This document shows, piece after piece, positions 1-64,000 of a stretch of 64,000 nt of DNA. Below the pieces are notes generated by a model, which saw only the letters and a list, made by a program, of their open reading frames with translations, ran no database searches and had not been told where the DNA came from. Position 1 is the first letter of the stretch. Each line of letters opens with the position of its first letter. Source of the stretch: Bryoerythrophyllum caledonicum (lineage: Eukaryota > Streptophyta > Bryopsida > Pottiales > Pottiaceae); assembly GCA_963971425.1 (NCBI GenBank), contig OZ020523.1, forward strand, positions 16,302,867 to 16,366,866, in the 5' to 3' direction. A program made the position numbers and the translations under genes.

Positions 1-1080
1 ACGGAACTGAGTCTATACAAGGCCACAGGAGGGGAATTCTGGCTCGTTTTCAGCAGTTTTTCGTTCTACGTAATGCGAGCGAGCACCACGGTGCGGAGGT
101 ATGACGAAGATGGCTGCGGAGAGGCGGGTTTTGTAGAAATGCGCATGAGAGAGCGCTTGCGACACACGGCGGTGACTTTCTTTCACAGCTGCCTCCTCGT
201 TCGTCGTGCACCGTCAAACTTCGTCGTTCGTTCTCATACTATATCTTTTTCTTTGTGGATTTCTTTCCAGTAGAGCCGTCGTCCTTCTCCCAGCTTTGCC
301 ATTATATTCATCCATCTTTCTCTCTTCCTCTTCCTCTGTACCGTGCCATCTTTCTCCCTCTAATATAATCGTTGTCGGCACTGAAGGAAACTTCTTGCGG
401 ACGTGATGGGTCTCTTCACCTCATGATGCTCAAGATGTTGGGGGATGGCCAAGTACGTCACTAGATTCCTTCCCTGCCTTCACTAAAACTCTGAAGGTCA
501 ATACATCTGATGACGTGAGTGACCACATCAGGGCCGTTTACAGACATTAATGGCACACCATGTTGACATGTACTGTGAATTGGAGGCTGTGGGAAACTTC
601 CTTGGAAGATGGTTCACGAGATACACTGTACAGATTGACAGCTCTTACTGTAAATTGTTGATAGGAGCACTGAAATCAAGGGGTTTTTGCAGACGCTTCA
701 CGAAACTTGGTTGAGAGTTTCGTTTCGCATCGAATCATCAGTCAACCAAGGAATAGTTCCTATTCAAGAACAGTTTTACAACTAAAAAAAACAAAAACTC
801 GTTGATACCGTTGTTGAACCGCCTCTTCAACACAAAAGAGAATCCTAACTAGTCACAACTGTACCAGCATCTCTCTCCCTTTCATCGGCAAAATTCCGGA
901 GCCAAATCAATCCTCACAGTTTCTAGCTCCCCTACATAACTCTACAGAACACCCACAACCGTCACCACACCTAAAAGGTATAAGGAAGCCTCTACAAGAG
1001 CCAGGTCTAATTTACAACGTTACCTCAAGTTCGTGGTGACGAGAAAAAGCTCGGGAAACACGTACCCAATACCGTCACTC
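1..1080. other. No recognisable gene
   Basis: Only short, composition-driven open frames are present. None resembles a known protein or continues through plausible splice sites. The stretch lies downstream of the minus-strand CKX gene and may hold its 3' flank plus intergenic DNA. I see no RNA gene or clear repeat here. Confidence 0.5.
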
Positions 1081-1201
1081 CGATGGATCTACGAGTGGCG
1101 CACATTTACCAGGTGCCGGTTTTGCGTACGCTTCCCTTGAGTCTCGTCCCATTTGGTCTTCTTCCAGGAGCTCACTCCGAAATCAATCGGAGGTTGTGTT
1201 T

Positions 1202-3627
<2,426 letters not shown>

Positions 3628-4547
3628 CACGCCGAATTCTAGCAGCGCACATGAGCTCTCCGATTTCGCACTCTCCACCACCATTGTGGCATCTCTATTC
3701 CATTTCATGGGAAAACCGCAGGTACCATGACGCAGACAGGGCAAGTGTGCGACGCCGGTACCAGTCTATCTATGTCATGGGAATCATCCGGATGATTGCG
3801 GTACTGGCGTCCTCCCTCACGTAAGCCGGTCCGGTGCCAAGTGAGTGGAGACGGCAACTTATAGTAGCGACACACACCTGACAGCGACCTCTGGGAGTGT
3901 CGTTCTCCAGTGAATTGGTGTTGTTGCGACTCGCTCGCCGGGCCGTCTGTCTGACACCGCCATTATGGCTGCTGAGGTAAAAAAGGGGAAGGAATGGCCC
4001 ACCGGCCGCCGGCGAGAAGCCGTAAATAACATCATGCACATGAGTTGTCCCCTTCGCTGTGATCAGCTACAGCGCGAGCAAGAGATCGTTGTGGGAGAGT
4101 GCACCTCGGAGAAAATGAGGCGTAGTAATGTCGATGAGGTCGGAAACCTGGCAGCGGACTGCGCGTGCATGCGCACAATCGCTGCGCAATCTGATCGAGC
4201 ATCATCCACGACGACGAGACGAAGACGACAGACTGGTATCCGCCGGGTATCGCGTCATCTACACCCCTGGTAGAGTTCAGATACCCTGTCTGTGAGGGTA
4301 TCAGGAAGCTGCCTGGAATTAATGTGAACTCTGTCGGTCTACGTCAGTCCACGCTCGTCGTCAGAGGAAGACTTTTTTTAAAGCTTTCTTTCTAAGAAAA
4401 GAAAAGCATATCGTGTTTAGATTTTCATGCTTCATTTTCGACTTTTTAAATGCACTGCAGCTTTTTCTTTTTAGGTTCTTGGTAACCCAAAACCGATCTG
4501 GGACCCTATACCACTTCTTTCTACCGTACAAATGGGTATTATTTTTA
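3628..4547. promoter_or_regulatory. Upstream region of the CKX gene
   Basis: This gene-free stretch precedes the CKX start on the minus strand and should contain its 5' UTR and promoter. I cannot point to a specific element with confidence. It ends where the AT-rich repeat block begins. Confidence 0.35.
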
Positions 4548-4672
4548 ACACAATGGGTATCACCTAGGTATTACATGAGTATTGCCTATACATGACTAGG
4601 GTATGACCTTGGCATTACATGGGTATCACCTTAGATAAATATTTTATATTTTCCAACATTTCGGACAACTAT
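4548..4672 (+). repeat. Left copy of a 125-bp inverted repeat pair
   Basis: Contains repeated GGGTATCAC/GGTATTACATG-like words and matches the reverse complement of 17311-17435 along its whole length with scattered mismatches. The pair brackets the AT-rich, gene-free block. They may be terminal repeats of one large element or two independent copies of a dispersed repeat. Confidence 0.6.
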
Positions 4673-7600
4673 CCATTTTGAATGAATTATGTACAAACCC
4701 AACCAACGCGTAGGGTATATCCCTCTTAGATTTTAGGGAGGAGATGTAACATGCACTGGTCAATGAATTTATGAGTGATGTGATGAAGGCTACATTTTCT
4801 TGCTGAAATCTAGGAAGGGTGTAGAGGAGAGCGGTCTTATTGCACCATTGTTGTTTTGAGAATCCCACCTTGAGACTTTTGGGCTTTTGTTGGGTTATAA
4901 CTGAAACCATTATTGTAGAGTGACTCGTTAGAGTTATTCAAAAAAGATTAGGAGTTATGTGGATGATTTCTTTTACCACATGAGTATCCTAAATAATAAG
5001 GTCTTTCTTTCTTTTCACTTGAGTAGTTTACACTTCCTCTACAGTGAAAATGATGTTAAGTGTATCTACACTCTTTGATTTGAAAGTGTTGTAGTTTTTT
5101 ACTTCTAATGAAGATCTCTACCGAGTGCAAAATTATCTACACAGTACCATTGAAAGAGGCAAATCATTGTAGACATAGTTGGTACAAATATTTATCAAGA
5201 GAAAAAAACTTATAGCATTTTAAAATCAATTAGTGTGGACACACTAAACATCATTTTTAGAGTAGCCCTCCTACTATTTTTTTAATCTCAGCTCATCTAT
5301 CCATGTAATATGCTGAAGATTCTGAACTGCACAGTCACCTATTCGTACATCGCACGCTGATGCAAAACAAAACAAAAAAAAGCTCCCTGTACCCACGTAC
5401 AACTATCACGGATTGCATTGAAATTATATTTAAAGCACTATCCATGGCTGTATGACTGTGAGCCTTGTAAGCCTGGCCATCAGTGTAAGGTACTTGAATG
5501 TAAGCTCATTGCGAGCATTTTTGCCATGGAAACTGCTGCTTCCCGTATGGTGCAAATCATCCACAACGAATCCAATCCTCATCAAAATTGAAATTGGTGT
5601 CCAAAGGGCTCCAAAGATCGGATCCTCATCCGTGCACTGATCAGAAATTTGTTGCGCACAAGACACCCCCTAATCCAGGACATGGCTGACAAGGACCCAA
5701 ATTTGGACGGAGCACGTTAAAGCAAAGAAGAAGAAATCAACCCAACATGGCAACCGTAACAAACCATGACTTTAATATGTCACCTTATTATTATTTTCAT
5801 CAAAGACCATCGGGTGGCTGTCAGGGACAATGGGCACCATGTGAATGTTCATGGGCGGGAGTAATTGGCACCTATACTTAGAGACAAATGTATCGGCATA
5901 CGTGAGCCTAATTCATCAAGGTATGGGAGCTTGTGCACAGTCAAGAACCAGAAGTTCAACTTTACTCATGGAAAAGCAAAAGAGGCCAAATAAGCACAAA
6001 AAGTAACATCTAACCAAAAAGAAACTCACTAGATTGGTTCATAAATCAACCCAAAAGTGATGAAATGATTTTCTAATGGATGAGTAACGTACTTGATTGG
6101 TAGTTTGCCGCTATAAAGTGTTGAAAACTAAACGGCGGCAGAGCCCTTTCACTGCTCAACATTCCGACCCACCAACTTTAAAGTTTTCCGCGTCAGAGCT
6201 TTTTCCTTTTTTAGTTCACCGATGAGGATCTTCCAAATCATGAAGATTCAGCCTCGCCTACAAAGCAGCCGTCAAAGAGATGGTTAGTAAATTACTAAAC
6301 AATGGCATCATCATGGGCAGGGTCATGGTCCGGCGTGGCAAGGCACTAATTGGGGCCTAATCTTGGAGACATCTCACTAATTCAACGCTAAGCATGTGGG
6401 GAGCGTGAGACCAGAATTCGTGTTGAAGTGGATTGAATCTATTTATATTCAAACTTCTACTTCTCAACCATTTCATAAATTCATATTATCCATATTTCTA
6501 AGTTTATGAATTGTTTGGGCGGTGGAATTATCCGTACAATTAAGGTAAGCCCCCCCTAAAACCGACAAGTTAAGGAATGTACACATATGGAGAGAGGAGA
6601 TATTATACTATTATTTTTTAGTGGTAGCCAATAGAATTGCAAATCCAACCTAAGTGATTTCCTATTTTTCCAATGGAAATTGAATTAGTTACGAATTTTC
6701 AAATTGTGTAACCATGTTTAGTGGGTGGCCAACAATAGGTACCCCCTATAACTAACAACCAAAAGTAAGGGTCTTGACTAATAGCAAACCTCCACTTGGA
6801 ACTGAGTTGGTGGTAATGGGATGGGAGAGGGTTGGATATATCCAATTTTATAGGGGTTGGCTATGGGTTTGGGTTGGTTATGGGGGGACTTACCTTATCC
6901 ATCCTCACGAATGGTTTTGTATGTGATTGTGTTTCATTGTACACTTTACCCTTAAACCTAAGTCGGAAATCATATATACATGCACATATTTTACTCTATA
7001 GAATACAAAAATGGATTAAAGTTTAGCAAGACTTACACCTTTGAATTGAAGATTCTTCAAATAACATCTTTTCATGTGGAGGTCATTTTGATATGTGAAC
7101 CTCATCATGTTCAAATACGACACCGTTCATGTAGAAAATTGTGGTCACCAATGGTACCTTTTAGCGCTAATGGACCAAGAGAAATCTCTACTCCTTCGAT
7201 TAAAAAGTACCAAGATGATTCACCGTTTGAGAATGTAACCTTCCAATCTACTTCTAAACTTATATGAGATGATGTGATAATAAATTGTGAATTTTGACCA
7301 TATGGATTGAAAGATATCCTAGTCAGAGTGAAAAAATTGTATCCTACAGGTACACTCGGCCCTTTAGGAGTTAATAGACTATTTGCATCTTGAGGACTTT
7401 TTGACATTTCGACATGTCTAGAATCATGAATATTTGAATATTTTTGTGGAAATGCGGCCCAATAGCAATAATAGCAAAAGAAATTAAAACAAAATAGGAG
7501 ATTTCCATTTCACATGATAATCAAAGATTTTTTTTGAAAAATTTATTAATTCAAGTTGTGACATGAACCATTCTTTTATTGTTTGGATTCTCAAATTTGT

Positions 7601-7807
7601 TTAACAAAATAAGTTCACTAAAAAAAATTCAAAGTATTACACACAATTAAGCAATTATGCACTTGGCCAAGTGCGCTAATTGGCGCTCAATAATAACAAG
7701 ATTTTGAGCGGAAATGTGTTTTGAAAAAAATTAAATTAGGAAATCCCTATATCTTCTTTGTTATGTTTTTGTAAAAATTTCATTAAATATTGGTTTCTTG
7801 ATGTGTA
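4673..7807. other. AT-rich intergenic DNA, no gene seen
   Basis: Only short frames with no recognisable domain. A 98-codon minus frame around 7111-7407 includes a fragment of the dispersed repeat near 7365-7400 (a TTTAGGAGTTAA-like word), so it is not counted as a gene. Confidence 0.5.
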
Positions 7808-7840
7808 CAGTGGGGTACAGTTTGCTTACGAATTCTGGCC
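7808..7840 (+). repeat. Left terminal inverted repeat of the Tc1-like element
   Basis: Begins CAGTGGGGTACAGTTTGC and matches the reverse complement of 10353-10385 apart from one T/C difference. Confidence 0.92.
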
Positions 7841-8020
7841 GCAGTGCAGGACAGTGAAAAAACTGGGAAACTTTGGAATGCAATAACTTGCTCAAAAATT
7901 GACGGATTTTGGAATTTCAAATTGCGTTGGAATGCTAGTGAAGTCTACTTCAATATAACAAAAAGTATATACATAAAAACTTGAAAAATGAATAAGCATA
8001 TGTATTTCCTTATACACTAT

Positions 8021-9070
8021 CTACCACCTAGTGCTTCCACCTCTAGCTGAGATCACTACTTTAATACGATTGGGCATAGTTGAAATGAGGCATTTCAATT
8101 GCTCTAAAGGAACCTCATCCCATACTTTCTGAATGCATTCTATCAATTCTTGCTTATTTTGTGGCATGCTATGGTAACGAAGCCAATCTTTGAGTATCTT
8201 CCAAATGTTCTCAATTGGATTTAGATCAGGTGAGTTTGAAGGCCATTTCAACTTCTTCATGCCATAAGCTAGTCTCCAATTCTCTGCCAACTTACTTCGA
8301 TGAACAGGAGCTCCATCTTCCATGAGAGTGAGGTCATGAGGATTATCGTGCATGAAATAAAACCCGCTCAAAGTGCTTTCATACACATTTTTCACAAAAT
8401 GTGCAGCAGTTCTTTCTCCTTGAGGCATAATGACGAATGGGCATTTGTCAAAACCAGTAAACGCACCCCACGTCATCACAGATGTCCTTCCAGATTTGAA
8501 GGTAGGCGCCAATCATTTTGTCATATACTTTTCGTAAGGTTTGCGCCATACTCAAATTTGACGAGAATTCTTTCCAAGTTCAAATGACGATTCATCTGTC
8601 CAAATGACCTTGTACCAATCTTGTTCGGTCCAATGCTTATATTTGCGAGCAAATGCTAACCTAGTTGCTTTCTGCACTAGATTGAGGTATGGCTTCTTTA
8701 AAGCAATGCAATTTCCAAAGCCCAGATTCCGAATATATTTTCGCATGGTATTGTGATGCACCTGATATTTTGCAGCAAGACTAGTGAGATGTTGGCGTCG
8801 ATCTTGTTGAATGTCTTGAGCTAAGTTGCGTAGCGCACGATCTGATAATTTGCAAGAGTTGTGTCCTCCACTTTGAGTTGTCATGCAACCAGATATCATC
8901 CATTTAGTGAGAACCGTTGAAACTGTGGAGCGAGGCATGCTCAAATCTTTTGCAATATGAGATGGCCTCATGCCACCTCGACGTAGTCCAATAATAAGTG
9001 CCCGCTCCACATTTGTAAGTGTGTGTGTCCGCATCACACTTTGATGGAAACGCTGCTCAATACAACTCAA
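8021..9070 (-). pseudogene. Tc1-like DD34E transposase with two in-frame stops
   Basis: One continuous reading frame from 9070 down to 8021 (about 350 codons, normal for Tc1) is broken by TGA codons at 8554-8552 and 8515-8513. The N-terminal part has the helix-turn-helix DNA-binding region (residues about 18-110, with MRPSHIAKDLSMPRSTVS). The catalytic part has WTDESSF (first Asp), LMEDGAPVH (second Asp) and SPDLNPIENIW (Glu). I count 34 residues between the second Asp and the Glu, so this is DD34E. The stops sit between the first and second catalytic Asp. Both can be explained by single C-to-T type changes from sense codons, as expected for a methylated, silenced copy. Family assignment is firm. 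Confidence 0.93.
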
Positions 9071-10352
9071 GTTCAGAAAGGATGCATCGGTTCACAGATA
9101 TGAAGCCAATCCAACAACCACTCTAAGTGAAAGTGATACTGGCTGCCCACCTGTTATAACACTAGACAAAAAAATGAGGAACTCATGAATGAAGCATACA
9201 TGTCAAGCTGCGCCCATACAACCTCCGCTTCTGGAGGAAATATCAACCTTGCAATCGATACTGCATTTACTAAGGTGTTTAAGAAGCATTTTAAAGAGCA
9301 TGCATATCATTATTTGAAAGGGGTCAAGAGCCTTACCTCGATTCTCTAGATTAATTAAGCAGCATGGACATAAGTTCCTCTTCAGCCTCGACTGGTTCAG
9401 AGAGCATAGTCGCGGCAGCGTATGGAATGGATGGATTGACAAGCATTAGTATTGTATACGGAGTCGCAGCTTTGGGTCGTGCTTGTGCATTAAGACCAAC
9501 AGTGACTTGTAGAGTTGTAGCTGGTCACTGTAGCGCCAAAACCTTGCTACGACCTGGACAAAATCAACACGCTTATTGTCATGAAAATCACTAACGAATC
9601 AAAGCTAGAGAATCTAGCTAATTCAGTGCCAATTCCACTTCTATGGGTTCGAACTTGAGTATAACTCCTAGTTGTGAAACGCTCTTATCTTGCTTTAGCT
9701 TCAGACTGCTACAAGGAATCATAGTATTTACCTAAAGAAGATCAAATTGAACCCGTCCTTCTATCGTCACTTCTTTGCTTTCTCTGGTCCCATATTGCCT
9801 GTAACACTCACCATGAAATACACATTTCTCACAAGCTGCTCACGATATGCTCACAAGCTGCTCACTTCATGGCTACTTACTTCGTCAATTCAAACTTCAT
9901 GCTGCACAGATCATCAATGCTCACTTCATGGATACACTGCCTGCTCACAATCGATATGCTCACACCCTTGGAGAGTCATCGACTATAAGCAACCCCCCTT
10001 TGAGAAAGTGCTCTCTTGAAAAATCTAGAGCTTATCACTTCTTGAATGCAATGTGGGAAAGATAAGGTGGCTTGGTGATGAATGTTAGCCGCCAAAAAAA
10101 TTGGTGGTGTGTGATGTCCAATTTCATGCTATGTGCAATTTTATATGCATTGTTTTTGAGCCATTTGGTGGATGGAGGTGGAATTCTTATCTTTGTCATT
10201 AATGCTTCATGTCGTCATGCAAATATTTAATCTCCCCATATTTGGAATATTTTGAGGAACGTGCCCACCAAATTTCATGATTCGAAGTGCTGGAATCTGT
10301 GAGTTATGGGCCTTATCATACTGCTATAGGAAACGAAGCTCAAGGAGCTGAG

Positions 10353-10385
10353 GGCCAGAATTCGTAAGCAAGCTGTACCCCACTG
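10353..10385 (-). repeat. Right terminal inverted repeat of the Tc1-like element
   Basis: Inverted partner of 7808-7840, followed by the duplicated TA at 10386-10387. Confidence 0.92.
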
Positions 10386-10387
10386 TA

Positions 10388-11336
10388 CATAAGTGAATAC
10401 TTTTCACTATTATGTATAATATATGATTATGGCATTTTGTTCTTATTCCATGTACAAAATTACATTGACCATGTATTTATAAGAACCTATTTATACACAT
10501 TTGGTTTCATGAGATGATTTTCAGTGTCGTGCTACAAATACAATTTGTTTTAGGAGATATAATGATAATGTACGCAATACAATGATAAAGCGTGTGGTTT
10601 AGCACTGTATATTTATTATATATTTATATACATACAAAATATTAATATTAAATACTACAAATATCATATACTATAATTAAACATACCATCTCTAAAGCGA
10701 ACATATGAATCACACTATACTAATCACCTAAACATCATGTATGCTCAGGTACGGTATGACTCAGGACTCTTCATCATCCTGTGGCGAAGCGACTCCCGCA
10801 ACGACTCCCATAACGTGTTCCATGGCCACAATACTATCTTCGATGCCGCGTCCACCGCGCTCCACCAACCGTCATGCTCCTAAGGATAACGTTGACTAGA
10901 AGCGATGGTGCCATGATGCCACACGCAAGCAACTTCACCATGATCACAACACATATATAATTGTCAATACGGTGTATGCCTATGTATAATGAAAGACAAC
11001 ATCCAGCTCTTTCTTTCTTAAAATTCACATCGTAAATTGTTTCCTATATGAAACATGTATGGTGGTTGAAAAACCTAGGTCTCATAATATTATGAGCATA
11101 AAACCAGGTTTGATAACACAATCACGGATATTGAGCTAAACGTTACAGGTTGGTGGAGGACACTATATACGGTCACGTATTTTACCCTTATGTAACATTT
11201 ATTCCTTAATCTTACAATTTCTTTACATTGGAACATATCAATTTGAAGTGATTTTGATAATTAAAAATTAAAAATCTAAGAACTTTGAGGACAAATTAAA
11301 AAATCTTCATCCATTTTATTCGCACATGCTATATTC
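10388..11336. other. AT-rich intergenic DNA, no gene seen
   Basis: No recognisable protein, RNA gene or clear terminal repeat could be found in this stretch. Confidence 0.5.
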
Positions 11337-11927
11337 AGGGGCGATTTACACTACCGACCAAGAACTCGTTCCATGCACCTCTAAAATCTGTGATTGGCTC
11401 CATCAACTCGTCCCGGGATGACTTGGGTTTACACTACGAGGAAAAAAGAAAAGTGACCAAAGGATTTGAGGTCCTGAAAAGGCCTAGAAATAGGTCCAGT
11501 AGATAAGGTTGAAGGGTCCCCCGGATTTTGCAGTGAGAGAGGCAAAAAGGGTTCTCTCATTGCTGAACGAGGAGACCATGGGCCTGAAATACCGTTTTAT
11601 TATTTTTAAATGTTTTTTTTGGTTTTTTTGGGGAGGCAACGTTATTGTAGATACAATGGCGGCCAACCTTTTTGTCTTTTTGGCTTGTTTTTTTTTTCTT
11701 CGTTTTTTTAGGAAAAACTGCACTTTTTAGGCATTCATTAAAAAAACCAGCATGCCCACTTTTTTGTACATGGTCATTCCTCCCAGTCCAAGTTCAGTTT
11801 ACACTTAGTGAGAGGCCCAAGGGCTTTAAAAATTACATTTTTTTGAAGTGTGACCATGAAGTGTGACCATGGAATTAATCCATTTTCCTTGGTCATGGCT
11901 CTTGGTCCGTAGTGTAAACCGCCCCTC
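11337..11927. mobile_element. Short TIR element (MITE-like), about 590 bp
   Basis: The left end begins AGGGGCGATTTACACTACCG. The right end, read in reverse complement, begins AGGGGCGGTTTACACTACGG. They match over about 30 bp with few differences, and CCAAGA follows the matching part in both. No transposase is encoded. I see no convincing target duplication, so the superfamily is left open. Confidence 0.65.
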
Positions 11928-13039
11928 GATAAGGTTGTGTACATGTAGCTGAATGAGACCCTCGTTTGGTCCAATGTCGTTGGTGGGTCCCGTCAGATGG
12001 GGCCTCAACTACTTGTTCATTTGGTACAATTTACGCACATGCAACCATACCACCGCTCTAAAGGAGCAAAACAAGTCGTTGAAGAGTAGATTTGGTAAAC
12101 TCATGCGGTAACAACATCGTTAGGGACTAGATCGTTAGGGACCAAACAATAAGCAATGCAATGCAACCAGACGGAGCTCCCATCTCGACCCCAACGTCAA
12201 ATGGTGGGCCAACCTGACGTGAAATTTTGTTTTTTATTTCCATTTTAAAGTTACACATTGGAAACACTTGGGAAAGACCGTGCCCACTTGGGAACTCACT
12301 TGGGAATGCACTTGGGAAGATTGGGAACACATGAGAACAATGTGGGAACGGATAAGTTACAAATATGGTAAAAATTGTAAAGTCGAAGAAGGGTAACTAC
12401 CTCAACCCGATATGAGTGTGAGACACCAAACCCGACCCCGTAGGAGCCAAATTTGGTACCTCACAGCACCATATGGTGCTCATGTGCGTATGCTTAATAT
12501 TGCCCTAATAAACCCGCTCATTGCTTATGGCCAAACCCGCTTGCTACGCAGCCACATGTTGTACCAAATGATACTTATTGTGTCCCATGTGCGTGGGCTT
12601 AATGTAAGAATCATGAGCCATGCATTCTCATTTTAGAGCCAAAGTGGTAAGTTTATTAAATAGACAAGAAAATCTTTTAAAGCCAATTTTTATCCATTCA
12701 TTGTTGTTTATGGATTACAATGACATAATTTATTTGCTACATCTCAACGAAGCAAATCAAAGAAAGTTGAACTCTAATGTTCATAGGAGTCTGTGATGAA
12801 TAAAAGATTCATTTATTTTCCCTTTAAAGCCAAATGTGTTAGACATAGTTTAATAGAATAGAACCACTACCTATACTTGAGGATAAACACTTCTAGCAAT
12901 ATCCATTAGACAAAAAATAGTGGCTAATAGAGTTTTGTTAAATATTTGTTGATTCTAGTCTAAATCAAATTGCTAAACTAAAGGGTGGTCGAAACAAGTG
13001 TATTTTCCAAGCCATGAGCTCATGTTACTTGATTGTGAT
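11928..13039. other. Intergenic DNA with a short CACTTGGGAA-rich patch
   Basis: No gene seen. Around 12240-12345 the word CACTTGGGAA and close variants recur several times, a small degenerate tandem array. The remainder is unassigned. Confidence 0.4.
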
Positions 13040-13395
13040 GGTGCACCTTTCTCTACCACTAAAAATTGGTGTACTGTAGAAGGAACAAATATCATATCCA
13101 ACATAGTGATATTAAATTTAAACCTTGTTTAGTACCAAAACTTGACATTAAGTGAAGTCAAAGTCCCTAATCCTCTTAACGCATAGAAGAAAAGATATTT
13201 CACTTTCAAACTTCAAACATTATCATCCTTCAATCTGTGTGGTCAAAGTTTGTGAAATTTTGTGAGCATGTTATTTTGTTAGTCTATATTAAGATCCTAT
13301 AGTTTAAACTAGAAACAAAAGTTTCTTTATCCCTCTATTCTCATTACACAAGAATGAACAATTTTAATTGAAATAGTCAAGGACATTTAGGGGTT
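13040..13395 (+). repeat. Dispersed repeat A, partial copy
   Basis: Matches the later part of repeat A (compare 14020-14385 and 15890-16240): an AAAAATTGGTG word, then TGAAGTCAAAGTC, then a TGTGTGGTCAAAGTTTGTGA-like segment. It ends at a TTTAGGGGTTAA motif that also ends the fragment at 24990-25149. Confidence 0.6.
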
Positions 13396-13424
13396 AAAAT
13401 AAGTTTGAAAGTAGGAATGAAGTC

Positions 13425-14385
13425 AATTTTAACCCCTAAAGGACCAAGTGTCAAAAATGGGGTTTTTGAAAGTTCGGTCAGGTTCCTATGGTGTCAATTT
13501 CCAACATTCCTCTTTGAAATTTTTACTATAGAAAGGCATTACCAAGACCTTAGTGAAAAAACAATTTTTTTCCTAAATTGGACATTTAATGAAAAAGTTA
13601 TAGGGTTTTGAATTTCAAATGGGGAGAGCGGCCACCTCGGGCACCTCGGGCACCTCCATAAACTTTTGCTAGGACACTCTATTGAATGTGAAATTTTCAG
13701 TACTCGCAAGTAATATTATTTCCCTTCATATTGTCAAAAAAATTCTTGTCTTTAGTGGAAAATAGCATACCAACCCAAGTCAAACATTTTCACACATTGT
13801 CACTCATTGTCATCCAAGGTACCAAAAAAACTTCTTCTTTTCCACATTAAACCTAGATATCTTTTAATTTTTCACTTTTTATTTTTTCCACAACAATATG
13901 TGGTGTAAACTTTCCTATTGACCATTTGGATTATCAATCTAAAACATACTAAGTTTAGAAAAAATTAAAGTGTGATTTAACGAATTTCAAACCTCCACTC
14001 CTTGCACAGTTGTTTGAATATGCTACACCTGTCCTCTACCTCTAAAAATTGGTGAATAGGGAACTAACATCATGCTTAACAAGATGGTAATGGATTTAGA
14101 CCTTATGTAGTGCAAAAATTTGATACCAAGTGAAGTCAAAGTCTGCCGATCCACTGAACGTTGGGAAGAAAATGAACCATTTGCTTGACTTCAAACACTA
14201 TAATCTTTCAATCCGTGTGGTCAAAGTTTATGAAATTTCGAGAATATATTACTTAATTAGTCTTAATTGAGATCCTACGGTCAGAACTAGAAATCGAAGT
14301 TTTTGTTACCTTCTTTGTTCATTGCACTAGAATCCAACAATTTTGAAGTGTTTTAGGTGTAAAACTGTCACGGTACCAATTTTTA
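13425..14385 (+). repeat. Dispersed repeat A, copy 1
   Basis: About 950 bp starting at the AACCCCTAAAGGACCAAGTG word and ending near the GGTGTAAAACTGTCACGGTA word. It is repeated in direct orientation at about 15310-16240 (offset roughly 1870 bp) and inverted at 61148-62092. It encodes no recognisable protein; a 68-codon frame inside is a by-product of the repeat. Confidence 0.75.
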
Positions 14386-15309
14386 ATTGATTTTATAAAA
14401 TTGAGCATTCATTATTTTCACATACATTTATTATTACTAACTATAATTAACAATTGTTTTTATTGTTTCAACAATATTCGTTTATTTCCAATATTGATAT
14501 TTTATTAAATTCTTTTTCTTTTAGTTAATTTATTTACAAATACATATTATTTAAAACACTTAATATTTGTGTGTTATCATTATACTTGCTATAACATGAG
14601 TGTAAGGATGTGATACATGAGTAAATCTTTTCTCGAGACACCATTCCAACGTTAATAAGCTTAGTGCACTTATAATGTTCCATTCTTTTTCCAATCCAAG
14701 TATATACGTTTCATTTCAATTTAACATATGAATTTATAATAGTAAGATTTAAAATTTAAAACCTATGCAAATGAAGATTAAGTTTCATTGAAAATTGCTC
14801 ATAACATTACAACTCTCCAAAGTGAAGCTTTCTCAGCTGAATGTTTATACTTGATGCTACAATGCTACAATTAAGGATGTAAATAGGTTGTTCATGCATT
14901 AATATTGTGTTGATTGTACACGGTTGGTGAAATTTATTGGGTTTAGAATATTCCTCCAAACTTGGAGAGGAGACTACCTATAATTAAAAAATGATTTCAC
15001 CGTGAATTTCCCTCCTCTTCGGGTTTTGGGTTTTTGAAATAGTGGCCTATTGGGAGAGTTTAACCATTAAGTTAATATCACTTGGTGTACCTACTCAATA
15101 TTTTTAAAATGTAGTTTCACTTTATTCTATCATTAATGTAAATATGGGATAAAGTAAATAGAATAATTAAATCTACGGTGTAATTTTCTTTGAAGATCAA
15201 CTAAGTGATTGTGTTATAAAAGGTATGAATCCAATAATTATTTAGAATCAATAATTAAATTAAACATTCTACATACCCAAAGAAAATTTTTAAAACTAAT
15301 TTATCGATT
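14386..15309. other. AT-rich spacer between repeat A copies
   Basis: Very AT-rich, no gene or structured repeat recognised. Confidence 0.45.
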
Positions 15310-16240
15310 TAAGCAAACAACATTTGTTTGGTTACTTTGAAGGTTTGAGCAGGTTCCTACTGTGTCAATTTGTAACATTCTTTTTTGAATTGTTTTACTA
15401 TAGATGGACATTACTAAAAGCTTCAAGTGAGTCCAAATTTTTCCTAAATCCAACATTTAATGAAAAAGTTATAGGGTTTTGAAGTTCAAATGGGGAGAGC
15501 GGGCATGTCGGGCAACTCCCAAAACTTTTTGCTAGGACACTTTATTGAATGTGAGATTTTCAATACAAGCAAATAATATTATTTCCTTTCATATTGTCAA
15601 AAAGAACCTCTTGTCTTTAGTGAAAAACAACATATTAATCCAAGTCAAACATTTTCACACGTTGTCGAACATTGTTGGGCGAGGTACCAAAAAATCTTCT
15701 TCCTTTCCACATAAAACTTAGAGATCTTCGTATTTTTTACTTTTTATTTTCCCCACAAAATTATGTGGTGTAAACCTTTTCATTGACCTTTTGGATTATC
15801 ATTCTAAAACATATTAACTTCACAAAAAAATAAAATGTGAATTGATAATTTTTGAACCTCCAATTCCTTGCACTACTTTTTCAATATTCTACACCCTTTG
15901 CATACCTCAAAAAATTGGTGTACAAGGAACTAATATCATGCTTAGCATAGTGGTAATGAATTTAGACCTTGTGTAGTGCAAAAATTGGACACCAAATGAA
16001 GTCAAAGTCTGCTAATCCATTAATTCAATAAACACAGGGAAGAAAATGAACCCTTTTATGTACTTCAAACACTGTAATCTTTCAATTTGTGCGATCAAAG
16101 TTTATGAAATTTTGTGAGTATATTACTTGATAAGTCTCAATTGAGAACCTGTGGTTAAAACTAGGAATAAAAGTTTTAGTTTTTGCTCTTACTCATTGCA
16201 CTGAAATAAGCAGTTTTGAAGTGTTTTTGGTTTGAAAATG
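15310..16240 (+). repeat. Dispersed repeat A, copy 2
   Basis: Direct copy of 13425-14385 with obvious divergence, including small insertions. Shared landmarks are GGGGAGAGCGG, TTGCTAGGACAC, the AAAAATTGGTG word and ATCATGCTTA. Confidence 0.75.
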
Positions 16241-17310
16241 GCTTGGTAATTTAGGGTTTAAAAATGTAATCATACATTTAAAAAAATTGGCAAAACAAGG
16301 TTTGATTTTTTTTATAAACAATATACATCAATCAAATATATTTTATTTTAATTTCTTTTCTACTATTTGTTTTATTCCACAATCATTTTGAGATGGACTT
16401 GTATTGAGCTGCAATTTTTTTTTAATCTATTTGATATTCAAATTTGCTGATGGTTTTTGTTTTCCGATTGAACCAAGACGTTGATTATTATACTTTAATA
16501 AATAATCCAAATTTTAAATGATTTTTTAATTAAATAGCTCTATATTCGTATGTGCGTTTTTGAAGAATCAAACAATTCTCTATACTATGTAATGCTTATT
16601 GGATAAAAATTACCTATCCTATTCATGTACTTTGCATAGAACAAAATCAATTGCAAAGCTATATGAAAAGCAATGATTTAAACGGATTATGATTGCTTCA
16701 ATTTGATGTGATGATTTTACTTCATTGTGAATCTTATAAATGAGTTTCAACTTTGTCAACTTTGCCAAGAACATTTTTTTCATTTGTCTTGATCAAACCT
16801 GTTGGAATAACACCTCAAACTAAAATAAATACTATAACTATTATGATATGTTTTGCAAACCATTTGAATCTCTATATTGAAGTTACTTTTAATATTTATT
16901 TTGATTTAATATACTACAAAATGATGTCTTTGTTTCATTTTCATGTGTTGTTATAAAATAAAATAAATCAAACTTGTGATATGATGCATTGTCTTGAAAC
17001 TTATATAATCTATTAATGATATATGGTCAAAGCTATTATGAATATTTAACACTGGTTTAAGAAAATGGTACTTTATAAATTTAAGTATTTGAAACTATTT
17101 ATAATGGTTTCCATCCTTTTAAAAATACCTTCCAACAACAAATAACTTCAAATTACATAAAATGAGAATGAAAGTAGGAGTGAGAGTGAGAATAAAAATG
17201 GGAGCAAAAAGAGAATGAACAACATATGAAAGTAGAAATAGCACTGACACAAAGTAGAATAAAAATAACCTACACCTTAGTTCGTCTCATACATAATTAA
17301 TTAAAATATG
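16241..17310. other. AT-rich intergenic DNA, no gene seen
   Basis: Highly AT-rich. A 67-codon plus-strand frame at 16753-16956 has low-complexity composition and no domain, so it is not annotated as a gene. Confidence 0.45.
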
Positions 17311-17435
17311 GAGATTGTCCAAAATTTTACAAAATATAATGGATTTGTTTAAGGTGATATACATGTAATGCCAACGTCATACCTATGTAATATCCAAGCA
17401 ATACTCATGTAACACCTATGTGATACCCATTGTGT
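17311..17435 (-). repeat. Right copy of the 125-bp inverted repeat pair
   Basis: Reverse-complement partner of 4548-4672, the same length to within a base or so. It marks the right edge of the gene-free AT-rich block. Confidence 0.6.
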
Positions 17436-17509
17436 CCAAACCAATATGGATTGGAAAAAAATAATTAATTCGATAGGGAGTGTCCGAACTTGACTGATGC
17501 GTATAGTAG

Positions 17510-17785
17510 AGGGCCATGGAGAATTGACCCCCTCGCTCGTCCCTACCCGAGGTGGGCCCTGTCATACTTGCGTAGGGTCATTTTTCTGGCCCTCTTATTT
17601 TGGGAGGTCTAGAGGCTTTTTTTGGACAAATTTGGGGCCTATGACAATTGTTTACCCTAGAGGACCCTCTCTTGCATTAAACATGGGCCCCTCCAAAAAC
17701 AAAATAAGGGCCAGGTTTGGCCCCACCACCTCGTGGCCCCCTCAGGTAAGGACGAGCGAGGGTCAATTCTCCCTGGCCTATGGTA
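17510..17785. mobile_element. Foldback/MITE-like element, about 275 bp
   Basis: The left arm includes GAGAATTGACCCCCTCGCTC and the right arm, in reverse complement, GAGAATTGACCCTCGCTCGT. A second inner pair (TGGCCCTCTTATTTTGG and CAAAATAAGGGCCAGG) extends the fold, so most of the element can pair with itself as a long hairpin. No coding sequence. Confidence 0.75.
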
Positions 17786-18942
17786 GAGTGACAAGACATC
17801 CCACTTTTACACTCTATCCATACCCGTTACTACTCCACTCCACCCAAACCCGTCATTACTCCTAAATCCCGCAAAAACCTAGAATTAAGAAACGAAGACG
17901 AACTCAAACAGTCCACCCCGCGGTTTTGGGTCACTAACGGATATCCAATACACCGTCCACACAGCTGTCCAGAAACGAAACCAAGAACCGTGACACTATC
18001 ATTCCCCCAAACTTCAAACCCGTCAATCCACCTAACAATATCATAAATCCGTTACTGCATCAAAACCCATTACCCCAAAAATCCGGTAGATCCTAGGAAC
18101 TCAAGTGTACATCACTGGTACAGAGCCACGGTAGTGGGAGCCCCGTAACGCATTTACGCCCACTTCCCTGGCAGCTGCGCAGGCAGGATTCTCGCTGCGC
18201 ATCCGGCCACCACTTGGCCGCTCTTCCAGCTCCGCTGCAACGCAACTCGCCCTCACTCACATCTCGGAGTCCTCTCCGCAATTTTCCGTTCCAAAATCCA
18301 TCCAGAAACGCAATTTCCCGCTCCGGAAACCATCAAGGGACGCCATCGCCATTCAATTATCACCTCTCACGTACCTTCCACCATCTCCTCTCCGTTCCAT
18401 GCACGTGAAATTTACGCTCTCAACGCAATTTTCTGTTCGGGAAGTCGCCATTGCCGATCAATTGCTTTCGATCGCGTCTTTTGCCCTGGTTTGTCGTTCT
18501 GATTGAGGTTTTGGGGTTTGGGGATGAGTTCGTGCTCATGGACCCAGGAATTGTCTGCTGGGGTGACGTCAATTTTGCGTTCAGGCGAACTTGGGATTTG
18601 ATTTCTTCTTGGGTTTTTTGTAGTCTCCTGGTGTTGTCGATGAGGAGTTAGTTTGTAGTTCCAATCGAGGTTGATTTTGCCTTCAACCGTGACGCCTGCA
18701 GGTTTGTGTGTCAAGAATAAGTTCATGAGAGACGTTTTAAATGATTGATTTGCTATTCTCTTACGCTTAAAATCATGGGTTTCTTCTTAATTGGTTATGA
18801 GGATTGCCGTGTTTTTTGCTGGATCGTTCTGTGTTTAGGATTTTGTGCTCTGGGAGCTGATGTCTCTGTATGTTTTCTGCAGGTTCTCCATGCATGTGAG
18901 CTGATTCAGGTATTGAAGAGCGTGTGAGTGATCAAGCGAACA
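17786..18942 (+). promoter_or_regulatory. Promoter and 5' UTR of the EHD gene
   Basis: The stretch turns from AT-rich to GC-rich at about 18.1 kb and leads into the EHD start at 18943. A likely 5' UTR intron runs from a GT donor after CTGCAG near 18702 to the TTTCTGCAG acceptor near 18882. Several short upstream ATG frames are present but none is recognisable. Confidence 0.45.
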
Positions 18943-21900
18943 ATGGATATCCTGTCGACGAACAGATCGAATGCGAGACATGACGAGCAAATGTACAGGC
19001 CGTGGTTCGATTATGCCGATGCAGGTTTGCGTCTCCAGCATCCATACTACAGTTCCATATGATTGATCGGAATTTTTTTTAGTGTAGCCACCCTTAAAGC
19101 AGGAATGTCACTTTGAATTTCCTTACAGGAAAATAGAAACTTCATATGTGGATTCTAGTTATCTTCTGTTGTAGGCCATTTTTTTTCCTTTCCATTGTTG
19201 TATGATTTGGCCCCTTTTGAGAAGTTTTATTTGAGGTTCAATGAGAAATAACAGCGATGTTGTTATCCTCATGGGCGCTGTGGAATTAAGGATAACTACA
19301 GTAGATGATTCCATTATGATATGAAAATAGTTAGTATGTGAAGAGCTGTTTATGCCAAACTAACAGCCACTTTGATTTAAGCTCTTTTGACCTCAAACTC
19401 AATATAGGCTCCAAATACAACAATTCTACATCATTATGAAGATTAGGGTTTATGAGTTGTCTCGAGTTCTCCAAATCTCATCTCGTTCTTAGGAGCTGAC
19501 TAGTTTTAAGATTTGTGGTAACACAGTCTCTGCTTCCAAGTTTGTTGACATATGCTTATCGTTGGATTTGTGAAATTTCATCTCTGATTTGCAGATAATG
19601 ATGGACGTCTCACCGGCGACGATGCTGTCAAGTTTTTCTCCCTCTCTCAGTTGCCCAAGGAAGAATTGAAGCAGGTAATTCTGTCCACATTACTGAGTAA
19701 AATTTTACACCATTAGAGCACTGTTGAAAAGAGTGGATCCGTGCATCTTTCGACTTGCAATCATATGACAGTGTTAATGAGTTTATTCTAATATATTCTG
19801 CTAGAACTTGTGGTTCGATGCTGTACTTTGATCAGTTGAGTAAATTCTTTCTTGTATATGATATGATTTTGAGCCAGGTTTGGGCTATTGCTGATGTAAA
19901 GCGACAGGGGTTCCTTGGCTTCAAGGAGTTCGTCTCTGCGATGCAGGTTAGTCTTTCAATGCCCAAGCTAAAAATTAGAAACGACACATAAAATCTCTCT
20001 AGATGAAAATAGAAACATCCGAATTACCGTATGTTGTAGGGGAAACTCACCGAATATAGAAGAACAAATATATATACCGAGTAATGGATACTTTTGTCTC
20101 CATGGGAACTTATTAGGGGTGGAGAGAATTGCTTTGGTAGGAAAATGTGATAAAGCTATCATTTGTGGTTGAATTTTGCAGGTTATCTCACTAGCTCAGT
20201 CTGGCAAGGATGTTGAGCCTAATATGCTCAGGAATGCTGGTACTTCTCAACTCAGAACACAGTTCTTTACCTAGATTGGGTCGAGTTAATATGAAGATTC
20301 CAAGGAGGTGAAAAGAGAATTGGAAAGCTAATCAGTTTAGTGTTGCTTTTAGAAATTTTTCGTTTTATCACCCTTCTCGACAGGTGCACATTTATGTAAC
20401 AGTTGGATTTTCACGTTTCGGAACAGATTTGGACAGCATCAGCGCACCCACTATGGCTGGGTTGGTGGAGCTGATTGAGGTGCGTTTTGATCCTGACCTG
20501 TGGTATTTGCGAAAGGTTTAGATTACCAATTCGTTCAGATCATATGTTATTATTATCCTGGGCATGGTAGGTTATCACTAAATGTTCGTCTTTCACTGCT
20601 TTTCCCAGAAGAGACAGCAACGCACATCTCCATCTTCGAATGGCTCTTTCCGTGGCAATGGTTTGTTGTTTACCTATTCCTTATCGCAAAACTTTGACTG
20701 GATGGGCTCAAGTGTTTTCATTCAACGTGCACTTAATTCAATTGTCTTTGATTCCACTGGTAAATTTTGTCAGGGACATCTACACAGAAATCGCAAACAT
20801 CACAATGGTTCAACCAGAAGACTCCACGAAGGGTAAGGAGCTCTCATGCTTGTAGTAAAACGTGTGTCTAATCCATGTTTCTTGTGATAATTGCCATGTG
20901 TGTTCTCTCTTTTCCACAAGAAAACGCATGTGTTATTAGGACTCGATCCAGTGATTATCCCAGTAAACTGGAAGTCGTGCAGGTTTAGTACATGTGCCAA
21001 TTTTTGGACTAATATGATTGGAGGTTGGGGTGGGTTGGCAGTCACTTTCATCAGTATCAGTTACCTCGATCATCGACGGCTTGAAAAAGCTTTACATCGA
21101 GAAGTTGAAGCCCTTGGAAGTCACCTACCGTTTCAATGACTTCGTCTCTCCGACACTGGTATGGAAGGGAAACTTTCAAATTCTGTAGTAAATTTGTGCA
21201 ACTAGAGAATGTTAGATGTGATTGTATGTGTGTTTCGCAGACAGAGAGCGACTTCGATGCAAGGCCCCAGGTGATGCTTCTGGGCCAATACTCGACAGGC
21301 AAAACGACTTTCATCAAGCATCTGCTACGAACAAGCTATCCAGGGGCACACATTGGGCCTGAGCCCACAACTGATCGATTTGTTGTAGTCATGGTGAGTG
21401 TCTTCTTTACAGGAAATAGTATGAAGCCATTTCGGTTTTTCAGTTTATGGCAATACCAGGTCTTTCTAATAGTGAAGTTCTGGAATAGGCAGGGCTGTCC
21501 ATGACGATCGTATGTACGATTTTGTTGTTTTTTCAGGGAGGAACAGATGAGCGAAGCGTGCCTGGAAATACGATCGCAGTACAGGCTGACATGCCTTTTA
21601 GCGGCCTCACCAAATTTGGCCAGGCGTTCCTCTCAAAGTTCGAGTGTTCTCAAATGCCACATCCTGTATGTTCTCGCACCCTTCACAGACGTAGGTGGTT
21701 TATCATCACAATATGAAAATTTACCTGGTTCTACGCAGTAGAATCCGATAAAAGATGAAGTGGAGAGTGTATGGAAGTTTCTCCTCTATGTTCTTGGGTT
21801 TTAATCACTTGACACTACTGGGACAGTTGTTGGACCACATCACGTTTGTGGACACGCCAGGAGTGCTTTCTGGGGAGAAGCAGAGGACGCAAAGAAGCTA

Positions 21901-23189
21901 CGATTTCACAGGCGTCACAGAGTGGTTCGCCTCCAAGTGTGACCTCATTTTGCTGCTATTTGACCCTCACAAGCTGGATATCAGCGACGAGTTCAAAAGA
22001 GTCATTATGTCTTTGCGTGGACACGATGACAAAATACGCATCGTTCTGAACAAGGCCGACCAAGTTGACACCCAACAGGTTCGAATTGTGAGGAAGTGAT
22101 GTACATGTCAAATCCATTTAAGATGTGGGTTATTTAAATGAGAAATTTCTTCTAAATTAGTTTAAGATGCTGATTATTTCTAGGGTGATCTTGCAGCTGA
22201 TGAGGGTGTACGGTGCGCTTATGTGGTCCTTGGGCAAGGTGCTCAACACACCTGAAGTCATGCGAGTTTACATTGGGTAAGTCCACCTCCACTGAGGGAT
22301 TTTAGTGATCGAAGGTTATGTTTTCTGGAGCTAAGAAGTAATGTATTTTCAATGGGTTGTCTGCACAGGACAAGTTAGGCTTTGCTGGTGAATACATTTA
22401 GTTGGTGCTGTTGCTGGAGTACTGACGTATCATGAAGCTGACAGTGCTTTGTATAAAAATCCCCTCATGTACCGTAACTAAGTTGAAGTCATCGCTGATG
22501 GTTCTACTGCACGTGTGGATTTTGAAGGTCATTCAATGATCGACCAATCGATGAGGAGAAGATAGGGCCGAGTGGAAAGGACTTGTTTGAAAAAGAGCAG
22601 GAGGATCTGCTGGCTGACTTGAAGGACATCCCACGAAAAGCTTGCGACCGCAAAGTATGCCTATTTCTTTCGTTTGTACTAAAACTGGAGACATGAATGA
22701 CTGCTCTTTATGTTGACAAGCTGCTTTCTTTGCCTATTGTTCAGATCAACGAGTTCGTGAAAAGGGCAAGACAAGCCAAGATTCACGCCTACATCATTGG
22801 TCAACTGAAGAAGGACATGCCAGCCATGATGGGCAAGAGCAAAGCTCAGAAGAAGCTGGCTGACAGCTTGGAAGATGAATTTGCAAAGGCGAGGGATTCT
22901 TCTCTGGGCTAATTGCATTGATATTCGGTGGAGGCAACAGCAACTTGATATACTCGTAGTTGTTTATCGTGTGTCTGATTAGTACTTGTTGAATGAACAG
23001 GTGCAAAGAGAATTCCATCTTCCGCCCGGTGACTTTCCAAGGGTTGATCATTACCGAGAGAGACTGGCGGGATACAACTTCGACAAGTTCGAGAAACTGA
23101 AGCCCAAGATGATTCAAGCAGTTGATGACATGCTCGGTTATGATATCCCGCAGCTGCTCCAGAGATTCCGCAACCCATACGACAATTAA
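18943..23189 (+). CDS. EHD1: EH-domain-containing dynamin-like ATPase (EHD)
   Basis: Fifteen exons: 18943-19024, 19595-19674, 19878-19946, 20182-20239, 20427-20479, 20609-20660, 20774-20832, 21042-21158, 21241-21393, 21537-21665, 21827-22078, 22197-22276, 22528-22654, 22745-22888 and 23001-23189. Phases agree throughout and give 547 residues, close to plant EHD1. EHD proteins bind and remodel endosomal membranes in endocytic recycling. Plant members carry the EH domain at the N terminus, as here (about residues 15-95, with the calcium-binding loop DADNDGRLTGDDAVKFF). The nucleotide-binding domain shows GQYSTGKT (about residue 205), FVDTPG (about 293) and NKAD (about 359). A helical region follows, ending in DMLGYDIPQLL. 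Exons 6 and 7 code a low-complexity linker between the EH and G domains. The intron after exon 14 uses a GC donor (22889) and an AG acceptor. No damage seen. Confidence 0.95.
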
Positions 23190-23716
23190 GGTATTTATTC
23201 CTGGTTTGAGGACATACACAGGGACTTCGATAGTTGTATAATTGCTTTATTTGACATGTTTTAAGAGATTTTTAGTGGAGATCAACATGCTGGTTGGCCG
23301 CCCCTTTTTTTTTTACTCAGGTGGGAGTTTTATCCAAGTTTGGTTCATTGTGTACAAGAGAATTTTAATAGACCACCACTTCATTTGAGGATATTGTATG
23401 GTATTCTTACACAAACCTGGGGGTAATTGTATAATTACCGAACGTGGATATTGATTATTGGGAGGTGTTGTAAGGTACATGGGAAGGAAAAGGTTCGTTC
23501 TCTGTGAACTATCCAATTCACACAATCATGTTGCAAAACCAATATGAAATACTTAAGACACAATTCACATCCAATATTTACAAAACAACCTCTTCTTTCC
23601 AGAAATTGCTGGAAAAGAAAGGGAAAAAAATATAGTTCCTACAGTTCAATGACCTCAAGCCTAAAACTCCTGAAAATGCAGCTGAGATATGTAGGAACTT
23701 GACGTGGTGATCAGAA
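23190..23716. other. Convergent 3' ends of the EHD and LEA-2 genes
   Basis: Non-coding stretch between two genes facing each other; it should hold the 3' UTRs of both. No other feature recognised. Confidence 0.5.
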
Positions 23717-24347
23717 TCACAGCTTGATGGTCTGCTTGCAAGTGTGCTGCTGGACGGTCTGGTTGCCGATGAAGACATCCACATCGCACTTCAAGATGGC
23801 GGTGACATGGCGCTTGTAGATGTGGGCCAAGTCGACTTGGCCGGCGATCGCCGCATCCACATCCAAAGCGCGCGACGCCGCTGGTGAGGTCCTGCAACCC
23901 ACTCAGAGCCAGCTTCCAGCGCCTCACAGCGATCACCGCGGGCAGGTCCACCGTCTTCCGCGACTGGATGGCCCCCCCGCGGAGCTCCACCACGCCCACG
24001 CGCGCGTCCTTGTAGGAGACCTGCATGGTGCTGTTGCGGTACCGGAAGTCGTAGAAGTTGGGGTTGTCCACCCGCACTGTGGCGGACACGGAGACGCTCA
24101 GGAGCGCGGACAGGGACAGGAGGTGCAGCGAGAAGGACGTGTTCTGGACCTTGACGTCGCGGAGGGAGACGGCCGGGTCGCGGAGCTTGAAGATGGTCTG
24201 GCTCAGAGAGATGGCGACGATGGCCAGGGCCAGTGTGACCGCGGAGAAAAGCCCGGCGCAGCAGAGGCGGCGGCGTCTTCTTTGCCGACGCGCTTTCTGT
24301 GTCTTCGCGCGTTCCTCGTCCTCCATGGTTCCGTTGCACAACTCCAT
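23717..24347 (-). pseudogene. LEA-2 / NDR1-HIN1-like membrane protein, frameshifted
   Basis: Single-exon gene on the minus strand; possible starts are ATGs at 24371, 24347 and 24326. The protein has a short acidic N terminus, an Arg-rich patch (RRQRRRRRLCC), one transmembrane helix (AGLFSAVTLALAIVAISL) and a LEA-2 beta domain with the typical VRVDNPNFYDFRYRNSTM block. This is the layout of NDR1/HIN1-like proteins of the plasma membrane. After DLTSGVA, near 23868-23882, the homologous sequence continues in another frame (ALDVDAAIAGQVDL to CKQTIKL at 23717). The switch lies in a GCGCGCG-rich run and amounts to one surplus base. It is either a real frameshift or a sequencing slip; the intact downstream frame favours a very recent event or an error. 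About 205 residues if repaired. Confidence 0.75.
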
Positions 24348-24371
24348 CTTATGAAACTTGACGCTGGTCAT

Positions 24372-24989
24372 ACCAGAAACCTGACTCGGATGAGAACTGC
24401 CTCTAGAATTCTGTATTGTGTACGATGGAGCTCGCCTTTGGATTAAGAAAGAGGTTGTAGGGCAGGTTCGGAGGATTTGCAGCTCACCAGATTACAATAC
24501 CGCTCACATTACTCAACTCCATCTCACAAAACTCCTCGCTTCTAAACCATCGACACCGATTCTTCCGAAAATGGCTTCAAACCAGCTCTCCATTATTTTC
24601 GTGGCTACACAACGAGAGCGAGAATGGACTTGACGTAACCCAGATGAAGATCGCCTCCTGATGAAGCTCCAAATTTATGTCACCAATCTTCTAGTACCGA
24701 AAACAGCTCAGCTTCGGTTGAGAAAGATTGCAGCTTACTGGATTGCTAGAGATGTAGTGCATCGTCGACATTTTGAGAGAGAGACGAGCGTGGCGCTGGA
24801 GGTGATCCTTGACGATTGGCGGTTGAAATGCGAAAGGCTGGCGGCGTGCAAAATGCGCAGACAGCCTGGTGACGTGCAAAATGCGCAGATTTCGTGAGTT
24901 ATCTCTACTTAATTATTGCGACACAACATGCAAAAAGTCGGAGGCAATTTTTTACACTGCAGACTAATATAGGAAAATCTTCAAGCACT
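24372..24989. other. Upstream region of the LEA-2 gene, no other gene seen
   Basis: Short open frames on both strands lack recognisable features. It probably holds the LEA-2 promoter. Confidence 0.4.
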
Positions 24990-25149
24990 TTAGCATGTGA
25001 TTTTATTAATCTAGACCAATATTCTATGGTTTAAAATTGACATAAACTTTATAAAAGATCCCCAAAAAAGACAATAGAAGTTTCCACTCTTTACAGTAGA
25101 ATGGGCAGTTTTGAAGGTGAGATATAGTCAAGGAACTTTAGGGGTTAAG
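24990..25149 (+). repeat. Fragment of dispersed repeat A family
   Basis: Resembles the end of the 13040-13395 copy: it shares TATAGTCAAGGAACTTTAGG-like wording and stops at the same TTTAGGGGTTAA terminus. The common end point suggests a true element boundary. Confidence 0.5.
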
Positions 25150-25418
25150 AGAGAGCTCCGTGAGCTACCGAAGGTAAAGTGAAAGACTCTTTTCGCAAAA
25201 CGAAAGCCAAACTCGAAGCTGGCAGTGGTTTATTACCTTCCCCAAGCTCGGGGTGCAACAAAAACAATAGCAAATCCGCTCCTCGACTAAGACGGCTTTT
25301 ATGGATCCTTCCGAGTATACTCTGTACAGTATAGTACAAGGTCACCTGTTATCTTTTGTGGACATCTGACTGAAACAAAGGATAGGTTGTGAAAACTCGT
25401 CCCCCAGTGTCGTCAGTT

Positions 25419-27178
25419 TCACAGCATAAGGCCTTGAGTGGAAGGAGTCCTTGCCGACCGCGGCTCGGTGGAGTGCAGCGGAGAGTAGTGGTCGTAGCCG
25501 AGGTTGGGGTACTGCGAAGTGGGGCCGAGTGTGGCGATCTCCGCAGCTGGATAGGGAGGCGGCGCGCCGAAGCCGTCGGCGAACGCGGAGCTGCTGTGGG
25601 TCTTCTCTTGGCCCTTGCCCTGCTCTGTCTCCATCGCCGTCGCCTTCTCCTTCGCCTTCTGGCCCACTTCGGCCGCTGCCTTCTGAACTCGAGCAAACGC
25701 TCCCGTCACCCAAGTTGCACCTGAAACCAAGCAACTCGTATGTGAAGATGGTGGGAACAGATGGTGTTGTAAAGCAGTGGAGTCGTTTGTGAAGCAACCT
25801 GATGTGTCAATCACTTTTATGATGTTTCGAGGGATAGATACCTGTTAAAATGTAGTGGTTCTTCATTAGAGCCGACCCGGCCGTGGCGACCTTCTCCTCG
25901 GCGACCGCCAACGCAGCTTTAGTCTTCTCCGAGACCTGGAACTTCTCATCCACAGCCTTGACATGCTGGTTCACGACGGCAGTCCCGGCGCTCAGCTTCT
26001 CGCTGATCCCAGTGTTCTTGTCAAAGTTGACCACGGAGGACTTGGCACTCGCGGACAGGTCGTGCTTCTCGTCGAACTCCTTGGCCTTGGAGACCGCATC
26101 CTTCCCGAGAACGAAGCCCTTCGCCAGCATGGTGGATATCACCTCCACTGCCTGGTTCGGGTTGCGTGAGGATCCCTGAAAAAACACGCGCAAGGGTTCA
26201 GATGGAGGTGATAACACAACGGCACCATCCACACATGAGAAGGGCCCTTACCGCATCATTCCCGAACAGTTGCTCTCTTGGAACAGTGTTCATGCTCGGC
26301 GACAGTTCATCCTCCAACGGGGAAATATTGACTGCTCGGTCAACAACAGTAGCACCCTGCATAAGAATAAACCAACACTCCCATCACGTCACTAAGAAAC
26401 TACTGCAAACTCTTAACACATAAGAATCATGCTCCATAAGGGGACATGAAAGAAAACGAAATTCCTCTCACCGAAAGAAGAAGAGCAGTGTCTAAGGCGT
26501 TCGCCTCCTTAAACGTAACCAGGGCAATTTGTGTGTCACCATCCCTGCAACCAAAAAAAGAACAGCAACATGGTTGTAAAATCTGAAGCCGCAACGGTCA
26601 CTACTCCTGCCACTTTAACCCTAAATTCTGGTGCACATGAGAATAGAACTCTTCTACGGTTTCACATTGGTTCCAAACGAATACTGAGCCATGAAAGCCG
26701 TGGTCTGCCCGATCTTCACATAACTTAAGAGAAACGACAAACCTCGCGACAAAACGTCCATCAGAAGCGAAAACCTGAGTATCCCAAGACAACCTACAGG
26801 ATCGTCTTCCATCATCATCGACAGCGTACCTGCGCATATCGATGTTCTCAATCTCCCCAGAAAACGAGAAGAAGTCGTGGATGTCGTGCGCCGTGGCCTT
26901 CGCCGAAACATTCGTCACGCGCACGGTATTCGTCTGCAAACACCAACCAACGCAGATCAGAGGAAACGCCTCAAAGATCCAACCCTAATCACAAACCCCT
27001 CAAAGAACACAACCCTCACTCAAACACCTCAAAAAATCCAACCCTAATCACAAACACTCTCAAGAAACCCAAAAAAAAAGAACAATCTCTACCAAAGCCA
27101 ACCAGATCATAACAAACTGCCTCAACCCCAGTAAGACGACCCTCGAGATCAATCGAACGCCTCGGATCATACCGTCAT
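25419..27178 (-). CDS. BPA1: RRM protein of the BPA1 (binding partner of ACD11) type
   Basis: Six exons on the minus strand: 27178-27173 (only the codons Met-Thr), 26933-26830, 26544-26472, 26356-26252, 26175-25842 and 25720-25419, giving 307 residues. The N-terminal RRM (about residues 3-80) starts TNTVRVTNVSAKATAHDIHDFFSFSG and includes IALVTFKEANALDTALLLS. Next comes a helical, Lys/Ala-rich region (about 100-225, with AVEVISTMLAKGFVLGKDAVSKAKEFDEKH split across it) and a Pro/Ser/Thr-rich tail. This order matches plant BPA1-family proteins, which in Arabidopsis bind the sphingolipid-transfer protein ACD11 and influence cell death and immunity. Six-nucleotide first coding exons are unusual, but the splice signals fit exactly. 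The gene faces away from the UBX gene across 327 bp. Confidence 0.85.
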
Positions 27179-27505
27179 GGCGACTGCGATCCGAAATCCT
27201 CTCCAACCGCAAGAAAACTAAGAAGAAACTCTCAAGACTGTGAAGCAGATCACAGAGCACAAGCGCGAGGATTCAACCAATAGACAACGAAGAAGAAGAG
27301 GTGGTCGCAAGTGATGAACGCAAGTCATGCGATGAAAGAGAGGGTACTACTTCTCGTTGACGTCGTCGGGGTGACGTTCAAAACCCGCACATGTAGAATC
27401 ATGTCAGGAATAAAAAGCTAAAGGCAAAAGGCGGAAGGTGTTTGCTTGTGTCTGTTTGTGAAGCTTTTTGCTCGAAGTCTCTCACCTTCTGAGGTTTTGG
27501 TGGCG
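27179..27505. promoter_or_regulatory. Bidirectional promoter between BPA1-like and UBX genes
   Basis: The two start codons are 327 bp apart and point away from each other, so both 5' UTRs and core promoters must share this stretch. It contains TGACGTC at 27358-27364 and TGACGTT at 27372-27378, ACGT-core sites of the kind bound by plant bZIP factors. Joint regulation is an inference. Confidence 0.6.
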
Positions 27506-30500
27506 ATGGAGGCTTCAGGAGGTTTCGACGGAGGGGCGATGGTGGATCAGGTGGCGGAGGAGGGTTTTTTCTTCAGGGGCACTATCAGCGAGGCCATAGC
27601 GCGCGCGCAGGCGAGCGATCTGGTTCTCATCGTCTTCCTCGCGGGTGAGTTAGGGTTTGGAGGTTGTGGGTGTGATTTGTTCGGGCTTTGATGATTTTCG
27701 TTTCCTTGCGTGCAGGCGAGAACGAGGAGTCGGTGTCGATGGAGGTCACCACATTTCGCGACGCCGCTGTGAGTTCGATTGCGATGGATTCTGATGAGTT
27801 TTTTCTTGGTGAGGTTTCTGATTTTGGGGTTGGGTTTCAGGTGTTGGATGAGGTGAAGAAGGAGAGTTTGATGCTGCGGTTGCAGGAAGGGAGCACCGAT
27901 GCTGCGTATTTTCAAGCCATTTGTATCCTTTTAAGGTCACTCGAGGTTAGGTTTTGGGTTTTCTGAGTCTTCGTTGGCGATTCCTTGACGTGAGCTCTGT
28001 CAGTTCCTGTGAGGCGTGTTCCGACGCTTACGTTTCTTGGATACAAAGGGACGTTGCTGGGACAGCTCGGTGAGGCTCCGTTTTTTTTGACGAAATGCTT
28101 GAAATGCTGTGTCGGTAGTGAATTTGTGTTACTGACGCACCTGTTGTTTTCGTCGCAACAGAGGGTTACCAAGATGCTGAGAAGTTTTTGACAGCTCTGC
28201 GGAATGTTCAGGTTCGTCTGATCGAAAACCATATGATAAAAACTCACCCGGAGTTCGAATAAGATACCCCCTCTTTTTTTAATTGAAATCAGCTCTTGAA
28301 ATCAAATTAAAGTAGAGGAAGACAACAGATTCTCATGCTTGAACAAATATGGCTACAACTGCTTCGACTCGATTTTAGAGGCCACCAATCTCTTCTAGTG
28401 ATCTAGTTTAGAGTGAGGAAAGTAGTGAAATTAGGAGGTATCGTCTTGTAGAAAACTCGTATTGAAATGAGCAAGTTATGCGCTCCATCAGCTGCAGAGA
28501 GTTGCAGCGAAGGCGATGGTTGCCCTTCTTTCTTCGGCAAACTTGGCAGCTGCGAATGGTGGTTCTGTCGCTCCTCCGTCAGCACCGCCACCGGAACCTC
28601 CCACATCTGCTGGTGAGACCACCATACAACAGTTTTTTGTGTAACGATAGCATAAGAAATTCCCAGAGTACTGCTGTGTTGCACCAGTTCAGGCCTTCAG
28701 AATTGAAGTTTTTTTGTAAAGTGGGCAAAGAGATCATGAGTTCTGACCTCTTAAGTTCGTCACCTTTGAGGATGAAGAAGAAGAGGTAGACCACCAAGCT
28801 AACTCCATTGATCTAGTAGCTATTTAGAGTGAACTAACGTAGTACTATGGATCAAAAGAGGGGTATCTTATTCACTTTTCTTTGCCAGATGCAGGGATCT
28901 CTACGCGTGAAGATGTACCAGCACAACCAAGTTCCAGCGCAGTGGAGGGACCATCAGTGGATGTCGAGCTTCCTGAAGTTGCCAGGAATCCACAGCCGGT
29001 TGCAGTTGCAGGTTCCTTGACGGTTGATGGCAGGGCTTCTGGAGGCATCACTGCTGCTGCTGCAGGCACACACTCGTCGTTGAAGAGTGCTAGTACATCT
29101 GAGGCTGTTCCGAAGCAGGCTACGTCTGGGAATGGGAAGAAGGCGCCGCTGCGGCGGGAGCCATCCGGGGGTGCGAAGCCGGTGAAGGTGAGGACGGGCC
29201 CGTTTCTGCTGCAGGTGCGGCTCACAAACGGCGAAACCATACAAGGAACGTTCGAGTCGTACCAGCTGTTGAGGGACGTGAAGAATTTCGTCGACCTGCA
29301 GCGAACTGATGGCAACATGGAGTTCCGCTTGGCCGTGCCCTTCCCTCGGAAACTCTTCTCTGAAGAAGGTTAGCTAATTTTTCCATATGTTCGTCTATGT
29401 TCTTCAAAGTGTTTCTTCCATTGTGACACTTGTATAAATTCGGTATTGAATGGCAGTCGTTCTCCTGACTTTGGTAGTTTAGAAAGCCTCCTGTAAACTA
29501 CATGAATATGTAGTGTATTGTTTGAAACTCAAACTCGTTTTAGCAACCATGAGTCTAATGCCAAAGTTGATCAAATCGCAGTCGGTCTCCTAACTTTAGC
29601 AGCTAAGGAAGCTTTCTCTAAACATGAAAATGTAGGAACTTAATAGCTGCTTTTGGCAAGCATGACATTGGCAATCTCCAGTTACTGTTTTCCGGTCCTG
29701 TATATCATTAAGGTACAGCTCGTGAGGTTAATTGATTCTTCTTGAGTTTGACATGTTCACTGATGGAATTGTTTGGCAGATATGGGGAAGACGTTATCTA
29801 AACTAGACATTGGTCCACGCTCAGCGCTAATTCTGATCGGCAGCGACAATCCAACGGGTAACCCATCTCATTCTAGGGCGCAAGCAAGTAGCGAAACCGA
29901 CAGCTCTCAACAAAGCGACGCATCTCCAGCCCCTGAATCTTACGTTGGGAAGTTTCTGTCGTTCGTGAGTCCCTATGTATACGGCAGATCTGCTGCTCCT
30001 CAACAAGCGCCTGCGTCTCACAGCAGTGAGTCTTCCTAACCCTCTTGAAAAGAAAGAAAAAACTTCCTGGCTGTAAAATCTTCTCACTTGACAGGAATCG
30101 CCACAAGTTGCCAATATCGCAACTTGTGCGTTCCAAAAACTAGAAAAAAAAAACAGTTCCTCCGATAACTTAGCTGTAATCTGAGCTCTTGACCTGCGCA
30201 CGTGAACTCTTTAATTACAATACAATGGAGATGTAGCAGTTTAAATGTGGAGAGGGGCTTTCAGAGGAGTGAGCAGCGCGGTCACCTTTTTCAGTTACAA
30301 ACTCTTCACGTTTTCCAGGTTTGCGGGAAGGTGCTCAGCCTCCGATGTCGAATGCAAGTCGACCCGAGGCGCCGTTCACCATGCCCTCCCACGCAGCTGG
30401 CGCGACGCAGGAGGGTCCTGCTGCCACTGCGCAAGGTGGAAGGTTGAGCCAGAGGAGGGGAGGCGCTTCTAACGTGCACACGTTGCGAGGAGCAGACGAC

Positions 30501-30581
30501 GAGGGGCCTGCTCCGGGAAACACGTACTGGAACGGCAATTCGACGCAGTTCGGTGGAAATGACGAAGCCAAGGAAGATTGA
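27506..30581 (+). CDS. UBX-domain protein with N-terminal thioredoxin-like domain (plant UBX family)
   Basis: Nine exons: 27506-27644, 27716-27768, 27841-27922, 28004-28069, 28162-28211, 28498-28612, 28889-29368, 29780-30025 and 30319-30581, with matching phases and 497 residues. Residues about 20-130 form a UAS/thioredoxin-like domain (RGTISEAIARAQASDLVLIV, QAIFPVRRVPTLTFLGYKG). A Ser/Pro/Ala-rich linker follows. The UBX domain (about 270-355) has the p97/CDC48-contacting FPR motif in AVPFPRKLF. Proteins of this build (Arabidopsis PUX11, animal UBXN4) act as CDC48 adaptors; the animal one works in ER-associated degradation. The last about 110 residues are low-complexity, rich in Gly, Ala and Gln. 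No transmembrane segment is evident, unlike UBXN4. Intact. Confidence 0.88.
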
Positions 30582-31278
30582 GCCCCCACTTCTTATGTAT
30601 ATTCAGAAAGCACGTCATTGCAAGCACTACTTGTGATAGCTTCTCATGTGTATTTAAATTTTCTTTCTATTGGTGTGAAACAAAAGCAAAACCCATTGCA
30701 ACATTGTTTATCCTTGAAACTAGATACAAAATCCAACAATTCTACAAACTCTACATGCCACTCATGCCAAGTGAATACAAATCGTTGGTAAGAAAAACAT
30801 ACCTTGACAAAACACATGCACAGATAATGAGCAAAGAAAAATTGGACCGTAACATTTACAGTTACTATCATCTGAGAAATCTCTCACTGAAGGGGAAAAA
30901 GGTCCAGAGACAAAATTAACTATTCATACCCGTAAGATATACATACTGTGATTTTAGATATTGGGCAAGAAGCAGGGGCCATAGCTGACGCACCTTCAAA
31001 AAATGTGTCCCACTACTCTGGAACACCGTCCCATTTTGTCGTCAAATTTGCACCACGGATGTGATTTCTTCTATACTCCTTGATGTTCGACCTCTATGAC
31101 ATTCACGCAATCGATAGTATGGTGCGTGAACTATGGCTTCTCAGGGTCAAAAACACAAGTTTAGGACACGGAAATGGACACCCCTTTGCTGTCCACCGGA
31201 TAACACCGTACTCAGGAAACATATATCTACACTGTAGAGTACTACCGTTGCAATCGAACAATCCTGCTCCAGCGTCTT
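30582..31278. other. Convergent intergenic region, no gene seen
   Basis: Lies between the 3' ends of the UBX gene and the minus-strand tail-anchored protein gene. A 113-codon plus-strand frame at 30578-30919 shows AT-rich, Lys-rich composition and no domain; it is most likely UTR. Confidence 0.5.
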
Positions 31279-32892
31279 TCAAGCGATAGGTGCTGGGTTC
31301 CGCTTCAGTACAACGAGGGCAAGAACGAGAATCGTAAGCACCATGCACGCCTTGAAGGGAACGTCAGTGGGGTCGCTGTCTTTGTCTCCGAAGATTTTCC
31401 GATCCACGAATCCGAAGATGCCGTTCACGAGGTCAACCATGGTGTCCATAACCTCCCACACAACGTTCCTGATGCAGTTGAGTGCAACCAAAAAAGGATT
31501 GACGCGCTGAGGGTGCGTCGTGCTGGTAGAGCTCGGAACTTCCTCATAACCTTCATACCCTCCGTTGCGAGAGACCGTCATTGTGCGTTGTCGCATGAGC
31601 TCCTGCACCTTCTCATTCTTCACAAATGCATCCCAGATTGCGGGATCCCTCGCCAGCGATACCACAGCCGCCTGCACCACATTGAGACGCGAATTACTCC
31701 TTGAATTCAGGAATTAAACAACTGTGAATCTGTAAAGAATTATGAAGGGCTGATACCAGATTCACGATGAAAAAACTAGAACAACTCTACAGACACGAAA
31801 CACTCTAGAGAATGTCCCATATCTTAGACTATCCAGAACGTGAGCCAGACATATATTAGCCTTCACCACGCAGTTTTATGAAAAATGAAATATTCATATT
31901 GCTCGAAAAGAGCAACTTTTTACGCTCGAAAGGGAAAAGAGATGCTGGTGGAAGAAAGTACCTGGATATCAGGATCAGTCTGCAGCAAGTCTAGGCACCG
32001 AGAAACGACATGGCTCCCTCCCGGTGCAACAAGAGCGAGGGCGTTATTATGATCCGCTGATGAGCTGACCAGCTGATTCGTACTTGTTGTGGTCAGCTCC
32101 TGCACATCAAAAGAACGCTGTGTAGCGGTAGCCATACTTACAGAGTCCACTTCTGCACAAGGCCCATCGTTAATGGTTGGGCCAGAGCTCCTGGGAGAGC
32201 TTATCTTGGCAGCATCCCTGTGTACAACACGCTTATGAGATCCACGTGGCGAATCTACGATGAATCCACATTATTATATGACAATGAACCAAGAATTACA
32301 AAAACTGCCAACCACTGGCAACAGAAGTGCTCAAACATAAACCTAATTCCTTGGTATCATCAATTTCAGAAGCTCTATCTCAAAATAGACATTTCATGAG
32401 ATCACATGTTGATGTAACCCTAAATGAACAATAGGCTTCAGTGTGCTTACTTTTGAATGAATGTTGCCTTCAACTCTCTTGTAGCCTCATCAGCTTCCTC
32501 CTGAGAAGGCACGCCACCAAATTGAGCGAAGTGATCCACTACTATAGGTGCCTCTTCGTGGCAGAAGTCGTACTCTTCGTCAATGTAATGAGGCCCTGCG
32601 GATGGTTTAGACAGCCGTGACGCATCCCGGTGCCTCGCTGCAGCAGTTGGGTCGACATGCGCGACCGCAGGTGTCGACACAGATGCAACAGCAGCTGCCG
32701 CGGCTGTGCCTGCAAATCAACAAAATTTGATCCCATATGAGATCGTGATTCGCTGCAACCCTATAACAAATCCAGAAAGAACAAATAATGCAAGCAAGAG
32801 CTTCAGTCAGCTTAATATTCTCAACCATCAATCCAAGTCCAAAAAATTCCACTTGAATATATACCTGCAACCTTCGAAATGCTCCGCAGCAT
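31279..32892 (-). CDS. Tail-anchored protein of unknown function
   Basis: Four exons on the minus strand: 32892-32865, 32709-32451, 32217-31962 and 31671-31279, phases consistent, 311 residues. I do not recognise a characterised family. The N-terminal MLRSISKVAGTAAAAAVASV looks weakly presequence-like. A central acidic block (HYIDEEYDFCHEEAPIVVDH) is followed by Ser/Thr-rich sequence. The C-terminal third includes DPAIWDAFVKNEKVQELMRQ and ends in one hydrophobic helix (about residues 288-306, ACMVLTILVLALVVL) with a short tail. That arrangement fits a tail-anchored membrane protein facing the cytosol. The FVKNEKVQELMRQ segment recalls plant proteins annotated only as uncharacterised. No damage seen. 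Confidence 0.75.
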
Positions 32893-33150
32893 CTTGAAAC
32901 CTTGTTCTCCTACAACAATCTGCTAAAGATAAAAAGAAACCTCTCATCAGATCTGACGGCAATAAATCGTCTAACCAACAATAACCTTAGACTCAATCAA
33001 ACTCTAGACAATCACAACCAGCATACTCAAAACCAACCTACAATATGCAAAGTCCTTCCCTGACCAGTAGAATCCAACAAACGACTGAAACCAAGAACAG
33101 AAGGGTTTCTAGAAGGCGAGAACGGAGCCGTCGATTGAATTTACGAAAAT
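32893..33150 (-). promoter_or_regulatory. 5' UTR/promoter-proximal region of the tail-anchored protein gene
   Basis: Directly upstream of the start codon on the minus strand. It contains a possible 5' UTR exon or intron, but I cannot define it. Confidence 0.4.
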
Positions 33151-34125
33151 CAAAACCCTAGGCTACACCGATATACCAACCTTGGATACTAAATTTTACA
33201 AGCGATACCGTCAGCCAACACCGAGTTTGCAATTCAATCCTTCCCCCTGACATTAAAAGAGACGTCAAGAACCAGAGAGAATGTTGTTTAAGCAACGCAG
33301 AGCTGAAACTCTAGGCTAAACCGCCCTCCCGGGTTAGCAAGAAAGGAGCAAAGGAATTGCAACAACCAGCACCGCCAGTAGATTTGCAAGATCCAAAACT
33401 GTACAATACAGTGAAATAGACGACTCAAAGATCAAAACAAAAATAGAAACCCTAAACTGAATTGCAAACTTCCAATTTAGAGTTTCCAATTCGGTTTTTG
33501 GAAGAAACGTGCAAACTTCCGAAAACGCTGCACCGACACCCCTGCAATTTAGAACGTCCTCCGCAGCGTAAAGTCCACTATGATGAACAACTCACGGAAG
33601 GCACGATCGGAGCGTTTCTTTGAGTAATACGAGAAACCCCAGGCTAAACTGACCTCCAAGAAGTGCAAGAGACGTGTTACCCCAAAATCTTCCAACAGCA
33701 CCGAGTCTAAGTCTCTAGACCTGCAATCCAATGGAGGACGCACGGAAGGCGAGAACGTCGTATAAGCTCCCTGCGAGAGGTGAAACCCTAGGCTAAACCG
33801 ACTGCAATACCAAAATTCACCGTGCTCAATCTCGAATTGAATTGTCTCAGCCCCTTCACAACGGAGAACTCACAGAAGACGATACTTGTACGAAATGTGC
33901 GAAAGACCAAACCCTAAGCTTAACCGACTTACGCAATTTCAAGCAGCACCGTCCAAATCCGTTATTGATATCGAATGCACACAGAAAACGAGAGCGATCT
34001 CTGGGATAAAACCCTAGGCCGAACCGACCGCACTTTCAAGCATCGCCGTGTTCAATCCACCAGAGCTAAAATCCTCGGAGGACGCACACACAGAAAACGA
34101 GGAGAGAATGAGATGAAACCCTCGA
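33151..34125 (-). repeat. Degenerate tandem repeat with telobox-like motifs upstream of the tail-anchored gene
   Basis: AAACCCTA occurs at about 33153, 33447, 33783, 33909 and 34008, with near variants at 33305, 33633 and 34116. Most are followed by GGCTAAACCGA-like sequence, and the spaces between carry recurring AGCACCG and GAAGGCGAGAACG-like words. The unit is roughly 100-170 bp. Teloboxes are known plant promoter elements; here they come as a tandem array 0.26-1.2 kb upstream of the start codon. Confidence 0.65.
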
Positions 34126-34610
34126 CCTCCGGAAATGGCAGAAACTGACGTGAATGCGAGGCGAGCAACAAACTTTCCCGCTGAGATGAAAATGAAGAGG
34201 AACTTCAAGTTGCTTGTGCTTGTGGACAAGTTTTGGATTTGCAGAGATTCCAGGTGCGTCATGACTTGCGTGATACTGTAGAGGAATCTAGGAAAATGAT
34301 AGATCTTAATTATCAACATCTACGTAATTTCTGATGAACACTACAACATCTACGAATGGGTACATTTTGCTCTAGTTCCGTCGCTTGTCCGAAGTGGGGC
34401 CCAAGCTGGTTGGGTGCCGTAGCGCGGCCGCTACCCATTGGCCGAGTATTTGTCATTCAGGAATCACCCCCAATCAGCCCTTTTTTTTTCGTTCTAGAGG
34501 GATAGCAACAGTGGCTGCAGAGGCCAGGGAGCTGTAGCACTTCTGGCTTTCTCTTAAATCCAAACGAAACCAAATTTTCTCCATAAGCATCCATTTTGAA
34601 GATTTCATCT
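34126..34610. other. Boundary between gene island and retroelement nest
   Basis: No gene recognised. The retroelement-related sequence on the right begins near 34611. I could not identify a target duplication or the missing 5' part of the outer retroelement here. Confidence 0.4.
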
Positions 34611-34993
34611 CTATGGGTGCGTCGTGCCTATGAGTTCCCGGACGTATACCTCCTCCCGCATGCCCCAGGGAACTTCGAGCAAACCCTCGTAGCCCATTGT
34701 CTTCAGGCTCGATTTCAGTAAGTTATACTCGTCCATGTCTTCGGGAATATCCGGAAGAACGCGGGCCAAGGGTGGGAGCACAACTGCCGGCTCTTCGTCT
34801 CTCCGGCCGCGCCCATCCCTATCCGTCCTCTTCTTCTTGGCCATCGGAACATTCTTCGTGGGAATTCCTATCACCTCACAGTCTCTCAAGGTAGTCCCTG
34901 CACACACCGACCTTACAAAAGCTCTCCCTAACGAACGCACGTCCGTTTTAACCGTCTAAGCTTCAAACCCTAACGGCCAACAGTTAGAAAACC

Positions 34994-35066
<73 letters not shown>

Positions 35067-35428
35067 AAAATCCTAATGCGGAACCCCAACACGCGAGGAA
35101 GAAATGGAGAAGAAAGAGTTTTCCCTCCGAACCCGAGCCTTAAGTAGTCCGGCCGTTAGTATGGCATCATGATGATAGTTGATGGTGACCTTTCCGGCTG
35201 ACGGTTCCGGATAATTGAATGCCCCATAATTCCGGTTCCTACTCCGGCTCTGCATTTAACAGTTTTAGGCTTAATTAGGGTTTATAGTCCGGCCCATCAG
35301 ACTTTAATATTGCATCAAGACTATAGGTTGTATCCTAACATGAATTATCGCAACTAATTAACTAATTTTTTTGTTTTGGCCGGAATTTAAGGTTAACTTC
35401 CGGCACCATGTGGGAATGGAGTCCCACA
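34611..35428 (-). mobile_element. Truncated retroelement fragment, copy 1 (minus strand)
   Basis: On the minus strand the fragment begins at 35428 with TGTGGGACTCCATTCCCACA, then TGGTGCCGGAAGTTAACC (primer-binding-site-like). A leader of about 500 bp follows, then an ORF (34940-34611) coding MAKKKRTDRDGRG and a block ending in MGYEGLLEVPWGMREEVYVREL. It breaks off near 34611. The leader and ORF are clearly related to 35429-36660. Confidence 0.7.
34997..35059. repeat. (GA)n microsatellite
   Basis: About 31 uninterrupted GA dinucleotides, expanded from a short GAGAGA tract that is also present in the related copy at 36281-36304. Confidence 0.97.
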
Positions 35429-36660
35429 CTCTGGAAGTTAAGGATTTCGTCATACTTCCAGATTTCGCCAGAGTTAGCTACTGGTGGTGAGCATAGAGGT
35501 GCACCACATACGAGGCCACAGGTGTAGCTGATTTCTCCACCTTCTGGAGATTGGCTACGAGCCGGTTGATCAGCTCAGTCATCAACGTTCCCCAGTCGAT
35601 GACGATCTTTCCCTAGAGTGTTCCGAGGAAAGCGCAGGCCCACTTCGCCACCACCTATCTCGGCTTTTCCGGATGGAAGATAGGGTTTAAAAACCCTAGC
35701 ACTAGCTGGGCATCCAGATGCTGAAGGTCTTGGAGGTTGTAGCCATCCTTCAGGTCAGCTGGTCCTCCGAATTCCTCCGCCAGAAACTCGTCCCGCAGTT
35801 CCACCACCTTGGTGTGGCCGGGCCGGAAATCGTACGCTAGAGACCACTCCGGGACTCCCCAGACTTCCAGATGGGCTCTCATCAGCCCCTTATGTTTCTC
35901 GTCTGGGGTGCCTACAAGTTCCCGGACGTAAACCTCCTCCTGGATGCCCCAGGGAACCTCAAGCAAACCCTCACAACCCATATACTTTAGGCTATCCTTC
36001 AACATGTTGAGTTCGTCCGCGTCTTCTGGGAATTCCGGGAGGACACGGGTTAAGGGCAGGAGTGCAACTGACGGCTCCTTGTCTCTCCAGACGCGCCCAT
36101 CTCTGTTAGTTCGCTTCTTCTTGGCCACGGAGACCGTCTTCATCGAGTTGACCTATGTCCTTACTTTCTCTCAATGTTGTCCCTGCACGCACCGTCCTCG
36201 CCAAAACTCTCCTTAACGGACGCATGTCCGTTCTAACCGTCTAAGCTCTAAATCCTAATGGCCAGGAGTTAGAAAACCGTAAGAGAGAGAAGGGAGAGAG
36301 AGAAAGTGTTGGGCAGAACCTTAACATGCGTAGAAAAAATGAAAGAAAGAGTTTTCCCACCAAACCCCAGCCTTAAGTAGTTTGGCCGTTAGTACGGCTC
36401 ATAATGATAGTTGATGGTGTCAGCTCCGGCTTTAGATTCCGGATAACTGACTATCGCGGGATTCCGGTAATTGCTCCGGCTCCGCTTTTAACAGCTTTAG
36501 GCTTAATTAGGCTTTGCTGACTGGCCCATCCGACTTTATTCTTACATCAAGGCTATAGGCTGTATTCTAGCACAAATTCTCGTAACTACTTACTAATTTT
36601 TTTTGTTTTGGCCGGAATTTATGGTTAACTTCCGGCACCATGTGGGAACGAAGTCCCACA
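35429..36660 (-). mobile_element. Truncated retroelement fragment, copy 2 (minus strand), inserted in the methyltransferase gene
   Basis: The minus-strand left end at 36660 reads TGTGGGACTTCGTTCCCACA, then TGGTGCCGGAAGTTAACC, the same layout as copy 1. Its plus-strand right boundary abuts the cytosine methyltransferase sequence of the outer element directly, so it interrupts that gene near motif I. The other end appears cut by copy 1 at 35428. Confidence 0.7.
35438..36143 (-). pseudogene. Retroelement ORF of unknown function, copy 2
   Basis: Minus frame 36143-35655 codes 162 residues starting MKTVSVAKKKRTNRDGRVW. It includes LKYMGCEGLLEVPWGIQEEV and ends LNPIFHPEKPR at a stop. Past the stop, the same frame continues to resemble the longer copy at 38701-40314 (VIDWGTLMTELINRLV versus VNWAIIVKEVVLRLA), with more stops. 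The function is unknown. The weak resemblance to plant transposon-protein domains is a guess. Confidence 0.6.
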
Positions 36661-36918
36661 ATTGGTAGCTGTTTTACAAGCTGGGATGAAAGTTAAGCGC
36701 TTCGTTTACGTGGATGTGGATGAAGCAGCAAGGCATGCGGCCAAACGTCACACACGGAGACTGAGAACACAATTTCCAGAATTGTTGGCCACTAGTGCCA
36801 TCAAAACTTCTTTCTCTACACTTGTGGGTGATATTTCCTTGCTATCGGACGATGACATTCACCGTGTGGGTCATGTGGACCTTGTCATTACAGGATGGCC
36901 TTGCCAATGCATGTCTAT
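36661..36918 (+). pseudogene. Cytosine-5 DNA methyltransferase domain, N-terminal part (motifs II-IV)
   Basis: Open plus frame beginning LVAVLQAGMKVKRFVYVDVD, just after where motif I should lie. It continues with a VGDISLL stretch (motif III-like) and DLVITGWPCQ (motif IV with the catalytic Pro-Cys). In DNMT3/DRM enzymes this Cys attacks cytosine C6. The frame runs into the insertion at 36919. After the insertion the same domain resumes at 44414 in register. The motif I glycine-rich loop is missing because of the element ending at 36660. Confidence 0.82.
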
Positions 36919-37150
36919 TGTCGTAGTACGCGTTGGCAAGTATTCACATCTTAACACAAAAGATACCCTAAGGTATTCGTTCCTACAGAGAATCCTCGTG
37001 AACTACAACGACTAATAACAAGCCTATAACCATACAGTACTATATTCACCACAATTATTACATAACAAGACAAAGGAAGAAAGATAAATTACAAAGGTTA
37101 GACTTAGTTACACCAAAGCTTCATTCCCCATTACCAAAAAGGAGGGAGGT

Positions 37151-37302
37151 ATCCTCACTGCGGTCCTCACTACGATCCTCACCGGGTTTCCTCACTGCGG
37201 TCCTCACTACGGTCCTCATTGTGGTCCTCACTCGGTTTCTTCACTGTGGTCTTCACTGCGGTCCTCGCTGGGTTTCCTTACTGCGGTCCTCACTGGGTTT
37301 GG
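37151..37302. repeat. Minisatellite of GGTCCTCACT-like units
   Basis: Irregular 12-18-bp units built from CACTGCGGTCCT and GGGTTTCCT words, about ten in all. It lies near the end of the middle insertion. Confidence 0.8.
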
Positions 37303-38700
37303 ACGGGCATGACTTTACTCTATGTACACTATAGACATCCAGGTACTTTCGTATCCAGAGAAGGTTTTTCACCATGAACAAGGGTTCATGGACTCAAAGA
37401 GATTTTAGTATTTGACACAAGTAACAACTACTCTTCCTCCCATTCTCTCCTTCTAACTCTACTCACTCACTTGGATGGATATGGTATCAGTGAGATTCCC
37501 CCGAAGGGATGTTAGACCCGTGTTTCCGAAACTACGAGGTGCGTAATGTAAGTGAACAAGGGGCCTACCCGCCCACTATTCGTCCTCCTCCTAGTCTCCC
37601 TCCACATCCAATGCGGCTGGAGGTAAGATGTTTCAGGGGCCGGCCTGAGCCCTCACAATCGACGCCAATCTGACGCTGGAAGGTCACTCAAGACTCGCTG
37701 GGACCCTTACACATCCGTCACTCCCCCCTCGTCCTCCCCTATCCACTTGTAATCTCACCTATTATTCCCATCCACCCGGACTATTCTACTTGATGAAACA
37801 ATGAACAATCACAAAGGTCAGAGTTAGAGTCCCGCCCGACTAACCACCTACCCGTCTCACCTTTATTCCCATCCACCCGGACTAATCTACTTGATGGAAC
37901 AAGGAAACAACGACTTAGACGGTTAATACGGACTTGAGGAGTGGACTACTTGAAATGGTACTCACAGTCATATAGAATCCGAGCTCTCCCAATCATAGAA
38001 GGTTTTCAGAGAGCGTAGGTTTAGAATTAAACTGAAAGCAAAATACACACAACAAGCAGTTAAGAGAGGTGCCCCGAGGCTCCTCACTTATACTGCAGCA
38101 AACACACAGAAGCGTCCAAACACAAAGGATGCCTTCTACTAAACCCGGCAGCATTAACTACCCTTGACGGCGCAGTCACCGTCCACCAACTCTACGTGCA
38201 AAGTGAAAGGCATCTAAACACAAATCCCAAGGCAAAACCAAGTCAAATCCACATTCAACTTGGGGCCAAGTCCAAGAGTGAACAGTAACCAACAAACAAA
38301 GAATCTGACCCTACTTCCAGGTCAACTCCTCAAGTCTTCTCTTCTCTTCCCTCCTCTTCCGCTTTTTCGCGCTCTTGCTCGAAGTCAAGAGAGCCGCGGC
38401 CGTCGCGAGCGTCCCAAGAGGGGATAACATATTTGCGGATGAAGAGGGTGCCGAATCGGCCATGGATGACCGAGGCAAGCCCTCCATCGAAGTCAACGTG
38501 GCATCCGGGCCACCTGGAGTGAGTAGCACAGAAGTAGTGCCCTGGTGGGGCTCAGACCGGGCCGGAAGGACTGGTACCTAGCTCGGAGTCCCAATGAAGA
38601 CCTCCTGAATAGATGTGTGTCCCAACTTGCCCTCAGTCCATATTGGAAGGTGCAAGAAAGCTGAGCTCTCACTAGTGGTCTTCCCGAAAGGAGACATACC
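37303..38700. other. Non-coding part of the middle insertion
   Basis: No protein recognised. A segment around 37765-37915 contains two direct copies of a roughly 45-bp stretch with CCCATCCACCCGGACTA. The rest is unassigned. Confidence 0.45.
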
Positions 38701-40314
38701 CTACAAAGGGGCAACGGTCGATGTGGTGCGACCGGGGTCTCCAAGGAAAAACTGGCGAGGAAGAGCCGTGCGCGGAGGCTCCATCGTCGCACCCGTCCGC
38801 TCCTTCCTCACACTTTGTACCTGTGTGGTGATATCTGAAGGGGAATGGCAGGCAGTGACTCCCACAAGCGGAGTCCGTGAGGACAGAACCGGGCTATCCA
38901 GATCAATCACACCCTTCCCCGTTGGAAGGTCTTTGTCACCCGAGTCTTGCCTCTCCGAATCAGCCTCCGAACCAGAATCGTCATCTTGGCTCGCGCCATC
39001 AGCTTCCTCCACAATCTTGGGCAGGATATGGGTGAGGTTACTCACCAACATCCGCATGTTAGCACAAGCTGTCTCTAGCTTCACTGTCTGCTCCACCATA
39101 AAAGCGATTACCCTCTTGCTGGAGATATGGCCATCTCTCTCCAACTTGGCATCGAACATCTTGGCCTTCAACACTGCATCCGCTGGAAAGTACAAGGCCT
39201 CCTCCACCTGCTGTAACACTGATGCTCAGGCGTTGGCTTGGAGACATGCCTCCTTCCAACCCTTCTCTGCCTCCAACGCCCGACTCCTCACGTTGGCCAT
39301 GTCGAGGTTGAGCCGATCCACCTTCTACTCCATGATGCGGAGGTCACTAGCACCTCCCATCTTCTCCTTGACTGCTGCCACCAATCCATGGCTAGGTGGA
39401 TTGCCCACCAAGCCACTCACTTGCCCCAACGTCCTCTCCACGTCGTCCACATACACCCGGAGAGCCTCTACCAACTCGGAGGCCTTGTAAGTCTTACCTC
39501 CAAGTAGAGCTGAATCGGTGGCTGCTGCTCGAATAGTTGCACGGGTGCGCGTGGAAGGAGCTCCACCTTGGTGTTGCCTCTGTCGCTCGAGGGGTGGTGG
39601 TGCCTCCTCGTCTGACTGGGATACGCTGCTCCCTCCCTCCGATCCTGGCTCGTGCTCTGACTCCGTTCCCTTGAACTTCCTCAATATGAGTTGAGTTCCA
39701 TACACCACATCCTCATCCGAGGTGGTCTCCTTGAAATAGTGATAGAGATGGATCAGGAATGGACAGATGGGAGAACGCTTGGTACTCCCCGCACTCTTGG
39801 CCAACCTCAGCACTACCTCCTTCACGATGATGGCCCAGTTCACCATCCTCTCCCCCAGGTAAGCTCCATACAATGTGTTAGCCAAAGTGACGGTGACCCG
39901 GGTGGGTCTCTCAGGGTACAAGATGGGTACAAGGAATGAGAAGACCCGTCTGGCACGGGGGTCCACGCAGTCTTGCAATGCGTAGCCGTTCTTGGCGTCC
40001 TTGGCCCCGAACCTCCCCTTGGCATACTCCTCCTTCTTCAAACCCGTCCACCCCGCGCCCTGGCGTGGAAATCCGTACACCTCCTGCCACCTCCCCATGG
40101 TCCACCGTTCAGGGCAAGCGCGGATACTATCTCCCTCCGACTCTGGCAAGGGGTCCTGGCGCAGCTCCTGTAGCGTGGACTCGATACAAAATCCCCAGCA
40201 AAACTCGATGAGAGAGAGACATCCCATGTGGAGAAGGTCCTCTTTGAGCTCCATGAGCTCAAGAAGATCCTTTGGGACAAGAGAGGAGATATCTCTTACT
40301 ACTGAAAGAGCCAT
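38701..40314 (-). pseudogene. Retroelement ORF of unknown function, longest copy
   Basis: One minus frame from the ATG at 40314 to 38701 (538 codons), broken by stops at 39327-39325 and near 39226. The first part (MALSVVRDISSLVPKDLLEL, LLHMGCLSLIEFCWGF, FSFLVPILYPERPTRV, VNWAIIVKEVVLRLA) is the same family as the ORFs at 34611-34940 and 35655-36143. The last 170 residues look coiled-coil-like (VEEALYFPADAVLKAKMFDA) with an acidic Ser/Asp-rich tail. A structural (gag-like) role is possible from position and coiled coil, but nothing proves it. The frame also stays open upstream through the minisatellites to 41010; that extension is repeat-derived. Confidence 0.6.
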
Positions 40315-40414
40315 GCTTTTGCTCGCACAGGTCCTGCTCCGGCCTTCTTCTCTCTTCCTCGGTTTGTACCTCGCCTGAGAGGTCCGCACTCTCCCGGTGA
40401 GGTCCTGCCGGTGA

Positions 40415-40725
40415 GGTCCTGCTGGTCTTGCTCGTCGTGAGGTCTTGCTAGTCGTGAAGGTCTTGCTGGTCTTGCTCGTCGTGAGGGTCCTACTGGTATT
40501 GCTCGTCGTGAGGGTCTTGCTGATCTTGCTTGTCGTGAGGGTCCTGCTGGTCTTGCTTGTCGTGAGGGTCCTGCTGGTCTTGCTCGTCGTGAGGGTCCTG
40601 CTGGTCTTGCTTGTCGTGAGGGTCCTGTTGGTCTTGCTCGTTGTGAGGGTCCTGGTGGTCTTGCTCGTCGTGATGGTCCTGTTGATCTTGCTCGTCGTGA
40701 TGGTCCTGCTGGTGCTGGTCTTGCA
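40415..40725. repeat. 27-bp minisatellite
   Basis: About ten to eleven copies of a 27-bp unit containing GTCGTGAGGGTCCTGCTGGT followed by CTTGCTC. Because 27 is a multiple of three, the minus strand stays open as a nine-residue repeat (TSKTSRTLT). Confidence 0.92.
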
Positions 40726-40744
40726 GCTGCTAGGGTTTCCGACT

Positions 40745-41010
40745 TTTAGGTTCCGTTCCGAGGTTCCGCTCCGAGGTTCCGCACCCAGGTTCCACACCCA
40801 GGTTCTGCACCAAGGTTCTGCACCCAGGTTCCGTACCAAGGTTCCGCTCCAAGGTTCCGCACCCAGGTTCCGTACCAAGGTTCCGCTCCAAGGTTCCGCA
40901 CCAAGGTTCCTCACACAGGTTCCGCACACAGGTTTTGCACCAAGGTTCCGCACCAAGGTTCCGCACACGGGTTTCCGCACACAGGTTTCGCCCACGGGTT
41001 TCCGCACCAA
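40745..41010. repeat. About 15-bp minisatellite (AGGTTCCGCACCCAGG type)
   Basis: Many head-to-tail copies of AGGTTCCGCACCCAGG-like units, open in several frames. Related GGGGTTCCGCTCC units recur at 44040-44100, across the solo LTR, showing that both sides belong to one element. Confidence 0.88.
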
Positions 41011-41355
41011 GGTTTCCGCACTTGAGCTCGTGTTCAGCCTCCGGTACCTTGGCCCGCTAGTCCCAGCTATGTGAAGTTCTTCGCCTTCCTTCGCGAGGTC
41101 TGGCTTCTAGGCGGCCGGTCTTCCGCACCTGCTCTGTGCACAGGCTCCGCACGTTGGCCGCTGAGTGTCTCCCCTTGGTCGCCGAGAGCTCCCTCGCACA
41201 GGGTTCCGTGTCTGCTTCCTCCTCTGAAAGCTTCCGCTCCTTGCAGCCCTCGTGCAGTATTCCGCCCTCGAGCCGACCTTCCCGGTGAGGTCCGCACCTT
41301 CTTGGTGTGGTCCGCACCGCCTTCCTCTCATAGCAACTGCGAATGCCCGCTCCGC
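41011..41355. other. GC-rich leader of the middle insertion
   Basis: Continues at 43799 once the solo LTR is removed. Open frames on both strands reflect composition; no domain recognised. Confidence 0.45.
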
Positions 41356-41589
41356 TGTCGTGATGTAAATAACTACAGTATGTAAAAAAATAATGTAGAT
41401 GCAAAAAGTGTGGTCGTAGAGTTACCTACAGTTTAATTCAATGTGGGAACAATTGGAGCTTGTTAGCCTAGCTTGGATGTACTACATCTGTCACTCTAGC
41501 TTAGGGGTAGGTAGGTGGCTAGTTGGCTGCTTATTTTCCTGCTCTCACTAGCAAGTGCCAAGCCGTAGCCGCCCGAACAGTTCAACGAG

Positions 41590-41695
41590 CTCAATGAGAC
41601 TCGAACTCGGAATCAATCGGCGGATAACAAACGGGCTCTAACAGCCAACCAAGTCTGCAACTTGGCGATTATCATCGAGTCCACAATAGTTTTAT
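41590..41695 (-). repeat. tRNA-like segment in the solo LTR (antisense)
   Basis: On the minus strand TTGGCTGTTAGAGC resembles a tRNA D-arm/A box, and CCGAGTTCGAGTC, about 30 bases further, resembles a T-arm/B box. Corresponds in position to 48090-48185. Arms pair imperfectly, so it is not called a tRNA gene. Confidence 0.5.
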
Positions 41696-41955
41696 ACTGC
41701 TACTGATAAATCGTTTGTTTCTTAATCTGGCTTTACTGTGGACCTTCTTTTAGTTGGAAAGGCATCTATGGCTACTTAAATTTGCTTAACCGTTTACTAT
41801 TAAAGAAATGTCATTGAGTTAATGTTAGGGAAGGCAAGCTTCTTGATGAAGTTATCGAAAAACATATAAAGGGTAGATGGTTGCCGTGCCTTATGCATTA
41901 CTTCAGGTCATTATTACTTTGGATTGTTTCTTCTTATTTTCTATAGGTTGATAAT

Positions 41956-42388
41956 ATGGCTTCTCAAGACCCTGATGATTGGGAGTTTCCTTTAGCTCAC
42001 TCGCCGGATGATCTAATTCAACTTTCTCAACCATCAACATCAAGGCGGTGTGAGCGAGAGGAAGTAGGGCCTTCTGAGCGTCGTGTTCAACCACGTACCG
42101 CTTTTGATCCTCAACAAGTTCCTTTGACAAGTTTAAGAAGTTTACAACCGGAGGCAAGAACTTTAGTAATCGTCTTGGAGGTTGGAGATGTGCTTATCGA
42201 AGGCCATTAAGTGGTGTTTGAAGGGTGTTTTCAAAACACTAACGAAGGTCAAATGGTAACCCGCTTATTCAATGACCTTGGTCACCGTCTTTGGCTTCAA
42301 GGCCCGCTCAGACACTTGGGTAGTGAAAGGCGAGCAAGTTACATTGTTGTTGTTCTTCGTGAGATTCTTCACTTTTTACATATTTAAT
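41956..42388 (+). pseudogene. LTR-internal ORF, diverged and broken copy
   Basis: Starts ATG at 41956 (MASQDPDDWEFPLAHSPDDL). After PEARTLVIVLEVGDVLIEGH there is one in-frame TAA, after which homology to the 48398-48856 ORF continues (VFEGCFQN, LQGPL, VVLREILHFL against IFEGLND, LEGPI, ALILQRILKFL). Function unknown. Shared order and shared hydrophobic and charged positions across two diverged LTR families argue that this ORF was once a conserved protein. Confidence 0.65.
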
Positions 42389-44413
42389 CCATCTTGGGGT
42401 TGAAATTGAGACCATTTGTTGTTATTTTTCTTAATATATTTGTAGTTAGTTGTTGTTGTTGAAGAAACCCGATCTTTAGATTGATGACCAGGTAGTTAGT
42501 GTTTAAAAATGCAAAGAATAGAAGGGATAGAGGGATGATAAGAGTTGATAAGGGGGAGAATTTGAGCAACCAATGGGGTTTAAGATGCCCATGTGGCCTT
42601 TGAATGGGCTGAGGTTAATTGTGATTGGCTCCTTTTCCCGTTTTGGGGGTTGAGTTCTTCTTACCAAGGAGGGGCTGGACTGCGGGGGCTCTCTCTAGTT
42701 GTGTTTGTTTTAGTTTGTTTTGGATTTTGAGTATGTTGTAGCTCTTGTTGTTAGCTCTCTATGAAGCTATCACTCGGTCTTAGAGCTAAAATTATGAGTG
42801 AACGGCGCCTTGTTGAACACAAGGGGGTCTGATGCCCCATGTTTTCATGAGCAGTAGGTTTGAAGCCTTGTAGCAAGTTGTACAAAGTATATCTAAATGA
42901 CATCTTTGGTGAGTGTTTGTACACTGTAAATAGCTTTTCAAAGAGCTATCTTATGCTCTATTTCAAGCTTTTGTGAAGTCATAGCACTAGTTTGAAAGAA
43001 GAGGGGTCAGCTGATTTGAGTTTTTGTAAGAAGTAACTTTGATTGCACATAGCGGCTGGCCAGATGGGTTTTTGGAGGTGAAATTTGATGTGTTTGTGGT
43101 GTATTTTAGTGGCTTTTCAAGTAGCTATAGCACGACTCATTTCAAGTTTGTATGAAACCGTAGTGGTATTTTGAATTAGAAGGTTAATAAGGACTTTAAA
43201 AGAGAGTTTGAGTTCGGTTTATACTTAATGAGAGGTTAGAGAAATGATTTCAAAGAGAGTAAGGGTATATAGGAGAAGGGTATGAAGTGGTTAGGATATG
43301 TAAGGGTAAGGGTATGTGGGATTGAGGTTAATTAGGAAATTAATTATCTTAATCAAGGTTAATTGTGTTAAGTAAGATTAACTAGTCTAATTGTAATTAA
43401 TTAGCTTAACTAAGATTAAGTGGATTAATTAAGGTTAATCATATTATTTAAATATAATTATTTTAACTATTAATTAGTTATTATTAAGTTAAATTAGTTA
43501 ATTTAATCAGAGTTTAATTAAGGCTTGATTTTTATTCAGGATAATTAATGTTTTGAGTTAAGTTTTTGGGAGACAAGTTCTACAAGACATCTGCATCATG
43601 TCTTATTATATGTACATCGAGTTTTATTATACAAGTTGAAGATTGGAGGCCTTTCTCGTATGCTAAATGAGGACTTATGAGTTTATATGGGCTTGAACAC
43701 AAAATTATATGTTCCATATTCTCCCTTTCCTTTTCTAAACTAAGTGCAGCCAAGAACCCTGCGTTTTCCTGAAGCAAAGACTCTGTACACGACACCGCTC
43801 TCCCTACCTTGCTCTTCGTGGTGAAATCATGCGCCTCCCTCGCTCTTGCTTTCGCCCTTCCACTCCCAGCTGCTGCTCCGCGCCCTTCGTCTTTCATGCG
43901 GACAGGTAGAGTTTCTCACACGGCCTTGGGGTATCCGGGCACGGCCTTGGATCCAACCTCCCGGTCATCATTTCGGCTGTAGGTGTTCCTCGTCTTCGTC
44001 TTGGCCGTGTGGAGTTCCTCTCCGAGTCTTCCTCACACCGGTCCGCTCCGGGGTTCCGCTCCGAAATTCCGCTCCGGGGTTCCGCTCCGGGGTTCCGCAC
44101 TGAGCTGTTGACTTCCTGTTTGACTGATCTTTGTGGAGCCTTTTACCCTGAGTTGGGGTACCCAGTTGCCGCCATTTGAGATTGATCGGTTGCCTCCAGC
44201 TTGGAAATCGAAGATGAGGCTCTAAGTTAGGTTCGGGCTTCAGGGTCTACTTTATCATTTTTAAGGATCCTAGAGTAGCCTTTTATTCCTCCAACCTTAA
44301 TTCTATCTAACGGCTAATTCTGGCGTAACTAATCCGCCAAATTAATCTAATTGGTCTATGTTAATCATCCCTAACTATCTAACTAAAAAAAATTAAAAAT
44401 TTGTGGTACGACA

Positions 44414-47400
44414 TCTATGGCAGGCAATCAGAATGGGTTAAAGGACTCCCATTCTTCTAGGTTCTTTGACATGATTCAAGTACTTCGGTTGTTTCAAACT
44501 TCTCAGAGGCAACCGCCTGGTTATATTATAGAGAACGTGCCCGTGATGAGCAGTTCGAGGTTTAGGACACTCGAGAGTATGCACAGAACCCATCACACTC
44601 TGGATTTGCCAGTGTTAATTGATGCGGCTAGAATAGAGTCCAGAGCACATAGACCACGCTTACAGTGGACAAACCTGGCACCAGCAGAGTTGTTACAGTC
44701 CACGGTGGATCGCATTAAACGCCCAGATGTATATGTAAGTGATATTTTGGATCCTTATAGGACACCACGGCGCGTGTATCACGATGACCAAGCACCATTA
44801 GCGGTGGTTAATCGCAAGGAGGAACCACGTAGGGCCTTGCCCACGTTGGTTAATTTTGCATGATCTTATGCTTTCAAGGATAATAGACCTGGGCTTGTAT
44901 AGGATTCATTGTCCCAGGAGATGGTGGAGCCTAATGCAGATAAGCGGGAAAGAGCCATGGGCTTTCCCACTGGCACCACCGATGTGCCTGGGATTTCAGA
45001 AGCACAGAGACGATTTTTACTTGGTCTGACAATGGATTTAAATTGTCTGGCTTGGATTGTGTCGTTAGTGGTTGCTAAACATAAGCATTTAGCTTGTAAC
45101 TTGACGAGTTACATGGATTATTATGAGTTGCGGGCAGTAGGAAAACCATTTGCCACTGTCAGGGTAACAAGCAAGGTGGTTGGGGGCGAGAGGGCCTTTG
45201 CACCTCATCCATGGAATATGTGGGATACCGCAAATATTTTTGCGACCACCAAACCAACAGATCTTCACTATGGAGGGGAGAACAGGAGTGAAGGGAGCAG
45301 ATTGGTTCACCAGAGGATAGATTTGGAGGATGTTGTGGAGAAGATCTTCTTCGAAGAGCACACAGCTCTTCACATGGAAGAAATTGACAAACTTGATCAA
45401 TTGGAAGGACTTGGGAGCGTTATTGGAGACGAAGGAGAGGAATCTCTTTCACATAGGATTCAATAGCAACCAAGGGTGGAAAACCCTAGTCCAAAGGAAC
45501 CGAAGGAGGTGGTGATTAATGACACTTGGAAACCAAGAGTAGGCATGGCGAATGGAGCAGTGGAGGTGGAGGAACATGAGTTCCTAAAGGAGTATTTAGA
45601 TTGTTTTGTTTTCAGTTTACATGATTTGGGAGTGTTGAAGGGGCAAAAAGTACGTATTAATTTAATCAACAAAGCACCAATTTATCGAAAGCCATACAAG
45701 TATAGCGACATGGAGCGAAAGATGATTTGTGCTCGCATAGAAGAATTGATGGCTGCAGGGTTGGTGGAGTTAGTTCCTCCAGATTGTTAGTATGCATCAG
45801 CATCGGTTATGTCATCCAAAAAGGACATATATGGTAATTGGACTGAGACAAGGATGTGTGGTGACTATAGGAGAATTAATAAATTCACTAAATCAAACCG
45901 TTATGCCATGCCAACTTCGGAGGAGAACTTTGAGGCCATTGGTCATGCCAAAGTATTTAGTACGTTAGATCTACACTCTGGATACCACCAGATTGGATTG
46001 AGAGATGAAGATAAGGAGAAAACCGCGTTCTGGGGCATTAACAGAGATGGGAAGGACCGGTTGTTTCAATGGAAGTTTTTACCGTTTGGATTGAAGAATG
46101 CTCCAGCAGAATTTCAGAGGATTATGGACAGAGTATTTTCGGGATTGGATTTTGTGAGATGCTATATTGATGACATCATTGTCTTTAGCATGAATCGAAA
46201 GCAACATAGACTACACTTGATGGAGGTTTTTGCTAGATTGAAGCTCCATGGATTAAAGTTGCACCCTGGTAAGTGCAAATTCTATTTTGATCGCATCGAG
46301 TATTTAGGCCATATGATTTATCCAAGTGGATTAGGTGTGGTAGCTAGCAAAGTGGAAGTAGTGATGTCTATTCTTAGACCACAAGATGTTAGTAGGTTGA
46401 GAGCATTTCTGGGGTTGTATAACTATGATAGAAAGTTTGTCAAAACTTTCAGTGTTATTGCCAAGCCATTAATCATGTTGACAAGGAATGATCAACCTTG
46501 GATCTGGGTAGATGAGCAAGAGGCGGCCTTTCAACAATTGAAAGACCGTTTGGCATCAGCACCAATACTTCGGAGGCCTATAGTAGGAAGAACGTACCAG
46601 CTACACACAGATTGGAGCTCGTTGGGGATTGGTGCAGTATTGACGCATATGGATGATGATGGCAAGAAATTTGTGATTATGTATGCTAGCTGGTCTAACA
46701 ACAACGCTAAGGCTCAATATAGTTTGTTCAAAGGGGAATATTTAGCTGCCATGTGGGCAATTGCTCATTTATGGTAATGAATTTCTATTAGTACAGATCA
46801 TCTGCCTTTGAAATGGTTGATGGAGTCTGATAAGTTGACAAGAAAATTGACACGGTGGGCCTTGATGTTGATGGAGTACAACTTCAAGGTGATTCATAGG
46901 GCAGATTTGATAAATATAGATGCTGATGGCCTTAGCCGTAATCCAATTCCAAACCAAGAGGATGATACAGGTGCTAGGTGGCATACTAAAGGTGAAACCG
47001 ACCCGTTGCCAGGTTGGTATTGTTCGGGATTTCTGGGGATATTAGCAATGAATGGAGACACCATCGAGGAAGCTATTGTGGCCACAGTAGATGAGAATGG
47101 AAGTAAAGAGTCTAGGGGTGCCAGAGACATCCATGAAGATACGAATGTGATGCAGTTCTTAAAAGATGGAGAGGCAGTGGCTTCATGGTCTCATAAAGAG
47201 AGAGATCGGGTTCTACAACGAGCTAAGAGGTTTGTGTGGAAGAGGACTCACCTTATGAGATTGTGGCCAGATGGTACTAAGAAGGTAGTACCAGCTCCAA
47301 TAGAGAGAGTGAAACTGATTAAGGACACACATGAGGACCTTGTACACTTTGGAGTGCGGAGGATTTATAGTCTACTTCATATTCACTATTGGTGGCGTGG

Positions 47401-47821
47401 AATGCAATCCCAAGTGCAAGCTTTGGTGGCTCGATGTATGGTATGTGACCGGGTAGGAGCTTCTTTTAACGCTCCAATGCCACAGTTACAACCTTTGCCA
47501 ATTATGGGCTTAGGATATAGATGGAGCTTGGATTTTGCAGGTCCATTGCCAGTGACACCTCGACACAACAAGTATATGTTGGTAATCATCGAGCATTTCT
47601 CGAAATGGATAGAGTTAGTGGCATTGCCTGATAAGTTCAATGAGGGGGGCACTTATTTATTTCTTGACCGTGTTCTGAGTCACTTTGGAGCTCCAGCAGA
47701 GGTACTCAAAGACCAAGGGAGAGAATTCTTGGGTGAGTTTCAGACGTTCTATGAGCAAGCGATGATTGATCATCGCACTACTTCGAGGGATCACCCCGAA
47801 ACAGATGGATTGGCGGAGCGC
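44414..47821 (+). pseudogene. Methyltransferase C-terminal part fused in frame to Ty3/gypsy RT, RNase H and integrase
   Basis: One plus frame (same register throughout) with stops at 44861, 44900, 45464, 45788, 46775 and 46778. 44414-45080: rest of the cytosine methyltransferase, with the Glu-Asn-Val motif VI (YIIENVP), DAARIESRAHRPRLQWTNLA (the DNMT3/DRM target-recognition/motif VIII-IX type block) and ERAMGFPTGTTDV followed by a motif X-like helix. 45080-45470: unassigned linker. 45480-46250: reverse transcriptase with FSTLDLHSGYHQI and the catalytic YIDD. 46590-46880: RNase H. 47320-47821: integrase HHCC finger (HEDLVHFG, CMVCD), WSLDFAG, LKDQGREF and HPETDGLAER, where the next insertion lies. 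I see no protease or gag. The stops make it non-functional. Confidence 0.88.
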
Positions 47822-48089
47822 TGTCGTGTAAAGAAACGGTTTAATATGTAAATACAGTGTGAAATGGATTGAGAGTAGTGTTCAGAGCAAATAGAAATAA
47901 AACTAAGGAAAATAAAAGTATAGACAAAAGGGAGGGGGGAGATCAGAGGAATGAAGGGGGAAGAGAAAGGACCGTGGTTTTAACCACGAAACTTGGAGTC
48001 TCTGCATCTTCTCACATGCTCAGGGGAGGTAGGTGGCGCCAACTGGTAGTTTCCTGCCTAGATTCACTAGCAGTGCCAAGCCACGTGGC

Positions 48090-48185
48090 CATTCGCATGC
48101 TCATACGGGTCCAAAGGGTTTCGAACCCGGACCAGTGCTATGGCGCTTGAAGCACTTTACCAGTTGGACTTCCGCGGCTTGGCGA
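48090..48185 (-). repeat. tRNA-like segment in the 5' LTR (antisense)
   Basis: On the minus strand AACTGGTAAAGTGC resembles a D-arm/A box. GGTCCGGGTTCGAAACC, about 30 bases on, matches the T-arm and the pol III B box (GGTTCGAAACC at 48128-48118). It is present again in the 3' LTR at about 56787-56882, and diverged in the solo LTR. Acceptor-stem pairing is not convincing, so this is tRNA-derived rather than a functional tRNA gene. Confidence 0.55.
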
Positions 48186-48397
48186 TTATCAGAGCATGCT
48201 GAAGGGATTTATATCTCTATCCATTATTTTATATTTTTATTTTATATTTTATTTGAGTGGATTTGATTGGAGAAAAAGAGATCACATCTTTGAGAAAGCT
48301 TCAAGGTGACGCCTTCTACAAAGTATTTGTGTTATAAGAAGAAGGTTCATTTAGAGCTTCATCAGTTTTATGTAGTTGTTTTGAATTTTTTTTGGAC

Positions 48398-48856
48398 ATG
48401 TCGAATTGGAGAGTTTTTTCTGAGTCTCAGGATGAAGAGCTTCAACCAGAGCTTGAGGTAGATTTATCTTTATCTCAACTGCCGGTTTGTACTCTTTTGC
48501 CGCTTAGTCTTGCACCACTGCATGAGCGTCCACAAGAAGAAGCTGGGCCTTCTCGGCCGCCAAAGCAACCTCGTGTGGAGCAGCGGTGGCACGGCAATCT
48601 TCAACAAGATGCTCGTGCCCTGGTGATTCTATTACAGGTTGGGTGTGTTGAACCTGGTACTCGAGATGTGACGTTTGGAGGGATTTTTGAAGGCCTAAAT
48701 GACAATCAATACTCTTGTTGTCTTAGGCCTGTCAAAGGGAGTCGCGGTCATCAACGTTGGCTTGAAGGTCCAATTAATCCTTTGACCAAGGCTGATCGTG
48801 TTGACTTTATTGCTCTTATCCTTCAACGCATCCTCAAGTTCTTGCAGATGGAGTGA
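48398..48856 (+). CDS. LTR-internal ORF of unknown function (5' LTR copy)
   Basis: ATG at 48398, 152 residues. N-terminal half is acidic and Pro/Ser-rich (ESQDEELQPELEVDLSLSQL, EEAGPSRPPKQPR). The C-terminal half looks folded: ARALVILLQVG, FGGIFEGLND, GHQRWLEGPINPL, ADRVDFIALILQRILKFL. No known domain recognised. LTRs rarely encode proteins. A diverged homologue occupies the same place in the solo LTR of another family (41956-42388), which supports real coding. It would be expressed from the element's own promoter or, in the 3' LTR, read downstream. Role unknown; an accessory protein is a possibility. Confidence 0.6.
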   Translation: MSNWRVFSESQDEELQPELEVDLSLSQLPVCTLLPLSLAPLHERPQEEAGPSRPPKQPRVEQRWHGNLQQDARALVILLQVGCVEPGTRDVTFGGIFEGLNDNQYSCCLRPVKGSRGHQRWLEGPINPLTKADRVDFIALILQRILKFLQME

Positions 48857-50270
48857 AGTTCCTCTTGAAATTCTTTTCAAGCTCTTTTAGACATATATTT
48901 GATTTTATTTGTTTAGTTTTTAATGTTTCCAAACTTCACCTTGCATGTTAGAAGTTTGGTAGATGAAAGGTAGAAATAGTTTACCATTTGGTAGACTTTT
49001 GATGCCTTATGGCTAAGATAAGGGATAGATAAGGTTGAAGTAAGCTTAAGGGAGTTAGCCAATGACTAGTTGAGGCCCATGAGGCGTAGGTATGGGCTGG
49101 TGTTGACTTTGGGGGGAGGCAAAGGGGTCGGGTTCCCCTCTCTCCTCCTGGAGAGGGGAGTTTTTTTCGGTGTGCAGTTTTTAGAGAGCAAGAGCTCAGT
49201 GTGTACTACGATTTTTATTATGAGATTTTGGGAGCTTGTACATCTTGTCGTTGTGGTTTCATAATGATATAGCACGCTCTATTTGAGCTCTTTGTGTAAT
49301 TTCTATGAGTGTTTGAGTGGGACAGTGTCTGCTGTGAAGAAATTTAGAAGACCGAGACTTCAAAAGCTTGTAGAAACTTGTTTATAGTGTTTTTGTTTAT
49401 GAAATTTGAGCAAGTCAAGTGTTATTGTGTTAGTTTTCTATGGAGCTTTATAACTTTTTATTTAGATTGTTTGAGACAAAGTTATGGCTTTGAAAGTGAG
49501 AGGGTGTTGAGCTACCGACTAAATTCAAGAGTGGAAGTAGGCACCAACTTCAACTGAGCATAGAAAACGTTTGGTATAGATTCTGAAGACGAATTTTGTA
49601 GAGAGCTTAGGTGGTGTTATTAGCTTTCTAGGAAGCTATCACTCGGCTTTGGCAAAGCTTGTATGAAGTCAGAGTGCTCTGTGAAGCAAAGGGAGGTGCA
49701 GCTGATGCTGGATTTGGGAGTACGACCTTTGACGAGCTATGGACTCTTGGCAGTACCTTGTAGAGCTTTAATCTTTCTTTCTCTCTGTTAAGCACTTTGA
49801 TAGCTTTCCAAAAAGCTAATGCACTCTTGATTTGAAGTGTTTATGCTAATTTGGTGGTTATTTGAAGTTTGGCTATTATTTTAGAGGGAGATTCGGGATT
49901 TTGAAGGTATGTACAAAACTTATACGGTTTTGTATACGGTAGATCGTATTTATACTTTGTACATGTATGTATAAAAGTATTATACTTGTATGTATAAATC
50001 ATGTATCCGTATAGTATTTTCTACTGTATTTATACATGACAAATACAAGTATTAAAGTACTCTACATGTACGTATAAAAATACTCTACGTATACGGATAG
50101 GAATACTCTACGTATACGTACAAAAAAGGTATAGGTACAAGTATGTATACATGATGTGTTCAAGGATTAATACTTCTTATATTATCCTTGTCTTTCATGT
50201 CTTAAGCCAAAACTAATTGCAGCAAGAAATCCAGTATTTTCCCAAGGCAAAGACTTCTCTACCCGACATT

Positions 50271-50288
50271 TGGTGCTTCCACTGAGAG
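50271..50288 (+). promoter_or_regulatory. Candidate primer-binding site
   Basis: TGGTGCTTCCACTGAGAG lies two bases after the 5' LTR. It starts with TGG, complementary to the CCA end of a tRNA, as expected for minus-strand priming. The tRNA species was not determined. Confidence 0.6.
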
Positions 50289-50321
50289 TAGCTTTGGGGC
50301 ATTGGTTTTGGTTGAAGCAAG

Positions 50322-52919
50322 ATGGGAGACACGGTTCATGATAAGGAGTTTGGGGGTGGTTCTCGGGAGCCTGGCGAAGGTTCAAATGTTGCTGGAGAGT
50401 TTTTGAGAGCCATGCAGATGCTTATGGATCAGCAATCTGCTAATGCTACGGGACAAGGGGCTACTAAAGCATTGAGGGATGTTATTGGGAAGGTGGGAAG
50501 GTTTGATGGGAAGAATATCACTAAGTTCTTGAGGATCTACACTTGTGAAATGGAAATCTATCAAGTTCCAGAGATCAGGATGATTGAGACCTTTGACTTA
50601 GCAGTTGTTCCAGAGATCAGAGAAAGAGTGAGGCAACTGCATGGGGATGTCCATGTGCATACATGGGCTAGGTTTGAAGAGAGGTTGAGGGATGAGTACT
50701 TTGATGAGGACTCAGAGCGGATGACAAAGGGAGCATTTCTTGAATGGGTGGAGCAACGGCCTGGAAAGCATATGGGACCAAGTGAGTTGCTTCGTGAGTT
50801 TAAGAGAAGGTTTGGCCAACTTCCATTGTCAGAGAGACGACTGATGGAAGCTCGGAAGTCTGAGATGTTTTTACAAGCCTCAGATGAAGCCTTAGAAGAT
50901 AGGCTTCTCATACTCCTTCAAGATGGAGGAGCAGAAGGCGGATTTACCACTGACTGGGAGAGGATGATAGGGTCAGTGAGTCTCATCTCTAAACAACAAC
51001 GTGTAAAGTCCAGGGGATTAGGCTCTAGAGTGGGCATTTCAGCTGTAACAGCTCCAAAGGTTCCAGTGTCATCAAGTGTACCTTTGACAACTACAACACC
51101 AGGGAATAGTTCCAAAGGGAGAGTTCTTGATGATAACACACTTGAGGAACTCATGAGGGGCATGAGGGAACTCAAGGTAGAGATGAATGCTCTTAAGAGG
51201 GATCAGAGGCCAAAATCCTCGGGGCCTTCGACGGGGCAAAGGGATTTTGTGGCGAGATGCATTTGGTGTGATGATCCCAATCACAAACGTGGTGATTGTG
51301 GATCATATGCAGATGCTATGAAGAGCGGCATTATAACTTTCAAAGAAGGAAGAATTAGAGATGCTGCAACAGATGAGCCTCTTCAGACTAACTTTGGGAA
51401 GGGAGGCATGAAGAGATTGATGGAAGAGAAGTTGGGAAGGAGCAATACTTCACGTGGAAAGGAAACAGAGACCTACACGATTGGAGCTGATTTTAGCACA
51501 ATCCAAGCTTCTACTTATGCATCTAAAGAGGTGATGGTCAGGGGAGCACAAACCATCAGAAGGTTGACTGGGTGGGATGATCCAGTGAATGCTACTACCA
51601 TCAGAGCCTATTTGATGAGTGAGAATGGGGAGAAGGAACCCCATGATGCATCAGTGGAAGTGAAGAGGGGCAGGGCTGTTGATGAAGGTGAATCTGAAGA
51701 GCCTGCAAACAAGAAGAAACCATCAAACAACAAAGATGCATCTTCAAAGGAAGGACCAACAACCAACACAAGGCAAAGGCAAGAGTCACCACCATATCCA
51801 GGTGAGAATACACCTTTACCCAAAGACAAGTGGGAAGAAAGAATGGGCAACAAGAAGGGAAAAGGAAAGGAGGATGAAGCTAAGGGAAAGAGTAAGACAC
51901 CAGCTTATAAACTCCAATCCGATATTGAATCTTCAGTGGATATGAAGGGCATTTTGGAAGAACGAATTTTGGATGCCAAGATAGAGTTTACTCTCAGAGA
52001 GGCTCTTGGCATAGCAAAGAAAGATTTTCATGAGCTTATCATTGATGTGATCAAAAGGAAGAGGCAGATGACAGCTGAAACAGTGATGACAAGGGCATTG
52101 GATACTTTGATGTCTAAAGAAGAAGAAGAGGAGATTGGACAAGTATTTGCCTTGAGCTGTGATAATGCAGGGAATGATGACCAGACTAAAAGACAGAGAT
52201 TTATGTCTCGAGAAACCCAAGATACCAAGGTTGATGTCATGGAGGAGGTTTTGAGTGATGAGGAGGAAGATGAAGTGTTGCAGATGTTTTTGAGTGATGG
52301 AGTGGTTGAGACAAAGGAGAGGAAGGATTCTATCAAGAATCAAAAGAAAATTGTCACAACAGAAGCCAAGGTTTTACGATGTGGAGCTGACAAGTCATGG
52401 ACACATGATAGTGAAGCCTTGGTAGCATTTACACATCCATTTTGGGCAAGAGCTACCACAGAGACACGTGTAAAGATTGGAGATATTGAGGAGCCAATCT
52501 TAGCATTGGTGGATCATGGCTCAGAGATCAACATTTTATCCCGGAAGATTTATGAGAAGGGAAAATGGCCAATTGACACCAATCATGGATGGGTATTGAA
52601 AGCTGCCAACAATGAAAGAGGCAACTTTTATGGAGCATGTCCAGCAGTGGCTATAAAGATTGGTGATGTGGAGGTGGAGCAAAACTTCTTTGTGCAAAAT
52701 CAAGGAAGCTATCCCATCATTTTGGGACAGCCATATATCACTGCAACAAGGATGGAGACCAAGGTATTGGATGATGGTTCACATTATGCCAGGATTCGTA
52801 GCCATGATGGTATGAGATCAGTTCAATTTCTCACAGTTAGACCAAATCATGAGAGGCATAGGGACAGACTCAGGGAAACTCCCATGGACTATGTCCATGA
52901 AGATTTTCTGGATTTCTAA
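50322..52919 (+). CDS. gag-pro: Gag-protease polyprotein of the nested Ty3/gypsy element
   Basis: 865 residues from ATG 50322, intact. The N-terminal 250 residues are helical and gag-like (LLREFKRRFGQLPLSERRLM is typical of retrotransposon gag). A CCHC zinc knuckle, CIWCDDPNHKRGDC, lies at about residue 313. A long charged region follows (Lys/Glu-rich, about 440-560). The aspartic protease near residue 730 reads LALVDHGSEINIL, with DHG where DSG or DTG is usual, and ends with PIILGQPYI. Gag packages the RNA; the protease matures the polyprotein. The frame ends at TAA 52917, just before pol in the -1 frame. Confidence 0.92.
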   Translation: MGDTVHDKEFGGGSREPGEGSNVAGEFLRAMQMLMDQQSANATGQGATKALRDVIGKVGRFDGKNITKFLRIYTCEMEIYQVPEIRMIETFDLAVVPEIRERVRQLHGDVHVHTWARFEERLRDEYFDEDSERMTKGAFLEWVEQRPGKHMGPSELLREFKRRFGQLPLSERRLMEARKSEMFLQASDEALEDRLLILLQDGGAEGGFTTDWERMIGSVSLISKQQRVKSRGLGSRVGISAVTAPKVPVSSSVPLTTTTPGNSSKGRVLDDNTLEELMRGMRELKVEMNALKRDQRPKSSGPSTGQRDFVARCIWCDDPNHKRGDCGSYADAMKSGIITFKEGRIRDAATDEPLQTNFGKGGMKRLMEEKLGRSNTSRGKETETYTIGADFSTIQASTYASKEVMVRGAQTIRRLTGWDDPVNATTIRAYLMSENGEKEPHDASVEVKRGRAVDEGESEEPANKKKPSNNKDASSKEGPTTNTRQRQESPPYPGENTPLPKDKWEERMGNKKGKGKEDEAKGKSKTPAYKLQSDIESSVDMKGILEERILDAKIEFTLREALGIAKKDFHELIIDVIKRKRQMTAETVMTRALDTLMSKEEEEEIGQVFALSCDNAGNDDQTKRQRFMSRETQDTKVDVMEEVLSDEEEDEVLQMFLSDGVVETKERKDSIKNQKKIVTTEAKVLRCGADKSWTHDSEALVAFTHPFWARATTETRVKIGDIEEPILALVDHGSEINILSRKIYEKGKWPIDTNHGWVLKAANNERGNFYGACPAVAIKIGDVEVEQNFFVQNQGSYPIILGQPYITATRMETKVLDDGSHYARIRSHDGMRSVQFLTVRPNHERHRDRLRETPMDYVHEDFLDF

Positions 52920-55900
52920 ATTGCACACGTGGAGTATGGGGTGCCACGGGTGCAAAAAAATCATCTACTGTTGCAAGCCCCAATGTACAGAGGAGTGGAT
53001 ACAAGGTTTGGAATTTGACAAAGGATGGATTTATAAGTTTCCAAAAGGTTGAAGATTTGGATTCTATGAAGAGAGGATTGACCAAGAAAATGGAAAGAAA
53101 ATTAAAAAGAGTTGGTGTGATTTTGAGTGATGAGTTTATTTCTGGAGTTGTTGAAGAAGAAGGATTTTCAGATGATATTTTACAAGTTTTAGAGACCTTG
53201 CAAAGAGAAGTCGGTGAGTCTACTACTATGACAGTGGAGATTCATTCAAGAAGCTTATATGAAGAAATATTGAAGGTAGCTGATGAAGTAAGGTTGGTTG
53301 GGAGTTATGGCTTGGAAACTGAGGCAATGGTGAACACCAAGTATAAAACTGTAGCAAAAAAGGTGAAGCCTGTGGCATCACAATTACCTCCAGACTCTGA
53401 AGATCATATTAGAAAGGCTGAGGACGAGCCTGGATTGAGGGAGACAAGAAAAATTGGACACAATTTCACAGAAGAGACATTGGCCAAGCTAAAGATTGGA
53501 GGGGGTGAGTTTTTGAAAGAACCTGAGAAGATAAGGTTCCGAGAAATGATCTCTAAGCATGGTAAGGCTTTTGCTTCTTCACCAGATGAGATTGGATGTG
53601 TTAATCCAAAGATTGTAGCTCCAATGGTCATTTTTACAGTTCCACATGTGCCTTGGGATTTGAAGCCAATTCCTGTGCCAAGAGCCTTGCTACCTAAATT
53701 GGTGAGTCTATTGAAGGAGAAGATACAGATGGGAATACTTGAACCATCTATGGCTCCATACTCTAACCGATGGTTCACAGTGCCAAAAAAGTCTGGGGCT
53801 TTAAGATTTATCCAAGACATGCAGCCAGCCAACAAGGTGACAATCAGAAACAAAGGATCAGGACCAATTGTGGATGAGGTTGCTGAGGCTTTTGCAGGAC
53901 ATGCCATCTATTCTATTGGAGATCTTTATTCAGGCTATGATCAATTTCAACTTGCATCAGAAAGTAGAGATTTGACAACAATGAAGACTCCATTGGGACT
54001 TATGAGGATGTGCACATTACCTCAAGGCGCTACTAACTCTGTAGCTCATATGCAGAGTGCCATGAACCAAATCTTGAGGGAGTTTGTGCCTGAGAAGACT
54101 ATTCCTTTCGTAGATGACATACCTATCAAAGGTTGCAAAGAAGAGGTCAAAGACTTGACAGAAGATGCTGATGGATGTAGAAGGTTTGTGAGGGATCACA
54201 TTGAAGATGTGGAGAAGATCTTAAAAAGGCTTGAAGAAGTGGATTTAACCTTATCCCTTGAGAAGTCCAAGTTTGGAGTAGATGAGATTGTGGTGGTTGG
54301 ACACTTGTGTGGAACTTATGGAAGAAAACCTAACCCTGAGAAGGTTGATGCTATTGCTAGGATGAAAGCATGTGGAAGCATCACTGAAGTAAGGAGGTTT
54401 TTAGGAGCTTGTGTCTTTTATCAGATTTGGGTTCCTCATTTTGCTCACATAGCTGAGCCTCTATATAAGTTGTTAAGAAAAAAGACCAAGTTTAGGTGGG
54501 AGCATAAGCAAGAGCTAGCCATGGAGAGTCTAAAGGAGATTTTGAAGTCACCACCAATCTTGAGGCAAGTTGACTATGATTGCAACAGACCAGTTGTTGT
54601 TACTGTTGACACAAGTCCAATTGCTATTGGTTGGGCTATTGGCCAAGATGAAGCAGAAGGAAAAAGGTTTGCCATCAGATTTGGAGCAAGAATTCTCACG
54701 GATAGACAAAGAGCATATCCACAAGTGAAGAGAGAGCTTTTGGGGGCACTTACAGCTATGAAGGCAGACAGAAATTACTTAATTGGAGCCAATGTGGTAT
54801 TGGAAACTGATTGCTTACCATTGTTGGGAATGGTTGCTAATTGTTCAACTCCTGATATTGCCATGTTGAGATGGATAGCCTACATCAGATCACTCAATCC
54901 TATCTTAGTGCACATCTCTGGCAAGAAGAATTCCGTGGCAGATATGCTATCTAGGGCTAGATATATCTGTGAAGAAGAGATGGAAACGCAAGAGATTGGT
55001 GAAGATGAAGAAGATGAAGGCTATGGATATGTGCAAGCTATTGATGGAGCGAGCATAAGTGATGAAGACCAAGCTTTCAGAGAGGATCTTTATACAGGAA
55101 AATTAAGAGACATTGGCATCTATTTAAGTACCATGAAGAGACAAGAAGGTTGGTCAGATAAGGCCTTTAAAGGCATTCGACACCAATCTTATAACTATAT
55201 CTTAAGAGATAGTTTCTTATGGAAGAGGCCAAAGAGGAAGGATGGAGTTCCATTGAGAGTGGTGGATGATGAAGAAACCAAGAGTCAAATTCTCAAAGAG
55301 TTTCATGATACACTTTGGGCAGGCCATCGAGGAGTTTGGGCCACTTACCATAAGATTAAGGAGAGATATTGGTGGAAAGGCCTTTACAAGGATGTAGAGG
55401 AATTTGTGGCTTCTTGTATTGAATGTCAATTACAATCCAAAGTCAGATACAGAGATGAGTTGCATCCTACCTATCCAGTTGCTATGCATTTTCAATGGGT
55501 GATTGACTTGGTAGCTATGCCATTGGGATTGTGGGGCATGAAGTATCTTGTTTTGGCAAGAGAAGAGCTTTCAAACTATGTCGAAGGTAGAGCTTTGAGG
55601 ACCAAGACTACAGAAGGAGTATGCAGATTTATCTTGGAGGATATCTTCAGCAGGTATGGCAGTATTGGAAGGATGAGGGCTGATAGAGGAGAATTGGATG
55701 CAGCAGAAGCCAGAGACTTTTTTCAGAGGTATGGTGTGCGCTTGAAGCTAACTACTGCATATAATCCCGAGGCTAATGGCAAAAGTGAGAGAGGACATCC
55801 TCCCATTATCAATGCTCTTGTCAAAGCTTGTAGAGGTAAACAAAAGCAGTGGCCAAGACTTCTACCATTTGCATTATGGGCTGATAGAACCACTCATAGT

Positions 55901-56476
55901 ACTGTTACAGGTTATATGCCCATTGAGTTGATGTTAGGCCAAAAGCCACTTATGCCTACAGAAGATTCAATACCTACTTGGATGTTGTTGGACTGGAACG
56001 ATGGCATTACAAGAGAAAGATTATTGGAGCTTAGAATCCAACAGCTTGAAAGATTGCCTGAGGACCATAGGATTGCATTGGAAAAATTGAAGGCTTCAAG
56101 GTTGAGCAACAAGGAGAGATTTGACAAGACACATCGGTTGAGATCAAAACCTATTGAAGTTGGAGATTGGGTGTTGGTATTTGATAGTAGTTTGGAACAT
56201 CAACACAGTACACTTAGAAAGTTTGCACGGAGATGGTTTGGGCCATATGTAGTGGTCACAGTGCATGAAAATGCTACCTATTCCCTTCGGGAGTTAGATG
56301 GCACACTATTGAGGATTCCTGTAGCAGGAAAACGGATCAAGGCATTCAGAAGGAGAGCCATAGGATTTGCTCTAGAAAATGACACAACTGATCCAAGACC
56401 ATCAGAAGATCAAGATGAAAAAGATGAAATATCAGATAATGATGGATTAGATGCAGCTGAAGAAGACCAAGACTAA
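52902..56476 (+). CDS. pol: Pol polyprotein (RT, RNase H, integrase) of the nested Ty3/gypsy element
   Basis: Intact frame, open from about 52902 and thus overlapping the end of gag-pro by roughly 18 bases in the -1 frame; the first TTG/ATG-type start downstream is at 53015. Translation through a -1 frameshift is likely but no canonical slippery heptamer is obvious. Counting residues from 53015, RT spans about 215-480 and has FVDD in place of YxDD at about 366. RNase H begins about 525 (VTVDTSPIAIGWAIG, with RELLGAL and ETDCLPLL). The integrase HHCC finger is at about 764-804 (GHRGVW, CIECQ), and the catalytic residues are in VIDLVAMP, RADRGEL and NGKSERGH. A C-terminal segment with WFGPYVV (GPY/F module) ends the protein. 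Confidence 0.93.
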
Positions 56477-56500
56477 ATTGGCACATACCGGTGGATGTGC

Positions 56501-56518
56501 AGGTTTGGAGGGGGTGGA
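56501..56518 (+). promoter_or_regulatory. Candidate polypurine tract
   Basis: AGGTTTGGAGGGGGTGGA directly abuts the 3' LTR, the position where plus-strand DNA synthesis is primed. It is not purely purine (TTT and a T interrupt it). Confidence 0.6.
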
Positions 56519-56786
56519 TGTCGTGTAAAGAAACGGTTTAATATGTAAATACAGTGTGAAATGGATTGAGAGTAGTGTTCAGAGCAAATAGAAATAAAAC
56601 TAAGGAAAATAAAAGTATAGACAAAAGGGAGGGGGGAGATCAGAGGAATGAAGGGGGAAGAGAAAGGACCGTGGTTTTAACCACGAAACTTGGAGTCTCT
56701 GCATCTTCTCACATGCTCAGGGGAGGTAGGTGGCGCCAACTGGTAGTTTCCTGCCTAGATTCACTAGCAGTGCCAAGCCACGTGGC

Positions 56787-56882
56787 CATTCGCATGCTCA
56801 TACGGGTCCAAAGGGTTTCGAACCCGGACCAGTGCTATGGCGCTTGAAGCACTTTACCAGTTGGACTTCCGCGGCTTGGCGA
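56787..56882 (-). repeat. tRNA-like segment in the 3' LTR (antisense)
   Basis: Second copy of the segment at 48090-48185, sequence unchanged. Confidence 0.55.
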
Positions 56883-57094
56883 TTATCAGAGCATGCTGAA
56901 GGGATTTATATCTCTATCCATTATTTTATATTTTTATTTTATATTTTATTTGAGTGGATTTGATTGGAGAAAAAGAGATCACATCTTTGAGAAAGCTTCA
57001 AGGTGACGCCTTCTACAAAGTATTTGTGTTATAAGAAGAAGGTTCATTTAGAGCTTCATCAGTTTTATGTAGTTGTTTTGAATTTTTTTTGGAC

Positions 57095-57553
57095 ATGTCG
57101 AATTGGAGAGTTTTTTCTGAGTCTCAGGATGAAGAGCTTCAACCAGAGCTTGAGGTAGATTTATCTTTATCTCAACTGCCGGTTTGTACTCTTTTGCCGC
57201 TTAGTCTTGCACCACTGCATGAGCGTCCACAAGAAGAAGCTGGGCCTTCTCGGCCGCCAAAGCAACCTCGTGTGGAGCAGCGGTGGCACGGCAATCTTCA
57301 ACAAGATGCTCGTGCCCTGGTGATTCTATTACAGGTTGGGTGTGTTGAACCTGGTACTCGAGATGTGACGTTTGGAGGGATTTTTGAAGGCCTAAATGAC
57401 AATCAATACTCTTGTTGTCTTAGGCCTGTCAAAGGGAGTCGCGGTCATCAACGTTGGCTTGAAGGTCCAATTAATCCTTTGACCAAGGCTGATCGTGTTG
57501 ACTTTATTGCTCTTATCCTTCAACGCATCCTCAAGTTCTTGCAGATGGAGTGA
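57095..57553 (+). CDS. LTR-internal ORF of unknown function (3' LTR copy)
   Basis: Identical in translation to the ORF at 48398-48856, as expected for the second LTR. No independent evidence of expression. Confidence 0.6.
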   Translation: MSNWRVFSESQDEELQPELEVDLSLSQLPVCTLLPLSLAPLHERPQEEAGPSRPPKQPRVEQRWHGNLQQDARALVILLQVGCVEPGTRDVTFGGIFEGLNDNQYSCCLRPVKGSRGHQRWLEGPINPLTKADRVDFIALILQRILKFLQME

Positions 57554-58748
57554 AGTTCCTCTTGAAATTCTTTTCAAGCTCTTTTAGACATATATTTGAT
57601 TTTATTTGTTTAGTTTTTAATGTTTCCAAACTTCACCTTGCATGTTAGAAGTTTGGTAGATGAAAGGTAGAAATAGTTTACCATTTGGTAGACTTTTGAT
57701 GCCTTATGGCTAAGATAAGGGATAGATAAGGTTGAAGTAAGCTTAAGGGAGTTAGCCAATGACTAGTTGAGGCCCATGAGGCGTAGGTATGGGCTGGTGT
57801 TGACTTTGGGGGGAGGCAAAGGGGTCGGGTTCCCCTCTCTCCTCCTGGAGAGGGGAGTTTTTTTCGGTGTGCAGTTTTTAGAGAGCAAGAGCTCAGTGTG
57901 TACTACGATTTTTATTATGAGATTTTGGGAGCTTGTACATCTTGTCGTTGTGGTTTCATAATGATATAGCACGCTCTATTTGAGCTCTTTGTGTAATTTC
58001 TATGAGTGTTTGAGTGGGACAGTGTCTGCTGTGAAGAAATTTAGAAGACCGAGACTTCAAAAGCTTGTAGAAACTTGTTTATAGTGTTTTTGTTTATGAA
58101 ATTTGAGCAAGTCAAGTGTTATTGTGTTAGTTTTCTATGGAGCTTTATAACTTTTTATTTAGATTGTTTGAGACAAAGTTATGGCTTTGAAAGTGAGAGG
58201 GTGTTGAGCTACCGACTAAATTCAAGAGTGGAAGTAGGCACCAACTTCAACTGAGCATAGAAAACGTTTGGTATAGATTCTGAAGACGAATTTTGTAGAG
58301 AGCTTAGGTGGTGTTATTAGCTTTCTAGGAAGCTATCACTCGGCTTTGGCAAAGCTTGTATGAAGTCAGAGTGCTCTGTGAAGCAAAGGGAGGTGCAGCT
58401 GATGCTGGATTTGGGAGTACGACCTTTGACGAGCTATGGACTCTTGGCAGTACCTTGTAGAGCTTTAATCTTTCTTTCTCTCTGTTAAGCACTTTGATAG
58501 CTTTCCAAAAAGCTAATGCACTCTTGATTTGAAGTGTTTATGCTAATTTGGTGGTTATTTGAAGTTTGGCTATTATTTTAGAGGGAGATTCGGGATTTTG
58601 AAGGTATGTACAAAACTTATACGGTTTTGTATACGGTAGATCGTATTTATACTTTGTACATGTATGTATAAAAGTATTATACTTGTATGTATAAATCATG
58701 TATCCGTATAGTATTTTCTACTGTATTTATACATGACAAATACAAGTA

Positions 58749-58932
58749 TTAAAGTACTCTACATGTACGTATAAAAATACTCTACGTATACGGATAGGAA
58801 TACTCTACGTATACGTACAAAAAAGGTATAGGTACAAGTATTAAAGTACTCTACATGTACGTATAAAAATACTCTACGTATACGGATAGGAATACTCTAC
58901 GTATACGTACAAAAAAGGTATAGGTACAAGTA
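58749..58932 (+). repeat. 92-bp tandem duplication unique to the 3' LTR
   Basis: Two adjacent copies beginning TTAAAGTACTCTACATGTAC at 58749 and 58841; the 5' LTR has one copy. It accounts for the full length difference between the LTRs. Confidence 0.9.
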
Positions 58933-59061
58933 TGTATACATGATGTGTTCAAGGATTAATACTTCTTATATTATCCTTGTCTTTCATGTCTTAAGCCAAA
59001 ACTAATTGCAGCAAGAAATCCAGTATTTTCCCAAGGCAAAGACTTCTCTACCCGACAGCGC

Positions 59062-59637
59062 ATGGTGCAAACCGTCAAGAGGGGGCTCGGGAAGTGCAGC
59101 TTGAAGAAAGGGCATCACCAGGATTGGGATTTGCAGCTACCATGGATAGCAATGGGCTATCGGTTCAACAAACAAACGTCCTTGGCGTCATTTTTACCTT
59201 GTTATCTATTGTTTGGAAGGCATCCGGTTTTACCAAAGGCCATTCAAGCAGATGCTGACACCGTGTTAGCTAACATGGACAATCCAGACAGGTGGGCTCA
59301 AGTGTGTGAGCAACGTGCAGATTTGTTCAAAAGGGTGATGTCTATGGCATTGAAGAACCTTTCCATTGCTCAACATCGAGATATGTTGCGCTATGCTACA
59401 TTATGGGGAGGTGGTTATCGACCGCAGGTGCGGCGTTTCACGCCTGGAGACTATGTGTATTTGTAGCAAGCAGCGCCCACCACCTTGGATGTGACAGTAA
59501 GAAGGATAATCTTGAGAGTTCGTGAGGTGAAGGACTCAGGGGTGTTAGTGTTGGAGGGTCGTGATGGCAAGATGTGGAAGGATCACACACGCAATTGTGC
59601 GCCTTGCCACTTGCCATACATTGATGGGACACCCTGG
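59062..59637 (+). pseudogene. C-terminal part of the outer element's integrase
   Basis: Continues the integrase cut at 47821, in the same register once one GCGC copy is removed. It shows the end of the catalytic core (LPWIAMGYRFNKQTSLASFL, PCYLLFGRHPVLP), then the C-terminal domain with FTPGDYVYL. A TAG at 59464 interrupts it; the frame goes on through VTVRRIILRVREVKDSG and VLEGRDGKMWKDHTRNCAPC. About 20 codons later the reading passes by a frameshift into the PHD finger. Confidence 0.85.
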
Positions 59638-59656
59638 TCTCTCTCACATCTCTGTT

Positions 59657-59812
59657 GGATTACGTTGTCGGTTGTGTGGTAGTGCCAAACGGGCAGCCTC
59701 TATGGTTATTTGTGACTTATGTTCTATGAGGAGGCATTTAGAATGCTTAACTTTACCTCTTTTGGAGGTGCCAGTGGGTCAATGGTCTTGTCCTGAGTGT
59801 TTAGCACGTTGA
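59657..59812 (+). pseudogene. PHD finger at the C terminus of the outer retroelement polyprotein
   Basis: In the +1 frame relative to the integrase, about 50 residues with the Cys4-His-Cys3 order of a PHD finger: CRLC, then CDLC after 11 residues, HLEC after four more, then QWSCPEC, followed by a stop at 59810. The Trp two residues before the final Cys pair is characteristic. PHD fingers read histone H3 tails. Here one sits where chromoviruses carry a chromodomain, so it may have guided integration (inference). The frame change near 59630 is probably decay, but programmed shifting cannot be excluded. Confidence 0.8.
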
Positions 59813-61147
59813 GGGTCTGAGTAGACAAAGTCTAGCATTAAAAATGTGTTAGAGGCGATTAAAGATGAAGCTCTACTTGCACCCGGCCTCCCCTTTGTTT
59901 GTTAAGTCTTTTAGCGTCTTTTCATGTGGACCACATTGATTCTATGGTTTGAGAGGATTTCATTCATGGTTATCATTCAGTTTACATGTAAACTGTGTGG
60001 TTTGCCGGTGTGAAAGGGGCTTCAGTACGGGCGAAGGGGCCGAGTAAAGGGGTACTTGGAGACTGCTTACTACTTCTTGGTGTACGAGGTTATGGGTCAA
60101 TTATTTCTTTTCCTCAAGTCTGGATGGCTGAAAGTGTATAAGTGTGTATTGTATTATTGTTTAATAGAGGTAACGGTGGTGGTTATGTCACCGTTACTCT
60201 CGAGTTGTCTCTGACTGTACGCTCTCACCTAATTAGCACGATGTTATCTTGGTACGATGCAGTTGTGCACGACAAGTTCTTGTTCAGATTGTCCAAAGGA
60301 GTTTAGTAGCTTTGTGATGGACGTGCAGCATTGAAATGGAGGCGACGCTTATTTGGACAACCCTGTGACACATCAGTAAGGATCATAGTCAAACTTATCA
60401 AGGCTGGTTGTGATTACCTTTTATTACCCCAATTTCTATGACACGAGTTTACGGGTGATATTTGAGTTATCCGCAAAGTACCTCAAATCCTCAGTTTCTG
60501 ACCTCTAAAATGGAAAAGCCAGGGTCGCCGAGTCCACTGGCAGGGTTTTACTATAGACCTTAAATAGAACATCGGACAGATTAGTTTTTGAGCCCCAGAA
60601 TTTCCAAACTCTAGTTTTATGTACAAGTCAGCCATGTCAACAACATTCTACATTTGTATGCGCCAGACTTGTTCAATCAGCCATGTCAGCAACTTTGTTG
60701 AATATGCATACCACACTGGTCCAATCAGCCAACACTGTTCAACATTGTTTTTGTTTGCTTTTGGGAGATTTGTGCCATTTGTGGTAACTGACACCTCCAT
60801 AAAACCCTCAAATCCTGAATTTATTTCACAAGATTACTTTGGGGCTACACTCAAATATAGGTTAAATTTTCATTTCCATGAAAAAACGAGGACAAAAGAC
60901 CGGTTCCTTTACAAATAACTCTATTGCTTAGATAGTATTTGTGCATGTCAAAGAATCAAGCAATAGTCTGGCGAAATGATACTCAGGAAACTAAACTTAT
61001 ATGAGGTGTATTGCGAGTTCAAGCACTTAGACAAGCAGAATCCCTTATAGAGAAGCCAGTCAATTCACAAATCCTGATCATTTCCTTACTAAAGTCCGGG
61101 ATTTTACAGACAAATGTGTGTAGCTAGTCACATTAACCCCTATTATG
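59813..61147. other. 3' region of the outer retroelement and unassigned sequence
   Basis: No gene recognised. A purine-rich GCGAAGGGGCCGAGTAAAGG stretch near 60030-60050 could be the polypurine tract of the outer element, with a 3' LTR beginning about 60052, but there is no second LTR copy in the window to confirm it. Confidence 0.35.
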
Positions 61148-62092
61148 GTACCATGACAGTTTTACACCAAAAACACTTCAAAATTGTTGGATTCTACTAC
61201 AATGAACAATGAAGTAACAAGAACTTTGAATTCTATTTCAAACCGTATGATTTCAATTAAGACTTATTGAGTGATATATTTTCAAATTTTCATAAACTTT
61301 GACCGCACAGATTGAAAGATTATTATAGTGTTTGAAGTCAAGAAAATGGTTGATTTTTTCCCCTGCGTTCAGTGGATCAGCAGACTTTTACTTCACTTGG
61401 TGTCAAATTTTTGCACTACACAAGGTCTAAATCCATTACCATCTTGTTAAGCATGATGTTAGTTCCTCATACACCAATTTTTAGAGGTAGAGGACGGGTG
61501 TAGCATTTTCAAAACAAGTGTGCAAGGAGGGGAGGTTCAAAATTTGCCAATTCATACTTTAATTTTTTGTGAACTTATTATGTTTTAGATTGATAATCCG
61601 AATGGTCAGTAAGAAGGTTTACACCACATATTGTTGTGGAAAAAATAAAAAGTGAAAAATATAAAGATATCTAGGTTTTATGTGAAAAAGAAGAAGTTTT
61701 TTTGGTACCTTGCCCGACAATGAGCGACAATGTGTGAAAATGTTTGACTTGGGTTAGTATGCTATTTTTCACCAAAGACAAGAGATTTTTTTTGACGATT
61801 CGAAGGGAAACAATATTACTTGCAAGTATTGGAAATTTCAGATTCAATAAAGACTCACTGCAAAAGTTTTTGGAGTTGCCCAAGGTGCCCGCTCTCCCCA
61901 TTTGAAATTCAAAACCCTATAACTTTTTCATTAAATGTACAATTTAGGAAAAAATTGTTTTCCCATTGAGGTCTTGGTAATCCCTTTTTATAGTAAAAAT
62001 TTCAAAGACGAATGTTGGCAATTAACACCATAGGAAACTGACCAAACTTTCAAAAAGCCCATTTTTGACACTTGATCCTTTAGGGGTTAAGC
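61148..62092 (-). repeat. Dispersed repeat A, inverted copy
   Basis: Reverse complement of 13425-14385 over its full length, from the TACCATGACAGTTTTACACC word to the CCTTTAGGGGTTAA terminus. Same boundaries as the other copies, which supports a discrete transposable unit without coding capacity. Confidence 0.8.
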
Positions 62093-62889
62093 ATCACAAA
62101 CACTACATTGCATGAGTCCTTTGATAAAATATAGTGTATATGTACATTCTAATGAATCTGAATATCATAGACGTGGAGGTTGCCAATTTAATCATTTGAG
62201 CAGTAAAAATTGTACAGCTACTTAAGGTTGCTAAGTACCAGCTTTTGACATAAAATACAACATCATGAGGGGTCGCAAACTTATGAGTCTGATTGTTTCT
62301 CACATTCTGATCAACCTCTCCAGATGCCTCCGAGGTGCCTGGCATATTCTTAACAAAACTTGAAAGGAATCTAGAGTTGACCAAAATGCATTTTATTTTT
62401 CTATAGTCTCAATAGTTTACAAAATCTTGATCTATGAATTGAAATTAAAGGCTATTTCACTACAGTTATAAAATAAAGAGAACTTGAAAGAATAAAATTT
62501 CAAAAAATTGTGTATACAAATGTAGAAGGAAGGATGGTTTTTTGCACAATGCCTAGAAACTTTGACTCTTTATGGGGTGAAGTAAATTTTGTACTATAAA
62601 CAGATTGTATCAGTCACCTTTTTCACACCTGAATTTTTTATACAAGCACCTCATACCATAAAGAGTGTAATGGTACAAGTACTTTATATCATAAAGATTG
62701 AAATGGTATAGAGTTGCAACTTTTACATAGTGTGCAACTCTACACCAACTTTTACACACTGGTGTGTTGACCTCATAAAATTGCTTGTTGAATGCATCGA
62801 TAGTTTACAAAAAATATTTAGTAAAATCAACCTATTACTTATTTGATGTATAGTAGGGTGACATTCAAATTGGCGTTTGGGCAATTCCA
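62093..62889. other. AT-rich intergenic DNA, no gene seen
   Basis: No recognisable protein or RNA gene. A short CATAAAGA.TG.AATGGTA-type word appears twice near 62655-62710. Confidence 0.4.
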
Positions 62890-63780
62890 GGGATGGTGTC
62901 CCACACTGCTGCCAACTTTGACGCCCTCCACAGGGTTGAAAAATTGTTCTTTTACCCTGAAATTTTGGGAACAGCATCACCTCTATGTTAAAAACATGCA
63001 TACCAAATTTCAAGTCTAGAGGACATATAAAACAAAAGATATTAAAAATTAACCACCATGGGGTAGCTGTGAGAAAAGTTTATCAACCGCCAACTTTGAC
63101 ACCATCCCAAGGATTGAGGAAATTTTTTTTGCCCATGGAAGTTTTGGAGTGAGAACACCTTTATGTTGATTACATGTGTGGAAATTTTCAAGTCCAAAAA
63201 ATGCACAAAAAAAATCACATCCCAAATCTACCAACATGTGTAATTGTGAGAAAAAAAGGGAAAAACCATTTTACTACTTCCAACTTTGACACCCTCCCTA
63301 GGATTGAGGGTTTGTTATTTCAACATGAAATTTTTGGCACATGGTAACCTTCATGTTGATAACATGTGGGAAAATTTTCAAGGCCAAAAAATGTATTCAA
63401 AAGAAGATATTCAAAATCTACTAACATGGGGATTAGTTGTGAGAAAAGTTTCACAGCTGCCCACTTTGACACCCTCCCAAGAATTCAAAAAAAATTATTT
63501 GTCCATGAAATTTTGGGTATGAAGTCACCTTCACGTCAAATACAAGTGTGGAAAATTTCAAAATCCAAAAGATTTACACAAAAAACATATACCAAGTCTA
63601 CCAACATGTATTGTTGTGACAAACAAAGGGGAAAGTTTACCACTACTTCCAACTTCAACACCCTTCCTAGGATTGAGTTTTTGTTGATACATAATGAAAT
63701 TTTGGCCACAAGATCATCTCTATATTGGTAACATATGAGATAGATTTCAAAGCCAAAAGATGTATATACAAAAAAAAATT
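62890..63780 (+). repeat. Degenerate 180-190-bp tandem satellite, about five units
   Basis: The word CCAACTTTGACACC and variants recur at 62912, 63090, 63280, 63460 and 63649 (spacings 178, 190, 180, 189). Each is followed by CCCTCC..GGATTGA, ATGAAATTTTGG-like text and TTCAAG.CCAAAA. Alternate units resemble each other more (TACTTCCAAC in units 3 and 5; GAGAAAAGTTT before units 2 and 4), giving a roughly 369-bp dimer. No coding. Confidence 0.85.
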
Positions 63781-63796
63781 ATTCCATATCTACCAA

Positions 63797-64000
63797 CGTG
63801 TATGTCCTCCATTAGCATCAATCACCGCTTGTAACCTTGAGGGCATAGAATGACATAGTTGAAGGAGCTTTGTACCACTAACCAAATTCCACTCTTTTTC
63901 AAGAACTACCTTCATCACTTCTAAGTTTCAAGGGCATTCCTTGCCATGTTGCACAACATCTTTTAGCATCCTCCAGACATTCTCGATTGGATTGAGATCG
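63797..64000 (-). pseudogene. Tc1/mariner-like transposase, C-terminal part, cut by the window edge
   Basis: On the minus strand the frame entering at 64000 reads DLNPIENVWRMLKDVVQHG, the block with the catalytic Glu of Tc1-like transposases. One in-frame stop follows, then a further 45 codons including SMPSRLQAVIDANGG, a typical C terminus (compare STMPNRIKVVISARGG in the copy at 8021). A second, distinct Tc1-like copy. The rest lies outside the window. Confidence 0.85.

Follow-up and report, generated by a model that had tools for sequence, protein, structure and literature searches.

The stretch of DNA analysed here, the window, comprises 64,000 nucleotides from Bryoerythrophyllum caledonicum. 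It contains a single copy, old and broken, of a Ty3/Gypsy-type retrotransposon with a DNMT3-type cytosine methyltransferase (DNMT) ahead of the reverse transcriptase (RT). The copy runs along the forward strand and has been cut into three pieces by two nested insertions (36662-36918, 44414-47821 and 59057-60274). A LEA_2-type gene was also found, in keeping with a streptophyte host.

The first piece (36662-36918) encodes the DNMT from residue 938 of ORF2 onward. It begins behind motif I, carries the PCQ of motif IV within VITGWPCQCMS, and is 91.8% identical in DNA to positions 8122-8378 of copy A, another copy of the element (84.8% in tblastn). By tblastn, the window copy has nothing before this residue, such that gag, protease and methyltransferase motif I are missing. 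The first nested insertion (36919-44413, including 44387-44413) lies within the DNMT and outside the polyprotein; it ends in TGTCGTA...TACGACA and has TCTAT on both sides, seen as a 5-base overlap of the flanking matches. The original prediction had run on from the PCQ to the ENV block, and both do belong to the DNMT, but the gap between them is this insertion.

The remainder of the DNMT and the spacer behind it follow at 44414-45463 (tblastn; 90.5% DNA identity over 44414-47821), and the predicted blocks IENVPV, DAARIESRAHRPRLQW and GFPTGTTDV (the ENV, HRPRL and GFPTGTTDV blocks) are indeed found there. Between DNMT and RT lies an in-frame UAG (45464-45466) in the sequence CAA-TAG-CAA-CCA (45461-45472), a type I (CARYYA) context whose TAG is common to other copies. 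It is followed at 45467-47821 by RT, RNase H, the zinc finger of the integrase and the larger part of its core, which match ORF3 residues 1-790 at 87% in tblastn; Pfam recovers RVT_1 (E 7.1e-32), RT_RNaseH, Integrase_H2C2 and rve from 44414-47821, in agreement with the RT, RNase H and integrase that had been predicted downstream of the DNMT. The second nested insertion (47822-59056, forward strand) is a Gypsy element of the ordinary kind, whose long LTRs are identical over 2323 bp and which has its own ORFs at 50316-56476 (Pfam); tblastn found no DNMT in it and matched only its RT-integrase, at 25% identity. Beyond it lie the remainder of ORF3 (59056-59809; residues 789-1041, 87-88% in tblastn), with the integrase end and a degraded C-terminal PHD finger, and repeat B (60043-60274; ...CACGACA; 93% to B of copy A), which forms the right end of the copy and is not followed by a second A-B.

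The reading frame of the copy is broken by stops at 44861 and 44900 in the DNMT, 45788 in RT, and 46775 and 46778 in RNase H. The claim of a fusion within one reading frame thus stands in so far as the pieces share a frame, but that frame has stops, and a conserved, probably leaky UAG separates DNMT from RT. The DNA_methylase score of the broken DNMT stays below the Pfam threshold (19.4 bits against a cut-off of 22), and the window copy by itself is too broken to tell a captured DNMT from a host DNMT gene fragment that landed next to a Gypsy element here alone.

A family of elements with a shared plan

In the genome, 150 or more further or same-family matches were scored among 1215 candidates, and all relatives compared had been collected through their DNMT. 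Eight copies were read whole and follow one common plan: ORF1, gag-protease-DNMT, the in-frame UAG, RT-RNase H-DDE integrase, and the PHD finger last. TG...CA ends (TGTC...GACA) and 4-bp target duplications are found in all eight. The coding part is not enclosed by two full LTRs but has split repeats, arranged A-coding-B-A-B in seven of the eight and A-coding-B in copy F, and 58 B|A junctions were counted in the genome. In copy A, the 2.4-kb leader has none but short frames on its coding strand. Inspection by eye gave no obvious tRNA primer site behind the 5′ repeat, and no classical −1 slippery heptamer in the out-of-frame overlap of ORF1 and ORF2.

With the same DNMT at an identical position and in the same frame across many copies, in the eight whole copies and in two further families, and with the same junction in unlinked copies, a host fragment confined to this locus has a practically negligible chance of being the explanation; the DNMT belongs to the retrotransposon, as predicted. 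Intact relatives exist as well, several with an open frame of 1371 residues. The description of the window copy as the remnant of a once active lineage holds for this decayed copy, but the lineage has also moved recently, since in the seven whole copies with two A repeats these are 98.4-100% identical to each other. The genome contains at least three families, the third being represented by L086. The sequences show that a multi-family, recently active Ty3/Gypsy-type element took up a DNMT3-type methyltransferase before the families in this genome split.

Some further observations were made during the survey of relatives. A diverged DNMT adjoins copy B. One family-2 locus (L085) had suggested a moving family that lacks RT and keeps DNMT and integrase, and this was rejected because none of the six other family-2 copies has the RT deletion at that position. 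Nine pattern matches in viral contigs yielded no confirmed relative.

The nearest solved relative of both RT-RNase H (4ol8, E 8.9e-73) and integrase (7q5b, E 8.5e-22) is yeast Ty3, and the order protease, RT, RNase H, integrase is that of Ty3/Gypsy elements, with a weak protease match below the Pfam cut-off. Pfam identifies an rve integrase and no recombinase match, and in an open copy it places a PHD finger above the cut-off at the integrase end. Ty3 has ordinary LTRs and is not known to carry a DNMT or a PHD finger. The element shares the split direct repeats of the DIRS type, but not its tyrosine recombinase without target duplication. A limited literature search, covering its sources in part, found no PHD finger in LTR integrases; in one paper the term "phd finger" denoted only a host gene beside an insertion, and an occurrence elsewhere in print is possible.

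Identity and selection of the methyltransferase

In an open copy, the DNA_methylase match is clear (52.5 bits, Pfam), and the nearest solved relatives in the PDB are, in this order, DNMT3A, HhaI and DRM2. The conserved blocks occur in the motif order I-IV-VI-VIII-X. This order, together with DNMT3A/3B as nearest relatives, is that expected of a DNMT3. Of the predicted "DNMT3/DRM order", the unrearranged DNMT3 order is therefore confirmed, but the order is not that of DRM; a DRM identity is rejected on this ground and on that of the nearest solved relative, DNMT3A.

The pattern of substitutions indicates that the DNMT is under purifying selection, for which the original prediction had proposed a dN/dS analysis. 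Among intact copies the median omega is 0.19 (228 pairs with dS > 0.1), as compared to 0.40 for the spacer, and between families 1 and 2, whose DNMTs are 90% identical, omega is 0.04. In family 1 taken alone, the constraint on gag and protease roughly equals or exceeds that on the DNMT, and omega of close copies is noisy in RT, integrase and PHD finger (0 to 0.78). Across distant families, however, the DNMT is better preserved than either gag or protease: families 1 and 3 are 55% identical in the DNMT, 44% in protease, 29% in gag and 22% in the spacer.

One could argue that the DNMT domain binds nucleic acid or has a structural role, and that catalysis is irrelevant, given its location in the gag-protease product and the altered motifs in some open copies (motif I is nonstandard in 4 of 29 copies without stops, and one whole copy has WPCL). 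However, family 3 has kept FAGIGTG, WPCQG, ENV, RPR and ERERAMGF, and thus the catalytic motifs are preserved between families whose gag has dropped to 29% identity, which makes this explanation very unlikely.

The UAG between methyltransferase and RT

Of 73 aligned copies, 71 retain the UAG and 62 have its exact 12-base context, which ranks among the 1.8% most conserved windows. TAG is found in 98 of the 100 matches listed, out of 135 genome matches, and UAG in all seven family-2 copies. The sequence UAG-CAA-CCA is a context of plant-virus type that fits CARYYA, as does UAG-CAA-TCA in both copies of family 3. Tobamo-, beny- and pomoviruses use UAG followed by CARYYA as type I readthrough signal, according to the portions of PMC5382211 that describe it. 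The same signal, here a candidate from sequence, lies between gag-protease-DNMT and RT-integrase-PHD, whereas the viral one, in that description, lies within the replicase gene.

Alternatively, the UAG could be the plain end of ORF2, with ORF3 made in another way, through splicing, from a subgenomic RNA or after reinitiation. Some other device must be in use where ORF1 and ORF2 overlap, since their frames differ. However, ORF3 continues in the same frame behind the UAG, without an ATG in its first 81 codons (116 in family 3), and CARYYA is found in two families with only 22% identity in the spacers next to it. Together with the strong conservation of the 12-base context, this makes a plain stop distinctly unlikely, and we regard the UAG as conserved and probably leaky.

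Proposed mechanism and related elements

As judged from the conserved type I context, translation would stop mostly at the UAG and yield a gag-protease-DNMT polyprotein, while a minority of ribosomes would read through and add RT-RNase H-integrase-PHD. Because gag-protease-DNMT ends at the UAG, the DNMT would be made at the level of Gag and would enter the particle. There it most likely would methylate the newly made cDNA of the element itself, prior to insertion or in the course of it. The integrase joins the TG...CA ends with a 4-bp duplication, as the insertions show, and the PHD finger probably helps to choose chromatin. Taken as a whole, the explanation that combines a decayed copy, a selected DNMT, UAG readthrough and methylation of the element's own cDNA is the one we favour, with somewhat better than even confidence.

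The DNMT might instead act on host DNA, by altering the methylation of the host genome, of rival elements or of the insertion site, or might tame the element to the advantage of the host. Such host-directed action is discussed for elements of this kind in the relevant portions of PMC5890265. CpG depletion as a footprint of self-methylation was not found in the seven whole copies compared, out of eight (element 0.62-0.65, flanks 0.44-0.73; 0.37 in a DNMT-less Gypsy for comparison), which is at least as compatible with a target outside the element. The placement in the gag-protease product, on the other hand, would suggest the particle, and we consider host-directed action unlikely. As an extension of self-methylation, the element may both write and read chromatin marks: the DNMT, made at the level of Gag by way of the leaky stop, would methylate the cDNA within the particle, so that the element would be marked on arrival; the cDNA would pass through a form with a circle-like B-A junction, in contrast to ordinary Gypsy elements, and the PHD finger would read histone H3 for the insertion site. 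This extension is possible, though rather doubtful.

That retrotransposons can capture a methyltransferase was already known, as the original prediction stated for dinoflagellates and a charophyte alga; the closest cases are KnitGypsy-Dnmt3 of the alga Klebsormidium nitens (de Mendoza et al. 2018, PMC5890265) and SymbioDIRS-Dnmt3 of Symbiodinium, and the build of the element and its putative protein production add features to this. As described in the pertinent portions of that paper, KnitGypsy-Dnmt3 is likewise a Gypsy element that contains an unrearranged Dnmt3 without introns, located ahead of Pol or within it, and has DIRS-like repeats in the same order A-coding-B-A-B, and purifying selection (Ka/Ks < 0.2). 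The element reported here differs in its in-frame UAG between DNMT and RT, its PHD finger and its 4-bp duplications, although the K. nitens element, compared by description, may share them, and in forming several deeply diverged families with many copies in one genome. Neither "PHD" nor "readthrough" occurs in the main text of PMC5890265 (figures and supplements apart), and a Gag-side DNMT at a leaky-type stop or 4-bp duplications were not found in its portions covered. The same portions describe isolated KnitGypsy DNMT as giving no methylation in yeast, a result that the authors call inconclusive. SymbioDIRS-Dnmt3, again by that partial description, resembles the present element in having Dnmt3 in the RT polyprotein and split-repeat ends, but uses a tyrosine recombinase instead of a DDE (rve) integrase with 4-bp duplications.

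The combination of DIRS-type split repeats with target duplications and a Gypsy pol that has a DDE integrase bears on how such repeats replicate. Since 2018 it has been asked why a genomic parasite carries the enzyme by which such parasites are usually silenced. The position of the DNMT before a conserved leaky-type stop turns this into a testable claim on dose and place, namely that many DNMT molecules would be made per RT, and that they would be found inside the particle.

The window copy and its relatives in the genome

When open copy A of contig C4, a whole relative of the element, was compared with the window by BLAST, three pieces of a single element copy were found in order (36662-36918, 44414-47821 and 59057-60274), with DNA identities of 90.5-92.6%. 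All sequence blocks named in the original prediction are real, and the end that it assigned to the element, 47821, coincides exactly with the border of the second of two nested insertions. The first insertion (36919-44413, 7.5 kb, ends TGTCGTA...TACGACA) separates pieces 1 and 2, with TCTAT, five bases of the element, repeated on either side. No long terminal repeat pair was found in it; it contains a minus-strand ORF of 593 codons without a Pfam match and runs of short repeats (40411-41021). The second (47822-59056), between pieces 2 and 3, is a Gypsy element of 11.2 kb. It is very young, with no difference between its LTRs over 2323 bp, has overlapping ORFs of 867 and 1191 codons (DUF4100 in the first) and shows a duplication of about 4 bp (GCGC) at its edges.

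The element's first 6.2 kb are absent from the window copy, and piece 1 begins where another repeat (34624-36660) ends. The latter consists of two copies (34624-35428 and 35908-36660; about 75% alike, ends TGTGGGA...TCCCACA) and directly adjoins the truncated 5′ side. The frame of 44414-47821 is interrupted in the DNMT (44861, 44900), at a TAG common to other copies (45464), in RT (45788) and in RNase H (46775, 46778). The window also holds a host-like LEA_2-type gene (23661-24491, minus strand, E 1.6e-7), as would be expected of a streptophyte.

A search of the 437-Mb genome with the last 187 residues of the window DNMT frame gave at least 150 scored matches among 1215 candidates, 71-84% identical to the query (itself excepted), several of them within an open frame of 1371 residues. 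Seven of the eight copies that we read whole (A-H) were chosen for this frame; all relatives were found via their DNMT, and the copy samples lean towards those most like the query. The genome positions listed fall on at least 13 contigs of 20-65 Mb.

Whole copies start with a repeat A of about 374 bp, behind which copy A has a 2.4-kb leader. There follow ORF1 (216 codons, unbroken in six of eight), ORF2 (1371 codons, in a different frame, unbroken in seven), a TAG, and ORF3 (1041 codons, sharing its frame with ORF2, unbroken in three); in seven of the eight, the right end consists of repeat B (233 bp), then A and B. ORF1 (L011:4562-5209, and in the other whole copies) overlaps ORF2 and has no Pfam match; its omega of 0.11-0.17 (six pairs) indicates strong constraint. 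In copy B, Pfam matches above cut-off were obtained for a zinc knuckle and DNA_methylase in ORF2, where gag and protease matched weakly, and for RVT_1, RNase H, Integrase_H2C2, rve and a C-terminal PHD finger in ORF3. In the seven copies that have two A repeats, these share 98.4-100% identity, and the element thus moved recently.

Element ends and split repeats

The element starts with TGTC and finishes with GACA, and each of the eight whole copies has a 4-bp duplication at its borders (TAGT, CCTC, GGGG, AAAT, ATGC, ATTA, GATT, CCTA). Copy F consists of A-coding-B only, yet has its duplication; this structure would arise if the two B repeats recombined. Most copies have CACGACA-GC-TGTCAGG at the inner B|A junction, and CACGACA-GC-TGTCA is also present in the distant family 3. 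With any base permitted at both middle positions and the spacing fixed at two, the pattern had 58 matches genome-wide (GC 46, AC 9, GG 1, GT 1, AG 1), all of that spacing by definition, and its backwards control none. Two junctions on one contig (G000:C12:23034658 and 23035263) are separated by 605 bp, roughly the length of one A-B unit, and this pair is an element end with an additional A-B repeat.

Insertion is thus of the DDE type in an element whose repeats are of the DIRS type. B1-A2 would store both ends that are absent from the RNA, and the palindrome GACAGCTGTC may represent a circle-like junction that integrase could open.

The UAG between DNMT and RT

At the DNMT/RT boundary, 71 of 73 aligned copies carry TAG (one has CAG, one GAG), and CAA-TAG-CAA-CCA is exact in 62. 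Change per site is 1.3% in this 12-base context versus 5.2% overall, and conservation this high is found in 1.8% of 12-base windows. The pattern GATTCAA-NNN-CAACCAAGGG matched the genome 135 times (control 0); among the 100 matches listed, NNN was TAG in 98, TAC in one and CAG in one. Family 2 has TAG in all seven copies seen, followed by CAACCA in six and CAACCT in one, and both family 3 copies read AAG-TAG-CAA-TCA. UAG-CARYYA is described as the type I readthrough motif of tobamo-, beny- and pomoviruses (PMC5382211). The earliest ATG past the UAG is at codon 82 in family 1 and codon 117 in family 3. Given this context and the late ATG, the DNMT would fall in the gag-protease product; judging from sequence, RT-integrase-PHD would be the rarer product, made by readthrough.

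A Gypsy element carrying Dnmt3 is a known kind, since KnitGypsy-Dnmt3 of Klebsormidium nitens was published in 2018, with an unrearranged Dnmt3 free of introns inside the Pol ORF, repeats ordered as in DIRS and Ka/Ks < 0.2 (de Mendoza et al. 2018, PMC5890265); DNMT3 within retrotransposons of streptophytes and dinoflagellates was mentioned again in 2025 (PMC12344493). The passages of PMC5890265 examined mention, for this element, neither a stop codon grouping DNMT with gag nor a PHD finger or 4-bp duplications. The K. nitens element may share all three.

Descent and selection of the methyltransferase

The DNMT blocks run in the order FGGIGTG, WPCQ, ENV, HRPRL and GFPTGTTDV, which we take to be motifs I, IV, VI, VIII and X; in exactly this form they occur in 44, 62, 68, 58 and 42 of 73 copies, respectively. 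Among solved structures, DNMT3A is the nearest, followed by 3C and 3B and after these by HhaI, and the alignment with DRM2 is limited to query residues 1-120.

The 73-copy alignment (60 fetched pieces, four loci of the genome search, the eight whole copies and the window) includes 29 copies with a stop-free segment. Purifying selection across copies, proposed as a check in the original prediction, is borne out by the stop-free copies, with a median omega (dS > 0.1) of 0.19 for the DNMT (228 pairs) and 0.40 for the spacer behind it (94 pairs); omega in broken copies is 0.26 (860 pairs). Within family 1, the DNMT is not the most constrained part, since single pairs have an omega of 0.12-0.31 in the DNMT against 0.06-0.21 in gag and 0-0.20 in protease. 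When families 1 and 2 are compared, DNMT, gag and protease have omegas of 0.04, 0.06 and 0.08, respectively, at a DNMT dS of 1.76, near saturation. The identity of family 3, represented by one copy (L086), to family 1 is 55% in DNMT, 44% in protease, 29% in gag and 57-63% in RT-integrase; for the linker it is 30%, for the stretch preceding the DNMT 32% and for the spacer 22%. CpG depletion was absent from seven copies (element 0.62-0.65 versus flanks 0.44-0.73).

Searching the genome with PF00145 gave at least 123 scored matches among 1055 candidates, with further open frames of 1108, 1353, 1358-1364, 1517 and 1710; the families compared here are 1-3 from among these. In one family-2 copy (L085, C14:16479200-16489199, reverse complement 5488-7245), RT and RNase H are deleted in frame, while gag, protease, DNMT, integrase and PHD are retained; none of six other family-2 copies has this deletion. 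Right of copy B lies a decayed, much diverged DNMT retroelement (L012:4828-8656); three pieces of it have 38-49% identity to family 1, and it looks closer to family 3. A stand-alone, intron-free cytosine methyltransferase of 370 codons (L087, C14:16016358-16017317, minus strand) covers nearly all of PF00145 (218 bits) and is bacterial in look; it may stem from transfer or from contamination.

The simplest reading is that one DNMT capture preceded the split of families 1-3 and that selection has acted since. The DNMT is proposed to function in the element, where it would be packaged and methylate the cDNA.
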